From: Pontibacter sp. E15-1
GTDB lineage: Bacteria; Bacteroidota; Bacteroidia; Cytophagales; Hymenobacteraceae
DNA length: 64,000 bases
Assembly: GCF_022601975.1 (NCBI RefSeq)
Contig: NZ_JAKVIR010000001.1
Location: 1 to 64,000 of the forward strand
Direction: 5' to 3'
In this document: positions 1 through 64,000 of the stretch, in pieces
How the letters are laid out: each line of letters starts with the position of its first letter
Position numbering within the stretch: the first letter of the stretch is position 1
Notes under the pieces: generated by a model
The model's database searches: none
Seen by the model: only the letters and a program-made list of their open reading frames with translations
What the model was told of the DNA's origin: nothing
Program-made: the position numbers and the translations under genes

Positions 1-524
1 TCGGTGCGCGAGGCCTGGAAGTAGGGCAGCGAGGAGACCACGTGCACCCCGTGGGCCTTGAAGAACTCCGGCAGGTCGTGGTATTTCTTGTTGGCCAGGA
101 TGATGGTCAGGTTACAGCGCACGATCACCTGCCGACCGAGTTTATAGAGCTCCTCCACAAACCAGCGGAAGTCGGGGTTCATCTCCGGGGCCCCGCCCGT
201 CAGGTCCACCGTCGTTACCTGGGGAGAGTGCCCCAGGGCATCCAGGCAAAGGTGCATGGTTTCGCGGGTCATGATCTCCTTGCGGTCCGGGCCGGCGTCC
301 ACGTGGCAGTGCTTGCAGGTCTGGTTGCACATCTTGCCCATGTTCACCTGCAGGATGCTGGTGCCCGTGGGACGCAGCGGAAAGAGCCCTTGCTCGCGCA
401 GCTTACCGGCAAAGGCCGGGAACTGCTCCCCCTGGCTGCTGGGCTGCTGGAGCACATCCAGCTGAATGAGCGGGTCGGCGTAAGCGTGTTCTTGTTTTTT
501 AAGGGATTTTATCGTGGAACCCAT
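1..524 (-). CDS. arsS: ArsS-type radical SAM protein, N-terminal part (cut by window edge)
   Basis: The frame opens at an ATG at 522-524 and stays open to the left edge, giving about 174 residues with no stop, so the C-terminal half lies outside the window. The radical SAM iron-sulfur motif CxxxCxxC is seen as CNQTCKHCHVDAGP (Cys66, Cys70, Cys73), followed by VDLTGGAPEMNP, the glycine motif of the SAM site. This exact arrangement is typical of the 'radical SAM/Cys-rich' family now called ArsS, which adds the 5'-deoxyadenosyl group to dimethylarsinite on the way to arsenosugars. The Cys-rich C-terminal domain (DUF3641) that would confirm the family cannot be seen. Two glycosyltransferase genes and a DUF547 gene of the kind found in arsenosugar clusters lie 8-10 kb to the right and support the call. 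Confidence 0.8.
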   Translation of the reverse strand, partial: MGSTIKSLKKQEHAYADPLIQLDVLQQPSSQGEQFPAFAGKLREQGLFPLRPTGTSILQVNMGKMCNQTCKHCHVDAGPDRKEIMTRETMHLCLDALGHSPQVTTVDLTGGAPEMNPDFRWFVEELYKLGRQVIVRCNLTIILANKKYHDLPEFFKAHGVHVVSSLPYFQASRT

Positions 525-843
525 TGGTTATTGTTTACTTGATTCATCTTTTTGCATCCAACAAACTATCCCCAAATACGACTGCAGCGGCATGAATGGA
601 TTGCAGCCGTTTGCGGTCTTCGCTTTTCAAAAAATTCTTCTGAACTTTAAACAGCAGATAGTATGAATGCTTTCCTAAAGGTATAGAAACAAGCAAGCGT
701 TTATTGTCGTGAAGATGACAAATCAGGAAGTTAAAGCAGTTATACGGTGGATAAATGGAGCTCGGGAAGCAACGGGTCCGAGCTGATAGCCAGGGTATAC
801 CCGCCGCCTCACGGAATCCGCGTTTGCGGCATTGCCCGCCAGT
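525..843. other. Intergenic stretch without a recognised gene
   Basis: About 320 bases between the ArsS start and the end of the GH15 gene. It should hold the arsS promoter, but no convincing Bacteroidota -7 box was picked out. A short inverted repeat (AGCTCGG at 759-765 pairing with CCGAGCT at 778-784) lies just beyond the GH15 stop and could be a weak terminator for that gene. Nothing else stands out. Confidence 0.4.
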
Positions 844-2565
844 CTATTCGTTTTCAGCGAAAGCTGTTTTGTAGTCTATCACAGCACCAATCAGCGAGGC
901 GTGTACAAAGGATTGCGGAATATTACCCAAAAACTCTCCGGTTTCCGGATCGCCCTCCTCTGGCATCAGGCCCACATCGTTCATGAATCTCAGGGCTGCC
1001 TCCAGAATCTGCTCTACCTTTTCGCGGTTGCCGCGCATGACCCAGTACTGCGCCACCCAGAAAGTGCCCGCCAGAAAAGCGCCTTCCTTCCGCGAGTCGA
1101 ATTCTACCAGATGCCTGCGGTAAAGGTTGTTTTGGCTATACTCCTGCTCAAGCCTGGCCATGGTCTTCAGCATTTGCGGGGTGTCGGCATCCGTAAATCC
1201 CCAGATCGGGAAAAGCACCGCGCTCACATCCACCGCCTCACTTCCGGCATACACAGCATAGGCCCCATCCGAAGTGATGCAGTTGTCGGCTACATACTGC
1301 CTGATGCGGGCAGCGGTTTCCAGCCAACGCTTTTTTTCTGCTTCATCCTCAGAGTGGTCGGCGATGTACTCCAAACTGACAGCGGCGACGACCTTGCTGG
1401 AGCTATACTGGTGTTTTTCTGTTTCCTCCCATATACCGTGGTCGGGCTTGTCCCAATTCTCCACCAGAAAATCGGCCATGGCTTGCACCGTTTCCCAGTG
1501 TTCTCTTGTGTTATAGCGGTTGTAAATAACCTTGGCCGCGATGATCACATTGCTGTTGGCATCCAGTTGCAGTTGGCTGTTCGCACCGTTCCCATACCGT
1601 ACCGGTGTGCTGTTTTTATATCCTTCAAAATCAACGGCCTGCTCCATACCGGCGGGTTGCTCGTCCAGGGTGAGCATGGGCACCACCGGTTCGGGGATGC
1701 GGTGCATGGCCGAGCAGATGAAGCTCAGGAATTTTCGCTCTTCCTCCCCATCGCTGCCCGCCCGGGCCAGCGCACTCACGATCATGGCCGCGTCGCGGAG
1801 CCATACATACCGGTAGTCGTAATTGCGTTTGCCGCCGAGCACCTCTGGCAACGAGGTGGTGGCTGCCGCGATGATGCCTCCGTTCTGGGCATAGGTAAGC
1901 ATGCGCAGCAAACGTAGCGACTTGGAAACGGCATCGGCGTAGGGGCCCGTGTAGGTGATGTGGCCCGCAATTTCGCGCCAGTTTTCCAGGGTTAGTTCCC
2001 GGCTTTCGCGCAGGCGGGTCTCGGGTTTATCCAAGGCTCTTTCTGACAGTACAAACCAGGCTGCCTCGCCTGCTGGCACTGCGCACACAATCATACCTTC
2101 CTCTAAATGCAGCGGATGCGAGGCATATACATGGTAATCGTAGGCCACCACCACATGGCGGGTATCCTTCAAATCTGGCAGGGCAGGCTGGCGGTTGTAG
2201 TTTGGCCGGACATCGATTTCCATCCTGTAGGGTACGGGGGCTTTGGAAGCTGTCCGGCAGATGCCATAAAAGCTCCCGTACAGCGGCATCCAATCCTCTA
2301 AGACAAGGCTGTCGGTTTCAGCAACGAAATAGGTCTGCAGAAGCCCGCTGTCTTCAAGATAGGCCCGTTTTTGGAATTGCATGCCTGGCAAGTTCATCCT
2401 CCAGGCTCCCCCCTGCCCCGCATCAAGCAAAGAGGCGAAAAAGGAAGGCTCATCAAAACGCCTGGGGCAATACCACACAATGTTGCCGCCCTTGTCTATC
2501 ATGGCGCAGGTGCGGCGGTCGCCGATCATGCCCAGGTCCTGGATCATCACTTTCTTATCGTGCAT
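844..2565 (-). CDS. Glycoside hydrolase family 15 protein (glucoamylase/trehalase-like)
   Basis: A 573-residue protein with the two-part layout of bacterial GH15 enzymes: an N-terminal beta domain (about residues 1-200, starting with IQDLGMIGDRRTCAMID and a WYCPRRFD motif) and an (alpha/alpha)6 barrel from about residue 215. Barrel landmarks are YDYRYVWLRDAAM (about 249-261) and GIWEE (377-381), which carries the probable general acid Glu. There is no signal peptide, so it should act in the cytoplasm on short alpha-glucans or trehalose; members of this subfamily include both glucan 1,4-alpha-glucosidases and trehalases, and the sequence alone does not decide. It is transcribed away from the Crp-type regulator at 2892, with a long hairpin between them. 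The first Met gives a full-length N-terminus, so the longest start is kept. Confidence 0.85.
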   Translation of the reverse strand: MHDKKVMIQDLGMIGDRRTCAMIDKGGNIVWYCPRRFDEPSFFASLLDAGQGGAWRMNLPGMQFQKRAYLEDSGLLQTYFVAETDSLVLEDWMPLYGSFYGICRTASKAPVPYRMEIDVRPNYNRQPALPDLKDTRHVVVAYDYHVYASHPLHLEEGMIVCAVPAGEAAWFVLSERALDKPETRLRESRELTLENWREIAGHITYTGPYADAVSKSLRLLRMLTYAQNGGIIAAATTSLPEVLGGKRNYDYRYVWLRDAAMIVSALARAGSDGEEERKFLSFICSAMHRIPEPVVPMLTLDEQPAGMEQAVDFEGYKNSTPVRYGNGANSQLQLDANSNVIIAAKVIYNRYNTREHWETVQAMADFLVENWDKPDHGIWEETEKHQYSSSKVVAAVSLEYIADHSEDEAEKKRWLETAARIRQYVADNCITSDGAYAVYAGSEAVDVSAVLFPIWGFTDADTPQMLKTMARLEQEYSQNNLYRRHLVEFDSRKEGAFLAGTFWVAQYWVMRGNREKVEQILEAALRFMNDVGLMPEEGDPETGEFLGNIPQSFVHASLIGAVIDYKTAFAENE

Positions 2566-2595
2566 ACGTGTTGTGTTTTTTGGATGTATGATTTG

Positions 2596-2646
2596 CCCAT
2601 ACCCATACCCTCACCTGATTCCGCTGGTTGAGGGTATGGGTATGGG
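2596..2646. promoter_or_regulatory. 18-bp perfect inverted repeat between divergent genes
   Basis: Positions 2596-2613 (CCCATACCCATACCCTCA) pair perfectly with 2629-2646 around a 15-base loop. Each arm itself repeats CCCATA. It lies 30 bases upstream of the GH15 start and about 245 bases upstream of the Crp-type gene at 2892. Since the two genes diverge, a terminator role is unlikely; an operator, a 5'-leader hairpin of the GH15 mRNA or a cruciform are possible. The remainder of the 326-base gap shows no gene. Confidence 0.5.
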
Positions 2647-2891
2647 TTTTGGTACATGTCTGAACGTGGGGTGCGCACTCGTAGTTATAGGCCGGGACCG
2701 CGCAAGACGCTTCCCAACCCTTGCTACGCGCGCATCCGGCTGCTGTGCTTATTTTCTCAGATAATTGCCATCGGCCCATAAAGCCTTGCCGCTCCGGACG
2801 TATGCTAAAGAAGGGCAGCGGCGATTCTGAGGTAGTTTTCTGGATGTTGTTTGCCATAAAAACAGTAATTTTAAGCCAACTCAAGAAAAAC

Positions 2892-3572
2892 ATGGCTCAA
2901 ACAAAACTCTGGCATCTGGAAAACTTCAGCATGCTCAGCATCCTAAGCAAGGCGGAAATGAAAGCCCTGGACGCGATGGCGGTGATGCGCAACATGCCGA
3001 AGAACCAGGTCATTTACTTTCCGGAAGACACCTCGAACACGGTTTTTCTGCTGAAGGCGGGCAAGGTCAAAATCTCAAAAATGTCGGAGTCTGGCAAGGA
3101 GATGATTCTGGCCCTGCTTGGCCCGGGTGAGATTTTCGGGGAGCTCTCCATCACGGGGCAAACCAAGCGCGAGGAGATTGCCGAGGCAACGGAAGACGCC
3201 GTGATCTGCTCTGTCAGCATCTCCGATTTCCAGCAGATGATGGAGATGAACCCCAAGTTTAACCTGCAGGTCACCAAGCTCATCGGGTTCAGGCTGAAGA
3301 AAATTCAAAGCCGCCTGGAGAACCTGATCTTCAAGACGGCCGACCAGCGGGTGCGCTTCTTTATCAAGGAGCTAGCCGAAGAGCATGGCCGCGAGATCCT
3401 CAACAACCCCGAGGAGCGCGTCGTGAAAATGCGGCTCACCCACGACGACATCGCCAAGCTGTCCGCCACCAGCCGCCAAACGGTCACCACCGTCCTCAAC
3501 GACCTCGAAAAGCACGGCACCATTTCCTACGATCGCAACCGGATTTTCGTGAGGCAGTTCAGCCAACTGTAG
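2892..3572 (+). CDS. Crp/Fnr-family transcriptional regulator
   Basis: A 226-residue protein from the ATG at 2892. Upstream in-frame codons extend the frame by 57 residues, but that part is unlike any regulator N-terminus and the chosen start gives the family's usual length. Domains: cyclic-nucleotide-binding-like beta roll (about 12-125, with a GPGEIFGELSI motif resembling the phosphate cassette), a dimerisation helix, then a helix-turn-helix near the C-terminus (about 175-215, LTHDDIAKLSATSRQTVTTVLNDLEKHG). No cluster of N-terminal cysteines is present, so it is not an Fnr-type Fe-S oxygen sensor. The ligand is unknown. It stands alone on the plus strand with converging neighbours, so its target is not shown by context. 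Confidence 0.9.
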   Translation: MAQTKLWHLENFSMLSILSKAEMKALDAMAVMRNMPKNQVIYFPEDTSNTVFLLKAGKVKISKMSESGKEMILALLGPGEIFGELSITGQTKREEIAEATEDAVICSVSISDFQQMMEMNPKFNLQVTKLIGFRLKKIQSRLENLIFKTADQRVRFFIKELAEEHGREILNNPEERVVKMRLTHDDIAKLSATSRQTVTTVLNDLEKHGTISYDRNRIFVRQFSQL

Positions 3573-3583
3573 TCAGCGACGGC

Positions 3584-4513
3584 TTACTGATTTTTCAGCT
3601 TCAATTCCCGGCGCAATGGGGCATGCTCGTTTTTGTTCTTCGTCCAGTAATCGGTGATGAGCTTGGCTTTTCGGGTGGCGCGGCTTACCTCTTCTTTCCC
3701 GCCATCCAGGCGTCTGATCTCTTCCCAACCCACAATCTCATACGGGAAGCCAACGGTATAATAAATGCGCAGCTCACGGGGGTAGTTTTTATACCTCACC
3801 GTGAGCATTTTAAGGCCTTTCGCCGAATAACCCGCCATACCAGTGGGGGCATCGGTTTTACGGATCGTCGCGTCTTCTGCCTCCAGGGGCTCGTGCGTGA
3901 GGCGCTGGTCCAGCAGGCCGGGTATAAGTTTCAGGTCGCCGGTTGGCACCTGGTTTGGGTTCAGGCGCAGCAGCGTCCAGATGTTATCTTCCGGCATCGC
4001 GTCAAGCGTCAGGTTCTGGTCACTCTCTTTTTCGAAATAAGAAAACAGCTGCGCCCTGTATACACCCGCCTCCCGGTTGAGCTGCGTAAAGGTATGGCCG
4101 CACCACTCCTGCGAGCTGGCCGTTACCTTCACCGCCGGAATGCTGTCGTACACCGGCGTAAACACCGAGAGCATCATGGAATAAGGGTAGATGCCGGTCA
4201 CGAACTTTTTGGTCATGTTCATCTTCAGCACCTTCTGGGCATCCCGCTGGTTTCGTTGGGGCTCATCCAGCTTCACCTGTTTGTCTTTGGAGAAATCCTC
4301 GGTCACAAAGATCAGCACTGCCTCTGCATCCCGCTTTTCGCCGTAGCGGTATTGCTCCAGATCATACGTGTTCAGCTCCGCCTTCCCCTGGTACCAGTAA
4401 TCGCCGAACGTATCGAAATCGAGGGTGCGGGCGACATCATCAGAAGCAGTGGTGGCATCATCTCCAGGCTTGCAGGCTGCCACAAAAAGCAGCAAGAAAA
4501 GTAGGTGTTTCAT
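3584..4513 (-). CDS. Conserved lipoprotein of unknown function
   Basis: A 309-residue protein with a signal peptide ending in a lipobox (FVAAC, lipid-modified Cys at residue 14), so it should be anchored to a membrane on the outer side. Relatives in Bacteroidota share the pattern seen here: DYWYQGKAELNTY near the start, AEAVLIFVTEDFSKDKQVKLD, TGIYPYSMM and SQEWCGHTFTQLN. These are often labelled 'septum formation inhibitor Maf' in databases, but no Maf nucleotide-pyrophosphatase motif is visible and the label is not supported. It ends 11 bases from the end of the converging Crp-type gene and starts 27 bases after the next gene upstream on the same strand, so the two may be co-transcribed. Confidence 0.7.
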   Translation of the reverse strand: MKHLLFLLLFVAACKPGDDATTASDDVARTLDFDTFGDYWYQGKAELNTYDLEQYRYGEKRDAEAVLIFVTEDFSKDKQVKLDEPQRNQRDAQKVLKMNMTKKFVTGIYPYSMMLSVFTPVYDSIPAVKVTASSQEWCGHTFTQLNREAGVYRAQLFSYFEKESDQNLTLDAMPEDNIWTLLRLNPNQVPTGDLKLIPGLLDQRLTHEPLEAEDATIRKTDAPTGMAGYSAKGLKMLTVRYKNYPRELRIYYTVGFPYEIVGWEEIRRLDGGKEEVSRATRKAKLITDYWTKNKNEHAPLRRELKLKNQ

Positions 4514-4540
4514 AAGTCTCAGCGTTTGCTGAAAGCCTCC

Positions 4541-4906
4541 TCAGCAACAAGCGCTTTCCAGCGTCCTGCTTAAGGCCTCTTTCAGTTGGTCAAGCGATTT
4601 TATCCCGTTTAGTTCATCGGCCTCAAGCAAAACCTCGATACGGTTGTCCCCTGACTTGAGCGCAATTACCGGGTAGTCTTTTCGGATCGGGGCAAATTTC
4701 CACTCGTTCCGATACACGAATTCCACCTCTATGGGCAGTTGCTGAATATAGTCCGCCCATTCCTTCTTCATCGTGAACTTACCATACGTCAGGGCGCAGA
4801 GGCTACAGGCGTAGGTGTCCGGTGAAATGATCTTGTGCGCGAAGTCGGTGAGTTTATTGAAGTAGCCCGTCTCGGCATTGTATACGAATTGCAGTTTCTG
4901 CGTCAT
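4541..4906 (-). CDS. Conserved small protein with CxxC motif, unknown function
   Basis: A 121-residue soluble protein without signal peptide. It has a CSLCALTYG motif near residue 35 and ends in a double cysteine (ESACC), so metal binding or thiol chemistry is possible. Similar short proteins with the pattern FxYNAxxGxxN and a Cys-x-x-Cys are recalled from other Bacteroidota, without known function; some database entries call them GTPases, but no P-loop is present. The gene lies 27 bases upstream of the lipoprotein gene at 3584-4513 and about 200 bases downstream of the polyferredoxin gene. The 198-base gap to that gene holds no other frame worth calling. Confidence 0.65.
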   Translation of the reverse strand: MTQKLQFVYNAETGYFNKLTDFAHKIISPDTYACSLCALTYGKFTMKKEWADYIQQLPIEVEFVYRNEWKFAPIRKDYPVIALKSGDNRIEVLLEADELNGIKSLDQLKEALSRTLESACC

Positions 4907-5104
4907 GGTCTGTGGGGTTTAGGGTTGGGTGGAAGGTATAACTTCTGCGTGCCTCCCTCACTGCGTGCCCGTGGCGTTCCTCAAAAACGGCCGATGGAGC
5001 GTTGCGTAGCTCCTGCTGTAAGAACTCACGCGGTATGCAATTGTTTTATTTGCGCTTTGCGCACGTGGGTGTTCGCTTTCGAAAACGTAGTATGAACTTG
5101 CTCA

Positions 5105-6637
5105 TTAAAAAGACTCGTTGCCGACCAGAATCGGGATATCGGTGATACGCGTTTGCTCAGGCCCGTTTTCGAGCTTCAGCACGCCGCGCGGACAAACGGA
5201 GGCGCACACGCCACAGCCCACGCACGAGGCCCGCACGATGTTCTGACCGCGCTGCGCATACCAGCGCACATCGATGCCCATCTCGCAGTAGGTGGAGCAA
5301 TTGCCGCAGGAGATGCACTGCCCGCCATTTGTGGTAATGCGGAACCGTGATTTGAAGCGCTGCACAATGCCCAGGTAAGCCGCCAGCGGGCACCCGAAGC
5401 GGCACCACATCCGGTTGCCCATCAGGGGGTAAAAGCCCACGCCCACCACTCCGGCAAAAGCGGCCCCGATCAGGAAGCCATACCATTGGTGCAGCACACC
5501 GGTGGCCTGGCCCAGCAAGGCAAAACCCGAAAAGTAGTTGGCAATGGTCACGAGGGTCATCACGACGGCAAACACCAGCACGCTGTGCACCATGATGCGC
5601 TCAATGCTCCAGGCTTTCAAGGATTTGTCGGAGAGGTGCCGGTAGGGGTCGCCGGCGGTTTCGGCCAGGCCGCCGCAGCCGCACACCCAGCTGCAGTACC
5701 AGCGCTTTCCATAGAAATAGGTCATCAGCGGCACGCCCAGTATAATCAGCAGGATGCCCCAGACAAACATAAACATACCGATGGTGCCACTGCTCACCAT
5801 ACTCTCGACGCGGTAATCGAAAAAGAAGGTATAATCGAGGGGCCAGATGTTTTTGAAGTCGTGCCAGGGCTTGTTGAGCAACACCAATATCTCGGGGAGC
5901 AGAAAAGCAAAACTCAACTGGAAAAACATGACGGAGGATGTGCGGAGGGTCTGGTACTTATTGCCCCGGTACTTGCGGAACATCCGGATGCCCATCACCA
6001 GGATGGCAAGGGTATAAATGGTGCCGTACAGGAACCACTGGCTGGCCGGACCGCCCGACAAAAAGCGACTCAGCGGGTCCACAAGCAGCGTCCAGTTGAC
6101 GATGTAGGCCGGAAACCAGTAAAGCACCACGTAGAGCAGAATGAGGTATACCCCAAGCGTTATCCCAATCACGCCGCGCGCCTTGTTAGAGGAGAACATG
6201 ATCCCATCGTGCTTGATGCCGGCTGTCTCGTTGCGGTAGAGCGGCAGTATATACAGCAGCGCGCCAGCCGTGCCCAGGATCACGGTGAGCAGTAGCCATA
6301 CCCCCCTGTTCTCCTTCACGATGCCCTCGCTGGCGGCTTTTGTGGCAGCAAAGGTATAGTCGTCCCAGATCACGCGGTCCCATTGCTCATTTTCCTGCTG
6401 CCGGGTATTGTAGGCGTCAAAGTACTTGTTGAAATCGCTCACGAAGGCGAAGCTGCTGCCATAGGTCTTGCCCAGCATGGGCTTCAGTTCTGTGCGCAGC
6501 ACCGTGTAATTCTGCTCACTGCTTACTTCCTGCAGTTTCGCCTCCGTGAGTTGGTACTCGCCTAAAAAGAGCAGTGCGTTGAAAAAGAGCAACGCCATTA
6601 AAAATAACCCGAGACCGACTTTCTGTATTGCTTTCAT
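5105..6637 (-). CDS. Membrane polyferredoxin (NosR/NapH/CcoG-like 4Fe-4S protein)
   Basis: A 510-residue membrane protein with several hydrophobic segments (first about 8-27, then near 113-131, 155-177, 208-224 and further on) and two Cys-rich regions. The inner-membrane CSWVCGCGG and WCRFGCPLA motifs are those of the NosR/NapH superfamily. Near the C-terminus two 4Fe-4S ferredoxin motifs follow one another (CISCGNCSTYC and CVGCGVCASVCPRGV). Such proteins pass electrons between the membrane and soluble partners. The gene starts 9 bases after the FAD oxidoreductase gene, last in an apparent four-gene operon with a DUF547 lipoprotein and an arsenosugar-type glycosyltransferase. The pair with the flavoprotein suggests a membrane electron-transfer unit; its substrate is not known. 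Confidence 0.8.
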   Translation of the reverse strand: MKAIQKVGLGLFLMALLFFNALLFLGEYQLTEAKLQEVSSEQNYTVLRTELKPMLGKTYGSSFAFVSDFNKYFDAYNTRQQENEQWDRVIWDDYTFAATKAASEGIVKENRGVWLLLTVILGTAGALLYILPLYRNETAGIKHDGIMFSSNKARGVIGITLGVYLILLYVVLYWFPAYIVNWTLLVDPLSRFLSGGPASQWFLYGTIYTLAILVMGIRMFRKYRGNKYQTLRTSSVMFFQLSFAFLLPEILVLLNKPWHDFKNIWPLDYTFFFDYRVESMVSSGTIGMFMFVWGILLIILGVPLMTYFYGKRWYCSWVCGCGGLAETAGDPYRHLSDKSLKAWSIERIMVHSVLVFAVVMTLVTIANYFSGFALLGQATGVLHQWYGFLIGAAFAGVVGVGFYPLMGNRMWCRFGCPLAAYLGIVQRFKSRFRITTNGGQCISCGNCSTYCEMGIDVRWYAQRGQNIVRASCVGCGVCASVCPRGVLKLENGPEQTRITDIPILVGNESF

Positions 6638-6646
6638 GATGATGCG

Positions 6647-8032
6647 TTATAATCCGAAAATGGCCAGCAGCCCTTTTTTCTTGTTTTTCTTTGGCTTCAG
6701 GCTGGTGCCAAACTGTGTGTTGAAGGCCTGCAAAATCTGCGGGTGGAACCTGTCATAAAACTCCGGATCGAAGTTGGCCTCCTGCAAGCGCTCCATCACA
6801 GCTTCCACGGGGGTATGCTGCTGCAGCGCCTCATCAAAAAAAGCGTGCCGGAGGCGCAAGCCAAACGCGTTTATACCCTGCAGCTGCCGACTTTCGCTGT
6901 TAAACAAGGCCCGGAAGCATTTTTTGCCGTCGGGGTGCTCCCAGTAGAACGAGTCCACGGGCTCCTCCCACGTGTTGGGCACCTGTCCATATGTCTGGTA
7001 TTCGATGTCGAGGAATTTGGCGGAGTTAAACCAGGGACCGGGTTTATACGGTACAGGCTCCGCGGCAATTGTGCGAGCCAGTGTTTCGCCGTGCATGCGG
7101 CCGGTATACCATACCTGCTCAACCGGACGGCGGAGCGGCGGCGGAGTGCGGTACTCCACACAGTCGCCGATGGCGTACACGTCGGGGATGTTGGTGGCAA
7201 AAAACGCATCCACCAGAATGCCCTTGTTCACTTCCAGCGCCGTGTTTTTTACCAGGTCGATGTTCGGGCTCACGCCAGCCGTCAGGCCCACGAACTGGCA
7301 CGGGATCTCCTCGCCAGCTTTGGTCATGACAGCCCGCACGTTGCCTGCCTCATCCTCCAGTATACTGTCCAGTTCCTCCCCTAGTCGCAGGTCGATGTGG
7401 TGCTCCCGTATGTGGCGCCCTACCAGTTCGGCTTCCTCCTTCGGAAGCACATTGTCCCAGAAACGCTGCTCCCGCACCAGAAACGTGACGGGTATTTTGC
7501 GGCTGCGCAGCATCTCGGCCATTTCTATCCCGATCAGGCCGCCGCCCACCACCACGGCACGCGCACAATTCTGGGTATGGGCCTCCATGCTCTCCAGGTC
7601 CTGAAAACTGTACAGGCCCTGCACCCCTTTGAGGTCCTGGCCCGGCCAGCCGAACTTGTTTGTTTTGGAGCCCAGGGCCAGAATCAGGGTGTCGTATGGT
7701 ATAGGTTCCTGTTGTTTTAACTGCAACTGCTTCTGCTCAAAATCAACCTGCGTCACCCAATCGTGCACCAGGCACAGGCGATTCTTTTCCCAGAACCAAT
7801 CCTCGTAGGGCTTTGTGTGGGCATACTTCATATGCCCCATGTAGATATACATCAGGGCGGTGCGGGAGAAGAAGTGCTCGGTTTCGCCGGAGACAATCGT
7901 GATTTGGGCCGCGCTGTCGCGTTTGCGCAAATGCCGTGCGCAGGTGATGCCCGAGATTCCGTTCCCGATGATCACGATGCGGCTCCCTTTTCCATTCGTG
8001 CAGAAATCCCCGATTGCTTTTGTCTCCTTCAT
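6647..8032 (-). CDS. FAD/NAD(P)-dependent pyridine nucleotide-disulfide-type oxidoreductase
   Basis: A 461-residue flavoprotein. FAD-binding Rossmann motif IVIIGNGISGITCARHL lies near residues 19-35; the NAD(P) motif AVVVGGGLIGIEMAEML is about 164-180; the second FAD motif is DVYAIGDCVEY. The overall pattern matches nitrite-reductase-like/rubredoxin-reductase-like ferredoxin reductases. There is no CxxxxC redox pair of the glutathione reductase type. It lies 6 bases after the glycosyltransferase gene and 9 bases before the polyferredoxin gene, so all are likely co-translated. The likely job is to exchange electrons between NAD(P)H and the neighbouring 4Fe-4S protein; a role in reducing an arsenic intermediate is only a guess from context. 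Confidence 0.85.
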   Translation of the reverse strand: MKETKAIGDFCTNGKGSRIVIIGNGISGITCARHLRKRDSAAQITIVSGETEHFFSRTALMYIYMGHMKYAHTKPYEDWFWEKNRLCLVHDWVTQVDFEQKQLQLKQQEPIPYDTLILALGSKTNKFGWPGQDLKGVQGLYSFQDLESMEAHTQNCARAVVVGGGLIGIEMAEMLRSRKIPVTFLVREQRFWDNVLPKEEAELVGRHIREHHIDLRLGEELDSILEDEAGNVRAVMTKAGEEIPCQFVGLTAGVSPNIDLVKNTALEVNKGILVDAFFATNIPDVYAIGDCVEYRTPPPLRRPVEQVWYTGRMHGETLARTIAAEPVPYKPGPWFNSAKFLDIEYQTYGQVPNTWEEPVDSFYWEHPDGKKCFRALFNSESRQLQGINAFGLRLRHAFFDEALQQHTPVEAVMERLQEANFDPEFYDRFHPQILQAFNTQFGTSLKPKKNKKKGLLAIFGL

Positions 8033-8038
8033 GTCCGT

Positions 8039-8734
8039 TTACTTAACCTGATGTAGCCAGTTGTAATAGCGTTCTTTTATTAGCTGTGGCGGTGCCTGCT
8101 TCCAATAAAGCCTGAAGCAGCGGTAATTGGCTAAATTTACTTTTAAATAACTGTTTTGCCTGTATTTTCTGGATGAAACCAGCACATCTTTTGGCAGCAC
8201 GTGGTAGCCGTAAACGGGCATCAGCCGATGGACGAGCTCAAAATCCTCCATAATGCAAAAGCTTTCGTTGAAGCCGCCCATCGTTTCGAACACCTTTTTG
8301 GGCAGGTATAGCGTTTGGTCCCCGCCGCCGCTGAAGGCCGTCACGAAGCGTGAAAAATAGGAGTTAAGCGCCAGCAGCCAGTTTCCGGGCGTCAGCTTTA
8401 GCCGGTAGCACCCTATCCAGTGGCCTGCATCCAGCGCTTGGTTAATGTCGGCCACTAGCGTCAGGGGTGGCAGGCAGTCGGCGTGCACAAAGCAGAGCAC
8501 CTTTCCGGTGGCGGCCCGCGCCCCTGCGTTCAGTTGCACTGCGCGGCAGGCGGCGCTGGTTCGCAGCAGCCTGATGCCCCGGGGCATTTCCCCTGAAAGG
8601 TTATCGGCGCTGCCGCCTGCCACCACCAGTATTTCCAACATGTCCGGATGATCGGCCAGGGCCAAATGCCGGAGCAGCGCCTGCAGCACCTCGCTGTCGT
8701 TATAAACAGGTATGATGACGCTAACTTTCCGCAT
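8039..8734 (-). CDS. Family 2 glycosyltransferase, arsenosugar-cluster type (TIGR04283-like)
   Basis: A 231-residue GT-A enzyme. VSVIIPVYNDSE opens the nucleotide-binding fold, AGGSADN holds the first conserved Asp, and the run RTSAACRAVQLNAGARAATG followed by FVHADC (Asp86) gives the DxD-like metal site. The compact size, the 'R..Q.NAGA..A.G..L.F.HAD' pattern and the GGGDQTLYLPKKVFETMGGF acceptor region match the family described as 'rSAM/selenodomain-associated transferase 2', now linked with arsenosugar synthesis. It starts 2 bases after the DUF547 gene and ends 6 bases before the flavoprotein gene. With ArsS at the left edge it supports an arsenosugar cluster. The sugar donor cannot be read from the sequence. 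Confidence 0.8.
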   Translation of the reverse strand: MRKVSVIIPVYNDSEVLQALLRHLALADHPDMLEILVVAGGSADNLSGEMPRGIRLLRTSAACRAVQLNAGARAATGKVLCFVHADCLPPLTLVADINQALDAGHWIGCYRLKLTPGNWLLALNSYFSRFVTAFSGGGDQTLYLPKKVFETMGGFNESFCIMEDFELVHRLMPVYGYHVLPKDVLVSSRKYRQNSYLKVNLANYRCFRLYWKQAPPQLIKERYYNWLHQVK

Positions 8735-8736
8735 AC

Positions 8737-9495
8737 CTACTCGTTCAGGCTCCAGTCATAGTCCATGTACGAGATCTTCGCACCCGGCTTGATTTTGGTG
8801 GTTGCGTATTTGTTCAGGAAATCCACCAGGCTCCCTTTTTTGGTAAAATCGCCTTTAAACCAGCTGAAGATCTGCGACACCTCTGCTTTGTCCGCTGTGA
8901 TTTTGTTCCGTGAGGGGTCATTGATAAAGGCCTTGGCCTGCTCGCTCAGCTGCCTGTCTAACTTACTCGCCACGAAGGCCTCGTTGCGAAGCGGCGGGCA
9001 CGAAAACGAGGCACAGTTGATGGCGAAGTGGATGCGCGGGTCGTCGAACTCCTTGCGCAAAATCTTGTGCTCGATCTCATCCAGGCTCGCCTCCTGCCCT
9101 CCAATCCTGAAGAATTTCTTGTGCCATACGGTATTGATGCCCGGCACCTTCAGCGTGGGGTGCAAGTCCTGGATACTTTTCAGCGGATAGTTGTCTATGA
9201 TCAGCTTGACGGTATAGGCGTTGTAGGCGTTTATCCAATAGGCCATCTGCTCCTCCCTGCTCCACTTCTGCTTGTCGGGCGGGGTGCTGCTGATGGCGCT
9301 CAGGTAGCGCTGCAGCTTAGCTTTGTCGCGGATAAAGCCTTTGTAGTCGACGATGCCGGATTTGCTCACGTGCTGCTGCAGCAACTCGTCCCAGGCTTGG
9401 TGCGAGGGGGGCGTTGTGCCCTGGGCTTCCAGCGTGGAGGAACCCTGGCAACTGCCGGTCAGAAATGTCAGGAGCAATAAAATCAGTATTCTCAT
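8737..9495 (-). CDS. DUF547-domain lipoprotein
   Basis: A 252-residue protein from the ATG at 9493-9495, chosen because it begins a clean lipoprotein signal peptide (RILILLLLTFLTGSC, lipobox LTGSC); an in-frame Met 11 codons upstream would place charged residues before it. The DUF547 domain spans about 40-250: W-x-x-E-x-x-x-YWINAYNAYTVKLI, then HFAINCASFSCPPLR with conserved Cys residues. DUF547 has a papain-like or transglutaminase-like fold in related proteins, with no proven enzyme activity known to me. DUF547 genes recur in bacterial arsenosugar clusters. It heads the operon with the glycosyltransferase, 2 bases downstream. A 161-bp mobile element begins 28 bases upstream of the start, so it may sit between the gene and its original promoter. 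Confidence 0.85.
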   Translation of the reverse strand: MRILILLLLTFLTGSCQGSSTLEAQGTTPPSHQAWDELLQQHVSKSGIVDYKGFIRDKAKLQRYLSAISSTPPDKQKWSREEQMAYWINAYNAYTVKLIIDNYPLKSIQDLHPTLKVPGINTVWHKKFFRIGGQEASLDEIEHKILRKEFDDPRIHFAINCASFSCPPLRNEAFVASKLDRQLSEQAKAFINDPSRNKITADKAEVSQIFSWFKGDFTKKGSLVDFLNKYATTKIKPGAKISYMDYDWSLNE

Positions 9496-9522
9496 GGGTA
9501 TGAATTTTGAATATATATCTAA

Positions 9523-9683
9523 GAGCATGTTTAAAATTCATCTTTTGGGCTGCAAATTGTTCATAAAGGAACCTGACTTCACCTTTTTATCACCCCATAG
9601 CGCTGCTATGCGGCTCAAAAAACGCTTCGCCAGAACCCTTCCTGAACAATTTTCGCTTCCAAAAACGAAATTTAAACATGCCC
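9523..9683. mobile_element. MITE-like element, copy A (161 bp, TNA target duplication)
   Basis: The element starts GAGCATGTTTAAA and ends with a near reverse complement (TTTAAACATGCCC), flanked on both sides by TAA (9520-9522 and 9684-9686). The two halves are an imperfect palindrome over nearly the full length, with a centre CATAGCGCTGCTATG. Copy B at 26371-26531 is the same length, inverted, and differs at only a handful of positions. Short length, terminal inverted repeats, no coding frame and a TNA duplication fit a non-autonomous derivative of an IS5-family (IS1031-group-like) element. It lies just upstream of the DUF547 lipoprotein gene. The rest of the gap to 9831 has only small hairpins (9713-9726; 9780-9800). 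Confidence 0.8.
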
Positions 9684-9831
9684 TAAAGTAGCCTTTCTGC
9701 AGCAAGCATACTGTCGGCTAACCGACTTTTCCGCGCTTAACGCTACATACGAAGCAGAACAGCTCATTTTCGGGCGATGCCACCTAAATGCTGAAGGTGG
9801 TATACAGCCCAAACCGGTATAGCTGCCAGAA

Positions 9832-10368
9832 TCATACCACCTGCGCCCCGAAAGCAATCGCGTACTGGTGCATCAGCTGTGTAAAAGACACTGTCTGGCG
9901 GCGGGGCACCCTCTTGCTTTTATGATGAAACAACCATCGGGTGGAAAAAAAATTGTCTGTCTTTATAAAGCACAGCAGGCAGCGGAGCGGCAGCACCGAC
10001 GTAAGCCACTGTACCCAACCGGTGGCCAGCGACCTCCGCACAATGCCCGCCTGCCGCTGGTGGATGGTGGTGAGGATAGCGGTATCAAAGCCCTTTTCCG
10101 GGAACGTGCCAGGGGCTACAAAAAAAAGCACATCGCCTTTGGCTTCAAAAGCGCCAGCCTCCAGGCATGCCCGATGGCCTGCGCCCGCAAACACCAGCAC
10201 CCGCACCTTTCCGGTTTCCTCCAACTGTTGTAACGGCAGGTTTTCTGAGGCACCGACAAATATAACCTCCTTTATATGTGCAGGCGAACTGTTGTTGCGC
10301 ACTGCTTGGAGCAATGCCTGCGCATACCCCACGCTTTCGTGCAGCGGCACGATTACGCTTATCTTCAT
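9832..10368 (-). CDS. Degenerate family 2 glycosyltransferase-like protein
   Basis: A 178-residue protein from the ATG at 10366-10368 (MKISVIVPLHES), the position that lines up with the start of glycosyltransferases; the frame runs 36 codons further upstream without family features. It resembles the enzyme at 8039-8734: GAGHRACLEAGAFEAKGDVLFFVAPG matches the region that in the other holds the DxD-like HAD. Here the Asp is replaced (APG at about 85-87), and the C-terminal acceptor half is short and diverged. It may be an inactive paralogue, a partner subunit or a decaying gene. It is separated from the operon by the MITE copy A. An alternative reading is a true but divergent transferase with another metal ligand. 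Confidence 0.6.
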   Translation of the reverse strand: MKISVIVPLHESVGYAQALLQAVRNNSSPAHIKEVIFVGASENLPLQQLEETGKVRVLVFAGAGHRACLEAGAFEAKGDVLFFVAPGTFPEKGFDTAILTTIHQRQAGIVRRSLATGWVQWLTSVLPLRCLLCFIKTDNFFSTRWLFHHKSKRVPRRQTVSFTQLMHQYAIAFGAQVV

Positions 10369-10563
10369 CCCGGTAATTGCTGAGCCCACTGCAGATTCAT
10401 CCATACCTACAAAGAAAACAGGATCAAAGCGGAAGAGTTGTCGGGTAGATGACAAATACCCCATTCGAATCGGCATACTTTCGTATGCTAGGAAACACGC
10501 TGGTGCCTCACCCTGGAGTCACATTGCGGATCGAATGCACTGTATTAACATAAAACACAACCA

Positions 10564-11346
10564 ATGAAGCTTATTTATCTGGCCCTGGCCACCCTTCTTG
10601 TTACTGCCTGTCAGCCTGCCGAGGACAACGCTGCCCATACCACCGAAGCGAACGCGCAGGAATACCCGTCTTATTTCAAAGAGGTGCTGGACGCGCACGG
10701 AGGATTGGAGAAATGGAAGCAGTTCGGCAGCATGCAATACCAGATCACGAAAAAGGGCGAGACCGAAACGCATCTCATCGACCTGAAGAACCGCAAAGAT
10801 TTAGTAAAAGCGGACAAGTATACCATTGGCTATGATGGCCATCAGGTATGGGTGAGCCCGAACAAGGCGGCCTTCCCTGATCAGTCGGCCACATTTTACC
10901 ACAACCTATACTTCTACTTCCACGCCATGCCCTTTGTGCTGGCAGACCCCGGCGTGAACTATGAAAAACTGGATACGATCTCGGTGCAGGGCAAAACCTA
11001 CAACGTGATCGGCATTTCGTTCGGATCGGGCGTGGGAGAAACGCCGGAGGACCAGTATCAGCTGTTCATCGACCCGGCTACAAACCGGATGGCATGGCTG
11101 CTGTACACGATCACGTACTTCGACAAAAAGCAGAGCGATGAGTTTAAAGCCCTGAAATTCGAGGATTACAAAGAAAACCAGGGCCTCCTTTTCCCGACAA
11201 AACTCACGAGCTACAAGTATGAGAATGGCCAGATAGGCGACCTGCGGTATGGCTTCACGTTTGATGGGCTAGCGTTGAAAAAGGAGCAGCCAGACCAGGC
11301 GCAGTTCGAGAAACCGGAGAATGCCGAAGTTGATTCTGGCGAATAA
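10564..11346 (+). CDS. DUF6503-like lipoprotein
   Basis: A 260-residue protein with signal peptide and lipobox (LLVTAC, Cys16), so it is membrane-anchored outside the cytoplasm. After an acidic linker comes a domain starting YPSYFKEVLDAHGGLEKWKQFGSMQYQI, then a run of beta strands (KYTIGYDGHQVWV, LFIDPATNRMAWLLYT, LLFPTKLTSYKYENGQ). This pattern is that of the DUF6503 family of Bacteroidota, with a LolA/outer-membrane-sorting-like beta fold; the family has no proven function and is sometimes mislabelled as heat-shock protein. It is transcribed alone; its start lies about 195 bases from the diverging glycosyltransferase-like gene, leaving room for two promoters. Confidence 0.75.
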   Translation: MKLIYLALATLLVTACQPAEDNAAHTTEANAQEYPSYFKEVLDAHGGLEKWKQFGSMQYQITKKGETETHLIDLKNRKDLVKADKYTIGYDGHQVWVSPNKAAFPDQSATFYHNLYFYFHAMPFVLADPGVNYEKLDTISVQGKTYNVIGISFGSGVGETPEDQYQLFIDPATNRMAWLLYTITYFDKKQSDEFKALKFEDYKENQGLLFPTKLTSYKYENGQIGDLRYGFTFDGLALKKEQPDQAQFEKPENAEVDSGE

Positions 11347-11383
11347 GCATCTCCGAAATGAATATGTTTCTGCTACACCCGCT

Positions 11384-11500
11384 GTTACGGATTTCTTAAT
11401 CCGTAACTTTTCCTGAAGCGGATTTCCTAATCCGCGTTAGCAGGACCACGGGGATTAGGAAATCCCCGGCAGGTGGCTTCCGGACTGGGAAGTCCGGAAG
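11384..11500. repeat. Array of four hairpins with 4-base loops
   Basis: Four perfect hairpins follow each other: 11384-11407 (10-bp stem, loop TCTT), 11418-11435 (7-bp stem GCGGATT, loop TCCT), 11449-11468 (8-bp stem, loop AGGA) and 11477-11500 (10-bp stem, loop GGGA). The first three share the GGATT/AATCC core; the third is the second in opposite orientation. They sit between a plus-strand gene end (11346) and a minus-strand gene end (11569), the classic place for REP-like palindromes or bidirectional terminators. No T-run follows any of them, which favours REP-like repeats over simple terminators. Confidence 0.75.
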
Positions 11501-11568
11501 AGCCGTGAGAGTTCTTTAAGTATGATTTTGGATAATTTCCTAGCCGCTATGCATCACCAGCACCCAAA

Positions 11569-11778
11569 TTAGCAGCAGCTTTTGTTTTGCTGGATGGGCG
11601 GGCAGGCCACCGAGCCGTAGGAACAGTACACGCAGCAGTCGCCGGGCAAGGGCTTGAGCACTTCGTTACAATTCTCGCACTCGTAAAAATACTGACAGGC
11701 GTCTGTCGGCATGGATTCTTCTTTGCTGTGCCCGCACTTTGGGCAGGTAATCAGGGAGGTGTCTTTTATCGCTTGCAT
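11569..11778 (-). CDS. GDCCVxC-domain protein of the mercury module
   Basis: A 69-residue Cys-rich protein with twelve cysteines: CPKCG, CENCN, then GDCCVYCSYGSVACPPIQ and a terminal CC. The GDCCVxC signature is that of a small family (including selenoprotein forms) found beside merT/merP in many genomes. It probably binds a thiophilic metal such as Hg(II) in the cytoplasm. It starts 2 bases after the end of the MerTP gene, in the same operon as the ArsR-type regulator. No TGA selenocysteine codon is seen in the motif; the residues are encoded as Cys. Confidence 0.85.
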   Translation of the reverse strand: MQAIKDTSLITCPKCGHSKEESMPTDACQYFYECENCNEVLKPLPGDCCVYCSYGSVACPPIQQNKSCC

Positions 11779-11780
11779 GC

Positions 11781-12386
11781 TTATTCTTTTCCTTTAACAC
11801 TTACTTTATACCCCGTTTTGCGGGCGGCTTCCACAAGCTGCTGCGGTTTTACCTTGGTGCTGTCGTAGGTTACAGTGGCGCTGCCGGCTTTGTAGGAGGT
11901 GTTTACCCCAGACACGCCGGGCAGTTTGCCGACTTCCTGATTCACGTGGGCCTCACACCCCGAGCAGGTCATCCCTTTAACCTCCAATTGCACGGTTTGC
12001 TGAAAGCCTGTTTGGACCATGCTGCTCTTTGCCGGTTGCTTGTAAAAGGCATCGGCATAATACGGGAAGCTCAGGAACAGGAGAGCCATGACGGAGACCA
12101 TGAGCAGGAACTTGTTCGATTTTACCAGTGAAGGCTTATCGTCGTCCTCGCAGGCGCAGTCAGCGGCAGTTTTGGCCGGTTTTAAACGCTGGTACCAGGC
12201 GGCCGAAAGCAGTATAACTGTAAGTCCGATCAGGTATGGGCGCAAGGGCTCTAGCCAATCAAATGCAGACAGGGCACCTGCGGCACCTCCCACGATGGCC
12301 AGCAACGGGGCTATACAGCAAACGGAAGCCAGCACCGCGGCCAGGAGGCCTCCTCCCATAAATTTGGTTTGAACGCTACTTTTCAT
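11781..12386 (-). CDS. merTP: Mercuric transport fusion protein MerTP
   Basis: A 201-residue inner-membrane protein. The MerT part (about 1-115) has transmembrane segments at about 11-37, 49-64 and 93-108, a vicinal Cys pair in the first (VCCIAP, Cys23-Cys24) and a cytoplasmic Cys pair (ADCACE, Cys77 and Cys79). A MerP-like heavy-metal-associated domain is fused at the C-terminus (about 131-201) with GMTCSGCEAHV (Cys141, Cys144). The fusion would capture Hg(II) outside and hand it inward. It overlaps the end of the upstream regulator gene by 4 bases (ATGA), so translation is coupled. A true MerA with N-terminal HMA is not present in the window; the divergent disulfide reductase next door may take that role. 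Confidence 0.88.
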   Translation of the reverse strand: MKSSVQTKFMGGGLLAAVLASVCCIAPLLAIVGGAAGALSAFDWLEPLRPYLIGLTVILLSAAWYQRLKPAKTAADCACEDDDKPSLVKSNKFLLMVSVMALLFLSFPYYADAFYKQPAKSSMVQTGFQQTVQLEVKGMTCSGCEAHVNQEVGKLPGVSGVNTSYKAGSATVTYDSTKVKPQQLVEAARKTGYKVSVKGKE

Positions 12387-12766
12387 AATATTTCTACTTT
12401 TGAGGCAGATGCCCGTTGTATGTGCTGAAATAAAGGCCGGATAATTTCCAGATGCTCATCTTTCAGGGAATAAAACACCGTCTGGCCCACCTTCTTGCTT
12501 TTGATGATGTGGGCGTCTTTGAGCTTGCGAAGCTGCTGCGAAACCGCAGGCATCGTCATCTGCAGGACATCGCTGATATCACAAACACACAGTTCCCCCT
12601 CTTCTTCCAGCAAATAAAGTATTTGCAGCCTGGTTTCACTCCCGGCAAGGCTTAGCACCTGACTTAGCCGCTGAATATGTTCCTGTGCTGCCAACAGTTT
12701 CTGGGTACAGGCCTCCAGCCTTTCCTTGTCGGCATACACTCGAATACACGCTTTATCTTCTTCCAT
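12383..12766 (-). CDS. ArsR/SmtB-family metal-responsive repressor
   Basis: A 127-residue winged-helix regulator. The recognition region reads CDISDVLQMTMPAVSQQLRKLKDAHII (about 62-88). Directly before it ELCVCD (Cys60, Cys62) is the alpha-3 metal site of ArsR/CadC-type sensors; further cysteines at 7 and 20 could complete a thiolate site, as in Hg(II) or Cd/Pb sensors. It is first in the operon with merTP and the GDCCVxC gene and is divergent from the flavin disulfide reductase at 12834, so one operator region (12767-12833) could control both directions. The bound metal is inferred to be mercury from the neighbours. Confidence 0.88.
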   Translation of the reverse strand: MEEDKACIRVYADKERLEACTQKLLAAQEHIQRLSQVLSLAGSETRLQILYLLEEEGELCVCDISDVLQMTMPAVSQQLRKLKDAHIIKSKKVGQTVFYSLKDEHLEIIRPLFQHIQRASASKVEIL

Positions 12767-12804
12767 CTTTCAACTTTATACAACAAATGTAAACATTATA
12801 CAGT

Positions 12805-12824
12805 AATTAAGCAAGTACTTAAAT
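12805..12824. promoter_or_regulatory. Candidate ArsR-type operator
   Basis: An imperfect inverted repeat AATTAAG-N6-CTTAAAT lies in the 67-base AT-rich gap between the divergent repressor and reductase genes. Arms of about 7 bases with TTAAG/CTTAA and AT-rich flanks resemble operators of ArsR/SmtB repressors. A second, weaker pair (AATGT..ACATT) lies at 12786-12797. Confidence 0.4.
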
Positions 12825-12833
12825 ATACGTTAT

Positions 12834-14180
12834 ATGAGAAAATACGATGTGTTTGTGATTGGGGCTGGCATGGCCGGTGCCGCTGTTGCCAAAAAGTGCG
12901 CTTCCAAAGGATTGAAAACCGCCATTTCTGATTACAGACCTTACGGCGGCACCTGTGCCCTGCGCGGCTGCGACCCAAAAAAAGTGTTAGTGGATGCAGC
13001 CAACCTGCATGAAAAGACCCGGTTACACCTTGGCAAAGGCCTGGATGGCGATAGCAGTATAAATTGGCAGGCTCTGATGGCATTTAAAAACACCTTCACC
13101 GACCCAGTACCCGAAAAGATGGAAAAGGGCTTCGGGAAAGCCGGAATAGACACCTACCACTGCCCCATCTCTTTCGTGGATGAAAAAACGCTGCAGGCAG
13201 GTGATGAGCAGATAAGCGCAGAGAAGATCGTGGTCGTGACAGGGGCCAGGCCGCGCCAACTGGATATAGCCGGTAAGGAGCATACCATCACCAGCGATGA
13301 TTTTCTGAACCTCGACAAGCTACCCAGGCACATCACGTTTCTGGGCGGCGGCTATATCTCCTTTGAATTTGCGCACTTGGTAGCTCGCGCAGGAATAAGC
13401 GTCACGATCATCGACCACGGCGCCCATGCCCTGAAGCACTTCGAGCAGGATATGGTAAAGCACGTTTTGCGTGTCTCCAAAGAGGCTGGCATTGATGTAA
13501 AACTGAACACAGCGGCACGGGAGATCAAAGCGCAGGGCAAGGGGTATGCACTTACCCTGGTGAACGGAGGCGATGAACAAACCCTTGAAACCGGGCTGGT
13601 GGTGCGTGCCATCGGGCGCGTGCCCGAAACCGAACAGCTTGCACTGGACAAAGGGAACGTAACCCACAGCAAGAAGGGGATTGCCGTAAATGAGTTCCTA
13701 CAGAGCACCTCTAACCCGCGCGTTTATGCCGCTGGCGATGTGGCCGATACAGCCGGGCTGCCCCTGACGCCGATCGCAGTTTACGAAGGGCATGTACTCG
13801 CCTCCAACGTTGTAAAAGGCAATAACCGGAAACTCAATTACTCTGAAATACCGACAGTGGTGTTCACTATTCCAGCTCTTGCTTCGGTGGGGCTTACCGA
13901 GGAACAAGCTATTGCGCAGGACCTGAATTTTAAGGTGAGTACCGGAGACGCCACAAAATGGTATAACGGGCGCCGCACCCAGGCAAAAGCATACGCTTAC
14001 AAAGTGCTGACAGACAAAGAAAATAATACCATAATAGGGGCACACCTCGTTGGGCCACACGCCGAAGAAACCATCAACCTGTTCGCGCTGGCCATGAAAG
14101 GCGGGATGCAGGCAAGGGATATTCAGAGCTTCCCTTTCTCCTACCCTACCATGGGGTCTGATGTGGCCTATATGGTATAG
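12834..14180 (+). CDS. FAD-dependent pyridine nucleotide-disulfide oxidoreductase (mercuric/glutathione-reductase-like)
   Basis: A 448-residue flavoenzyme with FAD motif VFVIGAGMAGAAVAKKC at the N-terminus and an active-site disulfide in GGTCALRGCDPKK (Cys41, Cys46). The NAD(P) motif follows at about 165-180 (FLGGGYISFEFAHL), a second FAD motif (VYAAGDVAD) near 300, and the C-terminal dimerisation domain. It lacks the N-terminal HMA domain and the C-terminal Cys pair of classical MerA, and the usual His-Pro-x-x-x-E of glutathione reductase is replaced at the C-terminus (SYPTMGSDVAYMV). It is divergent from the mer-type operon and probably under the same repressor. Calling it MerA would go beyond the evidence; a disulfide or metal reductase is the safest statement. 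Confidence 0.8.
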   Translation: MRKYDVFVIGAGMAGAAVAKKCASKGLKTAISDYRPYGGTCALRGCDPKKVLVDAANLHEKTRLHLGKGLDGDSSINWQALMAFKNTFTDPVPEKMEKGFGKAGIDTYHCPISFVDEKTLQAGDEQISAEKIVVVTGARPRQLDIAGKEHTITSDDFLNLDKLPRHITFLGGGYISFEFAHLVARAGISVTIIDHGAHALKHFEQDMVKHVLRVSKEAGIDVKLNTAAREIKAQGKGYALTLVNGGDEQTLETGLVVRAIGRVPETEQLALDKGNVTHSKKGIAVNEFLQSTSNPRVYAAGDVADTAGLPLTPIAVYEGHVLASNVVKGNNRKLNYSEIPTVVFTIPALASVGLTEEQAIAQDLNFKVSTGDATKWYNGRRTQAKAYAYKVLTDKENNTIIGAHLVGPHAEETINLFALAMKGGMQARDIQSFPFSYPTMGSDVAYMV

Positions 14181-14230
14181 GGAGAACTAAGCCGCTGGCA
14201 TAAAAGCAGGGCTGCAGCTAACAGGAACGC

Positions 14231-15376
14231 CTATTTGTATATCTCAGAATCAGGGTAAAATGCCAGCCAGGCGAAGGCCAGGTGATTGCTATGCGGCTCC
14301 GTAGGGAGCTGCCTTCCTTGTAGCGGCCCGGCTATGCTGCGTCCGGTAACATCCCAGACAGAGCCTGTTTGCTCGTCCACAAAATCATTCCCCTTTTTCA
14401 GGAAAGTCAGCTTGCGCCCGTTTAAAACGGCATTGAAAAGCGTGGCCGTGCCCACCTTCCGGGAGCGACTGATATCCCGCTCGTCCAGCACCGACACGGT
14501 GCCGGAGGTATAGAAGATCACGATGTGCTTGCCCTCAAAAGAATCGTTTACCACGCCTTTCTTCGCGATGGCCGAGAAGGGGTAAATCTTGCGTTTGCCC
14601 TTGCTTTCCACATCCACCACGCGCTCCATGGCGGGTAGCCGCTTGTCTACCAAGCCTTGCTTGATAAAAACATCGTACGGGGTGTTTCCCGGTTGGTCAT
14701 ACCCTGCGTACGGGTTTGTGCCATAGCTCCTTTCAGCACCCGCCACGCCTGTGTTCCGCGACAGAATCTGGCCGTGGGGGTAGCGCTGAAAAAACTCCGC
14801 CACCGAGATCACCAGCGAGGGGATCACCTTCAGCTCTGTCCCTGCCAGTTTGCCAACCAGCGCCTCGCCCGTCAGCTGCTGCCACCACGACTCTGTCTGG
14901 GTATCATACATCACCATGTCGCTGTGGCGCAGCATCCCCGACACCTCAAAGTGCAGCACATGCTCCTGCCCCAGGTGCCGGACACGCCGGCTGTAGACCA
15001 CACTGGCATTGCATAGCGGGCAGTACGTGACCAGGATCGGCTCTCCGCCCATCGTGTCGTTGGCGATTTCGTGCACGGTCAGCACGTTCAGGGGGTATGC
15101 TCTGGCTTGTCCGTCCAGCGTGATGCTGATGACCGGCTCGTGCCTGAAATACATGGGCAATCCCTCCTTTGCCGGCACAAATTTTGGGTTGTTGAGCACC
15201 GGGAAAGTCCCTTTGGGCACCGCCACCGTGAACGCCGCCAGCGGGACCGATTTCTTTGTCGTGTCGGTCTTCCAACGGTAAGGGATCTGGCGTGGGTTCT
15301 GCAGCTGGGCATGAGCAGTCTGAGAGAGGATAGCCATCGTTGTGGCCAGAAAAAGGATAAGGGTATAATGCGTCAT
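14231..15376 (-). CDS. DUF3179-domain exported protein
   Basis: A 381-residue protein from the ATG at 15374-15376, which starts a normal signal peptide (cleavage probably after AHA, about residue 23); an ATG 9 codons upstream is the alternative. The DUF3179 domain fills most of the protein: AYPLNVLTVHEIANDTMGGEPILVTYCPLCNASVVYSR includes the conserved CPLC motif. The C-terminal part repeats the theme with FLKKGNDFVDEQTGSVWDVTGRS. Function is unknown; the Cys pair suggests metal binding or redox. It converges with the disulfide oxidoreductase gene, 50 bases away. Confidence 0.8.
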   Translation of the reverse strand: MTHYTLILFLATTMAILSQTAHAQLQNPRQIPYRWKTDTTKKSVPLAAFTVAVPKGTFPVLNNPKFVPAKEGLPMYFRHEPVISITLDGQARAYPLNVLTVHEIANDTMGGEPILVTYCPLCNASVVYSRRVRHLGQEHVLHFEVSGMLRHSDMVMYDTQTESWWQQLTGEALVGKLAGTELKVIPSLVISVAEFFQRYPHGQILSRNTGVAGAERSYGTNPYAGYDQPGNTPYDVFIKQGLVDKRLPAMERVVDVESKGKRKIYPFSAIAKKGVVNDSFEGKHIVIFYTSGTVSVLDERDISRSRKVGTATLFNAVLNGRKLTFLKKGNDFVDEQTGSVWDVTGRSIAGPLQGRQLPTEPHSNHLAFAWLAFYPDSEIYK

Positions 15377-15739
15377 GATGGGATTGCCTTTAAGTCTGTA
15401 CATACCATTTCACAGCATTAATCACGCCTAAAAAACCAAGCATTTTTTATACCTACCTATAAAACAAGGTATTACCCATAAACAATGCCCATACATACCC
15501 GTACACTAGAGTATGCACAAAACCTATTTTGAATATGGTTTTTAGCACAAAGAACAATCGGTGCGCTGTTTCTGCTTCGTCAGGCAATTCAAAAACAGAC
15601 ACACGCAACCTGTAGCTATACCCACCATACCCCGAAACGAAACGCCTTTTTTTTAACCGGGATTATTACCCACACAGGCAGCAGATGCCGGATAAAAACC
15701 AGAATCTTCATTGGATGTTTCACTAAACTACTTACAACC
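15377..15739. other. Intergenic region between divergent genes
   Basis: About 360 bases upstream of both the DUF3179 gene (minus) and the membrane protein gene (plus). It is AT-rich in its left half with several CATACC/GGTATA hexamers (for example around 15448-15505). It should contain two promoters; none is clear enough to mark. No gene is seen. Confidence 0.35.
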
Positions 15740-16225
15740 ATGAAAGCAATCAACATGAAAGCGGCAGTTCTTGCCGGTATTATTGCGGGACTTATATTTT
15801 TGGTACTCGAGATGGTGATGGTGCCTCTGTTTCTGGGGGGTAGCCCATGGGGGCCGCCGCGCATGATCGGGGCCATTGCACTGGGCAAAGGCGTGCTCCC
15901 ACCTCCCGCCACGTTTGATATTGGGGTCGTGCTGGTGGCCATTGTGCTGCACATGATTCTCTCCATCGTTTATGCCGCGGTCATTGGCTTCCTGGTGAAG
16001 GGCATGACGCTGACGAAAGCACTGGCGGTGGGTGCCGTCATTGGCCTGGTTATCTACTTCGTGAACTTCTACGTCATGACCGGCATCTTCCCATGGTTTG
16101 CCATGGCCCGAAACTGGGTATCAGCATTCGCGCATGTCAGTTTTGGTATCGGGGCCGCCTGGGCCTATAAAGGGCTGCAGGAGCACCATACAACCCATGA
16201 AAACCCCAGTGCCAAAACGATCTAA
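15740..16225 (+). CDS. Conserved integral membrane protein
   Basis: A 161-residue protein with four predicted transmembrane segments (about 8-31, 62-86, 93-112, 122-146) and a small loop with the motif GGSPWGPPRMIGAIALG after the first. No catalytic or cofactor motif is visible. The protein type is familiar from proteobacterial and Bacteroidota genomes as an uncharacterised membrane protein. It is followed by a good terminator at 16245-16296 and then by another small membrane protein. An in-frame Met at codon 6 is an alternative start. Confidence 0.7.
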   Translation: MKAINMKAAVLAGIIAGLIFLVLEMVMVPLFLGGSPWGPPRMIGAIALGKGVLPPPATFDIGVVLVAIVLHMILSIVYAAVIGFLVKGMTLTKALAVGAVIGLVIYFVNFYVMTGIFPWFAMARNWVSAFAHVSFGIGAAWAYKGLQEHHTTHENPSAKTI

Positions 16226-16244
16226 AGCCAAGATCAGATGTATG

Positions 16245-16296
16245 AAAAAAGGACAGCCCTGCAGGAATATCCGTTTCCTACAGGGCTGCCCTTTTT
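16245..16296 (+). terminator. Rho-independent terminator after the 15740 gene
   Basis: A GC-rich stem AAAAGGACAGCCCTG pairs with CAGGGCTGCCCTTTT with one A-C mismatch and further GG/CC pairing inside, followed by a T-run at 16291-16296. It lies 20 bases after the stop codon. Confidence 0.8.
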
Positions 16297-16364
16297 GGCT
16301 GCTTACCGAACAGTCACTCCCCGGATCGAGTATACCCACTACAAAGCAAGAAAAACGAAACGCT

Positions 16365-16898
16365 ATGAAAAAGCAAACCAAGAAAAAGAGCAAAATGAAC
16401 AAAAATGTTGACAGCACCGAGACCACGATAGCCCGTACTGCGGGCGGCATCGGGATTGGCGTTGTGGCCGGATTGGTGGGCACCGCCGTGCTAACCGCCG
16501 CGCAGATGCTAGAAATGCAGATCAGCGGGCGTGAACCCAGCAACACGCCTTACAAAGCCGTGAAAAAAACCTTCGGCATCAAGGCACAGTCGGAGGAGGA
16601 CAAAGAACTCCTGACCAACGTGACCCACTTCGCCTACGGCACCACCTGGGGTATACCTCGGGGCATCATGGCCGCCTTCGGCACCAACAGCATCGCGGGC
16701 ACCACCGCACACTTCAGCGCCGTGTGGGGCACCGAGCTGGGCATGCTGCCAGCCATGGACGTGTCGGAGCCGATTACCAAATGGTCGACCAAAGCCATTG
16801 CCCAGGACGCTATGTTTCATGCTATCTACGCTGTGGCCACGGGCCTAACAGCCGATGCGCTGGCGACATGGCTCCGGAAATCCTATCGAAAAAAGTAA
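16365..16898 (+). CDS. Conserved small membrane protein
   Basis: A 177-residue protein from the ATG at 16365. The open frame extends 89 codons further upstream, but that part crosses the terminator and the end of the preceding gene in another frame. A Lys-rich start (KKQTKKKSKMNKN) is followed by a hydrophobic segment (GGIGIGVVAGLVGTAVLTAA, about 29-48), then the pattern HFAYGTTWGIPRGI and HAIYAVATGLTADAL, suggesting three to four membrane helices. Proteins with 'H-x-x-YG' between such helices are common and uncharacterised. No function is proposed. Confidence 0.7.
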   Translation: MKKQTKKKSKMNKNVDSTETTIARTAGGIGIGVVAGLVGTAVLTAAQMLEMQISGREPSNTPYKAVKKTFGIKAQSEEDKELLTNVTHFAYGTTWGIPRGIMAAFGTNSIAGTTAHFSAVWGTELGMLPAMDVSEPITKWSTKAIAQDAMFHAIYAVATGLTADALATWLRKSYRKK

Positions 16899-17181
16899 CA
16901 GCAGCCAGATATTTCCTCCAAAGCCCACTTCCCGTTTTGCACTGATCTATCAAAGGACCCAGCGCAGCGGCAGGTGGGCTTTGCCATACCCACGCGGCGA
17001 GAGAAAATGCGTTATGTCGCGTGGCAGACAAATTCATACCTGCCGGCTTCGCACCTTTGTAGCGTAGTTTTTCCCACAAAACAATTCGGCAGGACGCCGG
17101 TTGGTTGTTGTGATCAGGACATCCTGCATCCGGGAAAATCCCGAACCATACACGAAACTTTACATTACACTACACCTCACA

Positions 17182-17757
17182 ATGGATAACCAGAAATTCA
17201 AAACATCTTTGAACGCAGTAACTTTAGATAACGCCAACGACGCACAAAAGCCTCTACTGGAGACATCCCAAAAACAAATGGGTATGATCCCGAACATGTA
17301 TGCCAATATGGTCAACTCGCCGGGCGTGATGGAAACCTATGCCGTGGGCTACGACCGTTTCCGCAAGAACAGCGGCTTCTCGCCGGTAGAGCAGGAAGTG
17401 GTCTTCGTCACGATCAGTGTGGAAAACGGATGCGAGTATTGCGCCGCCGCGCACAGCTACATAGCCGACAACGTGTCGAAGGTGCCGGTGGAGGTGACCA
17501 ATGCCATTCGCGACGGCAAGCAAATCGAGGACGCCAAGCTGAATGCGCTGGCCACGTTTACACGCGTGATGTTCGACAAGCGCGGCAACCCTTCGCACAG
17601 CGAGGTGCAGGCATTTACGGAAGCCGGGTATGCGGAGCAGCACGTCCTGGAGATTATCCTCGCTCTGGCCGTGAAGACACTCAGCAACTACTCCAACCAT
17701 ATCTTCGGCACTGAAGTGGATGCGGTGTTCAGCGGCCGCGCCTGGAGCAAGAACTAA
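17182..17757 (+). CDS. AhpD/carboxymuconolactone decarboxylase-like protein
   Basis: A 191-residue protein from the ATG at 17182, since the 27 codons before it carry no family feature. The alkylhydroperoxidase-type redox site is clear: ENGCEYCAAAHS, with Cys84, Cys87 and His91 in the CxxC-x3-H spacing of AhpD. Upstream, MIPNMYANMVNSPGVMETY is the typical start of this peroxidase-related family. The likely role is disposal of peroxides in the cytoplasm, with an unknown reductant. It is transcribed alone and followed by a terminator. The 283-base gap before it holds no gene; a possible Bacteroidota -7 box (CACCTTTG) lies near 17051. Confidence 0.87.
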   Translation: MDNQKFKTSLNAVTLDNANDAQKPLLETSQKQMGMIPNMYANMVNSPGVMETYAVGYDRFRKNSGFSPVEQEVVFVTISVENGCEYCAAAHSYIADNVSKVPVEVTNAIRDGKQIEDAKLNALATFTRVMFDKRGNPSHSEVQAFTEAGYAEQHVLEIILALAVKTLSNYSNHIFGTEVDAVFSGRAWSKN

Positions 17758-17796
17758 TCCTCCGGTGCAGCTAAATAACAGAAGCTAAAGCGTAAG

Positions 17797-17858
17797 ACAA
17801 TGGCTTTTTCGGGAGGAGGGTATACAGCGCCCTTGCCCGGAGAAGCCATTGTTTTTTT
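17797..17858 (+). terminator. Rho-independent terminator after the AhpD-like gene
   Basis: ACAATGGCTT (17797-17806) pairs perfectly with AAGCCATTGT (17843-17852), with additional CGGG/CCCG pairing in the interior, and a run of seven T ends it at 17858. It lies about 40 bases after the stop codon. Confidence 0.85.
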
Positions 17859-18057
17859 AGAGTATGATCTTAACTGAGATTGAAAACTGCGCTTATGAAA
17901 AGCATCAACCCCTGGAAATTTAACCCGGCTGGCCCAATCCCGTTCAGGAAACCACAGCACTCCATAACGGCCATACATAGGTATGGCGCATTTCCTAAGC
18001 AAACGCACTACGTTTATACCTATATGGCCAAGGCCAGATTTTAAAGCCCATACCCCC

Positions 18058-19281
18058 ATGCAAGCAAACAAGCTATACTTCAAAAACAGCAAAGGCATCC
18101 AGCTCAGCGGCCACCTGGACCTGCCTGCCGACCAAAAGCCGCATAATTTTGTGCTGTTCGCCCACTGCTTTACGTGCAACAAAAACTTCAATGCGGTCCG
18201 GAATGTAAGCCGGGCGCTCACGCTGCGGGGGTTCGGGGTTTTTCAGATCGATTTTACCGGGCTTGGGGCAAGCAAGGGGGATTTTGCAGACTCAAACTTT
18301 TCGGGCAATGTAGCCGATTTGGTGGCCGCGGCACACTTTCTGGAGGAGGCTTACCAAAGCCCGACACTGGTGATAGGGCACTCGCTGGGCGGGGCAGCGG
18401 CTATCGTGGCGGCTTCGCAGCTGGATTCTGTGCGGGCCGTCGCGACAATCGGGGCGCCCGCTTCGCCCCAGCACGTAGCCCATCTGTTCCAGGCCAACTT
18501 GCAGGAGATCAATCAAACCGGTGAGGCGCTTGTCAATATTGGCGGCAGGCCCTTTACCATCAAAAAGCAGTTTCTGGACGATCTTTCGGAGCAGACGTTT
18601 CCGCAGATGCTCCGACACCTGCGCAAGTCCCTCCTTGTGCTGCATTCTCCGCAGGACACCGTGGTGGGCATCGAGAACGCCTCGATGCTGTTTACCCAGG
18701 CCCACCACCCGAAAAGTTTCGTTTCACTGGATGGGGCCGATCACCTGCTGAACCGCGAGGAGGACTCGCTGTATGCCGGCGATGTGATCGCCTCGTGGGC
18801 CAGGCGCTACCTCCCGGCCCGGCCCGTTCCCGAGCTTCACAGTGTTCATGAGGTGGTTGCGCTGCTGCAACAAGACGCTGCCTATACCACCACCATCAAG
18901 GCTGGCGACCATTACCTGACGGCCGACGAGCCCGTGGCGGTACAGGGCAAGAACTTCGGCCCTACTCCATACCAGCTGGTGGCCTCCGGGCTGGCTGCCT
19001 GCTCCGCCATGACGGTTAAAATGTACGCTGCCCGCAAGGGTTGGCCGCTGGAGGACATTGAGGTGCACATAACGTACAAAAAAGACCATGCCGACGACTC
19101 CATACATGAGGAAGACCAAAGCGCGAAAATTGACATCTTTGAAAGGGAGATCAAAATGACTGGCCCTCTGGACGAGACGCAGCTGCAACGGCTCCTGGAA
19201 ATCGCAGACAAATGCCCCGTCCACAAGACCCTGCATAGCGAGGTGCTCGTCCGGACAAAGCTGATGAAGGGACAGGTATAA
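18058..19281 (+). CDS. Bifunctional alpha/beta hydrolase-OsmC family protein
   Basis: A 407-residue fusion from the ATG at 18058 (the frame continues 25 codons upstream without family features). The N-terminal half (about 1-255) is an alpha/beta hydrolase with nucleophile elbow GHSLGG (Ser109) and a late GADHLL His. The C-terminal half (about 270-407) is an OsmC/Ohr domain with the two redox cysteines in LAACSAMTVKMYA and KCPVHKTL. OsmC proteins reduce organic hydroperoxides. The fusion is a known arrangement in bacteria; the hydrolase substrate is unknown. It stands alone on the plus strand. Confidence 0.9.
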   Translation: MQANKLYFKNSKGIQLSGHLDLPADQKPHNFVLFAHCFTCNKNFNAVRNVSRALTLRGFGVFQIDFTGLGASKGDFADSNFSGNVADLVAAAHFLEEAYQSPTLVIGHSLGGAAAIVAASQLDSVRAVATIGAPASPQHVAHLFQANLQEINQTGEALVNIGGRPFTIKKQFLDDLSEQTFPQMLRHLRKSLLVLHSPQDTVVGIENASMLFTQAHHPKSFVSLDGADHLLNREEDSLYAGDVIASWARRYLPARPVPELHSVHEVVALLQQDAAYTTTIKAGDHYLTADEPVAVQGKNFGPTPYQLVASGLAACSAMTVKMYAARKGWPLEDIEVHITYKKDHADDSIHEEDQSAKIDIFEREIKMTGPLDETQLQRLLEIADKCPVHKTLHSEVLVRTKLMKGQV

Positions 19282-19589
19282 AGCGGATCTTTTGCTGCGG
19301 GCAGTAGGGCTACATAAACCAGCACGCACACCCCGAAATGCGGATGACAGTTCTCTGGCGCTCGTAGTGCAGCGGATTGCAAGGTGTGATGCGGTTCTCG
19401 CCTGCGGCTCCTGCCCTCAACGGAGTTGGGCTTCTCAGTTTATAAAGCGCTGGATACCAAAATCCTCGCCCTGCTGCAATTCCGGAAACCTTGGCGGCTC
19501 TCTTCGGTAGATAAGGTGGCACCCGGCGCATGCGCAGTTGGGCAAATTAGCGCACCGGGGCACTGCCACCGCTCAAAACCGACACCTGT
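19282..19589. other. Intergenic stretch, no feature recognised
   Basis: About 308 bases between the hydrolase-OsmC gene and the GH63-like gene. No gene, clear terminator or repeat was seen; it presumably carries the promoter of the downstream gene. Confidence 0.35.
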
Positions 19590-22226
19590 ATGAATGCTGA
19601 AGAACAAAGACTGGCTGAAAACTATACCACCGGGAAAGGCGGCTGGCTGAAGTGGGGCCCCTACCTGAGCGAGCGCCAATGGGGCACGGTGCGCGAGGAC
19701 TACAGTGCCGAGGGCAATGCCTGGACGTATTTCCCGCACGACCATGCCCGTAGCAGGGCATATCGCTGGGGGGAGGATGGCATCGCGGGGATCAGCGACC
19801 ACCGGCAGCACATCTGCTTTGCCATTGCCCTCTGGAACCACCAGGACCCGATCCTGAAGGAGCGGCTGTATGGGCTCACCGGTAAGGAAGGCAACCATGG
19901 GGAGGATGTGAAAGAGCTATACTATTACCTCGACAACACCCCCACCCATACGTACATGAAGCACCTGTACAAGTATCCGCAGCAGGCTTTCCCGTACGCG
20001 AAGCTTCTGGAGCAGAACAGCGCACGCGGCTACCACGACCCCGAGTATGAGCTTCTGGATACAGGCATTTTCGACGAGGGCAGGTACTTCGACGTGTTCA
20101 CGGAGTATGCCAAAGCCTCGGAAGAGGACATCTGCATCCGGATCACCCTCTGTAACCGCGGCCAGGACCCCGCCCCCATTACGTTGCTGCCCACACTCTG
20201 GTGCAGCAACCGGTGGAGTTTTGGGCTAGCGTCCGAAAAACCCGTGATCCGCCTCGGCAACCAGGACGCCGCATATGGCTGTGCCACGCTGCTATACCCC
20301 AAGGTCGGTGCCTACTCGCTGTATTTTGACACCCCCACACAGTGCCTCTTCACCGAGAACGACACCAACAAGGAACGGCTGTTTGATTACCCCAACGCAA
20401 CCCCTTTCGTGAAAGACGCTTTCCATGATGTGGTGGTGGGCGACAGTCCAGAGCTGCTGCACGGCAACACAGCCGGGACAAAGTTTGCCCCGGTCTACCG
20501 CTTTGACGTGGCTGGCGGGGAGCAGAAAGTGGTGCAGTTGCGACTGCGCAGGCAGGACACGGACGGAGAGCCGTTTGGGCCGGGCTTCAACGCTCTTTTC
20601 AGGCAGCGCATCCAGGAGGCTGATCAGTTTTATGGCGACATCGCGAAAACCAATGACCCCGAAGAACTGCTGATCCAACGGCAGGCGCTGGCGGGGATGC
20701 TCTGGAGCAAGCAGTATTACAACTACGACGTGCCCCGCTGGCTCTCCGGCGACCCCGGGCAGCCGCCTCCACCCGACAGTCGCTACAACGGCAGGAACAC
20801 CCACTGGAACACCCTGAACAACGAGGACATCATCTCCATGCCCGATAAATGGGAATACCCCTGGTATGCCGCCTGGGATCTGGGATTTCATTGTGTGGCG
20901 CTGGCGATGGTGGATCTGGACTTTGCGAAAAGCCAGCTGATTCTTTTCCTGCGGGAATGGTATATGCACCCGAACGGGCAGCTGCCCGCCTATGAGTGGA
21001 GTTTCGACGACGTGAACCCGCCGGTGCATGCCTGGAGTTGCCTGGAGGTATACCGGATCGACCAACAGAAAACTGGCCGGGCAGATTACCATTTCCTGGA
21101 GAAGGCGTTTCACAAACTGCTGATAAACTTTACTTGGTGGGTGAACCGGAAAGACAGCCAGGGCAACAACATCTTCGAGGGCGGCTTTCTGGGCCTCGAC
21201 AATATCGGCGTGTTTGACCGCAGCGAGCACATACCCGGCGGGGGCACGCTGGAACAGGCCGACGGCACCGCCTGGATGGCCATGTACAGCCTGAACATGC
21301 TGGAAATAGCCCTGGAGCTCTCGCAGTATAACAAGAGCTATGAGGATGTGGCCACCAAGTTTTTTGAGCACTTTATCTATATCACCGAGTCCCTGAACCA
21401 GATACACGAGCACTGGGCGGGCTCCTGGGACGAAGAGGATAGCTTTTTTTATGATGTGCTCGCGCTACCCAACGGCACCAACATCCCCATCAAAATCCGC
21501 TCGCTGGTTGGCCTGACGACCCTGTTCGCGGTCTTGATCCTGAAAAAAGAGCAGTTTGAGCAGCTGCCTGATTTTTATGGCCGCCTGAAGTGGTTCCAGA
21601 AATACCGACGGAAGAACAAAGCCTACCGGGTGATCGAGAACGATCAGGAAAACGAGGACATACTCCTGTCGCTGGTGCCCCGGGATCGGCTCAAGAAACT
21701 CATGCAAGCCCTGCTCTCCGAAACAGAGTTTCTGGCCCCCGGCGGCATCAGGTCGCTCTCTAAAATACACACCACCCCCTACATACTAACTGTTGATGGG
21801 GAGTCCTTTTCGTTGGACTATCAGCCGGGCGAGGCTAACTCCCCGCTGTTTGGCGGCAACTCCAATTGGCGGGGCCCTGTCTGGTTTCCGGTGAACTACC
21901 TGCTCATACAGTCGCTGGAGAAGCACTGCGCCTACTTCGAAGGGACCTGCAAGGTAGAGTACCCAACGGGCTCGGGCACCCTGCTATCCCTGTCGGAGGT
22001 GGCGGACGAGCTCAGCAAGCGCCTCATCTCAGTTTTTAAGGCAGACAACCAGGGGAACCGCCGGGTAAACGGGGCGCATGCCATATACCGCGAAGACCCG
22101 CACTTCAAAGACCTCATCCTCTTTTATGAGTATTTCCACGGAGACACCTGTCAGGGCCTTGGGGCGTCTCATCAGACAGGCTGGACCGGGCTGGTAGCCG
22201 AACTCATCAACCGGACGAAAACGTAA
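19590..22226 (+). CDS. GH63-like glucosidase (MGH1-type glycoside hydrolase)
   Basis: An 878-residue cytoplasmic enzyme without signal peptide. The N-terminal beta-sandwich part (about 1-340) begins with GPYLSERQWGTVREDYS; the (alpha/alpha)6 barrel follows. Barrel landmarks are PDKWEYPWYAAWDLGFHCVALAMVD (about 416-440), where the AWDLGFH Asp is the probable catalytic acid, and GGNSNWRGPVWFPVNYLLIQSL near 755-775, matching the second conserved acid region of GH63/MGH. Family members hydrolyse alpha-glucosides or mannosylglycerate/glucosylglycerate. Together with the GH15 enzyme it suggests turnover of alpha-linked osmolytes or storage sugars, but no biosynthetic partner lies nearby. Confidence 0.85.
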   Translation: MNAEEQRLAENYTTGKGGWLKWGPYLSERQWGTVREDYSAEGNAWTYFPHDHARSRAYRWGEDGIAGISDHRQHICFAIALWNHQDPILKERLYGLTGKEGNHGEDVKELYYYLDNTPTHTYMKHLYKYPQQAFPYAKLLEQNSARGYHDPEYELLDTGIFDEGRYFDVFTEYAKASEEDICIRITLCNRGQDPAPITLLPTLWCSNRWSFGLASEKPVIRLGNQDAAYGCATLLYPKVGAYSLYFDTPTQCLFTENDTNKERLFDYPNATPFVKDAFHDVVVGDSPELLHGNTAGTKFAPVYRFDVAGGEQKVVQLRLRRQDTDGEPFGPGFNALFRQRIQEADQFYGDIAKTNDPEELLIQRQALAGMLWSKQYYNYDVPRWLSGDPGQPPPPDSRYNGRNTHWNTLNNEDIISMPDKWEYPWYAAWDLGFHCVALAMVDLDFAKSQLILFLREWYMHPNGQLPAYEWSFDDVNPPVHAWSCLEVYRIDQQKTGRADYHFLEKAFHKLLINFTWWVNRKDSQGNNIFEGGFLGLDNIGVFDRSEHIPGGGTLEQADGTAWMAMYSLNMLEIALELSQYNKSYEDVATKFFEHFIYITESLNQIHEHWAGSWDEEDSFFYDVLALPNGTNIPIKIRSLVGLTTLFAVLILKKEQFEQLPDFYGRLKWFQKYRRKNKAYRVIENDQENEDILLSLVPRDRLKKLMQALLSETEFLAPGGIRSLSKIHTTPYILTVDGESFSLDYQPGEANSPLFGGNSNWRGPVWFPVNYLLIQSLEKHCAYFEGTCKVEYPTGSGTLLSLSEVADELSKRLISVFKADNQGNRRVNGAHAIYREDPHFKDLILFYEYFHGDTCQGLGASHQTGWTGLVAELINRTKT

Positions 22227-22632
22227 CCCATCTCCTACAATATGAATAAATTAGGATAATACGTGGCGAGTTTCATCCCCGCCCCCCCCCTTCTTCGTTG
22301 AGGGGCGCTACCCCAAGGGGACAAAGAACGACATTACGTAAGAGTAGGTATAACTACCAAAATCCAATGATGAGCACATATAGCCTTTCCTTTCAAGTAG
22401 TGCTATTCCACTCCTCGGAGGGGAATTTCGGAATAATGTAATTTCGCTTTATTGGGGATAGGGCCTTCTTGGGAGGAATAGGTAAGTCAGGAGAATAGAT
22501 TTATTAAGCTTTTGTAAATCGCGACTCGGGAAAACGATTTATCTCAGCCGCTTTTCGGCCTACTGGCGAGAAGACGCAGCAAGGGCAAAGAGAGCTATTG
22601 AATTTTATTTTGAGCGAAACCTCAAACCGTTT
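22227..22632. other. Intergenic stretch with a C9 tract and a small palindrome
   Basis: About 400 bases between converging genes. A run of nine C lies at 22282-22290 and a CTCCTCGGAGGGGAATTTCG segment near 22411-22430 resembles palindromic fragments near 51860 and 61973, suggesting a dispersed short repeat. No gene is seen. Confidence 0.4.
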
Positions 22633-24648
22633 TTATGCGGGTAATGAGGCTATTCCGGCTTCTGCCTGTGCCTTCCGAAGGGTGACATGAAACGCCGTGG
22701 CTATGCCTTCCCGGCTTTCCAGCCTGATGCTGCCCTGCAGGCTTTCCACAAAATCCTTGCTGAGCATCAGTCCTAACCCGGTGCCCTTCTCCCTGGCTGT
22801 ACCCAGGGTAGTATGGCGGCTCCCTTTAAACAAACGCTCCATCTCGGCTGCCGACATTCCTTTGCCATTGTCACTTACGCTGATTACGATGGTATGCTCC
22901 TGTTCCTCTGACGTTACCCGCACCTGCCCTCCCGGGTACGAAAACTTCAGGGCATTCATGAGCAGGTTGCGCAGCACGAAGCTCAGCCGTTCTTTATCGG
23001 CCAGGCCGAAGGTGCCGCCATTCACTGTGTTCTCGATCGAAATGTCTTTTTGCTTTGCCATGCCTTGCAGCAACTGCACGTTCTCCTGCACCAAAAGCTG
23101 GAGGTTCAGGGGCTCCAACGCGATCTCCTCCCCTTCCATCTGGGCTTTCGACCACAGCAGCAGATTTTGCAGCAGCGCCATCACACCTCCCATTTCATGG
23201 CGCATCATCCCCAGCACCCGCAGCCGCTCTGCCTCCGGGATTGGCTGCGTCAGCAACAGGTCCAGTACGCTATGCACCGACGAAAGCGGGCCCCGCAGGT
23301 CATGGGAGATGATGGAAAAGAGCCTGCTTTTCAATTGGTTTGCCTCTTCCAGCCGCTTGTTCTGCTCGGCCATGGCCTGGTATAGCTTGTCGAGCTCGGC
23401 AGCGCTATGCTGGATCAATGCGTTTTTTAGCTCAAGCTCGACGCTATACTCCTTCACCTTACGGTAAAAATTATACCATACCAAGGCCAGCGAAGCCAGG
23501 AGCAGAAGCGCCATCGTGCCCGCCAGCAGGATATAGTTGGTGTTTCGGGCAAGGCGCTCGGCCTGTAATGCTTTCTTTTCGGCAAGCAGTTGTCCTTCCT
23601 GCTTTTGCCTGAGGATATCGAGGAAATCGAGGGTATAGTTCTTCTCCTTCTCGTAAACCTCTTTCTGCTTGGCTATCTGCACCGCCTGCCAGTGCACCAA
23701 CTCCTCCCGGTTATCCTGTAGCCGGAATACGCTGATCAGTTCCTCCACCGCATCTATCATCAGTTGAGAGGCGGAGATGGCTTCCGCATCCCGCCAGGCG
23801 GCCTCACCATAGGCAATGGCCGCTGCATAGTCGTTCTTGCGGCTGGCCACCTGCGCCAATTTACTCTCCGCCAGCGACATCCCATACCGGTCGTTTGCCT
23901 GCCTGTCAAGATCCAGCGCCTTTATAAAGCTTGCCTCTGCCGCCTGCAAGTGGTTCTGTTTCAAATGCACCAGCCCCCGGTGGAAGTAAGCTTTCTTGAG
24001 GCCGTAGGTATACCCCACCTGCTGACTCTCCCGCTGCGCAGCATCAAGTAAAGCCAGGGCTTCCGGTATCTTGTGCTGCTTTAGTTTAAAAAGGGCGAGG
24101 CTGTTCTTTATATTGACGGCATCTTTCGCCTCATTGAGCAGGGTGAACTGTTCCAGCGCCTGCAGGTATAGCGTTTCGGCCTGCTTCGGTTCATCTCCCT
24201 GGGCAAAGGCATTGGCCAGTTGCTGGTTTGCGCGGGCAATATTCAGCGTGTCGAGAATGCTCCGGCTCAGCTCCAGGGATGTATAGTAGAGCGACAGGGC
24301 CCGCTTGTCATACCCATTCTGCATATAGATGCCGCCCTCGTAAAGCGCATTGATGGCTTGCCCCCGCACGTAGCGTTGATTATCTGCCAAGACAGAGGCC
24401 CTGTGAAGCAAATCAAAGGCGCGCTGCAGGTCATGGCTTTTCACTTTAAAAGCAAGGTCGTTTAATGAATCCACGGTATGGGCAACAGACGCCGCCACGG
24501 CAGGCTGCAACAGGGCCGACTTTTTAACCTGCACCGTTGCGCCGCCAACGCAGACGTTTACCATGAAACAAAACGCAAAAACTAAGAATGATTTCACCAG
24601 GGAGGGAGTAAGATTACCAATGACGCCTACTAATTTATAATATTCCAA
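22633..24648 (-). CDS. TPR-containing membrane sensor histidine kinase
   Basis: A 671-residue kinase with a signal-like N-terminus (SFLVFAFCFMVNVCVGG, about 20-36), an array of tetratricopeptide-type helices outside the cytoplasm (about 55-340; for example AETLYLQALEQF and AEASFIKALDLDRQ), a transmembrane helix (372-393), a coiled coil, the H-box SIISHDLRGPLSS (His449), and an HATPase domain with N-box NLLMNALKF, G1 DNGKGM and G2 GTGLGL. It has no receiver domain. This layout is common in Bacteroidota; the TPR part probably senses a periplasmic protein or peptide. No response regulator lies next to it, so it is an orphan; it converges with the GH63-like gene. Confidence 0.9.
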   Translation of the reverse strand: MEYYKLVGVIGNLTPSLVKSFLVFAFCFMVNVCVGGATVQVKKSALLQPAVAASVAHTVDSLNDLAFKVKSHDLQRAFDLLHRASVLADNQRYVRGQAINALYEGGIYMQNGYDKRALSLYYTSLELSRSILDTLNIARANQQLANAFAQGDEPKQAETLYLQALEQFTLLNEAKDAVNIKNSLALFKLKQHKIPEALALLDAAQRESQQVGYTYGLKKAYFHRGLVHLKQNHLQAAEASFIKALDLDRQANDRYGMSLAESKLAQVASRKNDYAAAIAYGEAAWRDAEAISASQLMIDAVEELISVFRLQDNREELVHWQAVQIAKQKEVYEKEKNYTLDFLDILRQKQEGQLLAEKKALQAERLARNTNYILLAGTMALLLLASLALVWYNFYRKVKEYSVELELKNALIQHSAAELDKLYQAMAEQNKRLEEANQLKSRLFSIISHDLRGPLSSVHSVLDLLLTQPIPEAERLRVLGMMRHEMGGVMALLQNLLLWSKAQMEGEEIALEPLNLQLLVQENVQLLQGMAKQKDISIENTVNGGTFGLADKERLSFVLRNLLMNALKFSYPGGQVRVTSEEQEHTIVISVSDNGKGMSAAEMERLFKGSRHTTLGTAREKGTGLGLMLSKDFVESLQGSIRLESREGIATAFHVTLRKAQAEAGIASLPA

Positions 24649-25139
24649 ATATTAAATTATTTTAATTTAAGCGCCATCATGCTTAATATATATTGAACAA
24701 AAATAATAACATCACCTAAAAAACAATCAGGTATCCTGAAATGTTTTGGAACAATGGATGCTATAAAATGCTCAAATAATACGCAATAAATATGTACACG
24801 CATTTCGGTAAGCCTTTAATTCTTAAAATTACATAAGTTCTTATTGCATATTATTCACACAGTATAAAAACCAATCATTTAATGCGCCAAGATATATAAT
24901 TATACTTATCAAAGTATATAAATTACAATATATAAAACATTTTCACTGCTATCTGCATATTTTAAGTAAACTAACGGTATGAAATCCCATTCGTTTTTCT
25001 GATTCGTTCTTAAAAGCAACGGGGTTCTCCGGCACGCGTGTTTTAACATATCCCTTTCGCCGATTCACCCGTCTTACAACGTAGCCGGGATTTCCATATA
25101 AGCCATTGGAAAAGAATGCTGCACCTACCCTAAACGCAC
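24649..25139. other. AT-rich non-coding region
   Basis: About 490 bases upstream of the sensor kinase. Much of 24650-24960 is very AT-rich (visibly below 30% GC), with many TATAT/AATAT runs, unlike the rest of the window. No open frame worth calling is found. It may hold the kinase promoter; the composition is also what a horizontally acquired remnant or a nucleoid-protein-bound region would show. Confidence 0.4.
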
Positions 25140-25191
25140 AAACCCGGATGTGGTGCATACAGCAGAAGCTATACGCACCACATCCGGGTTT
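25140..25191 (-). terminator. Strong hairpin terminator after fbp
   Basis: AAACCCGGATGTGGTGC (25140-25156) pairs perfectly with 25175-25191, a 17-bp stem with an 18-base loop, 35 bases after the fbp stop codon. The plus strand continues TTTTACAAAATATTTTTTT, the minus strand with a weaker T-tract, so it may stop transcription from both directions. Confidence 0.75.
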
Positions 25192-25225
25192 TACAAAATA
25201 TTTTTTTATCAGAGCACTACACCGG

Positions 25226-26239
25226 CTATCCGGCTGTAGGCACGGCCTCTTTCGCCATAAATTTATGCACTTTGTCCACCATGTCGCGGGAGCCGATGAG
25301 CAGCGGGCAGCGTTGGTGCAATTCCGTTGGGGTTTTGTCGAGGATGCGCCCGGAGCCGTCTGTGGCTTTGCCGCCCGCCTGCTCCACAATCATAGCCAGC
25401 GCGTTGCACTCATACACCAGGCGCAGCTTGCCGTTCGGGTAGTTGGTGGTAGGCGGGTAAATGTAGATACCGCCCTTAAGCAGGTTGCGGTGGAAGTCGG
25501 CCACCAGCGAGCCAATGTAGCGCCCGGTATAATTCTGCTCCTTGCAGTAGTCCAGATACGCCCTCACCCCTTCCGGGAAGCTCCTGATGTTGCCCTCGTT
25601 GCAGGAGTAGATCTTCCCCTCTCTCGGGGTACTGATGAGCGGGTGCGAGAGGAAGAACTCACCGAGCGAAGGCTCATACGTAAAGCCGTTCACGCCGCAG
25701 CCAGTGGTATACACCAGCATGGTGGAGGAGCCGAAGATGATATAGCCTGCGGCCACTTGTTTGGCGCCTTTCTGCAGGCAGTCGGCCAGGGTGCCGTCGT
25801 CACCAGCCTCAGACACACGCCTGTACACGGAGAAGATCGTGCCGATGGCCACGTTCACGTCGATGTTGGAGGAGCCATCCAGTGGGTCGATGGCCACGAT
25901 GTACTTTCCGTTTGTGTTGCCCGTCTGGATGAGATGGTCCTCCTCCTCCGAGATGACGGTGCATACCTCGCCGCCGTTGCGCAGCGCCCGGATAAAGCGG
26001 ATATTGGCGATCACGTCGAGCTTCTGCTGCTCCTCGCCCTGCACATTCTGCTGCCCGAAAGTGCCCGCCAGGGCGATCAGGCCTGCCCGGTTAATCTCCC
26101 GGTTCACGATCTTGGTGGCCAGGGCGATGTCGCGGAGCAACTGCGACAGCTCTCCGGTGGCATACGGGAACTCTTCCTGCTTGCGCATAATGAACCTGTC
26201 CAGCGTTGTGCCTACAGGTATTGCTAACTGATCATCCAT
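25226..26239 (-). CDS. fbp: Fructose-1,6-bisphosphatase class 1
   Basis: A 337-residue enzyme that removes the 1-phosphate of fructose 1,6-bisphosphate, the committed step of gluconeogenesis in the cytoplasm. The metal-binding signature [25 protein letters not shown] is intact, as are EEEDH upstream and the [22 protein letters not shown] substrate region; length matches the family. It lies directly downstream of the alginate locus on the same strand, separated by two mobile-element pieces, and ends in a strong hairpin. The position makes sense because alginate degradation yields pyruvate and glyceraldehyde-3-phosphate, so hexoses must be made by gluconeogenesis; co-regulation is inference. 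Confidence 0.95.
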
Positions 26240-26300
26240 AGCGTTTAATTTTTAATTTTCAAGAAACTGCAAAATTGTGATGCTCCCCTGCCAGAGGTAT

Positions 26301-26362
26301 GAGCACGTTTATGATTCATACTATGGGCTGCAAAATGCCCATTAAGGAGCCTGGCTTCGCTA
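26301..26362. mobile_element. Degenerate half copy of the MITE-like element
   Basis: From GAGCACGTTTATGATTCAT onward the sequence follows one half of the 161-bp element (GGGCTGCAAAATG.CCATTAAGGAGCCTGGCTTCGC), with about 80% match over some 60 bases. It stops close to the insertion point of copy B, as if an older copy had been there first. Confidence 0.55.
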
Positions 26363-26370
26363 CCGTTTAA

Positions 26371-26531
26371 GAGCATGTTTAAATTTCGTTTTTGGAAGCG
26401 AAAATTGTTCAGGAAGGGTTCTGGCGAAGCGTTTTTTGAGCCGCATAGCAGCGCTATGGGGTGATAAAAAGGCGAAGTCAGGTTCCTTAATGGACAATTT
26501 GCAGCCCAAAAGATGAATTTTAAACATGCTC
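26371..26531. mobile_element. MITE-like element, copy B (161 bp), inserted at a stop codon
   Basis: Inverted nearly identical copy of 9523-9683, with termini GAGCATGTTTAAA and TTTAAACATGCTC and flanking TAA duplications (26368-26370 and 26532-26534). In the orientation of copy A the duplication would read TTA, so both fit TNA. The last element base is part of the TAG stop codon of the heparinase II/III-type gene; restoring the pre-insertion order gives TAA at the same codon, so the protein was not changed. Confidence 0.82.
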
Positions 26532-28945
26532 TAAGGTTGTTTATTGGCTGCCACCGTTTTCACCATCACCTGCAAGATGCCAGCGGGAGGCAGGGTATAC
26601 TTCTCCTGTTTTTTACCGCCAGCGGTCAGTGTGATCACCTCAGCGCTAAGCGACGTAACGGTTAACGTCCCTCCTTCCAGAGCGAGCATAATGTCGCGGG
26701 GCGCATCCAGCGTCAGCGAGAGGTCAGGCAGCTGTATGCTTCGGCAGCCGAAGAGGACAAACGCTCCCTTTTTTGCCAGGCCGTGCGCTGCTTCCAGGCG
26801 TATCTGCGAGTCTTTGGCGGTATAGTTTTGCGCGAACACCTGCCAGTCTCCCACCTTTTCTTCAGATGGGCTTTGCGCCGAGGCGATGCGGTTGGAATAG
26901 CCTTTGTAGGGGCGCAGCACCGTCAGGTAAGTAAAGTTTTTGGCAGGCACGGCCTGGTATACCACCCTGTTCTTGCCATTGTTGCCGGCAAGCGACAACG
27001 CTTTAACAGGCGTTAACTGGAGGATATCGAGGCCAGTGGCGTCTCCAAAATTGGCTCTGGCCAACGCCGGGGCATCTTCCAGGGAGTAATTGCCCTGCCA
27101 TACCTGCTGGTAGCGGTGCTCCTCCGGACTCTGGAATTCGTCTTTCACGATCCAGAATTCATCTTTCAGGAAAAGCACCTTGCGGGTATACCTGATCGCC
27201 TGCTTCTGAAAGCCGTTGTGCGAGCCGATAAACAAATCATACCCAGCGGCAGGGAGCCATACCTTGACATTGGCCTGGGGCAATTCCGCGAATTTGCCAA
27301 AGCCACTGCCGCCTTCGTTTCCTTTCCATTTCTGGCCCTGCGGCATAGAGTCTGCCAGCGCCACGTTTTTCACCCACGAGTTTTTGAACAACTCCAAGTC
27401 CGGAAGCGAATACCGTACCTGGTAATTGGGCAGCAGCGGCACCCCATAGGCATAGGCCTGCACGCCTAACACATCGCCGTGCTGGTGATCGGGTTTCTGT
27501 TTAGACACGCCCGTGGAGATGACCATATACATATCCTCGGGGTTCCACCCGTCACGCATCACGTAATACCCGGTTTCGGGCAGGGCGGTGGAGGTAAAAG
27601 CCGGGGCCTGGGTGCGTATATTTTTAAGGTCATCCAGTTGGTCTGTGGGGGTATACCAGTAATACTCGCTGCTGATGCCGGCAGACGCGAAGTAGCCATA
27701 GGCCGGATCTCGGAAAAGCAGGTACCCCAGCAGCATGGCCTCCCCTATCTCGTTTTGCGTCGCCCAGGGTTCATCCGTGTCGTCCTGCAGCACCGGGCCG
27801 TTTTTATTGGGCAGCGCAATTGCGGCCAGCGCCGTAAACATGCGCTGCAGGGTTGCGGCCCACTGGGCATCCACTGGCATGTTGTTTTTACGGGCCAGTT
27901 GGTATACCATAAAGTAGTTGTCGATGTCGCCGATATGGTAATGCACGGTGCGCTCAAACTGAAAGCCGTCCGGGTTCACCTCTTTCTCCAGGTGTTCGCC
28001 CAATAGTTTCATGGCATGGGCATACCATTTGTCCGCTCCCTCAACCTCCGGGAAAAGGATGGCGATCATCGCCAGGGCCGTCATGCCCTTGGTCTGGTGG
28101 TTGCCGTAGCTAAACTGCTGGTTCTCGCGGTACAGGAACGCGGCATGGTGCAGAAACGTCCGGATCAGCAGGAGCTGCTCATCGTCGGAGTACTGGTCAG
28201 AGGCCAGAAAGGCATGGTGGGCAAACAGCCAGTTCAGCATGCGGTTGCCGCCCCTGAAGGCCTCGTAGGTGCCGTTACCGTCTTCCAGCGTCTCTACTTT
28301 ATGGGCATTAAAGGCAGTGTTGAGGGAGGCTACCTGCTCCGTGAAGTAATTGATGTACCGCTCGTCCTGGGTGATGAAATAGCTGAGGGCCATGTCGGGG
28401 GCCTTGTGCTGGCGCGACAGGTGCCGGACGGCATAGGCGTTCACCGCTTCCCCTTTCAGATTTTTGAAGGGAAGCTTCCAGTTAGTCTGGGCCGGATAAA
28501 GGTCCATGTGCCCGTGCGCACTAACCGGGTGGGCAGCCTTCTTATCCGGGAAACGGGCCAGGTAATCCGCCAGCCTATCGTCAAAATGCTGCCAGTTAAA
28601 GTAGTAGCGCTGCGCGGCTTTTTGCCGGAAGTAGTTTGCGAGTTCCTTTTTAGCTTTCTCCTGATTTCTTTTTCCGCCTTTCTGATAAAGTTGCGTGAGC
28701 TGGGTTAGCGCAGGGTCAGCCGTTTTCTTCAGAACGGTAAACAGTTCTCCGTCGCGCAGCACCCGGTCGGCTGGCACCTGCGCCTGAGCCGCCACGCTGC
28801 CAAGGTTTGCCAGCACACACAGCGCCAGTAAGGCAGCCACCCGAAATACCAGGCAAGACCTAAGCCGAGGCGCTGTGGCGATGGAAGGTGTATACATTAT
28901 TCTTTGGCGGTTATGGTAAGTTGCGTTTCGTCTCATAGGGTTCAT
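26531..28945 (-). CDS. Heparinase II/III-family polysaccharide lyase (candidate alginate lyase)
   Basis: An 804-residue exported protein. A hydrophobic signal segment lies at about 33-52; an ATG at codon 17 (28897) would give a more normal signal peptide and may be the real start. An (alpha/alpha) toroid fills about 60-450, with YGNHQTKG (Asn282-His283) and FERTVHYHIGD (Tyr336) as candidate active-site residues; an anti-parallel beta part follows, with KPDHQHGD (His487, His489) in the place of the conserved His of the family. This is the fold of PL12/15/17/21/39 lyases; it is clearly different from the two PL17 proteins nearby. Last gene of the susC-led alginate operon, 31 bases after the PL17 stop, so exo-type alginate oligosaccharide cleavage is plausible. 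Another uronic-acid polymer remains possible. Confidence 0.8.
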   Translation of the reverse strand: MNPMRRNATYHNRQRIMYTPSIATAPRLRSCLVFRVAALLALCVLANLGSVAAQAQVPADRVLRDGELFTVLKKTADPALTQLTQLYQKGGKRNQEKAKKELANYFRQKAAQRYYFNWQHFDDRLADYLARFPDKKAAHPVSAHGHMDLYPAQTNWKLPFKNLKGEAVNAYAVRHLSRQHKAPDMALSYFITQDERYINYFTEQVASLNTAFNAHKVETLEDGNGTYEAFRGGNRMLNWLFAHHAFLASDQYSDDEQLLLIRTFLHHAAFLYRENQQFSYGNHQTKGMTALAMIAILFPEVEGADKWYAHAMKLLGEHLEKEVNPDGFQFERTVHYHIGDIDNYFMVYQLARKNNMPVDAQWAATLQRMFTALAAIALPNKNGPVLQDDTDEPWATQNEIGEAMLLGYLLFRDPAYGYFASAGISSEYYWYTPTDQLDDLKNIRTQAPAFTSTALPETGYYVMRDGWNPEDMYMVISTGVSKQKPDHQHGDVLGVQAYAYGVPLLPNYQVRYSLPDLELFKNSWVKNVALADSMPQGQKWKGNEGGSGFGKFAELPQANVKVWLPAAGYDLFIGSHNGFQKQAIRYTRKVLFLKDEFWIVKDEFQSPEEHRYQQVWQGNYSLEDAPALARANFGDATGLDILQLTPVKALSLAGNNGKNRVVYQAVPAKNFTYLTVLRPYKGYSNRIASAQSPSEEKVGDWQVFAQNYTAKDSQIRLEAAHGLAKKGAFVLFGCRSIQLPDLSLTLDAPRDIMLALEGGTLTVTSLSAEVITLTAGGKKQEKYTLPPAGILQVMVKTVAANKQP

Positions 28946-28976
28946 TGGTGCTACTGCTTGGCTGGCTAGGTATCGC

Positions 28977-31202
28977 CTATAAATTTTGCTTCAGGGCTGC
29001 CCTGGGTCCATACCAGTGCGTGCCCGACCAGCGTACGTTCTTGCCATCCAGGGTTAGCTGGCAGGGGCTTTCCTGATTTGGGCCAGTGGCCAGCAAAAGG
29101 ATTTTCTGCTCGCCAGATGCAAAGGCTATCTCCAGGGCCATTCCGGTGGTCGATTTGCCCACCAGCGAAACCCCCTTCAACTGACTGGCAGTCTGCCCCG
29201 TCGCTTTTGTACCCGGAGTATGCTTGCCGTGTGGCTCGATGACCGATACAAAGGTGTGCTGCCTCGCTTCCGGTATCCGGAGCAGCAGCCCCGGCTCTTT
29301 TCGTAAATTGTCGTCCGGATCCTGAGCGCCAATCCGAGTGAACAGGATTTCGGTAGCAGCGGTAGAAGCCGTGGTGAGGGTATAAAATAGCCCGTTGTGT
29401 TGCCAGGTTACCTGCGCGGGCTGGTTGCCGGGCTTTGCGATGGCGGTAAGTTGCAGGTGCTCATACCCGTTGGCTTTGCCCAAAGGAGACGTGCCCAGCG
29501 CTTTCCGCTCAAAGGTAGTGGCCGTGATATCGCCCAGGTAATAATAGGGCAAATCATACTGGTGGCTGCTCTCCGAGGCAACGTCAAATACATCCACCAC
29601 CACCGGGTGTTCGAGCACGGAATCCTGGATCATGGCCACGTAGCGCTTCATCGTCACGCCCGGATATGCCCCTTCCGCAATGGCGGCGGTAAGTTGTACC
29701 TCTGGGGTCTTGCTGTCAAAGTAAAGTGTGCGTGGGGCCATGCGCTCCGACAAACGGATATCGCCGCCAAAGTGCGACTGCCCGTCCACGACGAGGGTAT
29801 TGTGTGCCACGGTTTGCTGCGCCCACGTTTTGTTTTCGGGCAAGTAGCGGCCGCCGTCTTTGTCCGGGTTATTCACGAAGCGCACCGCCCCATAGTCCTG
29901 CAAAACCTCCTGCCCCTGATCATACAGCAGCAGCGAAAGCTTGTCATAATGCCCGTGGCTCAGGCCATGCGCGCTATACTTCATCACGGCGCAGGTATGA
30001 TCCTGCCCACCGCCGCTCCGCAGAATGCCAATTCCGCCTTCCGTTCCCTGGGCCCCGTCGCGCAAAACCACGGAATGCCACCTGAAGGGCGCTGCCAGTC
30101 CTTTGCTGATCGCGGCGGCAATCTCCACCCCCTCCGCCGTCAAAATCACCCGCCCCTGTGTTTCTGCGATGCTCAGTAATTCGGGGTTCTTCGCATACCC
30201 ATATACCAGGTCAACGGCATACACCATTTCATCGGTGGTAAGGTCTTCGCCCTTGATCGCATCGTTCAACGGGAAGAACGTGTTCTTGTAAGTAAGCTGC
30301 AGCGTGGCCTGCACCGCTTTCACCAGCACGCTGTCGCGGTAAGCGAAAATGTTAAGCGCTGGCTGCCGGTGCCCGATGGCTTTGGCAAAAAGCACAAACG
30401 GCATCATGGCATAGCGCTGGTAGTAGGGCCCTTCGGTATAATAGCCGTCCGGGGAGAAAAGCTGGTCCAGCTGGGCCAGGAACCCGCCTTTGCCGTCTTT
30501 CGCTAACCCGCGCAACGCTTGCTCCACCAACTCCTGTTTTCCTGTCACATACCCGGTCATGCCCACGGCTGCCACCGCCCAAGTGCCATGGTTGTGGATG
30601 CGGTTGAAAGAATAGGCTGACCCTTCGGAAAGAAACTCTGCCATCGGGTAAAAAAGCGCTTTGTTCAGGGTGGTGATGTCGTCTTTGCCCAGCCAGTCAT
30701 ACACACAGTCGTAAGCCTGGATGGTGTGCACCAGCCACACACAGTCGTTCAGGCTCTGCCAGAAAAGCTTACCGGGTGTTTTGGAGGTCGCGGCCGGGTG
30801 CAGTGGCAAGATGGTATAGATCTTTGCGTACGCCAGCAGCATGTCCTTCACATACCGGGCATACCGTTCATCCTTTGTTATCTGGTATACCATACCCGCC
30901 GCATACATCGCTTTATAATTCTTCTGATGCTGCCTGTGGGTGCGTCCTCCCCCCGCATCCCGTGGAAAGGGCACGTCCAGTTTTGCCTTTAGCGCCTTGT
31001 CAGCTTCCTTTTTCAGCTCCTCATACGAACTGTCCAACAACGGATACCGCCCGAGGCTCTGCCTGATTTGCTGCACCCCCTGCTTTGTCAGGACAAGCGA
31101 TGGATGGGTACCTCTGGATGCTGGCTGCGCCTGGGCCATACCCTGCTGCCACAGCACGACAAAACTGAACAACAAAACAAGAAAACGGTAGCTATGCGCC
31201 AT
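28977..31202 (-). CDS. Alginate lyase PL17 (oligoalginate exolyase), copy 1
   Basis: A 741-residue protein with signal peptide (cleavage near residue 25, MAQAQP). Alginate-lyase toroid about 35-360: FWQSLNDCVWLVHTIQAYD, NRIHNHGTWAVAAVGMTGYV (Asn204-His205) and GYYTEGPYYQRYAMMPF (Tyr261). Heparinase II/III-type beta domain about 385-600: HGLSHGHYDKLSLLLYDQG (His416/His418) and NKTWAQQTVAHNTLVVDG. Order and spacing agree with PL17 enzymes such as Alg17C, which release unsaturated uronate monomers from oligoalginate in the periplasm. It follows PL6 in the susC-led operon. A second PL17 at 43520-45742 is its paralogue, with the same motifs almost unchanged. Confidence 0.92.
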   Translation of the reverse strand: MAHSYRFLVLLFSFVVLWQQGMAQAQPASRGTHPSLVLTKQGVQQIRQSLGRYPLLDSSYEELKKEADKALKAKLDVPFPRDAGGGRTHRQHQKNYKAMYAAGMVYQITKDERYARYVKDMLLAYAKIYTILPLHPAATSKTPGKLFWQSLNDCVWLVHTIQAYDCVYDWLGKDDITTLNKALFYPMAEFLSEGSAYSFNRIHNHGTWAVAAVGMTGYVTGKQELVEQALRGLAKDGKGGFLAQLDQLFSPDGYYTEGPYYQRYAMMPFVLFAKAIGHRQPALNIFAYRDSVLVKAVQATLQLTYKNTFFPLNDAIKGEDLTTDEMVYAVDLVYGYAKNPELLSIAETQGRVILTAEGVEIAAAISKGLAAPFRWHSVVLRDGAQGTEGGIGILRSGGGQDHTCAVMKYSAHGLSHGHYDKLSLLLYDQGQEVLQDYGAVRFVNNPDKDGGRYLPENKTWAQQTVAHNTLVVDGQSHFGGDIRLSERMAPRTLYFDSKTPEVQLTAAIAEGAYPGVTMKRYVAMIQDSVLEHPVVVDVFDVASESSHQYDLPYYYLGDITATTFERKALGTSPLGKANGYEHLQLTAIAKPGNQPAQVTWQHNGLFYTLTTASTAATEILFTRIGAQDPDDNLRKEPGLLLRIPEARQHTFVSVIEPHGKHTPGTKATGQTASQLKGVSLVGKSTTGMALEIAFASGEQKILLLATGPNQESPCQLTLDGKNVRWSGTHWYGPRAALKQNL

Positions 31203-31283
31203 GCTGTGTGCGTCAGAAGGGTGATGATTTTATAAAAATGCCGCTGCGTCTGCGCCCCAACGCGCCACTGTAAGCATTGTCAA

Positions 31284-32630
31284 TCAGATAGCTTGCTTAT
31301 ACCAGGTGGGTCCTGCCGACGCTGGTGTGACAGGAAGCTCAATGTCTGGGGCGCCTTTCTCTTTCCAGATGCCGTTTTTTCCTTTTACATAGGCTTGGGA
31401 ACTTCGCTTAAAGCCCTCCAGGCTGGTTGTAGCCCCGATGTTATACCTGTTCTCGCGGAAGGTGATGCCCGGCAAGGGGTGAGCCATTTCGTATACCGCC
31501 TTCACCCTGGGGTTGTAAAAGGTGTTCCCGGAGATCAGCGTGCGCTCAGGTTGCAGAATTTGCTGTGCCCTGCTGCCCACGCCCAGCTGCCAGCTGCTGC
31601 AAAACAGGAAAACATTGTCTCTGACCGTTACATCGCGCACCTGGTGGTAGCCGTTCAGCGGGGAGTTCACCACGCCGTTCATCACCACCAGGCTGGACTT
31701 GTTCTCGCTTCCGTTCAGTTCCTGCAAGTGGTTGCCATATACCTGATGGCCCTGGTTGATGACGCGGATGCCTCCGGTCTCTTTGACGTTGTTGCCAATA
31801 AAGTAATTCTGCCGGATGGTGTTGTTGTTACCGTGCCGCAGCACCACGGCCCCCTTCGACTCATAGAACACGTTGTCCTGAATCACATTCTCCGCTGATT
31901 TAATGGAGATGATTTCGGCCTCGCCATCGCACCTAAAGAAATAGTTCTGCTCCACCACCGTCTGCGACGTATGCATGGAGTGCTCTGAGGTGCCAATGCG
32001 AATGGTCTCGCCGCCATTTTGTCCCAGCCGGGGCCTGTGGCCAAAGTAGTTATGGTCTATGCGGTGGCGGTTTTCCCGGCTGGCCGTGTCGCTGAGCCAT
32101 ACCACCAGCGTCGTTCCTTCGCTTTTTTTGCCTTCCAGCAGGTTATGGTCGAAGCGGTTGTTTTTGCCGTACAGGTTCACCCATTTCTCATCTTCCCCCA
32201 CATTGCTGTAATCCTGAATAACACAGTCGGTCACCCGGCAGTTGTTCGCCACCGACTTAGCGTCTTTTCGAAAGGAAACAATGCTTTTGGAGGGGGCGAT
32301 TCCGTTTTTGAAGTGCAGCCCGTGTACCTCCAGGTATTCGCCCGCGATGCTGAGCTCACTTTGCCCGCTCAAAACAACTTTCCCCTTTTCCTCAGCGGTG
32401 AGCACGATGGGGGCGTTGGCCTGGCCGTGGCCCTGAAACAGAATGGCGGCATTCTCCCACTTTCCGTTCGCCATCACCAGCGTATCGCCGGGCTGGGCTT
32501 TGGAGATAGCGGCCTTCAGCTCGGCAGGCGTTCTGACAAGCACGCGCGTGCCCCTTGCTTTCCAGGCAATGCTTATACTTGCACAGCCAAGCAGCAGTGC
32601 AAGTATAAGTCCTTTAGTATAGTGTCTCAT
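31284..32630 (-). CDS. Alginate lyase PL6 (single-domain), lipoprotein
   Basis: A 448-residue protein from the ATG at 32628-32630, which gives a lipoprotein signal (LALLLGC, Cys16); an ATG 17 codons upstream overlaps the end of the previous gene. The rest is one right-handed parallel beta helix of the chondroitinase B/PL6 type: repeated N-rich turns, with the catalytic Lys in EIISIKSAEN (Lys244) and the catalytic Arg in AVVLRHGNNN (Arg265), the usual 21 residues apart. PL6 enzymes cut alginate, many with preference for MG or G blocks. The gene follows the surface glycan-binding protein and precedes PL17. Confidence 0.92.
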   Translation of the reverse strand: MRHYTKGLILALLLGCASISIAWKARGTRVLVRTPAELKAAISKAQPGDTLVMANGKWENAAILFQGHGQANAPIVLTAEEKGKVVLSGQSELSIAGEYLEVHGLHFKNGIAPSKSIVSFRKDAKSVANNCRVTDCVIQDYSNVGEDEKWVNLYGKNNRFDHNLLEGKKSEGTTLVVWLSDTASRENRHRIDHNYFGHRPRLGQNGGETIRIGTSEHSMHTSQTVVEQNYFFRCDGEAEIISIKSAENVIQDNVFYESKGAVVLRHGNNNTIRQNYFIGNNVKETGGIRVINQGHQVYGNHLQELNGSENKSSLVVMNGVVNSPLNGYHQVRDVTVRDNVFLFCSSWQLGVGSRAQQILQPERTLISGNTFYNPRVKAVYEMAHPLPGITFRENRYNIGATTSLEGFKRSSQAYVKGKNGIWKEKGAPDIELPVTPASAGPTWYKQAI

Positions 32631-32670
32631 AACTATGTGTTTATACCTCAAGCGCCTTTGGCCTTCCGTT

Positions 32671-34170
32671 CTAGAAAGCATCTGTCAGGTCTACTGCGCC
32701 AACGCCTGTCAGCACTTTATCCGTGATCGAAATCCAGTCTATGTTCACTTCCAGCGGCACATTCGTTTGGCTATCCACCAGAAAGTTGATGCGGGTATAC
32801 TTGTCTGCGGCCACGGCTGCCTCCGTCACGGTTGGCGCCAGGTCTGAAAGCCGCACAGCGATAAGGGCCCACTGCTTGCCATCCTCCCCAAAGGTTGCCT
32901 TGTACTTCTCCGGGCTCAGGTTGCTCAGTTTCAGCGAGTAGCTGTCGTTCTTGGTCAGGTATAGCTTGACGGTGGGTGTGGTGTTGTTCACGTTCAGCCA
33001 GAAGTGCAGCACCGGCTGGCCGCCCGCATTGTTGGTATACATGCTCGTCCAGGACGAGTTTTCCTGCTTATCGAAGCGGATATAAGAGACAGAGCTTCCG
33101 CCTGCATCGCCGGTGCCGTCAAGCATCTCGAGGTGGTAATATGCGCTTCCTGCCGGGAAGGCCGGCTGTGCGGCCGTGCCGTTGATTGTGCTGCTCACCG
33201 TGAAGGCCGACTTGCCGATGGTAACCGCCGACAGGCTCTGGTCCTCAAAATCAAAGTAGGTTTCCACGTTGGATGCGATGTAGGCGACCGGATGCTCCAC
33301 AACCTGCTGCTGCCCGTTGGCAGTATACTGCAGCTTGATAGTGGTATTACCCGTAGTGTTTCCGGCAGCCACAAAAGAGAGGGAGCCTGCCTGCTTGTCG
33401 GTCACGGTGGCCTCAGTAGTACCGATGAACACTTTCTCCACCATGTTCAGGTTGTCCCCTTCCAGCACATAGCTCTTTCCCTTGATCAGGAGCGGTGTCC
33501 AGTTGTTTACGCGCGGCGAAGGCGTGAGCACCTGCAAGCCACGCTTGACGGCCACTTCCTCGCGGCCCGTTTGTGTAAAGTAGGTATAGGAGATGTCCAC
33601 CACCTGATCGTTGTCGAACAAGGGCACCAGCACGGCCATGGAGGCTTCCCGCTGGTACACGATGGTCGCTTCCTTTCCGCCGAACAGCACTTTGTCAATC
33701 ACGTTGAGCTTCGTGCCGCCCAGGATGACCACATCATTCGCGTAAGCCTCTTCCTTGATGTCAGAGAGCTCGCTTTGCACCGCGGGCACCGGATAGCTTA
33801 TCTGGATGGTGCCGGCAGAGACGCCCTCTTTTTTAGCCGCCGTGAGCACGCTGATCTTTCCGCCCTTTGCCTCGGGGGCCACCTGAATGATCAGCTGGTT
33901 GCTGTTTACCCGGCGTTGGATCGGGCAAAGCACCCCGCCGATGTAGGCGCTGTCCACGAAGTTGAGGTTCTCCCCATACACCGTGACCAGCTCCTTCACA
34001 TCTGCCACTTCCGGCTCAAAGGAAGAGATGACCGGGCTCACGCCCTGAATCTCCTCCATGGTCTGGTCTATTTCCTCGCCGTAGCAGGACGACAAAAGCA
34101 GTAGCATCACAAGAAACTGAACCACCTTGTTTTGGGCTCCTGCGTGGTATAATCGTATTGCGCTGTTCAT
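32671..34170 (-). CDS. Surface glycan-binding lipoprotein with IPT/TIG domains (SusE/SusF-like role)
   Basis: A 499-residue lipoprotein (lipobox LLLSSC, Cys29). After a linker it has three Ig-like IPT/TIG modules in a row: one from about 48 (PVISSFEPEVADVKELVTVYGENLNF), one from about 128 and one from about 220 (LLIKGKSYVLEGDNLNMVEKVFIG). A C-terminal jelly-roll-like domain (about 305-490) with YFDFEDQSL and FWLNVNNTTPTVKLYL may bind carbohydrate. Proteins of this build take the place of SusE/F beside SusCD pairs and present glycan at the cell surface. The gene lies 58 bases after susD. Alginate as ligand is inferred from the locus. Confidence 0.85.
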   Translation of the reverse strand: MNSAIRLYHAGAQNKVVQFLVMLLLLSSCYGEEIDQTMEEIQGVSPVISSFEPEVADVKELVTVYGENLNFVDSAYIGGVLCPIQRRVNSNQLIIQVAPEAKGGKISVLTAAKKEGVSAGTIQISYPVPAVQSELSDIKEEAYANDVVILGGTKLNVIDKVLFGGKEATIVYQREASMAVLVPLFDNDQVVDISYTYFTQTGREEVAVKRGLQVLTPSPRVNNWTPLLIKGKSYVLEGDNLNMVEKVFIGTTEATVTDKQAGSLSFVAAGNTTGNTTIKLQYTANGQQQVVEHPVAYIASNVETYFDFEDQSLSAVTIGKSAFTVSSTINGTAAQPAFPAGSAYYHLEMLDGTGDAGGSSVSYIRFDKQENSSWTSMYTNNAGGQPVLHFWLNVNNTTPTVKLYLTKNDSYSLKLSNLSPEKYKATFGEDGKQWALIAVRLSDLAPTVTEAAVAADKYTRINFLVDSQTNVPLEVNIDWISITDKVLTGVGAVDLTDAF

Positions 34171-34228
34171 ATAGTAACGTGATTTTATAAGTACATAATT
34201 CAGAAGTGGCTGCCTTGAAAACTCCGGG

Positions 34229-35743
34229 TTAGTACCCGATATTCTGGGTCACCCTCGGGTTCACATCAATCTCAAACTGGGGGATCGGCAATACCAGCTG
34301 CCAGTCGGCAATGGGGCCGGTGCTGAAAAAGCCCTGCTCCGGATTGTTATAGTATGGCTCTGTCTGGAAGTGCGCGTTCATCACGGACTTCGCCAGCCCG
34401 AGGCGCAGCAGGTCGAACCAGCGCTGGTTCTCAAAGGCGAACTCCAGTCTCCTCTCCTTTGCCAGAGAAAGAATAAAGTTGTAGTAATTGCCGGCGTTTT
34501 CTGCGGTATAGGGCTCGCTGCCCTGCACGGAGCGGCTGTGTACCCTGTTCAGATACCCGATGGCTTCTGCGGTTGGCGCGCCGTTGTTCTCGTTAATCGC
34601 CTCCGCAAGCAGCAGCAGCACATCCGAGTAGCGCAGGATAGGCCAGTCGTTTTCCGCATCCTCCTCCACGGCAAACTTCGACAGGTACTTGGTGATGTAC
34701 TTGATGTTGTTCACCTTGCCGTTCTTGCCGATCCAGGTTTCTGCCATAGAGGCTGCTTTTCTTGTCTGGTCACCATTCTGCACATAGGTATTAGTGATGT
34801 CCTCGGTGGGGTAGTTGTATTCTTCCCCGTCGCCCGTCACCACATAGTTCTCGCTGTTGTCCGGGCCGAACAGGTTGGCAAACGGCGACCCCAGCCCCAC
34901 GTTTCCGGAGGTATAGCGCACCGCAAACAGGATCTCGTTGCTGTATTCGTTGTTGATGTCGAACACCGAGGCATAGGAGCTCTGCAGGTTGTAATTGCCT
35001 TGTGCCGCCACTTCGCGCAGCAGCGTTTCCGCCTTGCTTACCCGGTCACTGCCTTTCACGGTCAGGAGGGCCTTGGCCCAGAGCGCCTGCGCCGCCCACT
35101 TCGTCACGCGGCCTTTCGCGGCGGTGGCCTGCAGCATTCCGGTTGCCTGCTCCAGGTCCTGCAGCAGGAACTCGTATACCTCTGCCTCTGTGCTGCGCTT
35201 GTAATCCTTCTTGATCGCCTCCTGGCCTGTCACGGAATGGTCCACGATGAAGACGCCGCCCCACAGGCGCACCAGGTTGAAGTACGCCAGGGCGCGCATA
35301 AACCTGGCTTCGCCTTCATACTGTCCGCGCAGCGTGGGGTCGCTCACCACGGCTATGTTGTCCAGCACGTCGTTGGCCAGGGCAATGGTGGTATAGGCAG
35401 ACCGCCAGTAATTCTCCACGTATTCGTTCAGAGAGTTCACCACAAAGCGGTCCAGGTCTCTGACGGTGGTGTGCCGCGCCACGCTCGCGTTTGGCGTCAC
35501 GGAGGTGTTATCGGAGCGGATCTCGGTGAGCGCCCATTCATCCTGCTGCATGTTGTGCAGGCTGTTGTAAGTGGCGATCAGGGCCTGGTTTATGTCTTGC
35601 GCGTTTTGATAGAAGCGCCCCTCCTCTACCTGCGATATGGGATGCAGGTCAAGTTGTTCCTCGCAGGAAGAGACGAAAAAGCTCGCCACTACCATACAAA
35701 CACACATGCCTGAGCTCTTTACTACTCTGTTTATATTTTTCAT
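34229..35743 (-). CDS. SusD/RagB-family outer-membrane lipoprotein
   Basis: A 504-residue lipoprotein (lipobox FFVSSC, Cys27) beginning EEQLDLHPISQVEEGRFYQNAQDINQALIATYNSL, the standard opening of SusD proteins, followed by TPR-like helices and the RagB/SusD C-terminal domain (RLEFAFENQRWFDLLRLGLAKSVM; LPIPQFEIDVNPRVTQNIGY at the end). It forms the lid of the SusC transporter and binds the polysaccharide at the cell surface. It starts 11 bases after susC. In this locus the expected ligand is alginate oligosaccharide. Confidence 0.95.
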   Translation of the reverse strand: MKNINRVVKSSGMCVCMVVASFFVSSCEEQLDLHPISQVEEGRFYQNAQDINQALIATYNSLHNMQQDEWALTEIRSDNTSVTPNASVARHTTVRDLDRFVVNSLNEYVENYWRSAYTTIALANDVLDNIAVVSDPTLRGQYEGEARFMRALAYFNLVRLWGGVFIVDHSVTGQEAIKKDYKRSTEAEVYEFLLQDLEQATGMLQATAAKGRVTKWAAQALWAKALLTVKGSDRVSKAETLLREVAAQGNYNLQSSYASVFDINNEYSNEILFAVRYTSGNVGLGSPFANLFGPDNSENYVVTGDGEEYNYPTEDITNTYVQNGDQTRKAASMAETWIGKNGKVNNIKYITKYLSKFAVEEDAENDWPILRYSDVLLLLAEAINENNGAPTAEAIGYLNRVHSRSVQGSEPYTAENAGNYYNFILSLAKERRLEFAFENQRWFDLLRLGLAKSVMNAHFQTEPYYNNPEQGFFSTGPIADWQLVLPIPQFEIDVNPRVTQNIGY

Positions 35744-35754
35744 TGTCTTGCAGC

Positions 35755-38700
35755 TTAAAATTTCAAATCAACACCCATAGAAAGCGTGCGCTGAACAGGG
35801 TATGCCCCACGCTGGTAGCCCACGATGAGCGGGGACTGGTATACCCCGCTGGTCATCAACCCTTCTGGGTTCAGGCCGGTATAGTCGTCTGCCATCAGGT
35901 ACAGCAGGTTGTAGCCCGAGAAGTATACCCTGATGTTCTCCAGTTTCATTTTGGCCGCGAATGCCTGTGGCACGCTGTAGCCAAGCACGGCGCTGCGCAA
36001 CGACACGTAAGAGGCGTCCTGCACCAGATAATCTGTGTTCACCCAGTCGCGCCCGTTTTTCTCGCGTGGCTTGGAGGCAGCGTAGTCGGGGCTGAACCAG
36101 CGTCCGTCCGTGAAGTCGTGGTGCAGGTAGCGTGTCTCGGTATAGTAGCCGTCTCCGCTGAACACCTCAGCTCCCTGGGATCCCTCGAACACGATGCTCA
36201 GATCAAAGCTCTTCCAGGTAACCCGGTTAGTGAAGCCCCAGGTAAAGTCCGGGAACGGGCTGCCCAGCCCAATGCGGTCTTTGGCGTCGATCACACCGTC
36301 GTTGTTCACGTCCGCGACACGGATGCCGCCGGGGGCGTCTTCGGCGGAGTGCGGGTTGGCGTTGATCTCGTCCTGGTTCTGCCATACGCCGATCATTTTA
36401 TACCCATAGAACTGCACCATCTGCTCCCCTACTTTCGAGATGTACTGCTCGCCACGCTCACCGGTGTTGATGAACTGCGCCGCGCCGCCTACAGAAAGCA
36501 GCTTGTTCTTGTTAGCGGCCAGGTTGCCACCGATCTGCCAGGACAGCTCCGGCTTGGTGAGCGCAAAGGCGTTTAGCGAAAGCTCTATTCCCTTGTTCTC
36601 CACGCGGCCGACGTTGTTCCAGAAATTGCGGTAGCCCGAGGTGGCCGTGATGTTCTGCATGTACAGCAAATCCTGCGTCACGGACTGGTAATAGTCTGCC
36701 GTGAGCGACAGCCGGTTCGAGAAGAAGCCGAGGTCTATGCCATAGTCAAACTCCAGCGTTTTCTCCCACGTGATCGCGTCGTTCGATATCGTCTCGTTGA
36801 TCTGCCCCAGGCCCTGCGCCACGCTGCCAATGCCGTCGCCAAACACGTAGTTCGCTCCAGACAATGTATTCACGTTCACGTAGTTGTCGATGTTGTTATT
36901 GCCCGTCAGGCCCACGCTGAAGCGCATCTTAAACTGGTTCACGGCATTCAGCTTGTCGGCCCAGAAAGCCTCGTTTGCGATGTTCCAGCCCAGGGAGGCC
37001 GAAGGGAACCAGCCATACTTGCGCTCGTCGCCGAACCGCGATGAACCGTCTGTCCGCATCGCCACCGACAACAGGTACCGGTCATCGTAGGCATAGTTCA
37101 CGCGCCCCAGATACGAGATAAGCGCATCCTCCTCTTTCAGGGTATAGGTGTTGGCCAGGTTGATGGTGGTGGCCGCATTCACGGTCGGCACATAGTCAGT
37201 TGGCTGCTGCGATCCTTCGAGCGAAGAATACTTGTAGTCTGTGTACTGATAGGTAAAGCCCCCCAGCGCGTTGATGCTGTGCTTGGCTTTCTCCCAGTTA
37301 TAGTTCAATGTGTTCTCGTTAAGGATGTCTTTGGAGAGCAGGGTGCTGTTAGACGACAGCCGCAGACCAGAGTCGTCGGCCTCGGAGTTGCGCCATCTGT
37401 CAAAGTCGCGGTACTTGATGTAGGTACCCAGCGTGGTCTTGAAGCGCAGGTTTTTGATGATATCCCATTGCAGGTAGGAGTTGGCCACCAGGCGGTAATC
37501 GTCCTGCACGCGCCACTCGTTTTCCATACGCGAAATCGGATTGTTGTTGCCCGTTCCCCAGATGTTGGAGTTTGTCACGGTCTGCTCGTTGCCCTCCGCA
37601 TCGGTATAGGTCAAGGCGATGTTTCGGTAATGCCGGCCGTGGGCATACTCCCCGATGCCGTAGCCTGTGGCCGCAGAGGTATAGGCGTTGTGCCGCACCG
37701 GCGACCAGGTGTGCGTCCGGGTAAAGTCCGCGTAGGGCACCGACGACTTGCGGTTTGTGGTATAAGTCGGTTTCAGGTCAAGCCCGATCCGCACTTTTTT
37801 GTTGAGCTTGGCATTTACCTTGGCAGATAGGTTAAAGCGCTCCAGGGTATTGTCCTTTAGCATGCCCTGGTCGTCCACATACTGGCCCGAGATAAAGTAA
37901 TTGATGTTGCTTCCGCCGCCAGACACGTTCATCAGGTAGCTTTTCATGGTCGTTATGTCGCGTGTCGCCTCGTCCTGCCAGTCAGTCACCCCGGAGTTGT
38001 CGGCAATCAGGCGCATCATTCTTTCACGCGATGAAAAATCAAGCACCTTGGCCTCCCTGTTTTCTCTTGTCGCCTTCGCGTTTTCAATCAGTTGGTTTTC
38101 CCGGAGCAGCATGTCCGTGTATTCGTACGCGTCCATCACATCCTCTTTCTTATAAAAGGATTTCACACCGAAGGAGGATTGAAAATTATAGCTCGGCTGA
38201 TTTTCCTTGCCCTCTTTGGTAGTGACCAAAATCACGCCGTTCGCTCCCCTCGAGCCATAGATGGCCGTAGAGCTGGCGTCCTTCAGCACCTCGATAGACG
38301 CAATGCTGGCCGCGTTCACAAACTCAAGGCCGTCGTTGGTCGGGTAGCCGTCTACCACCACCAGCGGAGAACTGCCCGCGCTGATGGAACTCACCCCTCT
38401 GATACTGATCTCCGGGGCTTCGCCTACCTCGGAGGTGGTGTTCTGCACTTTCACACCGGCAATCTGGCCCTGCATGGCCTGGTCAACCCGCGAGACGGCT
38501 ATCTGCTCCATGTTTTTGTTCTCCAGCCTGGCCACAGAGCCCGTCAGGTGCGATTTTTTCTGCTCGCCATACCCCACCACCACTACTTCTTCCAGCTGGG
38601 TCATGTCGGATTGCAGCACCACGTCTACCACGGCCTTGTCTGCCACTGGCACCTCGCTGCTCTTAAAGCCGATGTAGCGAAAGACCAGCGTATTTCCGGA

Positions 38701-38952
38701 AGCTGCCTTAATCTCAAACGCCCCATCCGCCCCGGTCACGGTGCCTGTGGCTGTGCCCTGCACCATTACCGTGACACCTGGCAACGGCTCACCACCGGTG
38801 TCTGTCACCTTGCCGGTAACAACTTTTCCCGCCTGGTCGCCCGGGGCACTTTGGCCGAAGCTGTAAGCGGAATTTAAAAGAAGGAGCATGAGCACTAGCA
38901 GAACGCTTAGCGCTGGCCCCCTTTCGGCTTTTGGATGTAACAAGTTTTGCAT
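35755..38952 (-). CDS. SusC/RagA-family TonB-linked outer-membrane transporter
   Basis: A 1065-residue protein with signal peptide, a carboxypeptidase-D-like domain (about 42-125, VTGKVTDTGGEPLPGVTVMVQGT), a TonB-box-like LEEVVVVGYGEQKK, plug domain (GVSSISAGSSPLVVVDGYP; SIEVLKDASSTAIYGSRGANGVILVTTK) and a large beta barrel ending in the typical aromatic C-terminal strand (MGVDLKF). It imports oligosaccharides across the outer membrane using TonB energy, together with SusD downstream. The operator palindrome at 39015-39028 lies 63 bases upstream of the start, so the gene should respond to the GntR regulator. It heads the second half of the locus: susC, susD, glycan-binding protein, PL6, PL17, lyase. 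Confidence 0.96.
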   Translation of the reverse strand: MQNLLHPKAERGPALSVLLVLMLLLLNSAYSFGQSAPGDQAGKVVTGKVTDTGGEPLPGVTVMVQGTATGTVTGADGAFEIKAASGNTLVFRYIGFKSSEVPVADKAVVDVVLQSDMTQLEEVVVVGYGEQKKSHLTGSVARLENKNMEQIAVSRVDQAMQGQIAGVKVQNTTSEVGEAPEISIRGVSSISAGSSPLVVVDGYPTNDGLEFVNAASIASIEVLKDASSTAIYGSRGANGVILVTTKEGKENQPSYNFQSSFGVKSFYKKEDVMDAYEYTDMLLRENQLIENAKATRENREAKVLDFSSRERMMRLIADNSGVTDWQDEATRDITTMKSYLMNVSGGGSNINYFISGQYVDDQGMLKDNTLERFNLSAKVNAKLNKKVRIGLDLKPTYTTNRKSSVPYADFTRTHTWSPVRHNAYTSAATGYGIGEYAHGRHYRNIALTYTDAEGNEQTVTNSNIWGTGNNNPISRMENEWRVQDDYRLVANSYLQWDIIKNLRFKTTLGTYIKYRDFDRWRNSEADDSGLRLSSNSTLLSKDILNENTLNYNWEKAKHSINALGGFTYQYTDYKYSSLEGSQQPTDYVPTVNAATTINLANTYTLKEEDALISYLGRVNYAYDDRYLLSVAMRTDGSSRFGDERKYGWFPSASLGWNIANEAFWADKLNAVNQFKMRFSVGLTGNNNIDNYVNVNTLSGANYVFGDGIGSVAQGLGQINETISNDAITWEKTLEFDYGIDLGFFSNRLSLTADYYQSVTQDLLYMQNITATSGYRNFWNNVGRVENKGIELSLNAFALTKPELSWQIGGNLAANKNKLLSVGGAAQFINTGERGEQYISKVGEQMVQFYGYKMIGVWQNQDEINANPHSAEDAPGGIRVADVNNDGVIDAKDRIGLGSPFPDFTWGFTNRVTWKSFDLSIVFEGSQGAEVFSGDGYYTETRYLHHDFTDGRWFSPDYAASKPREKNGRDWVNTDYLVQDASYVSLRSAVLGYSVPQAFAAKMKLENIRVYFSGYNLLYLMADDYTGLNPEGLMTSGVYQSPLIVGYQRGAYPVQRTLSMGVDLKF

Positions 38953-39014
38953 TTCTATAGGTGTTTTAAGATTAATTCAGTTTCACACAGAAGCGATTGA
39001 TTGGTATACTATTA

Positions 39015-39028
39015 ATTGGTTAACCAAT
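39015..39028. promoter_or_regulatory. GntR operator candidate upstream of susC
   Basis: Perfect palindrome ATTGGTTAACCAAT within the shared core AATTGGTTAACCAATAT, identical to the sites at 48255 and 49245. It lies 63 bases upstream of the susC start, at a promoter-like distance. FadR-subfamily GntR regulators bind TGG-N-CCA type palindromes, which fits. Confidence 0.78.
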
Positions 39029-39179
39029 ATAAGGATGATTTTTTAAATATCCCAGCGTTGAGTAGGTTTATTTCTTTATTATTTTACAAAGTGATTTAGT
39101 ACTTACTTACTGAATTGGGCGGTTTTCTGCAATTGCGCCGTTTCTGAGGCTTTTTTGCAAGTGGCTGACCTGGTTTTGA

Positions 39180-39860
39180 TTAGCCTGAAACGCGCGCTCC
39201 GCGGATAATTTTGATATGCTGCAATGCCTCCGAAACAGATTGTTCGATGGCCTTGTAATCGTATTCGCCAGCTGTGGCCTTTATCAGCTTCGAGCCAGCC
39301 CCCACGCAAGTGACACCGGCCTTGAACCAGGTTGCCAGGCTTTCCGGGTCCATGGCTACGCCCCCTGTGGGCATCACCTTGGTCCAGGGGCAGGGGCCTT
39401 TGATGGCGGCGATAAAGGCGGGGTTTATACTCTCTCCCGGGAAAAGCTTCACAATCTCCGCTCCCAGTTCTTCTGCCTTTGAAATTTCGGTTAAGGTCTG
39501 GCAACCAGGCAACCACAGCACTTTTCTGCGGTTGCACGCAATCGCGATATCTTCCCGAAGCACGGGGGTGACGATGAACTCTGCGCCGAGTTGCATATAA
39601 AGCGCCGCCGTGCCGGCATCTGTCACCGACCCGATCCCGAGGATAAGGCCCGGCAGCGCCGCGTGGGCATGCTTCACCAGTTCGGCGAACACCTCGTGCG
39701 CGAAGTCCCCTCTGTTTGTAAACTCGATCACCCGGGCGCCACCGGCATAGCAGCTGTCCAGTATTTTCTTGCCTACCGCCGCGTCTGCCTGGTAAAACAG
39801 GGGGATCAGGCCGGTCGCCTCCATGGTCAGGGCCACGTCTATTCTTGTTTTTCTTGCCAT
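39180..39860 (-). CDS. eda: 2-dehydro-3-deoxy-phosphogluconate (KDPG) aldolase
   Basis: A 226-residue TIM-barrel aldolase that splits KDPG into pyruvate and glyceraldehyde-3-phosphate in the cytoplasm. The base-carrying motif is VIEFTNRGD (the family's Glu), the Schiff-base Lys lies in EIVKLFPGE, and the phosphate site in VMPTGGVAMD. Length and motifs agree with bifunctional KDPG/KHG aldolases. It starts 9 bases after the KDG kinase gene and is the last gene of the upstream operon; the susC operator lies about 150 bases further on. It completes the alginate pathway after the kinase. Confidence 0.95.
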   Translation of the reverse strand: MARKTRIDVALTMEATGLIPLFYQADAAVGKKILDSCYAGGARVIEFTNRGDFAHEVFAELVKHAHAALPGLILGIGSVTDAGTAALYMQLGAEFIVTPVLREDIAIACNRRKVLWLPGCQTLTEISKAEELGAEIVKLFPGESINPAFIAAIKGPCPWTKVMPTGGVAMDPESLATWFKAGVTCVGAGSKLIKATAGEYDYKAIEQSVSEALQHIKIIRGARVSG

Positions 39861-39869
39861 TTTGTTTTT

Positions 39870-40895
39870 TTAACGGGATACCCGGGCCGCCACAGAGGCG
39901 CCCTCCAGCATGTGCAGCACATCTGCAGCTTTTACCAAATTCGCGTCCCCTTCTATGCTGTGTTTCAGGGCCGAAGCCGCCACGGCGTAGTTCAGGGCTT
40001 TCTGTGCATCATTTTCGAAATTTAGCAGGCCATAAATCAGCCCTGCCATAAAGGAGTCGCCGCCGCCAACCCGGTCAATAATCGGGTTCAACTCATAGGT
40101 GGGCGAGGTGTATGCCTCCCCGTCCTGCAGCAACAGCCCTCCCCAGGAGTTATGGCTGGCATTTACGGTGCGGCGCAGGGTGGATACGGCGGTTTTGATC
40201 TGTGGGAAGGCCTGCACCAGCTGCCGTAACACTGCCTCGTTGTAGGCTGGGTCATCGATGTGATAACCCGATGCCGCTATACCGAAATAATGCCGGGCGT
40301 CGTCGGGGTTGGCCAGCACCACGTGGGTATAGGCCATGAGCTCCGCCATAATAGCTTGGGGAGAAACCCCATACCGCCACAATTTGCTTCTGTAATTGAG
40401 GTCGCAGGATACGGTTAGGCCCAGGCTGTGGGCTACTTTTATACCCTCCAGGCACGCGTCTGCGGCCCCCTGCGATACGGCCGGCGTAATGCCCGACCAG
40501 TGAAACCAGTCGTGCCCGGCAAGCTGCGCCTCCCAATCGATCATACCTGGCTTTAGCTCCGCAAAGGCGGAATGTGCCCGGTCGTAGATCACTTTGCTGG
40601 ACCTAAAGCCTGCGCCGCTTTCCAGAAAGTATACCCCAAGGCGGTCGCCTCCGGTGTATACCCCTTGCGTACCCACGCCGTGCCTGCGCAGCTCCTGCAG
40701 CACACACTCGCCTAAGTCGTTGGCCGGCACCCGGCTAACCAGGGAGGCGGGTATGCCAAAAGTAGCCAATGAGACCGCGACATTGGCCTCAGCACCTCCA
40801 TAACACGCGTTAAAATTAGCGGACTGTCCGAACAGCTTGTTTCCGGGGGTGGAAAGCCGCAGCATCACTTCCCCAAAGCAGGCTACTTTTTTCAT
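39870..40895 (-). CDS. kdgK: 2-keto-3-deoxygluconate kinase (PfkB family)
   Basis: A 341-residue sugar kinase phosphorylating KDG to KDPG. N-terminal signature VACFGEVMLRLSTPG and FNACYGGAEANVAVSLATFG are those of KDG kinases; the catalytic region is DRVGGGDSFMAGLIYGLL, with Asp as the base. Length is slightly longer than the usual 310-330. Its start lies 15 bases from an SDR pseudogene remnant and about 150 bases after the intact SDR gene, and it sits 9 bases before eda, so kinase and aldolase form a pair. The substrate fits the alginate pathway, in which DEH is reduced to KDG. Confidence 0.95.
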   Translation of the reverse strand: MKKVACFGEVMLRLSTPGNKLFGQSANFNACYGGAEANVAVSLATFGIPASLVSRVPANDLGECVLQELRRHGVGTQGVYTGGDRLGVYFLESGAGFRSSKVIYDRAHSAFAELKPGMIDWEAQLAGHDWFHWSGITPAVSQGAADACLEGIKVAHSLGLTVSCDLNYRSKLWRYGVSPQAIMAELMAYTHVVLANPDDARHYFGIAASGYHIDDPAYNEAVLRQLVQAFPQIKTAVSTLRRTVNASHNSWGGLLLQDGEAYTSPTYELNPIIDRVGGGDSFMAGLIYGLLNFENDAQKALNYAVAASALKHSIEGDANLVKAADVLHMLEGASVAARVSR

Positions 40896-40910
40896 AAGGC
40901 TTTATGTTAA

Positions 40911-41015
40911 TTATGAGCAGAAAACACCACCAGTAATGTCGATGTTGGTGCCAATAGCACGACCACCTCCAGTTGCTGTAGCTAGTTTTCCTTCTAAACT
41001 CACAATGTCTTTTAT
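40911..41015 (-). pseudogene. Remnant of an SDR gene with a large internal deletion
   Basis: On the minus strand this stretch encodes IKDIVSLEGKLATATGGG followed by RAIGTNIDITGGVFCS and a TAA stop. The first part is the beta1-glycine loop of a short-chain dehydrogenase (LEGKxAxxTGGGRxIG), normally at residues 5-22; the second is the C-terminal end (GTNIDITGG), normally some 220 residues later. They are joined in frame, so about 220 codons are missing, and the expected ATG is ATA. It lies between the intact SDR and kdgK, where a DEH reductase gene would stand. It could be expressed as a tiny peptide from a GTG, but a decay product is more likely. Confidence 0.6.
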
Positions 41016-41047
41016 TACAATAGTCTGATACTGATTCTCAAAGTATT

Positions 41048-41815
41048 TTATATACCAAGAGCCTGTCCACCACCTACTTGTATTGTCTCGGCGGTAATAA
41101 ACGATGCATCTTTACTAGCCAAAAAAGCCACAACAGAAGCCACCTCTTCGGGCTTGCCTAACCTCCCCAGCATAATATTGTCCTTCCATGAAGCGAAAAC
41201 CTCAGGCTTGGTGGATTTGATTTGGGCGTGGAAGGGCGTATCTATGGTACCAGGAGACACGGCATTTACTCTGATGCCGTATTCGGCTAAATCTTTAGCT
41301 AGTGCTCTGGTTATGGCATGAACCCCGGCTTTCGAAGTGCCATAGATACCCGCTCCAGGTCCGCCAGCATTCCACCCTGCGTTTGACGTGTAATTGATTA
41401 TCGAAGCATTTTCTCCTTTTTTAAGATAAGGGATGGCCGCTCTTGAGGTAAAAAACACTGAATCAAGGTTTAGCGCCATCACTTTCCTGTAGAACTCAGT
41501 AGTCATTTCTTCAAATCTTGACCTACCCCCTAGTCCTCCGGCATTATTTACCAAGACATCGATTCTACCATAGTTTTCGCCAATTCTATTAAAATTGCCG
41601 TTCACCTCATCCTCATTGGTAACATCAAAACCATAAAATTCTGCTTTGATGCCTTCTTTACGCAGCTCTTCGACCTTCTCAGCCCCAGCTTTTTCATCGA
41701 TACCATTTAAGATTACAGTAAAATTATCTTTACCTAACCTTTTTGCCACCTCAAACCCAATACCTCCTGTGGCACCCGTTATGACAGCTACTCTATTTTC
41801 AGATTGATTTTCCAT
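41048..41815 (-). CDS. SDR oxidoreductase, probable DEH reductase
   Basis: A 255-residue classical short-chain dehydrogenase: TGATGGIG (13-20), NNAG (90-93) and the catalytic Ser144-Tyr158-Lys162 are all present; the cofactor site NGID after beta2 does not decide NADH or NADPH. In alginate loci an SDR of this type reduces 4-deoxy-L-erythro-5-hexoseulose uronate (DEH) to KDG, the step missing otherwise between KdgF and KdgK here. The gene is visibly more AT-rich (around 43-47% GC by eye) than its neighbours and uses many A/T-ending codons, so it was probably acquired separately. An internally deleted SDR remnant follows it. A different sugar dehydrogenase function cannot be excluded. Confidence 0.85.
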   Translation of the reverse strand: MENQSENRVAVITGATGGIGFEVAKRLGKDNFTVILNGIDEKAGAEKVEELRKEGIKAEFYGFDVTNEDEVNGNFNRIGENYGRIDVLVNNAGGLGGRSRFEEMTTEFYRKVMALNLDSVFFTSRAAIPYLKKGENASIINYTSNAGWNAGGPGAGIYGTSKAGVHAITRALAKDLAEYGIRVNAVSPGTIDTPFHAQIKSTKPEVFASWKDNIMLGRLGKPEEVASVVAFLASKDASFITAETIQVGGGQALGI

Positions 41816-41863
41816 TGTCCTTTATGATTTAATTAGGAGTGTTATAAATTATTTATTGCAAAA

Positions 41864-43159
41864 TTAGTTTAGTACTGTTTCTTGTTTTGATTTCAGCGTG
41901 ATCGGCTTAATCTCTCCGCTCAACACCCATACCGCCAGTATGGCCACCGGAACCAGCACGGCCCCCAGCACAAAGAAGGGCACATAGGAGTCGACTGTGA
42001 TCACGGGCACCAACCACGTAGTGATGAGAGTGCCCAGGATGGCAGCTGAACCACTGACACCGGCCAATGAGCCCACCGATTTGCCCGAGAAAAAGTCGCT
42101 GGGCAGGGTCTGGATGTTGCCGATGGCGATCTGAAACCCGAACAGGATGACGGCAATCAGCAACACAGCAGTTAGAGGCGTAGCGGCGAACGCGGTTAAG
42201 ATCAGGGCAGGCAGCATGATAACGCCCCCTAACGTGATGATCACCTTGCGTGTCCGGTCAACACTCCAGCCGTTTCTGAGCCAGTAGCCGGCCAGCCAGC
42301 CTCCGAAAAGGCTGCCGATGGCGGCCCCCACGTAGGGCACCCAGGCAAAGAAACCTATCTGCTTCACGTCGAAGCCAAACCTGTCGGCCAGGTAAATGGG
42401 GAGCCAGGACACAAACAGCCACCAAACCGGGTCTATGAAAAACCGCGTTGCGATCACGGCCCAGCTCTGGCGGTAGCGCAGCATCTCTAACCAGCCCGGC
42501 GCATAGTCGTCTGCCGGCTCATTCGGGTTTTCCACTGCCTTCTGCCCCGACAGGATGTACTGCCGCTCCTCCTCTGTCAGCCAGGGATGCGTGGCCGGAG
42601 GCGCTTTGTATATAATCAGCCAGGGGATGATCCAGATGGCGCCCAGTCCGGCGATCAGTACAAATGTGGCCCGCCACCCCACAGCCACGTAGAGCAAAGC
42701 GATGATTGGCGCGGACACGACGGCACCGATGGATGCGCCCGAGTTGAAGATGCCCTGGGCAAAGGCCCGCTCCCGGATCGGGAACCACTCGGCATTACTC
42801 TTGGTGGCACCCGGCCAGTTGCCAGCCTCACCGAAGCCCAGCGTAAACCTGAAAATCCCGAAGGAAGTGACTGACTTAGCCACAGCGTGCAGGGCGATAG
42901 AGGCCGACCAGATGACAATGGACAGTAAAAACCCGGCCCTGGTGCCCAGGCTGTCGAATATCTTGCCGAAGGCAGACTGCCCTACCGCATAGGCCACCAT
43001 AAAAAAGGAAAGGATCAGGGCATAGTCCTCTTTGCCCAGGTCCAGGTCTGCGGCAATTCCGGGCCACATCACGGCCAGGGCGTTTCTGTCGATGTAATTG
43101 ATTACAGTAGCCGTGCCTACCAGGCTTACTATAACCCATCTTAAGCCTTTTACTTTCAT
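41864..43159 (-). CDS. MFS transporter, anion:cation symporter (hexuronate-type)
   Basis: A 431-residue membrane protein with about twelve transmembrane helices. The N-terminal WVIVSLVGTATVINYIDRNALAV and RFTLGFGEAGNWPGATKSNAEWFPIRERAFAQGIFNSGASIG are the signatures of the ACS family that includes ExuT/GarP-like uronate and aldarate transporters. It overlaps the kdgF gene by 4 bases (ATGA), so the two are translationally coupled. It should carry unsaturated uronate or DEH from the periplasm, where PL17 releases it, into the cytoplasm. Confidence 0.93.
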   Translation of the reverse strand: MKVKGLRWVIVSLVGTATVINYIDRNALAVMWPGIAADLDLGKEDYALILSFFMVAYAVGQSAFGKIFDSLGTRAGFLLSIVIWSASIALHAVAKSVTSFGIFRFTLGFGEAGNWPGATKSNAEWFPIRERAFAQGIFNSGASIGAVVSAPIIALLYVAVGWRATFVLIAGLGAIWIIPWLIIYKAPPATHPWLTEEERQYILSGQKAVENPNEPADDYAPGWLEMLRYRQSWAVIATRFFIDPVWWLFVSWLPIYLADRFGFDVKQIGFFAWVPYVGAAIGSLFGGWLAGYWLRNGWSVDRTRKVIITLGGVIMLPALILTAFAATPLTAVLLIAVILFGFQIAIGNIQTLPSDFFSGKSVGSLAGVSGSAAILGTLITTWLVPVITVDSYVPFFVLGAVLVPVAILAVWVLSGEIKPITLKSKQETVLN

Positions 43160-43515
43160 GGTGTTGGCGTTTCAGGTTTTAAAAAATCTTCCCGGGCGGG
43201 GCTGAACACATCGATGAGCACGCCCGCTTCCTGGCAAACCGCGCCGTGGTATACATGCGGGGGGATATAAAACCCGTCGCCTGTGCGCAGTACTTTCTTC
43301 TCGCCGTCTATCTCCACCTCAAAGGCACCGCTTACCACGTAGGTCGCCTGGGCATGGAAGTGCTCGTGCACCGTCCCCACACTTCCCGCCTCGAACATAA
43401 CTTTCGCCATCAGAATGGTTCCGTCATACCCCATCAACTGGCGCTTCACGCCCGGGGCTACTGTTTCCCATTCCAACTCCTGACCAAACAGGTACTCTTG
43501 ACTTTGCTGCTGCAT
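43156..43515 (-). CDS. kdgF: KdgF-type cupin (uronate linearising protein)
   Basis: A 119-residue single-domain cupin. The metal site is read as HEHFHAQ (His50, His52, Gln56) in the first cupin motif and His90 in PPHVYHG of the second, matching KdgF. KdgF speeds conversion of the unsaturated uronate released by lyases into the linear DEH. It lies 4 bases after the PL17 gene and overlaps the transporter gene, so lyase, KdgF and transporter form one unit. No signal peptide is visible, indicating a cytoplasmic enzyme. Confidence 0.9.
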   Translation of the reverse strand: MQQQSQEYLFGQELEWETVAPGVKRQLMGYDGTILMAKVMFEAGSVGTVHEHFHAQATYVVSGAFEVEIDGEKKVLRTGDGFYIPPHVYHGAVCQEAGVLIDVFSPAREDFLKPETPTP

Positions 43516-43519
43516 ATCT

Positions 43520-45742
43520 TTATTTTTTTAGTTTCAAATAGGTATATGGGCCGTTCCAGGTGAGGGTGGTTGCCTGGGTTTTCACTTTGTGCTTTGCCTT
43601 GCCCGCCGGGTCGGCGGCAAGCGCAAAGGCCCGCACGTCTCCTTTTTTTGTCTCGATCCAGATGATCTTCACCCCGTTCTGCTCTTCCAGGCGCAACGAC
43701 TTTATCTGGCTGTTGGCCTGCCTGGTATACTCCTCCCGGGCATTGGACTCGCCATGGGGCTCTAGCAGCGAGACGAATACGACCGGTGCTGTGATGTTCT
43801 TTTTCCGGAGGATCAGGCCCGGCTCGTTGCGGAGGTTGAAGTTCGGGTCGTTGGCGCCGATGCGCGTGAAGAGCATTTCCGTGTTCTCGCTCCCGATCGT
43901 GGAGTAGGTATAAAATCTGTCGCCGTTGAGCCAGGTGACCTGCGCCGTGCCCGCCGGAACCGGGCCCTGGGCTACCTGCCATAAATGCTCATACCCGTTT
44001 GCCTGCCCCACCGCCTGCAGCTGCTTACTGTTGCTCTGCACCTTCACGTTGGTGTCCATCAACTGCCCCTGGTAGTATAGGGGCAAATCATACTGCTGCT
44101 GCGGCTGTTTGGAGCGCACCTCAAACACGTCCAGCACCACCGGGTACTCAAAAGCCTCATCCCGGATCATGGCCATGGTGCGGGTAAAATCCACCCCAGG
44201 GTATACCTCCTTTATCTCGGCAGACATCACCTGGATGTCTTCTTTGGACGCATCGAAAAAGCGGGATGTTGGGAACGACTTCATCGACACGTCATAGTCG
44301 CCCTTGAAATGGCTTTCCTCGTTCACCAGCACCGTGTTGTGTGCCACTGTTTGCTTGGCCCATGTCTTGTTTTCCGGCAGGTAATGCCCGCCATACTTCG
44401 CCTCCACGTTAAGGTAGCGGGCCGCCCCGTAATCCTGCACGATCTCGGTGCCGTTGTCGTAGAACATCCACGAGAGCTTGTCGTAATGGCCGTGCCCCAT
44501 CCCCTGCGAGGTATACTTCATCACCAACGCCTCGTCTTTTGCATTTTTCCCGGAGCGAAGCACGCCAACAGCGCCCTCGGTTCCCTTTGCCCCATCGCGC
44601 AGCTCAAGCGAGCGGAAAGCGAAGGGCTGCGCCTGTTTGTCTGCCAGCGCCCGGGCCACCTGCACGCCTTCGCCTGAGAGGATGACCTCCTGCTGCTTTT
44701 CGGCGATCGACAGAAACCCCTTGTCCTGGGTATGGGCATAGGCAATGTCGGTGGCATACACCAGCTCTATCGAGCTGAGGTCTTTCTCCTTGATCGCGTC
44801 GTTGAACGGGAAGAACTTGTTGGCATAGGTAAGCTGGATACCGGTTCGGATGGCCTTCAGCAGGATGCCGTCGCGGTAGTCGAAGATCTTGCGTTGCGGC
44901 TCGTTGTTGGCGATGGCCTGGGCAAACACCACGAAGGGCATCAGCGCATACCGCTGGTAGTATGGGCCCTCGGTATAGTAGCCGTCCGGCGAGAACAGCT
45001 GGTCCAGCTGCGCCATAAAACCGCCGTTGCCTTTCTGGTCCAGGCCGTAGAGCGCCTGCTTCACCAACTCCTGATTCCCAGTCACATACCCGGTCATACC
45101 CACGGCCGCAACGGCCCAGGTGCCATGGTTGTGGATCTTGTTAAAGGTCTCGGCCGACTCTTCGGACAGGAACCGGGCGGCCGGGAAAAACACGTTTTTC
45201 TCCAGATGCTGTATTTCCTGCTGGCTCAGCTTGCCTTTGATGGCGTCGTAGGCCTGTATGGTATACACTAGCCACACGCAGTCGTTGAGGCTCTGCCAGA
45301 ACAGCTTGCCCGGCGATTGCTCTTTGCGCTCCGGGTGCAGGCCGAGGGTTGGGTATAGCTTAGCATAAGCGTTCAGCATATCCTTCACGTACTGCAGGTA
45401 CTTCTCCTCTCCGGTCACCTGAAAGAGCACGCCTGCCTGGTGCATGGCCTTGTAGTTGCGCTTGTGCTGCTCGTGCGTAAACCCGCCGCCCGCATCTTTG
45501 GGCACTGGCACGTTTATACCCTCTTTCAGCAGCGGGTCGGTGCTTTCTTTCATCTCCCGGAACGAGGAAGTGAGCAAGGGCGCGTTTCCCAGGGTGCTTT
45601 TGATGGCTGCAACCCCGTCCGGCGTCAGGATGAGCCGTGGGTACTGCTGCTGGCCCTGGGCCCGGAGCGGCGTCTGCGCCATACCTGCGAGAATCGCAAC
45701 CATCACAAAACAAGCCTTGAAGAACTGTTGAACTACCGTCAT
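43520..45742 (-). CDS. Alginate lyase PL17 (oligoalginate exolyase), copy 2
   Basis: A 740-residue exported protein (signal segment about 5-24). It is a paralogue of the protein at 28977-31202: FWQSLNDCVWLVYTIQAYD, NKIHNHGTWAVAAVGMTGYV (Asn205-His206), GYYTEGPYYQRYALMPF (Tyr262) and GHGHYDKLSWMFYDNG are shared almost residue for residue, while the ends and loops differ. The ATG follows the TAG stop of the upstream PL6 gene with no gap. Together with that PL6 it repeats the PL6-PL17 order of the other operon. It releases monomers from alginate oligosaccharides, probably in the periplasm. Confidence 0.92.
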   Translation of the reverse strand: MTVVQQFFKACFVMVAILAGMAQTPLRAQGQQQYPRLILTPDGVAAIKSTLGNAPLLTSSFREMKESTDPLLKEGINVPVPKDAGGGFTHEQHKRNYKAMHQAGVLFQVTGEEKYLQYVKDMLNAYAKLYPTLGLHPERKEQSPGKLFWQSLNDCVWLVYTIQAYDAIKGKLSQQEIQHLEKNVFFPAARFLSEESAETFNKIHNHGTWAVAAVGMTGYVTGNQELVKQALYGLDQKGNGGFMAQLDQLFSPDGYYTEGPYYQRYALMPFVVFAQAIANNEPQRKIFDYRDGILLKAIRTGIQLTYANKFFPFNDAIKEKDLSSIELVYATDIAYAHTQDKGFLSIAEKQQEVILSGEGVQVARALADKQAQPFAFRSLELRDGAKGTEGAVGVLRSGKNAKDEALVMKYTSQGMGHGHYDKLSWMFYDNGTEIVQDYGAARYLNVEAKYGGHYLPENKTWAKQTVAHNTVLVNEESHFKGDYDVSMKSFPTSRFFDASKEDIQVMSAEIKEVYPGVDFTRTMAMIRDEAFEYPVVLDVFEVRSKQPQQQYDLPLYYQGQLMDTNVKVQSNSKQLQAVGQANGYEHLWQVAQGPVPAGTAQVTWLNGDRFYTYSTIGSENTEMLFTRIGANDPNFNLRNEPGLILRKKNITAPVVFVSLLEPHGESNAREEYTRQANSQIKSLRLEEQNGVKIIWIETKKGDVRAFALAADPAGKAKHKVKTQATTLTWNGPYTYLKLKK

Positions 45743-48115
45743 CTAGTATAGGTTTTTTTCGTTTGAACTGAGGAATCCGTTATTCCAGAGGGCACCGAGC
45801 GGCTTTCCGTCGCTGCCTTTCCCGAGCAGCGTAGCGCCTGGCTTCAGCTGAAAGTTGCCCTTTTCGGGGGCTGTGTATTCCGGCTTCACGGCAAACATGT
45901 GTTTCCCGGTCACGTCGTTGTAGAAGGATTCAATTTTGCCGGAGCGGTACAGGTTACAGTAGTCGATTTTGTTATGCGCCCACCGCGAGCTCTCGAACAG
46001 CACGGCCCTGCCCCCTTTGCCGCTGTCGCTGAAAATGCTGTTGCGCACCTCCGCCCACTGCACCCCGATCAGGCGCAGCACCGAACCAAGCTCTGTGTTA
46101 TTGACCTGGTTGAAGGTGCAATGGTCTACCGTCAGAAAGGGCCCGGCGGTGCTCTCATCGTTGCCACCCCGGTATAGGTCCAGGGCACTGCCCATCACGG
46201 CATCAAAAAGGCAGTTGCTGATCGTCACGGACTCGGCGTTATACTTCCCTTTGTCCTCTTTTTCGGCAGCCAGGTTGATCGCCACGCCGGATATATCCTG
46301 AAAAGTGGAGTTGGTGAAAGAAATGGTGTCGGCAAAAGTGCTTTGGTATGCCCGGAAAGCACCTGCGCTGGACTCGTTAAAGCCGTAAAATGCGCAGTTG
46401 TCTACAAAGAGGTTGTAGTGCCTGATCATGGGTTTGGTGCTGGTGCGAATGGCGTTTTCCGCGATACCCCCCTCCGAGAAACCGTTGAAAGCAATCCCCT
46501 CCACCCGGATGCTTCCCCCCTTCTGGATACTGAGCAGCGCCATTCCGGAATCGTTATAGGCCATATTCACTACCGGCCGGGAGGAAAGGCCCGCTTTTGC
46601 GCGTATGGTTAGCGTATGCGGCAGTGTCAGCGTCTGGTTGATCACATACTCCCCAGCCTCCTGCAGCTCGATTATATCGCCCTCCGTGGAGTTCAAAACG
46701 GCTTTCTCCAGCGCGTTTGCTGCGCGTGTAACCTTTGTAATGATTTGCGTTGCCCGCGCTTTTTCCGGTGTATACCAGCTCACGCCGGTTGTGGCGGCAT
46801 CGGCCGGCAATGCCGGGGCAAGTGTGCCATCTGCCGATGCCCACAGCCCTTGAGCGTTTTTGGAAAGGGAAAGCTTTACGCGCTCAAACCCTTTCTCCTT
46901 GAAGCTTGCTGAAGCCGTGACCACCTTATTATCTGCAAACGTGACGCCGCTGATGTCGTCCAGGGCCTTGAAAACCGTTTCGGAGCCTGGGTTGTAGAAG
47001 ATATTGTGCCGGACCTTGACATTCTGCGGAACGGCGGTCCGCTCGTTGTCGCTGCCAACCCCAAACGTTACGTTGGCGCAGTTGATAAAGGCATTGTCTT
47101 CAATCAGCACGTCCTTCACCTGGTGGTAGCGGTTGATGGAGGAGTTCGGCACGCCGTTCATCACCCCCAGCGCAGAAAAGAACCGGTCGCCCTCCAAACC
47201 CTGAAAGTAGTTGTTCCGGATGGTATGGCCTGCGTTGATCACGCGGATGCCCCCCGTATTTCTCCGGTTGTTACCTATAAAGTAGTTGCCTTCCACGAGG
47301 TTGTTGTTGCCGTGGCGCAGCGCCAGCACCCCCTCCGACTCATAAAAGGTGTTGTTGCGGATGATGTTGTCGCCGGACTTGACGGAAACCACCTCTACCT
47401 CGCCGTTGCAGCGGTAGAAGTAATTGTTCTCCACGATGGTATGGCTGGAGGTTAGCGAAAACGTGGATGTGCCGATACGCATTGTCTCGCCCCCGTTGGA
47501 ACCCAGCCGCGGCCGTTCGCCAAAATAGTTATGGTCTATGCGGTGGTGATTTTGCTGGCTCGCCTCGCTGTTCAGCCTGACCACCAGCGTCACCCCGCTG
47601 TTGAGTTTGTTGTTCAGGTAGGTATGGTCCACGCGGTTGTTTCGCCCGTAGAGCTCTACCCAATAGTCGCTCTTGAACCGGTCTTCCTGGTTATAGCCAT
47701 CAATCACACAGGCGGTTACCCGGCAGTTGTTGGCCAGGTTATCCTTGTCCTTTCTAAAGGAGATTACCGCATCATCCGGCGTGTGCCCGTTTACAAACAC
47801 CAACCCCGACACCACCAGGTATTCCCCGGCAATCTTCAGACTTGATTTCCCCTCTAACCTAACCGCACCCGGCTTTTCCGCCATCAGCACAATAGGCTTG
47901 TCTGCTGTTCCTCTCGCCTCAAACACCAGGCGAGCATCTGTCCAGCTGCCCGCCGCCATGCGCATGGTATCCCCGGGCTGGGCCGCAGCCACGGCAGCTG
48001 CAAACGTGCTTTGGCTGACAGCAGCGCTGCCAGCGGACGGCGTACTTACCTGTGCTGTGCTGCAGGATGCTACCGTTAGCGCAGTTTGTATAAGTATAAG
48101 GATCAGCTTTTTCAT
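45743..48115 (-). CDS. Two-domain alginate lyase PL6, lipoprotein
   Basis: A 790-residue lipoprotein (lipobox TVASC, Cys18). The N-terminal half (about 30-420) is a PL6 parallel beta helix with catalytic Lys246 (VVSVKSGDN) and Arg267 (LALRHGNNN). The C-terminal half (about 460-780) is a second parallel beta helix (LQEAGEYVINQTLTLPHTLTIRAKAG; NSTFQDISGVAINLAAEKED) without these residues, as in two-domain enzymes of the AlyGC type. It is longer than the PL6 at 31284-32630 by that second domain. First gene of its operon, with the operator palindrome 140 bases upstream of its start. It probably acts on polymer at the cell surface. Confidence 0.92.
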   Translation of the reverse strand: MKKLILILIQTALTVASCSTAQVSTPSAGSAAVSQSTFAAAVAAAQPGDTMRMAAGSWTDARLVFEARGTADKPIVLMAEKPGAVRLEGKSSLKIAGEYLVVSGLVFVNGHTPDDAVISFRKDKDNLANNCRVTACVIDGYNQEDRFKSDYWVELYGRNNRVDHTYLNNKLNSGVTLVVRLNSEASQQNHHRIDHNYFGERPRLGSNGGETMRIGTSTFSLTSSHTIVENNYFYRCNGEVEVVSVKSGDNIIRNNTFYESEGVLALRHGNNNLVEGNYFIGNNRRNTGGIRVINAGHTIRNNYFQGLEGDRFFSALGVMNGVPNSSINRYHQVKDVLIEDNAFINCANVTFGVGSDNERTAVPQNVKVRHNIFYNPGSETVFKALDDISGVTFADNKVVTASASFKEKGFERVKLSLSKNAQGLWASADGTLAPALPADAATTGVSWYTPEKARATQIITKVTRAANALEKAVLNSTEGDIIELQEAGEYVINQTLTLPHTLTIRAKAGLSSRPVVNMAYNDSGMALLSIQKGGSIRVEGIAFNGFSEGGIAENAIRTSTKPMIRHYNLFVDNCAFYGFNESSAGAFRAYQSTFADTISFTNSTFQDISGVAINLAAEKEDKGKYNAESVTISNCLFDAVMGSALDLYRGGNDESTAGPFLTVDHCTFNQVNNTELGSVLRLIGVQWAEVRNSIFSDSGKGGRAVLFESSRWAHNKIDYCNLYRSGKIESFYNDVTGKHMFAVKPEYTAPEKGNFQLKPGATLLGKGSDGKPLGALWNNGFLSSNEKNLY

Positions 48116-48254
48116 GTGTTTATCTATAAATGCTATTCAGAAGCGGCACTCAATCTGTTTCCCTCTGGTGATTGCGCCCGCACTTACTTTCTTTGGCAAT
48201 CCGTAATGTGCTGGCAGCTATTCCACTAAGGTACACATTTTTGGTTTACATGCA

Positions 48255-48268
48255 ATTGGTTAACCAAT
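48255..48268. promoter_or_regulatory. GntR operator candidate upstream of the PL6-PL17-kdgF operon
   Basis: Same 14-base palindrome ATTGGTTAACCAAT, with the same following AT, as upstream of susC and of the regulator gene. It lies 140 bases upstream of the PL6 start, so the transcript would carry a leader of some 100 bases. Confidence 0.75.
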
Positions 48269-48389
48269 ATTTTGAGTAAAAAAATCTTCTGTGGCTCAGT
48301 TCGCAGTAGGATGGTATAAGATCCCGTTCGAATTTATCAGGGTAACGCGGGTATGCGCCTTGCTGGCACAATTTATAAAGTTGATAAAT

Positions 48390-48422
48390 CCTGGTTATAC
48401 CAGCGGCGCCGGCATAACCAGG
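48390..48422 (-). terminator. Hairpin downstream of the GntR gene
   Basis: CCTGGTTAT (48390-48398) pairs with ATAACCAGG (48414-48422) around a GC-rich interior that can also pair. On the minus strand it follows the regulator gene by about 90 bases; a following T-tract is weak (ATTTATCAACTTTATAAATT), so this is a modest candidate. Confidence 0.45.
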
Positions 48423-48510
48423 TAATGGGTAAGGAAGGCTAAAAGTAATACTGCGGGCTTTATACCGGTGCAGGACACCAAAACGCCTGCAAGTGGTATA
48501 AAGCTATATG

Positions 48511-49212
48511 CTATGCGTTTTTGAAACTTGAAATACCTTTCAGATGCGCGCTCATCGCGAGTTCTGCCTTATCCGGATCCTGGTCCTGGATATGCTTCAG
48601 GATAGTCATGTGTTCCTCCAGGGCTCCGTAAGGCTTGCCCCCTCCACACACATTCTGCTCGGTAAAGTGCGTGAGAATATCCGGGGTGACAATCAGCATC
48701 AGCGACTTGAGCACGCTGTTCTTGCTTGCCTCCGCTATCCGGATATGAAACATCAGGTCTTCATCAATGCCCTGCTTTCCGTTTTCAACCTTCGCGCGAT
48801 AGGCGTCCAGCGCCTTTTCCAGGTCGATCAGGTCGTCTGCAGTTCTGCGCATGGCTGCCAACCGCACCGTCTGCTTTTCCAATATCAATCGGGTTTCGAT
48901 CAACGATTGAAAATCGTGCCCTTCCAACATCAGCACATCCGTGATCAGGCCCTCCAGCGCGGTTATACCCAGGCCTGCCACAACCGTCCCGCTTTGCGGC
49001 AGCGTCTTCACGATACCGTAGAACTCTAGCTTGCGAATGGCGTCCCGGACATAACTTCTCCCCACGCCCAGCTTCTCACACAACTGGCGCTCCGGCGGCA
49101 ATTTATCCCCCGGCTGCAGTTGCCCCGACGAGATAAGCTGCTTAATCTGCTTGATGATCTTGTCAGCAGGTTTTTCAACTACTATTTCCCGAAAATTATT
49201 TATAACCTCCAT
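48511..49212 (-). CDS. FadR-subfamily GntR transcriptional regulator of the alginate locus
   Basis: A 233-residue regulator. N-terminal winged helix (about 15-78): KLPPERQLCEKLGVGRSYVRDAIRKLEFYGIVKTLPQSGTVV. C-terminal FCD domain (about 95-225) with the metal/ligand His residues in FHIRIAEAS (His156), EEHMTIL (His201) and SAHLKG (His223). FadR-type regulators are usually released from DNA by a pathway acid; KDG, KDPG or DEH are natural guesses. The palindrome at 49245-49258 lies 33 bases upstream of its own start, and identical copies precede the two catabolic operons, so repression with self-control is likely. Use of a GntR regulator rather than a hybrid two-component system is typical of alginate loci in marine Bacteroidota. 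Confidence 0.92.
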   Translation of the reverse strand: MEVINNFREIVVEKPADKIIKQIKQLISSGQLQPGDKLPPERQLCEKLGVGRSYVRDAIRKLEFYGIVKTLPQSGTVVAGLGITALEGLITDVLMLEGHDFQSLIETRLILEKQTVRLAAMRRTADDLIDLEKALDAYRAKVENGKQGIDEDLMFHIRIAEASKNSVLKSLMLIVTPDILTHFTEQNVCGGGKPYGALEEHMTILKHIQDQDPDKAELAMSAHLKGISSFKNA

Positions 49213-49244
49213 AATCTTATGCTAAGTTTGACTGCTAACCAGTA

Positions 49245-49258
49245 ATTGGTTAACCAAT
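49245..49258. promoter_or_regulatory. GntR operator candidate upstream of the regulator's own gene
   Basis: Third copy of ATTGGTTAACCAAT, again within AATTGGTTAACCAATAT, 33 bases before the regulator start, where a bound protein would overlap promoter or transcription start. Confidence 0.78.
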
Positions 49259-49325
49259 ATTAAGCAAACTATTTGTGAATTTCAAGTGGTTTGGCATTTT
49301 TATTTGCTGGACAGGCGCTGTTTCG

Positions 49326-50336
49326 TCATGAGTGGAGTTGCTGCTCGTCGCCTTTTTTAAACACCTTGAACAGAAAATAGAAGGACGGAAGCACCAACAG
49401 CAAGCCCACAAACAGAGCGATCACCAACTGGTAAAGGGTGGCGTAGGGTGCCTGGGTATTGTAAAAGGTGAGGTGGTTGCCGTTCCGCTCATACACCAGT
49501 ATAGGGAACTGGATGGCGAACCACCCCAGCATCACCAACGTCACATGCACACTCACGGCTGCCCTGAGCTTCAGCGCGTCCGGGTGGCGGAACAGATAGA
49601 AGATAACGGGCGTGAGCAGGACCACGATGCCAAAGGCGGCGATGCTTAGGCGCGAGGCAAAGAAGGCGTTGGACAGGTGGTGATCCTCCGCCTCAGCAGT
49701 GGCGAAAACGAGCATCCCCATGGCTAGGGTCAGGAGCAGGAACACCTTTGCTAGCCGGGTATACCTTTTCTGCTCGATCGGGTAGGTGGCCTCGCTTATC
49801 AGGAACACCGCCGCGATATAGCCAAAGAGCGCGGCCGAGAACAAGCCCATCGAGAGGCAGAACACATTGAACCAGGGCATAATATACTGTTCGTAAAAGC
49901 TTCCTGTATTCTCCAGGCTGATCTTCCCAAGGATCATGGCGCCCAGGGTGATGCCCAGGAAAACAGGGGTCACAAAGCTCGACACCTTAAAGAAGAAGGT
50001 ATAGTATTTATGGCTGCTGTCGTGTGTCACGTCGTAGTGGCGAAACGTGAACGAGGACCCGCGCAGGACAATGCCGAGCAGCACGACCATCAGCGGGATG
50101 TGCAGCGCCACGCTGATGGCAGCATATACCTGTGGGAAGCCCGAGAACAGGATCACTATGGCGAGGATAAGCCATACATGGTTTGCCTCCCAAACAGGCG
50201 CAATCGCCTTCGAGATGGTCCGCTCCCCTTTCCTGCCGGCAAACGTCTCCACTATGCCCGCCCCGAAGTCAGCCCCTCCGAGCAGGGTATATAAAATGAA
50301 GGAAACGCCGAGTATGATGATAATGATCTGCAGCAT
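49326..50336 (-). CDS. cydB: Cytochrome bd ubiquinol oxidase subunit II
   Basis: A 336-residue membrane protein starting with the N-terminal pattern of CydB (LGVSFILYTLLGGADFGAGIVETFAGRKGERTISKAIAPVWEANHVWLI), with about nine helices. It starts 3 bases after the cydA stop. It forms the bd oxidase heterodimer that reduces oxygen to water with quinol and has very high oxygen affinity. No cydX-like micropeptide was recognised downstream and no cydDC in the window. Confidence 0.93.
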   Translation of the reverse strand: MLQIIIIILGVSFILYTLLGGADFGAGIVETFAGRKGERTISKAIAPVWEANHVWLILAIVILFSGFPQVYAAISVALHIPLMVVLLGIVLRGSSFTFRHYDVTHDSSHKYYTFFFKVSSFVTPVFLGITLGAMILGKISLENTGSFYEQYIMPWFNVFCLSMGLFSAALFGYIAAVFLISEATYPIEQKRYTRLAKVFLLLTLAMGMLVFATAEAEDHHLSNAFFASRLSIAAFGIVVLLTPVIFYLFRHPDALKLRAAVSVHVTLVMLGWFAIQFPILVYERNGNHLTFYNTQAPYATLYQLVIALFVGLLLVLPSFYFLFKVFKKGDEQQLHS

Positions 50337-50339
50337 GGC

Positions 50340-51662
50340 TCAGTCTTTTTTTCTTGCCGACGGATAGTAGGTTTCGATGGTGGCTATTTGCCTGCGCATG
50401 AGCCAGACAAGGATCAGGGTTAGCAGCACGTATACAGTCGTGATGGTATAGAAGGAGTACTGCAGCCCCGGCATGGGCGACACGGCGTCTTTGGTTTTCA
50501 TCACCCCATAGATCACCCAGGGCTGGCGGCCTACCTCGGTCACTGTCCAGCCCGCTTCCACAGCGATAAAGCCGAGCGGCGTCAGGCAGGCGATAAACGT
50601 CAGCCACCAGGTGCTGGAGAGGAGGTGCTTCCAGCGGGCGCTGAACACCAGAAACAGCAAGCCCGCGAAGGCAAGCAGAAAGCCGATCCCCACCATTATC
50701 TGGAAGGCAATATGGGTGATGAGCACCGGTGGCCTTTCCGATTTCGGGAACTGGTCGAGACCGATCACCTCCGACTCAAAATCGCCATGGGCCAGGAAAC
50801 TGAGGAACCCGGGAACATGGATCGCATAGTCTACCCGCTCCTCCTGTTCGTTGGGTATACCGCCTATCACCAGGTCGGCGGGTTTGCTTGTATGGTATAA
50901 GGCCTCGAGCGCGGCCAGCTTTGCCGGCTGCCTTTCGGCCACGTCTTTGGCCGAGATGTCCCCGCTAATGGGTTGCAGAAAGGCCGCCACCGCGCCAAAC
51001 GACAAGGCTATTCTGACCGCCGTCCGGTGGAAAGTGTTTCCCCTGTCTTTCAGCAGCAGAAACGCGTGCACACCGGCCACGGCAAACGAGGTGGCCACAA
51101 AGGCGGCCAGCGTCATGTGGAGCGCCTGCGAGAACCAGGCATCGTTGAACATCGCGGCAACGGGGTCAATGTTGGTTGCCTCGCCGTTCTCCCACGTAAA
51201 CCCGGCAGGGCTGTTCATCCAGGCATTGGCGGCCACCACAAATATCCCGGACATGACGCCGGAAATACCCACCACAACCCCTGACAGCCAGTGGGCCCAT
51301 TTGTTCAGCCTGTCCCAGCCGTACAGGAAAACGCCCAGTGCGATGGCCTCCACAAAAAAGGCGGTGCCTTCCCACGAAAAGGGCATCCCGATGATGGGGC
51401 CGGCATGTTTCATGAAGCCGGGAAAGAGCAGGCCCAGCTCGAACGACAGGACCGTGCCGGACACTGCGCCCACCGCAAAGAAGATAGCCACACCTTTCGA
51501 CCACGCCTTGGCTATGTCGATGTATTCCTGCTTCTGGGTGCGCAGCCACTTCCATTCGCTAAACGCCATCAGCACGGGCATGGTCATGCCGATGCAGGCG
51601 AACACGATGTGCCACCCTAAGGATACCGCCATCTGCAGGCGAGCTGCTAAAAGATCGTCCAT
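50340..51662 (-). CDS. cydA: Cytochrome bd ubiquinol oxidase subunit I
   Basis: A 440-residue haem-binding subunit. The N-terminal LGWHIVFACIGMTMPVL carries the first haem ligand (His18); GRQPWVIYG near 370 is the conserved motif after the quinol loop. The protein is shorter than Escherichia coli CydA because the Q-loop is of the short type, as in CIO-like oxidases. It is the first gene of the cydAB pair. About 1 kb of non-coding DNA lies upstream, and an oxygen-sensing type phosphorelay is encoded 5-9 kb away, so control by oxygen is plausible but no site is seen. Confidence 0.94.
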   Translation of the reverse strand: MDDLLAARLQMAVSLGWHIVFACIGMTMPVLMAFSEWKWLRTQKQEYIDIAKAWSKGVAIFFAVGAVSGTVLSFELGLLFPGFMKHAGPIIGMPFSWEGTAFFVEAIALGVFLYGWDRLNKWAHWLSGVVVGISGVMSGIFVVAANAWMNSPAGFTWENGEATNIDPVAAMFNDAWFSQALHMTLAAFVATSFAVAGVHAFLLLKDRGNTFHRTAVRIALSFGAVAAFLQPISGDISAKDVAERQPAKLAALEALYHTSKPADLVIGGIPNEQEERVDYAIHVPGFLSFLAHGDFESEVIGLDQFPKSERPPVLITHIAFQIMVGIGFLLAFAGLLFLVFSARWKHLLSSTWWLTFIACLTPLGFIAVEAGWTVTEVGRQPWVIYGVMKTKDAVSPMPGLQYSFYTITTVYVLLTLILVWLMRRQIATIETYYPSARKKD

Positions 51663-52704
51663 GAGCTGTATTTTAAACCCGGGTTTTCGATGCGGCCAAA
51701 GCCCTTCCGGGGGCGTTGGCTATTGACATTTTACCCTTGACGTGAGCGTTTTTAGAATTCAGGAACAGCCATTAGGGCTATATAACTGAAGTTGCGATCA
51801 ACTGCTATGTATAAACCCACCCATACCCCAAGAAATGTTTTTTTTACTTTTCCCGCATTCCCTCCTCGGAGGGATGGGTAAACCTAGGTGAAAGTTTTTC
51901 CTGTATGTATAAATTGCACCTTCGGTGAAGTAGGGCTATTGCGCAATCTCATTTTTGTATGTCGGTCCAAAATCATGACATGCAAAAATTAAAAAGCCTT
52001 TTGTTCAGCCTAATGCTAACGTCGAGCTACGTTAATTTCGCAACTGTAACATTGCGTGTTGAGGTATGAAGTTAGCAAAAATTCAGAGAGATAGGGTATA
52101 CACCTTTTCAGCGCATGTATAAAATTTGCTTCCGGAGGCGAAAATCATTCAGCAAACAGTAAGCATTGCGGCCTTTATAGCCCTTGGCAAAGAATGGATT
52201 CACAAAGCAAATTGGCCAAAACCAGCGCGGGCAGACCCGATGGCCTAACCGCTTTTTTTGTCTCTTTTACTTCACCACCTGTGGCTCCAGGCCAGATACA
52301 TCCAGGGTTTCTGTGTGTGTTTCGATTAGGTGTCAGAAATCGATCAACACTATAAAGGTATGGGGAGGCATCCAGCATAAAACGCATCAGGATCTAGCCG
52401 CAGGTAATCTTCGTCATTCTTTCAACCCATACCCTTCCTTAATTATACTTCACTTCTCGGGTATGATCGTGCTGCCGACACAGTTCATACCTATCTCTTG
52501 CCCCACGGGCGGCATCCATACCCCATACAAGAATGTCTATGACATCCGTCATTTTCGCTGGTGAGCAGGGTCATAGCGGAGCGGCGGCCCTTTGCCTACC
52601 TTTCAACTCCAAATAATTGCTACCGTCAGGCCCCTCGACTAAGCGGCCGACCGACGCATGTATACCCGAATATTTATACACTTATCTGTAAAAAGACACA
52701 TTAT
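51663..52704. other. Long non-coding region between divergent cydA and the 52705 gene
   Basis: About 1.04 kb with no convincing gene. It contains a small perfect palindrome CCCTCCTCGGAGGG (about 51860-51873), a 26-base segment (51797-51822) repeated with two differences at 61696-61721, and around 52114-52160 a stretch with weak likeness to one half of the 161-bp MITE. A 127-codon frame at 52184-52564 shows no protein character. Confidence 0.45.
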
Positions 52705-54510
52705 ATGGCACAAGACACCTTGCACACATTTCATATACCCGTTATGGGGCTGGCATTCTCCATCGACACACCGCTTAAAGTTGCCCGCTTTGGCATTGCA
52801 TCCGCTCTCTCGCTGGCCGACGACGCCCTGCTGGAGCAGATGCGCGCCTACTACAGCCGGAAATACGATCTCCCATACCAGCCCATTGCACCGAAGGACG
52901 ACGATTACCGGGCCAGGCGCATCACGGCCTGCCTGAACATGGTGCAGGAAGTGGTGCAGCTACAAATGCAAAAACTGCGTGACGAAGCGTTTACACCTGC
53001 CTCGGAGCTGACAAATTACTTCGAGATGCTGCCAGACACGGCCACCTTGAAAGCGCGATACAACCAGATGCGCCATACTTCGGCGCAGCCGGAAAAGCTA
53101 CAGCTGCAGCAGGAACTCCGCGCCGCCCTCGTGCCGGGCAGCATCGATGTGAACATCATGACAAAGCTTGACAAAACTAATTACGATCAGCACGGGAAGC
53201 CGCTGCCTCAGGAATTTTCTGATGCAACGGCAGCCCTGCGCGGTTTCGCCAACAGCAACCTGCACGCATCGGTCATCTTCTCGGCGGGTATGAACATGCG
53301 CCTGTTTGGTTCTATGGAGCAGTACCCGTGCTTTTTGCCAAATGCGGCCGGCGTTTTCGAGAAGAAGATCATCCTGAAGGTAAGCGACTACCGCTCGGCG
53401 ATGGTACAGGGAAAGGTGCTGGCCAAGAAAGGGCTTTGGGTATCGGAGTTTCGGGTGGAGTCTGGCCTGAACTGCGGTGGCCACGCTTTTGCCACCGATG
53501 GCTACCTGCTGGGCCCCATACTGGAGGAGTTTAAGCAAAACCGGGAGGCGCTGCGCCTTGAGCTTTACAGCATCTGGTGCTCGGCGCTTGCCAGCAAGGG
53601 TATACACGTTCCGGTCGATATCCCGGGGCAGCGCGTCACGGTGCAGGGCGGCATCGGCACGGCACAGGAGCACAGGTTCCTGCTGCAGCATTATGGCCTG
53701 GATGCCACCGGCTGGGGGACCCCTTTTCTGCTGGTGCCTGAGGCAACCACCGTTGACGGGGCAACGCTGCTCCAACTGGCTGCAGCGCGGGAGGACGATC
53801 TGTACCTGAGCCCGATCTCCCCGCTGGGCGTGCCGTTCAACGCGCTCCGAAACACGTCCGGCGAACGGCTGAAGAATGCCCGCATCGGGCAAGGCAAACC
53901 GGGAAGCCCCTGCATCAAAAAGCACCTGGTATCGGACATGGAGTTTACAGAACAGCCTCTTTGCACGGCCTCGCGCCAATACCAGCGCCGAAAGCTGGAG
54001 CAGCTGCGAGCCACACATTCTGACGCGGCGACGTATCTGGCGGAAGAGGCGAAAGTACTGGCAAAGGAGTGCCTGTGCGATGGACTGGCCAACGCTGCCA
54101 CACAGGTATTCATTGCCAGTAAAAAAGCGGCCACGCGCGCCGTGACTGTTTGCCCGGGACCCAATCTGGCCTACTTCTCAGGCGTGTTCAAACTGCGGGA
54201 AATGGTAGACCATATCTATGGCCGGTTCAACGCGCTGAACACCACATACCGGCCGCACATGTTTGTGAATGAGCTGCGGATGTATGTCGCCTACTGGACA
54301 AAAAAGAGAGAAGACGAGTTACTGCTGCTCTCCGACCGGCAGTATAAATACCTGCAAAACTTCCGGGAAAGTCTGCTGAAAGGGATACAGTATTACAGGC
54401 AGCAACTGCCCGCGCTGTATAAAGATGACGTGGCCCGGCAGGTGATGACGCTAAAAGAGTTGCTGGAAGCCGAGCAAGACTTACAACTTGCCGAGGTCAC
54501 GGCTTCATAA
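52705..54510 (+). CDS. Large conserved protein of unknown function, TIM-barrel-like glycine motifs
   Basis: A 601-residue soluble protein from the ATG at 52705 (48 further codons upstream are open but featureless). No signal peptide. The middle shows motifs reminiscent of flavin-dependent nitronate monooxygenase/PfaD-like barrels: LNCGGHAFATDG (about 256-267), VQGGIGTAQEH (about 319-329) and TGWGTPFLLVPEA (about 339-351), then CIKKHLVSD. Near the C-terminus stands CPGPNLAYFSGVFKLREMVDHIYGR, followed by long helices. The opening FHIPVMGLAFSIDTPLKVARFGIASALSLADD also fits a barrel start. I do not recognise the family with certainty. It is transcribed alone with a terminator behind it. Confidence 0.65.
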   Translation: MAQDTLHTFHIPVMGLAFSIDTPLKVARFGIASALSLADDALLEQMRAYYSRKYDLPYQPIAPKDDDYRARRITACLNMVQEVVQLQMQKLRDEAFTPASELTNYFEMLPDTATLKARYNQMRHTSAQPEKLQLQQELRAALVPGSIDVNIMTKLDKTNYDQHGKPLPQEFSDATAALRGFANSNLHASVIFSAGMNMRLFGSMEQYPCFLPNAAGVFEKKIILKVSDYRSAMVQGKVLAKKGLWVSEFRVESGLNCGGHAFATDGYLLGPILEEFKQNREALRLELYSIWCSALASKGIHVPVDIPGQRVTVQGGIGTAQEHRFLLQHYGLDATGWGTPFLLVPEATTVDGATLLQLAAAREDDLYLSPISPLGVPFNALRNTSGERLKNARIGQGKPGSPCIKKHLVSDMEFTEQPLCTASRQYQRRKLEQLRATHSDAATYLAEEAKVLAKECLCDGLANAATQVFIASKKAATRAVTVCPGPNLAYFSGVFKLREMVDHIYGRFNALNTTYRPHMFVNELRMYVAYWTKKREDELLLLSDRQYKYLQNFRESLLKGIQYYRQQLPALYKDDVARQVMTLKELLEAEQDLQLAEVTAS

Positions 54511-54602
54511 ATACTGTTTAATCCACCAGAGTGGTTCAGGAAGGTATACCCGTTGGTATAGCTAGAGTACTGGCTATTCGCATCAGCCCAACAGAACCAA
54601 CA

Positions 54603-54648
54603 CAGCTGGCCATTTCCGTGAGTTACTGCTCCCGGAAATGGCCGGCTG
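54603..54648 (+). terminator. Hairpin terminator after the 601-residue protein gene
   Basis: CAGCTGGCCATTTCCG (54603-54618) pairs with CGGAAATGGCCGGCTG (54633-54648) with one mismatch; TGTTTGTG follows. It lies about 90 bases after the stop codon. Confidence 0.65.
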
Positions 54649-54770
54649 TTTGTGCGGGGTTTTGGGATCTTGCAACTTCGCATTTTATAACTTTAACTCG
54701 GAAATATAACGGTTACTTCTAAACTTGAACAACCTTGTTATCATAGCTGGCTTTGCGCTCCACGCCTGGG

Positions 54771-54921
54771 GTAGGGGCCCTTCTTAAGCTGGGGCGCGTT
54801 TTCCCGCTCGGCACTGTGTAGTTGAAGCTGCCGGGGGGTAGGGGCCCTCTTTCGCTCTGCTCAGGCTGCCTCACTACGTTCGGCACCGCAACACCTACAA
54901 GAAGAGGGCCCCTACCCCCGG
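54771..54921. repeat. GC-rich inverted repeat cluster (GTAGGGGCCC / GGGCCCCTAC)
   Basis: A left arm CCGGGGGGTAGGGGCCCTCTT (54831-54851) pairs with AAGAGGGCCCCTACCCCCGG (54902-54921) with one bulged G. A second left arm GTAGGGGCCCTTCTT lies at 54771-54785, and GTTTTCCCG/CGGGAAAAC can pair outside. The right-arm sequence recurs at 61829-61848 in another gap. The 690-base gap 54511-55197 holds no gene. Confidence 0.6.
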
Positions 54922-55197
54922 TGCCTCCCGGGAAAACTGGGAATCATTTTGCCCTGATCTAGCTAAACTGTACTTTCCCAAAGCATAAATATTTATTTGA
55001 TAGCAGGTTAATGTAAAGCTATGCCCGAGTTCACGGTTTTATACATGCCGCCCGGGTATGGGCTGAAGCAGTACAGAATGTTGAGGCATCCATACCTCCC
55101 CGATCATCAACGGAATGCGAACGCGCGCCGATAGCCCTGCGATACAAAAACCGCATAGCACCAAAGCTTGCATCGTAAAAGCGAGGGGGTATAAATT

Positions 55198-56463
55198 TTA
55201 GTTTTGGGCGTTCTCAGGTTCCAGATTGAACAAGGCGCTAAGGCTGTCCGATAATTGGCCCGGTTCGCCGCGCTGGCAGGCTGCCTTCAGTTCCATGGCA
55301 GGCAGTTTAACGATCTTGTTCAGCATGCGCTGCGTCACGGCATCCAGGAGTTGCGCCTGCTCGTCGTTGAGCTTTTTCACGTAACGGGCCAGTTCCTGCT
55401 GCCTGATCTGTTCGAGGTAGCCCTTGAACCGCTGAATGACGGGGGAAAAAGCCATCTCCTCGGCCCATACCGTAAAGTCGGCAACTGCCTCTGCTATAAG
55501 TAGCTCCACTGCCGGTACAGACGCCAGCCGCAACGCCAGCGTTTCGGAAGTGCGGTTCCGTATGGTGTCGATGTTGTATACCGAAATGCCGGGCAGGTTC
55601 TCCAGCGCCGCATCTATACTGCGCGGCATCGAGAGGTCCAGAAACACCCTGGGCTTGTGCGGGGATGCGGCTACCCGCTCTTTTGAAATGAAAAAGCAAT
55701 CGCCGGGCACACTCGATATCACCACATCTGCCTTTTCCATCTCCTGCCATACATCCTCCCAATACACGGCGCGGGCTCCTACCCGTTGGGCCAACTCAAG
55801 GGCTTTGTGGTGCGTTCTGTTTACCACGGTAAGCTGCTTTATCCGCGATTTCCGGAAGTTGAGGCACACATCGCGGCCGATTTCCCCCAGCCCCACCAAC
55901 AGCACGCGCGGATGGGCTATGTTTGCTGTCAGGGTTTCAACCATCTCCACGGTAGCATAGGCTACGGAGGCGGCCCCATCGCGAAAGTTTGTCGTGTTCA
56001 CTGCCTGCTTGTTTGCATGAAAAACGGTGTGCAGCAGGCGGTGCAGCAACGGGCCTACCGCATTGGCCTCCGATGCCCAGTGGTACGCGTTTTTTACCTG
56101 GTTCATAATCTGCATATCGCCTACCACCTGCGACTCCAGCCCGAGTGCCACCCGGAACAGGTGCGTCATGGCGGCTTTAGGATCGTTGATCGCCTTGAAG
56201 TAGGGCAAAATCCCTTTAGTGGCAATGAAGCCTTTTTCGAGGGCAATAAGTTTCACGAGCTCGTGTGTGCACGCCTTTTCAGCGGTATAGTATACCTCGG
56301 TGCGGTTGCAGGTAGACAGCACCATCACTTCCGTGCAGGCAGTATACTCTTTCACCTTGTCCAGCAGGTTTCGGCAGCCGACCTCGTTCAGGGATACAGC
56401 CTCCCGGATGGCGATGGGGGCATTTTTATAGGATAATGTCAGTACTCTTAAGGTTGCATGCAT
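55198..56463 (-). CDS. hemA: Glutamyl-tRNA reductase
   Basis: A 421-residue enzyme from the ATG at 56461-56463 (MHATLRVLTLSYKNAPI); 15 more in-frame codons upstream do not fit the family. It reduces glutamyl-tRNA to glutamate-1-semialdehyde, first step of tetrapyrrole synthesis. The catalytic Cys52 lies in LSTCNRTEVYY; LGLESQVVGDMQIMNQVKNAY follows, with V-G-D where GQ is usual; VLLVGLGEIGRDVCLNF is the NADPH fold; the C-terminal dimerisation helices end the protein. It lies 145 bases after the receiver-CRP gene on the same strand, so haem supply may be tied to the neighbouring signalling cluster. Confidence 0.93.
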   Translation of the reverse strand: MHATLRVLTLSYKNAPIAIREAVSLNEVGCRNLLDKVKEYTACTEVMVLSTCNRTEVYYTAEKACTHELVKLIALEKGFIATKGILPYFKAINDPKAAMTHLFRVALGLESQVVGDMQIMNQVKNAYHWASEANAVGPLLHRLLHTVFHANKQAVNTTNFRDGAASVAYATVEMVETLTANIAHPRVLLVGLGEIGRDVCLNFRKSRIKQLTVVNRTHHKALELAQRVGARAVYWEDVWQEMEKADVVISSVPGDCFFISKERVAASPHKPRVFLDLSMPRSIDAALENLPGISVYNIDTIRNRTSETLALRLASVPAVELLIAEAVADFTVWAEEMAFSPVIQRFKGYLEQIRQQELARYVKKLNDEQAQLLDAVTQRMLNKIVKLPAMELKAACQRGEPGQLSDSLSALFNLEPENAQN

Positions 56464-56608
56464 CTTTCTCCGCGGTTTACAGGCAAAGTTGTGCAAAACA
56501 ACAGTCAAAAAAGATGATGCTTGTCAGTGCGCGGCATGATCCTGAACAGCGCAGAATAGCAGGGATTGGCTGAAACCCGGGATTACAAAAGAGGTATGGC
56601 GCCTGCCT

Positions 56609-57673
56609 TTAGTTCCGCATGCTTCGCAGTTTGTCCGCGTTGATGATGGTGATCTTGCTGCCCTGGCTTTTGATCAGCTTCTCGTCCTTAAAGTCAGCCA
56701 GGGTGCGGATTACGGTTTCTTTAGAGGCCCCCACAATACTGGCCAGGTCTTCCCGCGAGATCGTCACCTCCGACTCCGTGCGCTGGGCGTTACCGGCATA
56801 CTGCTTCTCGACAAACAGCAGCGCCTCGGCCACCCGCTTCCTAACGGAGTTATAAGCCAGCCTCAGCAGCCGCTCCTCGCGCTCGGCCAGATTGTCCGAC
56901 AGGATTTTGATGAACTGGTTTGCCACCAGGCGGTTGCTGTGCAGCAGCAGGAAGAAGTCTTCCTTCGAGATGATGTAAATCTCGGCATCCTCCATCACCA
57001 CCGCCGACTCCCGGTAGGCGGTATCCTCAATCAGGTCGAGGTACCCGATAAAATCGCCGGCTTTGTAGAGGTTGGTGATATACTCCCGGCCATCCGCATT
57101 CGATTTGTAGCTTTTTACCTTGCCCTGGTTCAGGAAATAGAGCGCATTCGGGTAGTTGCCCTCCAGAAACAGCGTCTGTTTCTTTTTAAAGCGCTGCAGT
57201 TTCTTTTTGTCCGATGTCAGTTTCTCCAGGTTCTCCTGCCCTTTGGCCTCCTGCAGAAAATCACTGAGCCCTTCGGCGTTCTTCTGGAAACCTGACTTGA
57301 GTGTTTCGCTCTTTTTCAGGCGCATCTCCACCGCATCCAGCAGTTCCAGATCGTCAAACGGCTTGATCAGGTAGTCGTCGGCGCCCAGGTTCATCCCTTT
57401 CCGGAAGTCTTCTTTTTCAGATTTCGCGGTCAGGAAAATAAACGGGATACTGGCCGTGGCCGTGTTTCCGCTTAGCATGCGCAGCACGCCATACCCATCC
57501 AGTTGCGGCATCATGATGTCGCAGATAATCAGGTCCGGTAGTTCGCGTTTGGCCAGTTCCACACCGGCTTTCCCGTTCTCGGCCTCCAGCACCTCGTAAC
57601 TGGCCAGCGCTAAAATCTCAGCGATGTTCTCGCGTATCTCAAATTGATCCTCTATCAGCAATATCTTTTTCAT
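56609..57673 (-). CDS. Response regulator: CheY receiver fused to a CRP-type DNA-binding module
   Basis: A 354-residue protein. Receiver about 1-120 with phospho-acceptor Asp52 (IICDIMMPQLDG) and Lys in LIKPFDD. A cyclic-nucleotide-binding-like roll spans about 150-265 (FLEGNYPNALYFLNQGKVKSYK; AGDFIGYLDLIEDTAYRESAVV). A CRP-type helix-turn-helix is about 300-345 (ISREDLASIVGASKETVIRTLADFKDEKLI). It thus joins FixJ-like reception with FixK/CRP-like output in one chain. It is the last gene of a four-gene run, 4 bases after the hybrid kinase gene. Targets are not known; hemA follows. Confidence 0.92.
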   Translation of the reverse strand: MKKILLIEDQFEIRENIAEILALASYEVLEAENGKAGVELAKRELPDLIICDIMMPQLDGYGVLRMLSGNTATASIPFIFLTAKSEKEDFRKGMNLGADDYLIKPFDDLELLDAVEMRLKKSETLKSGFQKNAEGLSDFLQEAKGQENLEKLTSDKKKLQRFKKKQTLFLEGNYPNALYFLNQGKVKSYKSNADGREYITNLYKAGDFIGYLDLIEDTAYRESAVVMEDAEIYIISKEDFFLLLHSNRLVANQFIKILSDNLAEREERLLRLAYNSVRKRVAEALLFVEKQYAGNAQRTESEVTISREDLASIVGASKETVIRTLADFKDEKLIKSQGSKITIINADKLRSMRN

Positions 57674-57677
57674 GGTG

Positions 57678-58901
57678 CTATGCTTGCGGAAGCGTTACAG
57701 TAAACGTGGTGCCCTTGCCTACCTCACTCTGGTAATCAAGCGCGCCCCCCATTATGGTCACGTATTTTTTTACGATGTTCAGCCCCAGGCCGGTCCCTTG
57801 GATGTTGGTCACGTTCTGGGCCCGGAAAAACGGTGTGAACAGGTGCGCCTTGTCCGCCTCCGGTATACCGATGCCCTCGTCCTGCACGGTTACCCGTATC
57901 GCGTCGTCCTGTATGGCGGTGGCAAACCTGATTTCCTTGTGATCGGCGGAGTACTTGCTCGCGTTGGACAGCAGGTTGAACAGCACATTCTTCAGCAGCT
58001 GCTTGTCCAGCACAGTGGCGGAGCCGTTGCCCTGGTGGGTATACACGATCCGCTGCCCCAGCTTCAGCACCCCCTGCGCCTCCTCGGCCACCTCGGCCGC
58101 GAAAGTCTCCAGGTCGAAAGCGGTCGGGACATTGTAGATCTTGCCCTCCTCTATCCGGCTGATGGACAGGAAATCGTTAAGGATGCCCGTCAGGTTGCTC
58201 ACCGCCGACTTGATCCGGCCCACGTGTTTCATGCGCTTGTCGTCGTCCTCGGCGGTTTTATACTTCCCGATGAGCGACGCCGACGAGAGCACCGTGCTGA
58301 GCGGGGTGCGGAACTCGTGGGAGGCGATGGTCACGAACCTGGACTTCAGCTCGTGCAGTTCCTTTTCCTTCTGCAGGGCCTTGCGTACTTCCTGGTCTGC
58401 TTCGTACAGGCTCCTGTTGGTCTGCTCCAGCTTCCGGATGGCGGCGCCGAGCTCCTGCGTGCGCTCCTTCACGCGTTGCTCCAGCTCAGCGTTCAGGCGT
58501 TGGATCACGGCCAGGCTTTTGGCGTGCTCTATGCTATACCGTATAGAGCGTTCCAGCTCGTTGGGGTTGAGGGTGCCTTTGACGAGGTAATCGAGGGCAC
58601 CGGCACGCATGGCCTTTTCATCGGTTTCGCGGTCGCTCTGTCCGGTCAGGAGTATAAACGGGGCCTTGCTCTGCTGCCGGATGGCCTCTTTGATCAGCTC
58701 CAGGCCGTCGCGGGCGCCCAACCGGTAATCCACCAGGTAAATATCGTGGTGCCGCCGGGCAATAATTTCCAGCGCCTCATTAAAAGAGCCGGTCCACTCC
58801 AGCACATAGTTGCGCCCCGGAATGTCGTCTATGATGTCCCGGGTGATGATGAAGTCATCCTCATCATCGTCGACCAGCAAAATGCGAATTTTATCCAGCA
58901 T
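57678..58901 (-). CDS. Hybrid protein: N-terminal receiver followed by histidine kinase
   Basis: A 407-residue soluble protein. Receiver about 1-122 with Asp58 (IYLVDYRLG), a long coiled coil (about 125-185, LNAELEQRVKERTQELG), HisKA with H-box TIASHEFRTPLST (His195), and HATPase with NLLSNASKY, DEGIGI and GTGLGL. Receiver-first kinases act in phosphorelays, passing or adjusting signals from another kinase. It stands between the single-domain regulator (21 bases upstream) and the receiver-CRP regulator (4 bases downstream). Confidence 0.93.
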   Translation of the reverse strand: MLDKIRILLVDDDEDDFIITRDIIDDIPGRNYVLEWTGSFNEALEIIARRHHDIYLVDYRLGARDGLELIKEAIRQQSKAPFILLTGQSDRETDEKAMRAGALDYLVKGTLNPNELERSIRYSIEHAKSLAVIQRLNAELEQRVKERTQELGAAIRKLEQTNRSLYEADQEVRKALQKEKELHELKSRFVTIASHEFRTPLSTVLSSASLIGKYKTAEDDDKRMKHVGRIKSAVSNLTGILNDFLSISRIEEGKIYNVPTAFDLETFAAEVAEEAQGVLKLGQRIVYTHQGNGSATVLDKQLLKNVLFNLLSNASKYSADHKEIRFATAIQDDAIRVTVQDEGIGIPEADKAHLFTPFFRAQNVTNIQGTGLGLNIVKKYVTIMGGALDYQSEVGKGTTFTVTLPQA

Positions 58902-58922
58902 GAAAAGGGGTATGGTATAGGG

Positions 58923-59369
58923 CTACAGTTTGGGCAACTCCACTATCTCAAACCAGTATTTGCTCAACGTCTTCATCACATCCACCAAAGAGGCAAACGT
59001 GACCGGTTTGGTGATAAACGAGCTTACCCCCAGGTCGTAGGTTCGGAGGATGTCCTCTTCGGCCTTCGAGGTGGTGAGCACCACCACCGGTATCAGGCGC
59101 AGGCGGTCATCCGCCTTGATCTCCTTCAGCGCCTCCCGGCCATCCTTCTTGGGCATGTTCAGGTCCAGCAGGATGAGGCCCGGCATGGGGTGGCTGCTCA
59201 GGTCAGCGTACTTGCCCCGGTGGTGCAGGTAGTCCATCAGCTCCTCCCCGTTCTCCACAAAGTGGATGTTGTTTTTCAGGCGGCTTTCCTCCAACGCGTC
59301 TTTCACCAGCATGCGGTCTTCTGCGTCGTCGTCGGCAATCAGTATGATGATCGATTTTTTATCAGACAT
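58923..59369 (-). CDS. Single-domain response regulator (Rcp1-like)
   Basis: A 148-residue CheY-like protein with acidic pocket IADDDAEDR, phospho-acceptor Asp69 (ILLDLNMPKKDG) and the Lys of ITKPVTF. The long loop between beta2 and beta3 (NGEELMDYLHHRGKYADLSSHPMPG) is typical of Rcp1-type regulators that serve PAS/phytochrome-type kinases. It follows the PAS kinase gene by 10 bases, so it probably takes phosphate from that kinase. Confidence 0.92.
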   Translation of the reverse strand: MSDKKSIIILIADDDAEDRMLVKDALEESRLKNNIHFVENGEELMDYLHHRGKYADLSSHPMPGLILLDLNMPKKDGREALKEIKADDRLRLIPVVVLTTSKAEEDILRTYDLGVSSFITKPVTFASLVDVMKTLSKYWFEIVELPKL

Positions 59370-59379
59370 AGTTCTGGCG

Positions 59380-60924
59380 TTATTCCTCAGGATGTTTTAA
59401 GGCAAGTGTAATGATAAAGCGGGTACCGACGCCCGGCTGACTCCGCGCGGTTATATCCCCCCCGTGGCGTATGGCTATCTTGCGGCACACCGCCAGCCCG
59501 ATGCCAGAGCCCTCGTAGCGCTGCCCCTCCAGGCGCTGGAAGATGTTGAAGATGCGGTCCAGGTATTTTTCATCGAAGCCGATCCCGTTGTCCTCTATAT
59601 ATATCTCGGCCACCTCATCGCCGGGCGTGGCGGTCAGGTGCGCCTGGCGCTGCAGGCTTTTGGCGTAGATGTTGATGATCGGGCTCTCGCTCTCTTTCCG
59701 GAACTTGATGGCGTTGCTGAGCAGGTTCTGGAAGAGCTGGCGCATCTGGGTGGGCTCGGCCTCAATTTCAGGCAGCGGCGAGCGTATGATTTCCGTGCCG
59801 GTCTGCTCAATCGTCACTTCCAGGTCCGAGATGACCTCGGTCAGGATCTCGTCCAGCTTAACCCGCACGAAGGGCCTTGACTTGGCCGTGACCCTGGAGA
59901 AGTCCAACAGGTCGTTGATCAGGTTCTGCATGCGCGAAGCCGCGTTCAGCATGCGGTCCACGTAGTCTCTGCCCTGCCCGCTCAGGTTATCGTACTCTTT
60001 CGTCTTCAGCCTGTCGCCGAAGGCCTGTATCTTGCGCAACGGCTCCTGCAGGTCATGCGACGAGACGTAGGCAAAATCCTGGAGCTCGCGGTTGCTGCGC
60101 TCCAGTTCGGCAGCGTAGCGGCGCAAACGCTCTTCGGTTAACTTCTGTTTGGTGATGTCGTGCACGAAACCGGTATACACCTTGCGGTCAGCCAGTTGCA
60201 CCTCACTGATGCTCAGGTAAAACGGAAACACGGAGCCGTCCTTTCGCTTGCCCGTCACCTCGCGGCCAATCCCGATAATGCGTTTTTCGCCGGTTGTCTG
60301 GTAATGGTGGATGTAGCCATCGTGGCGGCTGCTGTCCGGCTCGGGCATCAGTATGTTGATGCTTTTCCCCAGCAGCTCCGCCGCATCATACCCAAACAGC
60401 CTGGCCGCCGAGGGATTCACCATCTCGATGATGCCGCGGGTGTCGATGGTGATGATGCCGTCAACCGCTGCCTGGATGATGGAGTTGATCTTGTTCTCGC
60501 TCTCGCGCAGGGCCGTTTCGGCTTTCTTGAGCTCGGTGATATCGTGCACGATGCCCGTGAACAGCTGCTTGTCCTTTAAGCGCACCTCGCTGATGCTCAG
60601 CAGAAACGGAAACACGGAGCCGTCTTTCTTCCTGCCCAGCACCTCGCGCCCCTTGCCTATTATCTGTCCTACACCGGTGCGGTGATAATTCTCGATATAC
60701 TGGTCGTGCTGGCTGCGGTCCGGCTCCGGCATCAGCATCTTCACGTTCCGGCCGATAACCTCTTCCGGGGCATAGCCGAAAATCCGCGCCGCGGCGGGGT
60801 TAACAGTTTCGACAATCCCCTTGCTGTCGATGGTAATGATACCATCAATGGCCGTGTCGATGATTGCTTTTAGCCGGGTGCTGTTTTCCATGCGCTGCTC
60901 GTAGTGGTTCGAAGGTGCTTCCAA
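59380..60924 (-). CDS. Soluble sensor kinase with two FixL-like PAS domains
   Basis: A 514-residue protein without membrane segments. PAS1 (about 14-130) and PAS2 (about 142-258) each contain the FixL-type helix and loop: LMPEPDRSQHDQYIENY ... IIGKGREV (His73, Arg93) and LMPEPDSSRHDGYIHHY ... IIGIGREV (His201, Arg221). In FixL the equivalent His binds haem and the Arg contacts bound oxygen, so both domains may hold haem. HisKA follows (FAYVSSHDLQEPLRK, His290), then HATPase (NLLSNAIKF, DNGIGF, GSGIGLAVCRK). It heads the four-gene signalling run. Many PAS domains with this pattern have not been shown to bind haem, so oxygen sensing is a strong but untested inference. Confidence 0.9.
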   Translation of the reverse strand: MEAPSNHYEQRMENSTRLKAIIDTAIDGIITIDSKGIVETVNPAAARIFGYAPEEVIGRNVKMLMPEPDRSQHDQYIENYHRTGVGQIIGKGREVLGRKKDGSVFPFLLSISEVRLKDKQLFTGIVHDITELKKAETALRESENKINSIIQAAVDGIITIDTRGIIEMVNPSAARLFGYDAAELLGKSINILMPEPDSSRHDGYIHHYQTTGEKRIIGIGREVTGKRKDGSVFPFYLSISEVQLADRKVYTGFVHDITKQKLTEERLRRYAAELERSNRELQDFAYVSSHDLQEPLRKIQAFGDRLKTKEYDNLSGQGRDYVDRMLNAASRMQNLINDLLDFSRVTAKSRPFVRVKLDEILTEVISDLEVTIEQTGTEIIRSPLPEIEAEPTQMRQLFQNLLSNAIKFRKESESPIINIYAKSLQRQAHLTATPGDEVAEIYIEDNGIGFDEKYLDRIFNIFQRLEGQRYEGSGIGLAVCRKIAIRHGGDITARSQPGVGTRFIITLALKHPEE

Positions 60925-61160
60925 GAAGCAAAAGTTTTGTTAAAAATAGCCTCTCCGACAAAGAATTGCTAAAGAAACCTGCATGCATTGCGGTTACATG
61001 ACAAATATCACCTTTGGAGTTGCCCGGTGTCATCAGGCAGGAGGCCGGCATCACCTACTTTTATACCTCTAAAACAAACTGATTCCCAAACGCTATGGCT
61101 CCCTTCGGCAACAAGAGCCGAGGCCGGTTAGTTGCCGAAGCATTTATACCTGCAGTTCCC

Positions 61161-61658
61161 ATGAAAAACGTACTCCTTGCCCTGGACCTTTCAGAATACG
61201 CCCAGACTATTGCGCTGCATACTGCTGAACTGGCACAGCGCGCCGAAGCGCGGCTCATTCTTTTTTACGCCTTTACTCCGGCTTCGCCAACAGAAGACGA
61301 GGCAAGTTGCCCCCCGAACGAAAGATGCATCCAAGCCAGCCTCGACAACCTGGCGCACAGGCTGCATCAGCAAACCAGGGTGTCGGTCACGCGCCTGGTC
61401 AAGCCGGGTATACCGCCAGCGGTGATTTTTGAGGTGGCCAACGGCGTGAAAGCGGACCTCGTGGTAATCTGCCGCAACAACTGCGCCTGCACGGCTGCCA
61501 TAACAGTAGCCCCGCCTCTGGCCGTACAAATCAACTATAAGCAGGTTCCGGTGCTCACGGTTGCCACCTCCGCCGATCCGCTAATGATCAAAGCCGCACT
61601 TGCCCAGCACATCCACCTCCCCGACTGCACCGCTTCATCCCGCTTAGATAATCTGTAG
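61161..61658 (+). CDS. Universal stress protein (short, single domain)
   Basis: A 165-residue UspA-fold protein from the ATG at 61161 (MKNVLLALDLSEYAQTIALHTAELAQRAEARLILFYAF); the frame runs 22 codons upstream without family features. The ATP-binding G-x2-G-x9-G-S/T motif expected near the end is absent: the region reads CRNNCACTAAITVAPPLAVQINYKQVPVLTV, so nucleotide binding is doubtful. It has an unusual number of cysteines. It is divergent from the PAS kinase gene; a Bacteroidota-like promoter (TTG, 18 bases, CACCTTTG) may lie around 60987-61015, between them. Confidence 0.8.
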   Translation: MKNVLLALDLSEYAQTIALHTAELAQRAEARLILFYAFTPASPTEDEASCPPNERCIQASLDNLAHRLHQQTRVSVTRLVKPGIPPAVIFEVANGVKADLVVICRNNCACTAAITVAPPLAVQINYKQVPVLTVATSADPLMIKAALAQHIHLPDCTASSRLDNL

Positions 61659-62168
61659 CAGCGCGTAATCGCGATAACTAACACTTATTTAAGTGATTAA
61701 CTACTATGTATAAACCCACCCCTGCCCCTCCGAGTAGGGGAATCTTGTAGGGAAAAATTTAGAAGCTTTCGAACACCTAAAACCATCCATGCTACTTACT
61801 TTTTTGTCATCCTGAAAGGATCTTGTTAGAAGAGGGCCCCTACCCCCGCAAGTCGCAATTGCTTAACCTCCCTTCCACCAAGATTCTTTACAGAATGACA
61901 ATGGGTTTTAATGCTTTAAATGCTTCCTGTTTTTTCCCTACAAGATTAGCTTTGAAGGGCCCATACCCCCATGAGGGGAATTTCGACAACAGTGAAAAAT
62001 TTACCTCTTGGGTGATGGTGGGTAAAACAGACTGAGAGTTTTATCCAGCTTTTGCAAATCGCAGCTTGGGTTAATCAGCTGTTAGCGGGTTAAGATTTAT
62101 ACATCAAAACCCCCAGTAACCATACCCTCCACGTCTTAAGAAATGGCGACCAGCCGCTTTCGGCTGAC
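61659..62168. other. Intergenic region with dispersed repeat fragments
   Basis: About 510 bases between converging stress-protein genes. It carries the 26-base segment shared with 51797-51822 (here 61696-61721), the AGAGGGCCCCTACCCCCG segment shared with 54903-54920 (here 61831-61848), and CCCATGAGGGGAATTTCG-like fragments. It looks like a collection of old short repeats. No gene is seen. Confidence 0.45.
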
Positions 62169-63059
62169 CTACGGTAGCTTTAGGATGACACCTGACGCCT
62201 CGGCTTTTTTGTTGGCACAGCTGGCACACTGCCCTGCGCATGGCTTCTTCTTCAGCTGCCTGAAAGTAAGGATCGGGAAGCGCGTGTGGTAGGCCATGGT
62301 TTTGATGTAGTTGCTGCTGAACAGGCGCTGCATCAGGTAATTGTCCTGGGTGGCAAGGATCAGCATGCTGGCTGCCGACTTTTCTGCAAAGTCCGTGATT
62401 CCCTCCAGTTGGTCCTCTTCCTCCAGCAGCTTGAGCGACACGATTTCGCCCCCGAGTAGCTTCTCGATTTTCCGCATGGCGGCTTTGTAGCTGCTCAGGT
62501 TCTGGCGCTCTGCCCGGGTATATACATGCACCAGCGTCAAGTTTGCGCCCGCCTGCGTTGCAAAGCCAGCTATCTGCCGTAACACGCTTGCCTCCTGATC
62601 GGTGAAATCTGTGGCAAAAACCAGGTTCTCCAGCTTCTGGTATGTGGCGGTACAAGGCACCGCCATCACCGGGCAGCTCACTAACTCCATGATGGAGGCG
62701 GCATTATTCGGGTCGTTCCGCTCCGCTTCCTGATGTAAAACACAGGTTTCCATCAGCACCAGATCTACACTAAAGTCCCGGACCACGGTTTGTACGCATT
62801 CGCTCAGGCTGCCTGGCCGCACCACACACTCAAAAGGCACCCACGCTGCGCTGGATTGCTGACTTTCTCCGAGGAGGCGCCCGCCAAAAGCGCGCAGCTG
62901 CTGCATACCCTGACTTTGCTGCGTTAATGTCAGGCCTTCGGTGCCGAGGGTATGGAGCAGCAGGAGCTCTGCCCCAAGCGTGCTGGCCAGGTGTCCGGCG
63001 TAGCGCAGCAGGTTGCTGCCTGCCTTATCAAATTGGATGGGCACCAACACCCGCTTCAT
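62169..63059 (-). CDS. Tandem-domain universal stress protein
   Basis: A 296-residue protein from the ATG at 63057-63059 (MKRVLVPIQFDKAGSNLLRYAGHLAS); an upstream in-frame ATG adds six residues. Two UspA-like domains follow each other (about 1-140 and 142-275, the second starting NLVFATDFTDQEASVLRQIAGFA). Each nucleotide site is incomplete. The C-terminus adds a Cys-rich tail CAGQCASCANKKAE, which could bind metal. Such genes commonly accompany fixH/ccoG-type respiratory clusters in Bacteroidota, as here. Confidence 0.85.
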   Translation of the reverse strand: MKRVLVPIQFDKAGSNLLRYAGHLASTLGAELLLLHTLGTEGLTLTQQSQGMQQLRAFGGRLLGESQQSSAAWVPFECVVRPGSLSECVQTVVRDFSVDLVLMETCVLHQEAERNDPNNAASIMELVSCPVMAVPCTATYQKLENLVFATDFTDQEASVLRQIAGFATQAGANLTLVHVYTRAERQNLSSYKAAMRKIEKLLGGEIVSLKLLEEEDQLEGITDFAEKSAASMLILATQDNYLMQRLFSSNYIKTMAYHTRFPILTFRQLKKKPCAGQCASCANKKAEASGVILKLP

Positions 63060-63107
63060 GTTCTCAGTTTTGCACATAGGTATAGCTCAAGGTCGTGTAT
63101 GTATAAA

Positions 63108-63872
63108 TTATTTCAGCGTATGATGATGCGCGGTAACAGGTTCCGCGTTGCTAGCTTCCGCTGGTTTCGTGCAGCAGCTTATTTCTGTTTTGTGCGCAGC
63201 CGTCACCACCACTTTCGGGCTCAAAAACGGAATCCCGAGCCCCAGGCCCCGCACGATAAACAGCAGGGCGAGGGTGATCCCGACATAGGGCACGGCCCTG
63301 TTGAACGTGCCGCGCATTTTCAGGCTGATGCGCTTGCCAGACAACGACACGAGGAGCATCAGCGGCAAGGTGCCTAGCCCGAACAGCGCCATATAGCCCA
63401 TGGCACCGCCTATACCCGGCGCGCTTATGGCGCCCGCCAGCGCGATGTAGACAAACCCGCAAGGCAGCAGCCCGTTCAGCAGGCCGACCATAAACAAGGC
63501 ACCGAGCGAGTTTTTCCGGAAGAAGTAGCCGATCTGGTGCCGTACCCAGGCCATCAGTTTGTCGGTGCCGAGCCAACGGGTATACCGGCCTTTGCGGGCA
63601 GCGGGCAAAACAAGCAGCAACAGTATGAGCACCCCGGAAACGATGGATACCGTCTGTTGCAGGCCAGCCAGCTGCAGTGTCTCGCCAAAAGCCCCCGCCA
63701 GTGCCCCCAACGAGGCGTAAGTCACGATCCGGCCGCAATTGTACAGGAGCCGGCCAGCGTAGTACCGCCAGCCGGAACTCCCGACAAAGGGCAGCGCCAC
63801 GGCGATAGGGCCGCACATCCCGACGCAGTGGAAGCTGCCAACTAACCCAAAAAGTAAACCGGCCCAGATCAT
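63108..63872 (-). CDS. TauE/SafE-family membrane protein (CcoS-FixH neighbourhood)
   Basis: A 254-residue membrane protein with six predicted helices. It starts GLLFGLVGSFHCVGMCGPIAVALPF, with the Cys/His/Met-containing first helix typical of the sulfite exporter TauE/SafE-like proteins encoded next to cbb3 oxidase assembly genes, and has LLNGLLPCGFVYIALAGA in the middle. A His/Cys-containing C-terminal tail (CCTKPAEASN...HHHTLK) could bind copper. It overlaps the upstream fixH-like gene by 4 bases (ATGA). A role in metal handling for oxidase assembly is likely by context. Confidence 0.87.
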   Translation of the reverse strand: MIWAGLLFGLVGSFHCVGMCGPIAVALPFVGSSGWRYYAGRLLYNCGRIVTYASLGALAGAFGETLQLAGLQQTVSIVSGVLILLLLVLPAARKGRYTRWLGTDKLMAWVRHQIGYFFRKNSLGALFMVGLLNGLLPCGFVYIALAGAISAPGIGGAMGYMALFGLGTLPLMLLVSLSGKRISLKMRGTFNRAVPYVGITLALLFIVRGLGLGIPFLSPKVVVTAAHKTEISCCTKPAEASNAEPVTAHHHTLK

Positions 63873-64000
63873 GGCCTGGTTACTTGTATGGCTTGCTCTG
63901 CAAAATAGGCCACATCGCCCACCGCGAAGTGCACGCGTACTTTCCAGCGCCCTTTCTCTAGCGCGGCGGCGTCAACCATCTGGCTCAGGTCGCGCCCCAC
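63869..64000 (-). CDS. FixH/CcoH-like protein, C-terminal end (cut by window edge)
   Basis: The last 43 codons of a gene entering from the right edge: VGRDLSQMVDAAALEKGRWK, then VRVHFAVGDVAYFAEQAIQV, ending TRP and TGA. The pattern L-x-x-G-R/K-W-K-V-R-V followed by a Tyr-Phe strand is the end of FixH/CcoH proteins, which help assemble cbb3-type cytochrome oxidase. Its stop overlaps the start of the SafE-type gene. The cbb3 subunits themselves would lie outside the window. Confidence 0.75.
   Translation of the reverse strand: MGRDLSQMVDAAALEKGRWKVRVHFAVGDVAYFAEQAIQVTRP

Follow-up and report, generated by a model that had tools for sequence, protein, structure and literature searches.

Conserved palindromes as predicted operators of an AusR-like GntR regulator at an alginate locus of Pontibacter sp. 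E15-1

Alginate is a seaweed polysaccharide, and AusR, a regulator of Zobellia galactanivorans, was reportedly treated by Dudek et al. in 2020. The descriptions drawn on here present AusR as a repressor of the GntR family that belongs to an alginate PUL and binds operators in single, double or triple form, its repression being relieved by degradation intermediates (PMC8286568, PMC7874173). As far as these descriptions go, AusR is the closest known system to the locus studied here, with which it shares a GntR-family regulator in an alginate PUL and an operator of one to three copies (PMC8286568, PMC7874173, PMC8073546); the comparison is an indirect one, drawn through relatives in a Flavobacteriaceae-like clade (f26) and through the descriptions. 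The alginate locus of Vibrio sp. C42, a member of another phylum, can also be likened by its description, in which it contains GntR genes, two out of three of them upregulated on alginate (PMC13390454). In most f26 loci, homologues of SusCD, PL17, cupin, MFS, SDR, KDG kinase and aldolase surround the regulator. The regulator studied here is of one family with the f26 orthologues found beside alginate genes (46-50% identity to those compared), among which a Nonlabens (Flavobacteriaceae) row is grouped, and it differs from them in operator pitch (15 bp versus 13 bp).

In this study, a window of 64,000 nucleotides (the whole stretch of DNA that was analysed) was searched for gene families and regulatory sites (Table 1). 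The family searches placed the gene of the GntR regulator within an alginate PUL, as in AusR-type regulons. The best NCBIfam model for the first PL17-type lyase was oligoalginate lyase, at a score below the cut-off (863 of 1400 bits). The cassette may have been inserted between FBPase and cydB, homologues of which were found in 48 of 50 (E 1e-80) and 8 of 50 (E 1e-60) Pontibacter genomes, respectively. Scans of the window for Rfam families, tRNA genes and tandem repeats gave no matches.

Table 1. Predicted regulatory sites and alginate-related genes in the window.
Feature	Coordinates	Strand	Evidence
Heparinase II/III-type lyase	26531..28945	-	Pfam Hepar_II_III_N
Second PL17-type lyase	28977..31202	-	Pfam Alginate_lyase and Hepar_II_III_C; 51% identical to first
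Second PL6-type lyase	31284..32681	-	Pfam Chondroitinas_B
TIG-domain protein	32671..34170	-	Pfam TIG
SusD-like lipoprotein	34229..35743	-	Pfam SusD_RagB
SusC-like TonB-dependent transporter	35755..38952	-	TIGR04056, 844 bits
Weak second copy, susC	39000..39013	.	10/14 matches; (G)GTATACCAA-like block kept in three species
Strong operator palindrome, susC-led operon (predicted)	39015..39028	.	Exact 14-mer; conserved in position in two further Pontibacter species
KDPG/KHG aldolase	39180..39860	-	NCBIfam NF005499, 326.7 bits (cut-off 275)
PfkB kinase, probably KDG kinase	39870..40895	-	Pfam PfkB; NCBIfam KDG kinase models below cut-off
SDR, probably DEH reductase	41048..41815	-	Pfam adh_short_C2
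MFS transporter	41864..43159	-	Pfam MFS_1
Cupin, probably KdgF	43156..43515	-	Pfam Cupin_2
PL17-type oligoalginate lyase	43520..45742	-	Pfam Alginate_lyase and Hepar_II_III_C
PL6-type lyase (Chondroitinas_B family)	45743..48115	-	Pfam, 412.8 bits
Weak second copy, PL6	48240..48253	.	8/14 matches; ACCAAA half kept in three species
Strong operator palindrome, PL6-led operon (predicted)	48255..48268	.	Exact 14-mer; one change in two other species
GntR regulator, FadR subfamily (HTH plus FCD), AusR-like	48511..49212	-	Pfam GntR and FCD; orthologues
Weak second copy (half-site), gntR	49230..49243	.	8/14 matches; GGTT kept in three species
Strong operator palindrome, regulator gene (predicted)	49245..49258	.	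Exact 14-mer; identical in three species

The initial annotation of this DNA had reported three copies of the palindrome ATTGGTTAACCAAT and no others, and an exact search of the whole window returned these three alone, each within the identical 17-base core AATTGGTTAACCAATAT. All three are intergenic and precede the susC-led operon, the PL6-led alginate operon and the GntR/FCD regulator gene at 62, 139 and 32 bases from the start codon, respectively; the distances of 63, 140 and 33 given before differ by a one-base counting convention. The trailing AT was indeed common to the three sites; two further Pontibacter species retain it at susC and lack it at PL6 and gntR, and it was dropped as part of the motif. 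A mean of 0.01 exact copies was expected in the window, and none of 100 dinucleotide shuffles reached three. When up to three mismatches were allowed, the window gave 3 matches versus a chance mean of 2.08, which is no excess, so that the signal lies in the exactness of the copies. The genome-wide scan for the 14-mer at up to two mismatches (5,587,370 bases in 55 contigs), which had been proposed as a check, gave 3 exact matches, none at one mismatch and 12 at two; the reversed control pattern gave 11 at up to two mismatches. Moreover, the core TTGGTNNACCAA occurred in the genome at the three sites and at four others. The latter were treated as chance, because the reversed pattern was equally frequent (10 versus 7 sites); large open frames hold two of them (C22, C52), and the other two, for which this treatment is less certain, are intergenic (C5 and C14, the C14 site some 90 bp before an open frame on the minus strand).

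The sites had been taken for three simple palindromes. The palindromes stand, and each was found to be accompanied by a degenerate copy, absent from the earlier description, exactly 15 bp to its left on the gene-proximal side. A strong and a weak copy at all three sites agree with the one to three operator copies at promoters of AusR-type regulons. Among 20,000 Markov-shuffled versions of the flanks, 7 reached the sum of the weak-copy matches when any non-overlapping offset up to 46 bp was admitted, and in the three-species Pontibacter alignments the palindrome and the +15 half-site were both kept. These results, together with the second copies of Algoriphagus and Saprospiraceae, which at 15 bp are full rather than degenerate, argue against the strong palindrome alone being the operator, with one dimer per promoter and an incidental 15-bp copy. 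Such an arrangement, which would accord with the mere 8 of 14 matches in the second copy at PL6 and gntR and with the 36 of 68 tree rows in which pairs at 13 bp and at 15 bp are both absent, is regarded as unlikely.

The protein encoded at 48511-49212 combines a GntR winged HTH (Pfam, 69.8 bits; cut-off 27) with a C-terminal FCD domain (86 bits; cut-off 24.3), as is characteristic of the FadR subfamily. FCD domains have a metal-ligand pattern of one Asp and three His, which appears in this regulator as D152, H156, H201 and H223; these residues were invariant in 46 sequences, and DhdR has the same letters at the aligned positions. The alignment used for the fold (A5) was made from the window regulator and 45 of the 52 named loci. 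DhdR (PDB 9jpj) and a Streptococcus agalactiae GntR protein (6az6) were the closest solved relatives (E 2.2e-23 and 8.1e-18; 28-30% identity) and were among the top fold matches, with whole-chain TM-scores of about 0.5 and an rmsd of 8-10 A; the inducer domain of DhdR alone fitted the regulator model at 2.3-2.9 A. Assignment to UxuR, ExuR or NanR was rejected, the scores (70 of 442, 65.5 of 396 and 128.7 of 260 bits) lying far below the NCBIfam cut-offs. The palindrome itself, ATTGGT-TA-ACCAAT, follows the TKGT/ACMA pattern with a spacer of 2 nt. Operators of the FadR subfamily are described as A/T-rich palindromes with TKGT/ACMA boxes, the GT and AC of which lie 3 or 2 nt apart, and the 2-nt spacer is reported for UxuR, GntR, HpxS, HypR, MdcY and PrpR, which resemble the window regulator in HTH plus FCD and in box spacing (PMC4494728).

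Across genomes, the 350 bp preceding gntR held a TTGGTNNACCAA core with at least 9 of 10 matches in 55 of 68 orthologous loci, and nine scrambled palindromes subjected to the same test gave 0-3 of 68; a perfect core was present there in 36 of the 68 versus none for the scrambled palindromes. The 68 rows were the 52 named loci (L007-L058), 15 further loci (L082-L096) and the window; L001-L006 and L070-L081 (short stretches of genomes for which other loci give a longer one), L059-L069 (own-genome places) and L097 and L098 (same genomes as L031 and L007) were left out. Thirteen loci had no core of at least 9 of 10 within this interval; ten of them hold a perfect core elsewhere in the stretch, and nothing convincing as a site was found in L030, L037 and L049. 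In the same rows less the window (67 loci), 89 perfect cores were counted, 81 of them within 400 bp upstream of listed genes (gntR 50, SusC 22, PL6 7, PL17 1, cupin 1) and 8 elsewhere, and none inside tblastn-matched coding stretches. Given this conservation and the number of exact copies expected, there is next to no probability that the palindromes are chance or structural repeats with no regulatory role, as the chance-level count at three mismatches might suggest. Furthermore, the site tracks the regulator gene of the 48511-49212 type and precedes it in most loci, which makes it very improbable that the sites are bound by a different FadR-type protein of this genome; FadR-type operators do resemble each other, and seven candidate stretches were seen in the genome at first look, but only one of them passes E 1e-30.

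Within Pontibacter, the regulator was found in 3 of 50 genomes, and the identical three hold PL17; each of these has 2-3 sites, and a single site was present in 2 of the 47 others. Among relatives lacking the regulator, 10 of 114 hold ATTGGTYRACCAAT sites, 12 altogether. One genome (G104) carries two regulator copies and no exact ATTGGTYRACCAAT, its sites having one mismatch or differing in the outer letters. As judged from sequence, the motif follows the regulator across Bacteroidota and the alginate cassette inside Pontibacter. The regulator family is not strictly tied to alginate, because two loci (L033, L034) have the motif with no lyase or SusC homologue (E 1e-15).

The tandem operator copies are spaced at 13 bp in f26, at 15-16 bp in Saprospiraceae and at 15 bp in Pontibacter and Algoriphagus. 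In fresh genomes, 40 f26 loci gave 57 pairs at 13 bp and none at 15, and 18 Saprospiraceae loci gave 13 pairs at 15 bp, six at 16 and none at 13. The fresh f26 set was 40 of 68 new genomes taken down the score list (74 matched, 6 used before); the f27 set was 20 of 40 new genomes taken likewise (42 matched, 2 used before), from which L219 and L224, with contigs of the same length as those of L021 and L024, were dropped to leave 18 loci. The difference in pitch between lineages (13 versus 15-16 bp) is new here. On balance, it seems probable that AusR-like repressors read tandem operators with a lineage-fixed pitch, which would be 13 bp in f26, 15-16 bp in Saprospiraceae and 15 bp in the pair-bearing Cytophagales.

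The palindromes are very probably (at a probability of roughly 0.92) the operators of the FadR-type GntR protein encoded beside them, which would be an AusR-like local repressor of alginate catabolism. The initial annotation had predicted one repressor, two catabolic operons and autoregulation; candidate operators do precede both operons and gntR, and the repressor role and autoregulation are proposed by analogy with AusR of Zobellia and from the position of the sites. Binding by the regulator and the operon boundaries are likewise predicted from the DNA. Position alone is uninformative as to the sign of regulation, and the promoters have no confident placement: a search for the -33/-7 consensus gave one weak pair at gntR, one at PL6 and none at susC (0.1-0.23 pairs expected in shuffles), and promoter placement by this consensus was set aside, the matches being weak and inconsistent. 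A regulator that binds the sites as an activator or with a mixed effect is nonetheless improbable, since AusR, the one described relative, is a repressor according to the descriptions cited above and the weak -7-like element at gntR overlaps the operator, as in occlusion. Under repression by this protein, a regulator dimer would occupy each strong palindrome when alginate is absent, probably with the assistance of another dimer bound to the weaker, gene-proximal copy at 15 bp. Three transcription units would thereby be held low, namely the regulator gene, the PL6-PL17-cupin-MFS-SDR-kinase-aldolase operon and the SusC-SusD-TIG-PL6-PL17-heparinase-like operon. Lyase activity at a basal level would yield an early breakdown product, and its entry into the FCD domain would release the repressor; the effector may be an unsaturated or keto-deoxy uronate (DEH, KDG or KDPG).

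In conclusion, these findings would extend the alginate-PUL repressor system of a marine flavobacterium to Pontibacter. Because the same sites stand next to the same genes there, Algoriphagus, Flammeovirga, Marinoscillum, Saprospiraceae and some Bacteroidales would be included as well, and the motif may serve to predict such alginate regulons from sequence. The change of pitch from 13 bp to 15-16 bp poses a concrete, testable question on the cooperative binding of GntR dimers. If the pitch is fixed by lineage, neighbouring dimers would touch through a lineage-specific interface, and the regulator and the operator pitch would have co-evolved; the family would therefore be a natural experiment on the packing of repressor dimers on DNA.

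The alginate pathway comprises lyases, KdgF, DEH reductase, KDG kinase and KDPG aldolase, and the family matches (see table), taken together with this established pathway knowledge, indicate that the alginate utilisation locus is complete. KdgF, DEH reductase and KDG kinase are putative names that come from domain and neighbourhood, and the probable operon limits come from spacing and strand. The SDR of the locus is 97% identical to the SDRs of two other Pontibacter species, the corresponding values for the other locus proteins being about 70-92%. A fructose-1,6-bisphosphatase gene comes after the susC operon and may supplement the alginate locus with a gluconeogenic function. This genome has three copies of the gene, P. 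oryzae (G036) has two, one of them in the same place, and P. aquaedesilientis (G016) has one, at a different place. Among the remaining 47 genomes, two had no copy at the cut-off, one had two copies and all others had a single copy.

Features of the alginate locus in the window, with the source of the family assignment
Feature	Position	Strand	Source
GntR/FCD regulator, ahead of PL6-type lyase	48511-49212	-	Pfam, NCBIfam
First run: PL6-type lyase, PL17-type oligoalginate lyase, cupin, MFS transporter, SDR, PfkB kinase, KDPG aldolase	48115 down to 39180	-	Pfam, NCBIfam
SDR of the first run	41048-41815	-	
Second run: SusC, SusD, TIG protein, second PL6-type, second PL17-type, heparinase-type lyase	38952 down to 26531		Pfam, NCBIfam
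Fructose-1,6-bisphosphatase	25226-26239	-	
Palindrome before gntR	starts 49245		
Palindrome before PL6	starts 48255		
Palindrome before susC	starts 39015		

The initial annotation had pointed to three identical palindromes before susC, PL6 and gntR, and an exact search of the window for ATTGGTTAACCAAT returned these three copies and no other, against a chance expectation of 0.01. The palindromes are all intergenic. Between them and the respective start codons lie 62 bases (susC), 139 bases (PL6) and 32 bases (gntR), and each of these genes is on the minus strand. The 17-base core reported around them, AATTGGTTAACCAATAT, was likewise the same in 3/3 copies. The proposed genome-wide scan (5,587,370 bases) found exact copies only at the three sites of the locus, no place with one mismatch and 12 places with two mismatches, compared with 11 for the reversed control pattern.

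A scan of named genomes found a regulator orthologue at 52 loci, which together with 15 further loci and the window form a set of 68; the regulators of two Pontibacter species are 88-89% identical to that of the window, a closeness that puts the window inside Pontibacter or beside it. Within 350 bp upstream of gntR, a TTGGTNNACCAA core matching at least 9/10 letters was present in 55/68 loci and a perfect core in 36/68, whereas nine same-composition scrambled palindromes gave 0 to 3/68 and 0, respectively. The 89 perfect cores in 67 loci were concentrated within 400 bp upstream of gntR (50), SusC (22), PL6 (7), PL17 (1) and the cupin (1), for a total of 81, with the remaining 8 elsewhere and none within tblastn-matched coding stretches. 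Thirteen loci lack a site before gntR; in 10 of them the stretch contains a perfect core at another place, and loci L030, L037 and L049 have no convincing site. Among 50 Pontibacter genomes, the regulator and PL17 are confined to the same three, which carry 3, 2 and 3 sites of the ATTGGTYRACCAAT form, and 2 of the 47 others carry one such site each. Among 119 relatives, 10/114 regulator-less genomes carry 12 such sites in total, and G104, a genome with two copies of the regulator, carries none. When 395 genomes were drawn evenly from Bacteroidota, 13 of them, including the window's own, contained an orthologue at E 1e-30.

At two loci, L033 and L034 (Labilibaculum, Ancylomarina), an operator precedes gntR, yet neither a lyase nor a SusC homologue reached E 1e-15 across the stretch; in these genomes the regulator may therefore act in a different pathway. 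A 48% identical regulator (L032:10001-10687) lies on a contig labelled as a Rhodospirillales MAG, for which horizontal transfer and a mis-binned contig are the alternatives.

Each palindrome has its best non-overlapping second match 15 bp to the left (10, 8 and 8 of 14 letters), and 7/20,000 flank shuffles reached the second-copy score at any offset. When P. oryzae and P. aquaedesilientis were aligned with the window, the palindrome and the gene-proximal half-site formed a conserved block at all three promoters (mean column identity of the three alignments, 71, 54 and 74%). Algoriphagus and some Saprospiraceae carry a second copy that is itself a complete or almost complete palindrome, also at 15 bp. 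Among the 76 sites of at least 13/14 in the 52 named loci, with both members of a full pair counted, 31 had a second match of at least 9/14 letters 15 bp away, and the next commonest distance was 16 bp (7/76).

The pitch, which is the distance between neighbouring copies, was called in the 68 rows from a first copy of at least 9/10 and a second of at least 8/10 at distances of 11-19. A 13-bp pitch was found in nine loci of a Flavobacteriaceae-like clade (f26) and in one Nonlabens (Flavobacteriaceae) locus, and a 15-bp pitch in 22 loci, including the window. In the tree of the 68 regulators, one supported branch (96/96) separates the 13-bp rows from the 15-bp rows, and shuffled labels needed 8.7-8.8 changes, the 36/68 rows with neither pitch not being counted. 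Pitch is not a clean two-state trait everywhere because seven rows (L019, L023, L035, L039, L042, L054 and L056) have only 14, 16 or 17 bp; five of these are Bacteroidales, and two other Bacteroidales rows have the 15-bp pitch. In previously unused genomes, with both copies of at least 9/10, 40 f26 loci gave 57 pairs at 13 bp, 20 at 26 bp and 0 at 15 bp, with a 13-bp pair in 32/40 loci. Eighteen Saprospiraceae loci (f27) gave 13 pairs at 15 bp (8 loci), 6 at 16 bp (5 loci), 6 at 30-39 bp and 0 at 13 bp, and the reversed pattern and one scrambled pattern gave no pairs in the fresh loci. The Nonlabens row and the alginate gene order suggest that f26 is Flavobacteriaceae. Across 15 rows inspected, the 13-bp clade (L038, L085-L093) and 15-bp rows (L007-L028) have different N-terminal arms ahead of the HTH, and this arm is a candidate contact between neighbouring dimers.

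The AlphaFold model of the regulator (mean pLDDT 81.3, pTM 0.57) has a winged HTH and an all-helical C-terminal domain. The top Foldseek matches were FadR/FCD regulators, S. agalactiae GntR, DhdR and NanR, with whole-chain TM-scores of only about 0.5 (rmsd 8-12 A); the FCD domain alone fitted the DhdR inducer domain at 2.3-2.9 A. D152, H156, H201 and H223 are invariant in 46 sequences and align with DhdR. Ligands of FCD domains are commonly small carboxylates that sit near a metal, and a uronate-derived candidate effector fits this pattern. A cysteine of the FCD domain, residue 189, is invariant in 18 sequences and conserved in at least 90% of 46.

AusR of Zobellia galactanivorans has been described as a GntR repressor inside an alginate PUL, whose binding to single, double or triple operators is relieved by intermediates of degradation (PMC8286568, PMC7874173, PMC8073546). 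The f26 copies at 13 and 26 bp agree with the multiple operators in these descriptions, and 13-bp arrays may well be already present in the original AusR paper. Among the titles and abstracts listed by searches of open-licence papers, none concerned a Pontibacter alginate regulator or operator pitch. The window system is best taken as a new AusR-type system, found in a different order of Bacteroidota and having a different pitch. The predicted regulon itself is well supported and rather ordinary, and the pitch is its one comparative fact.
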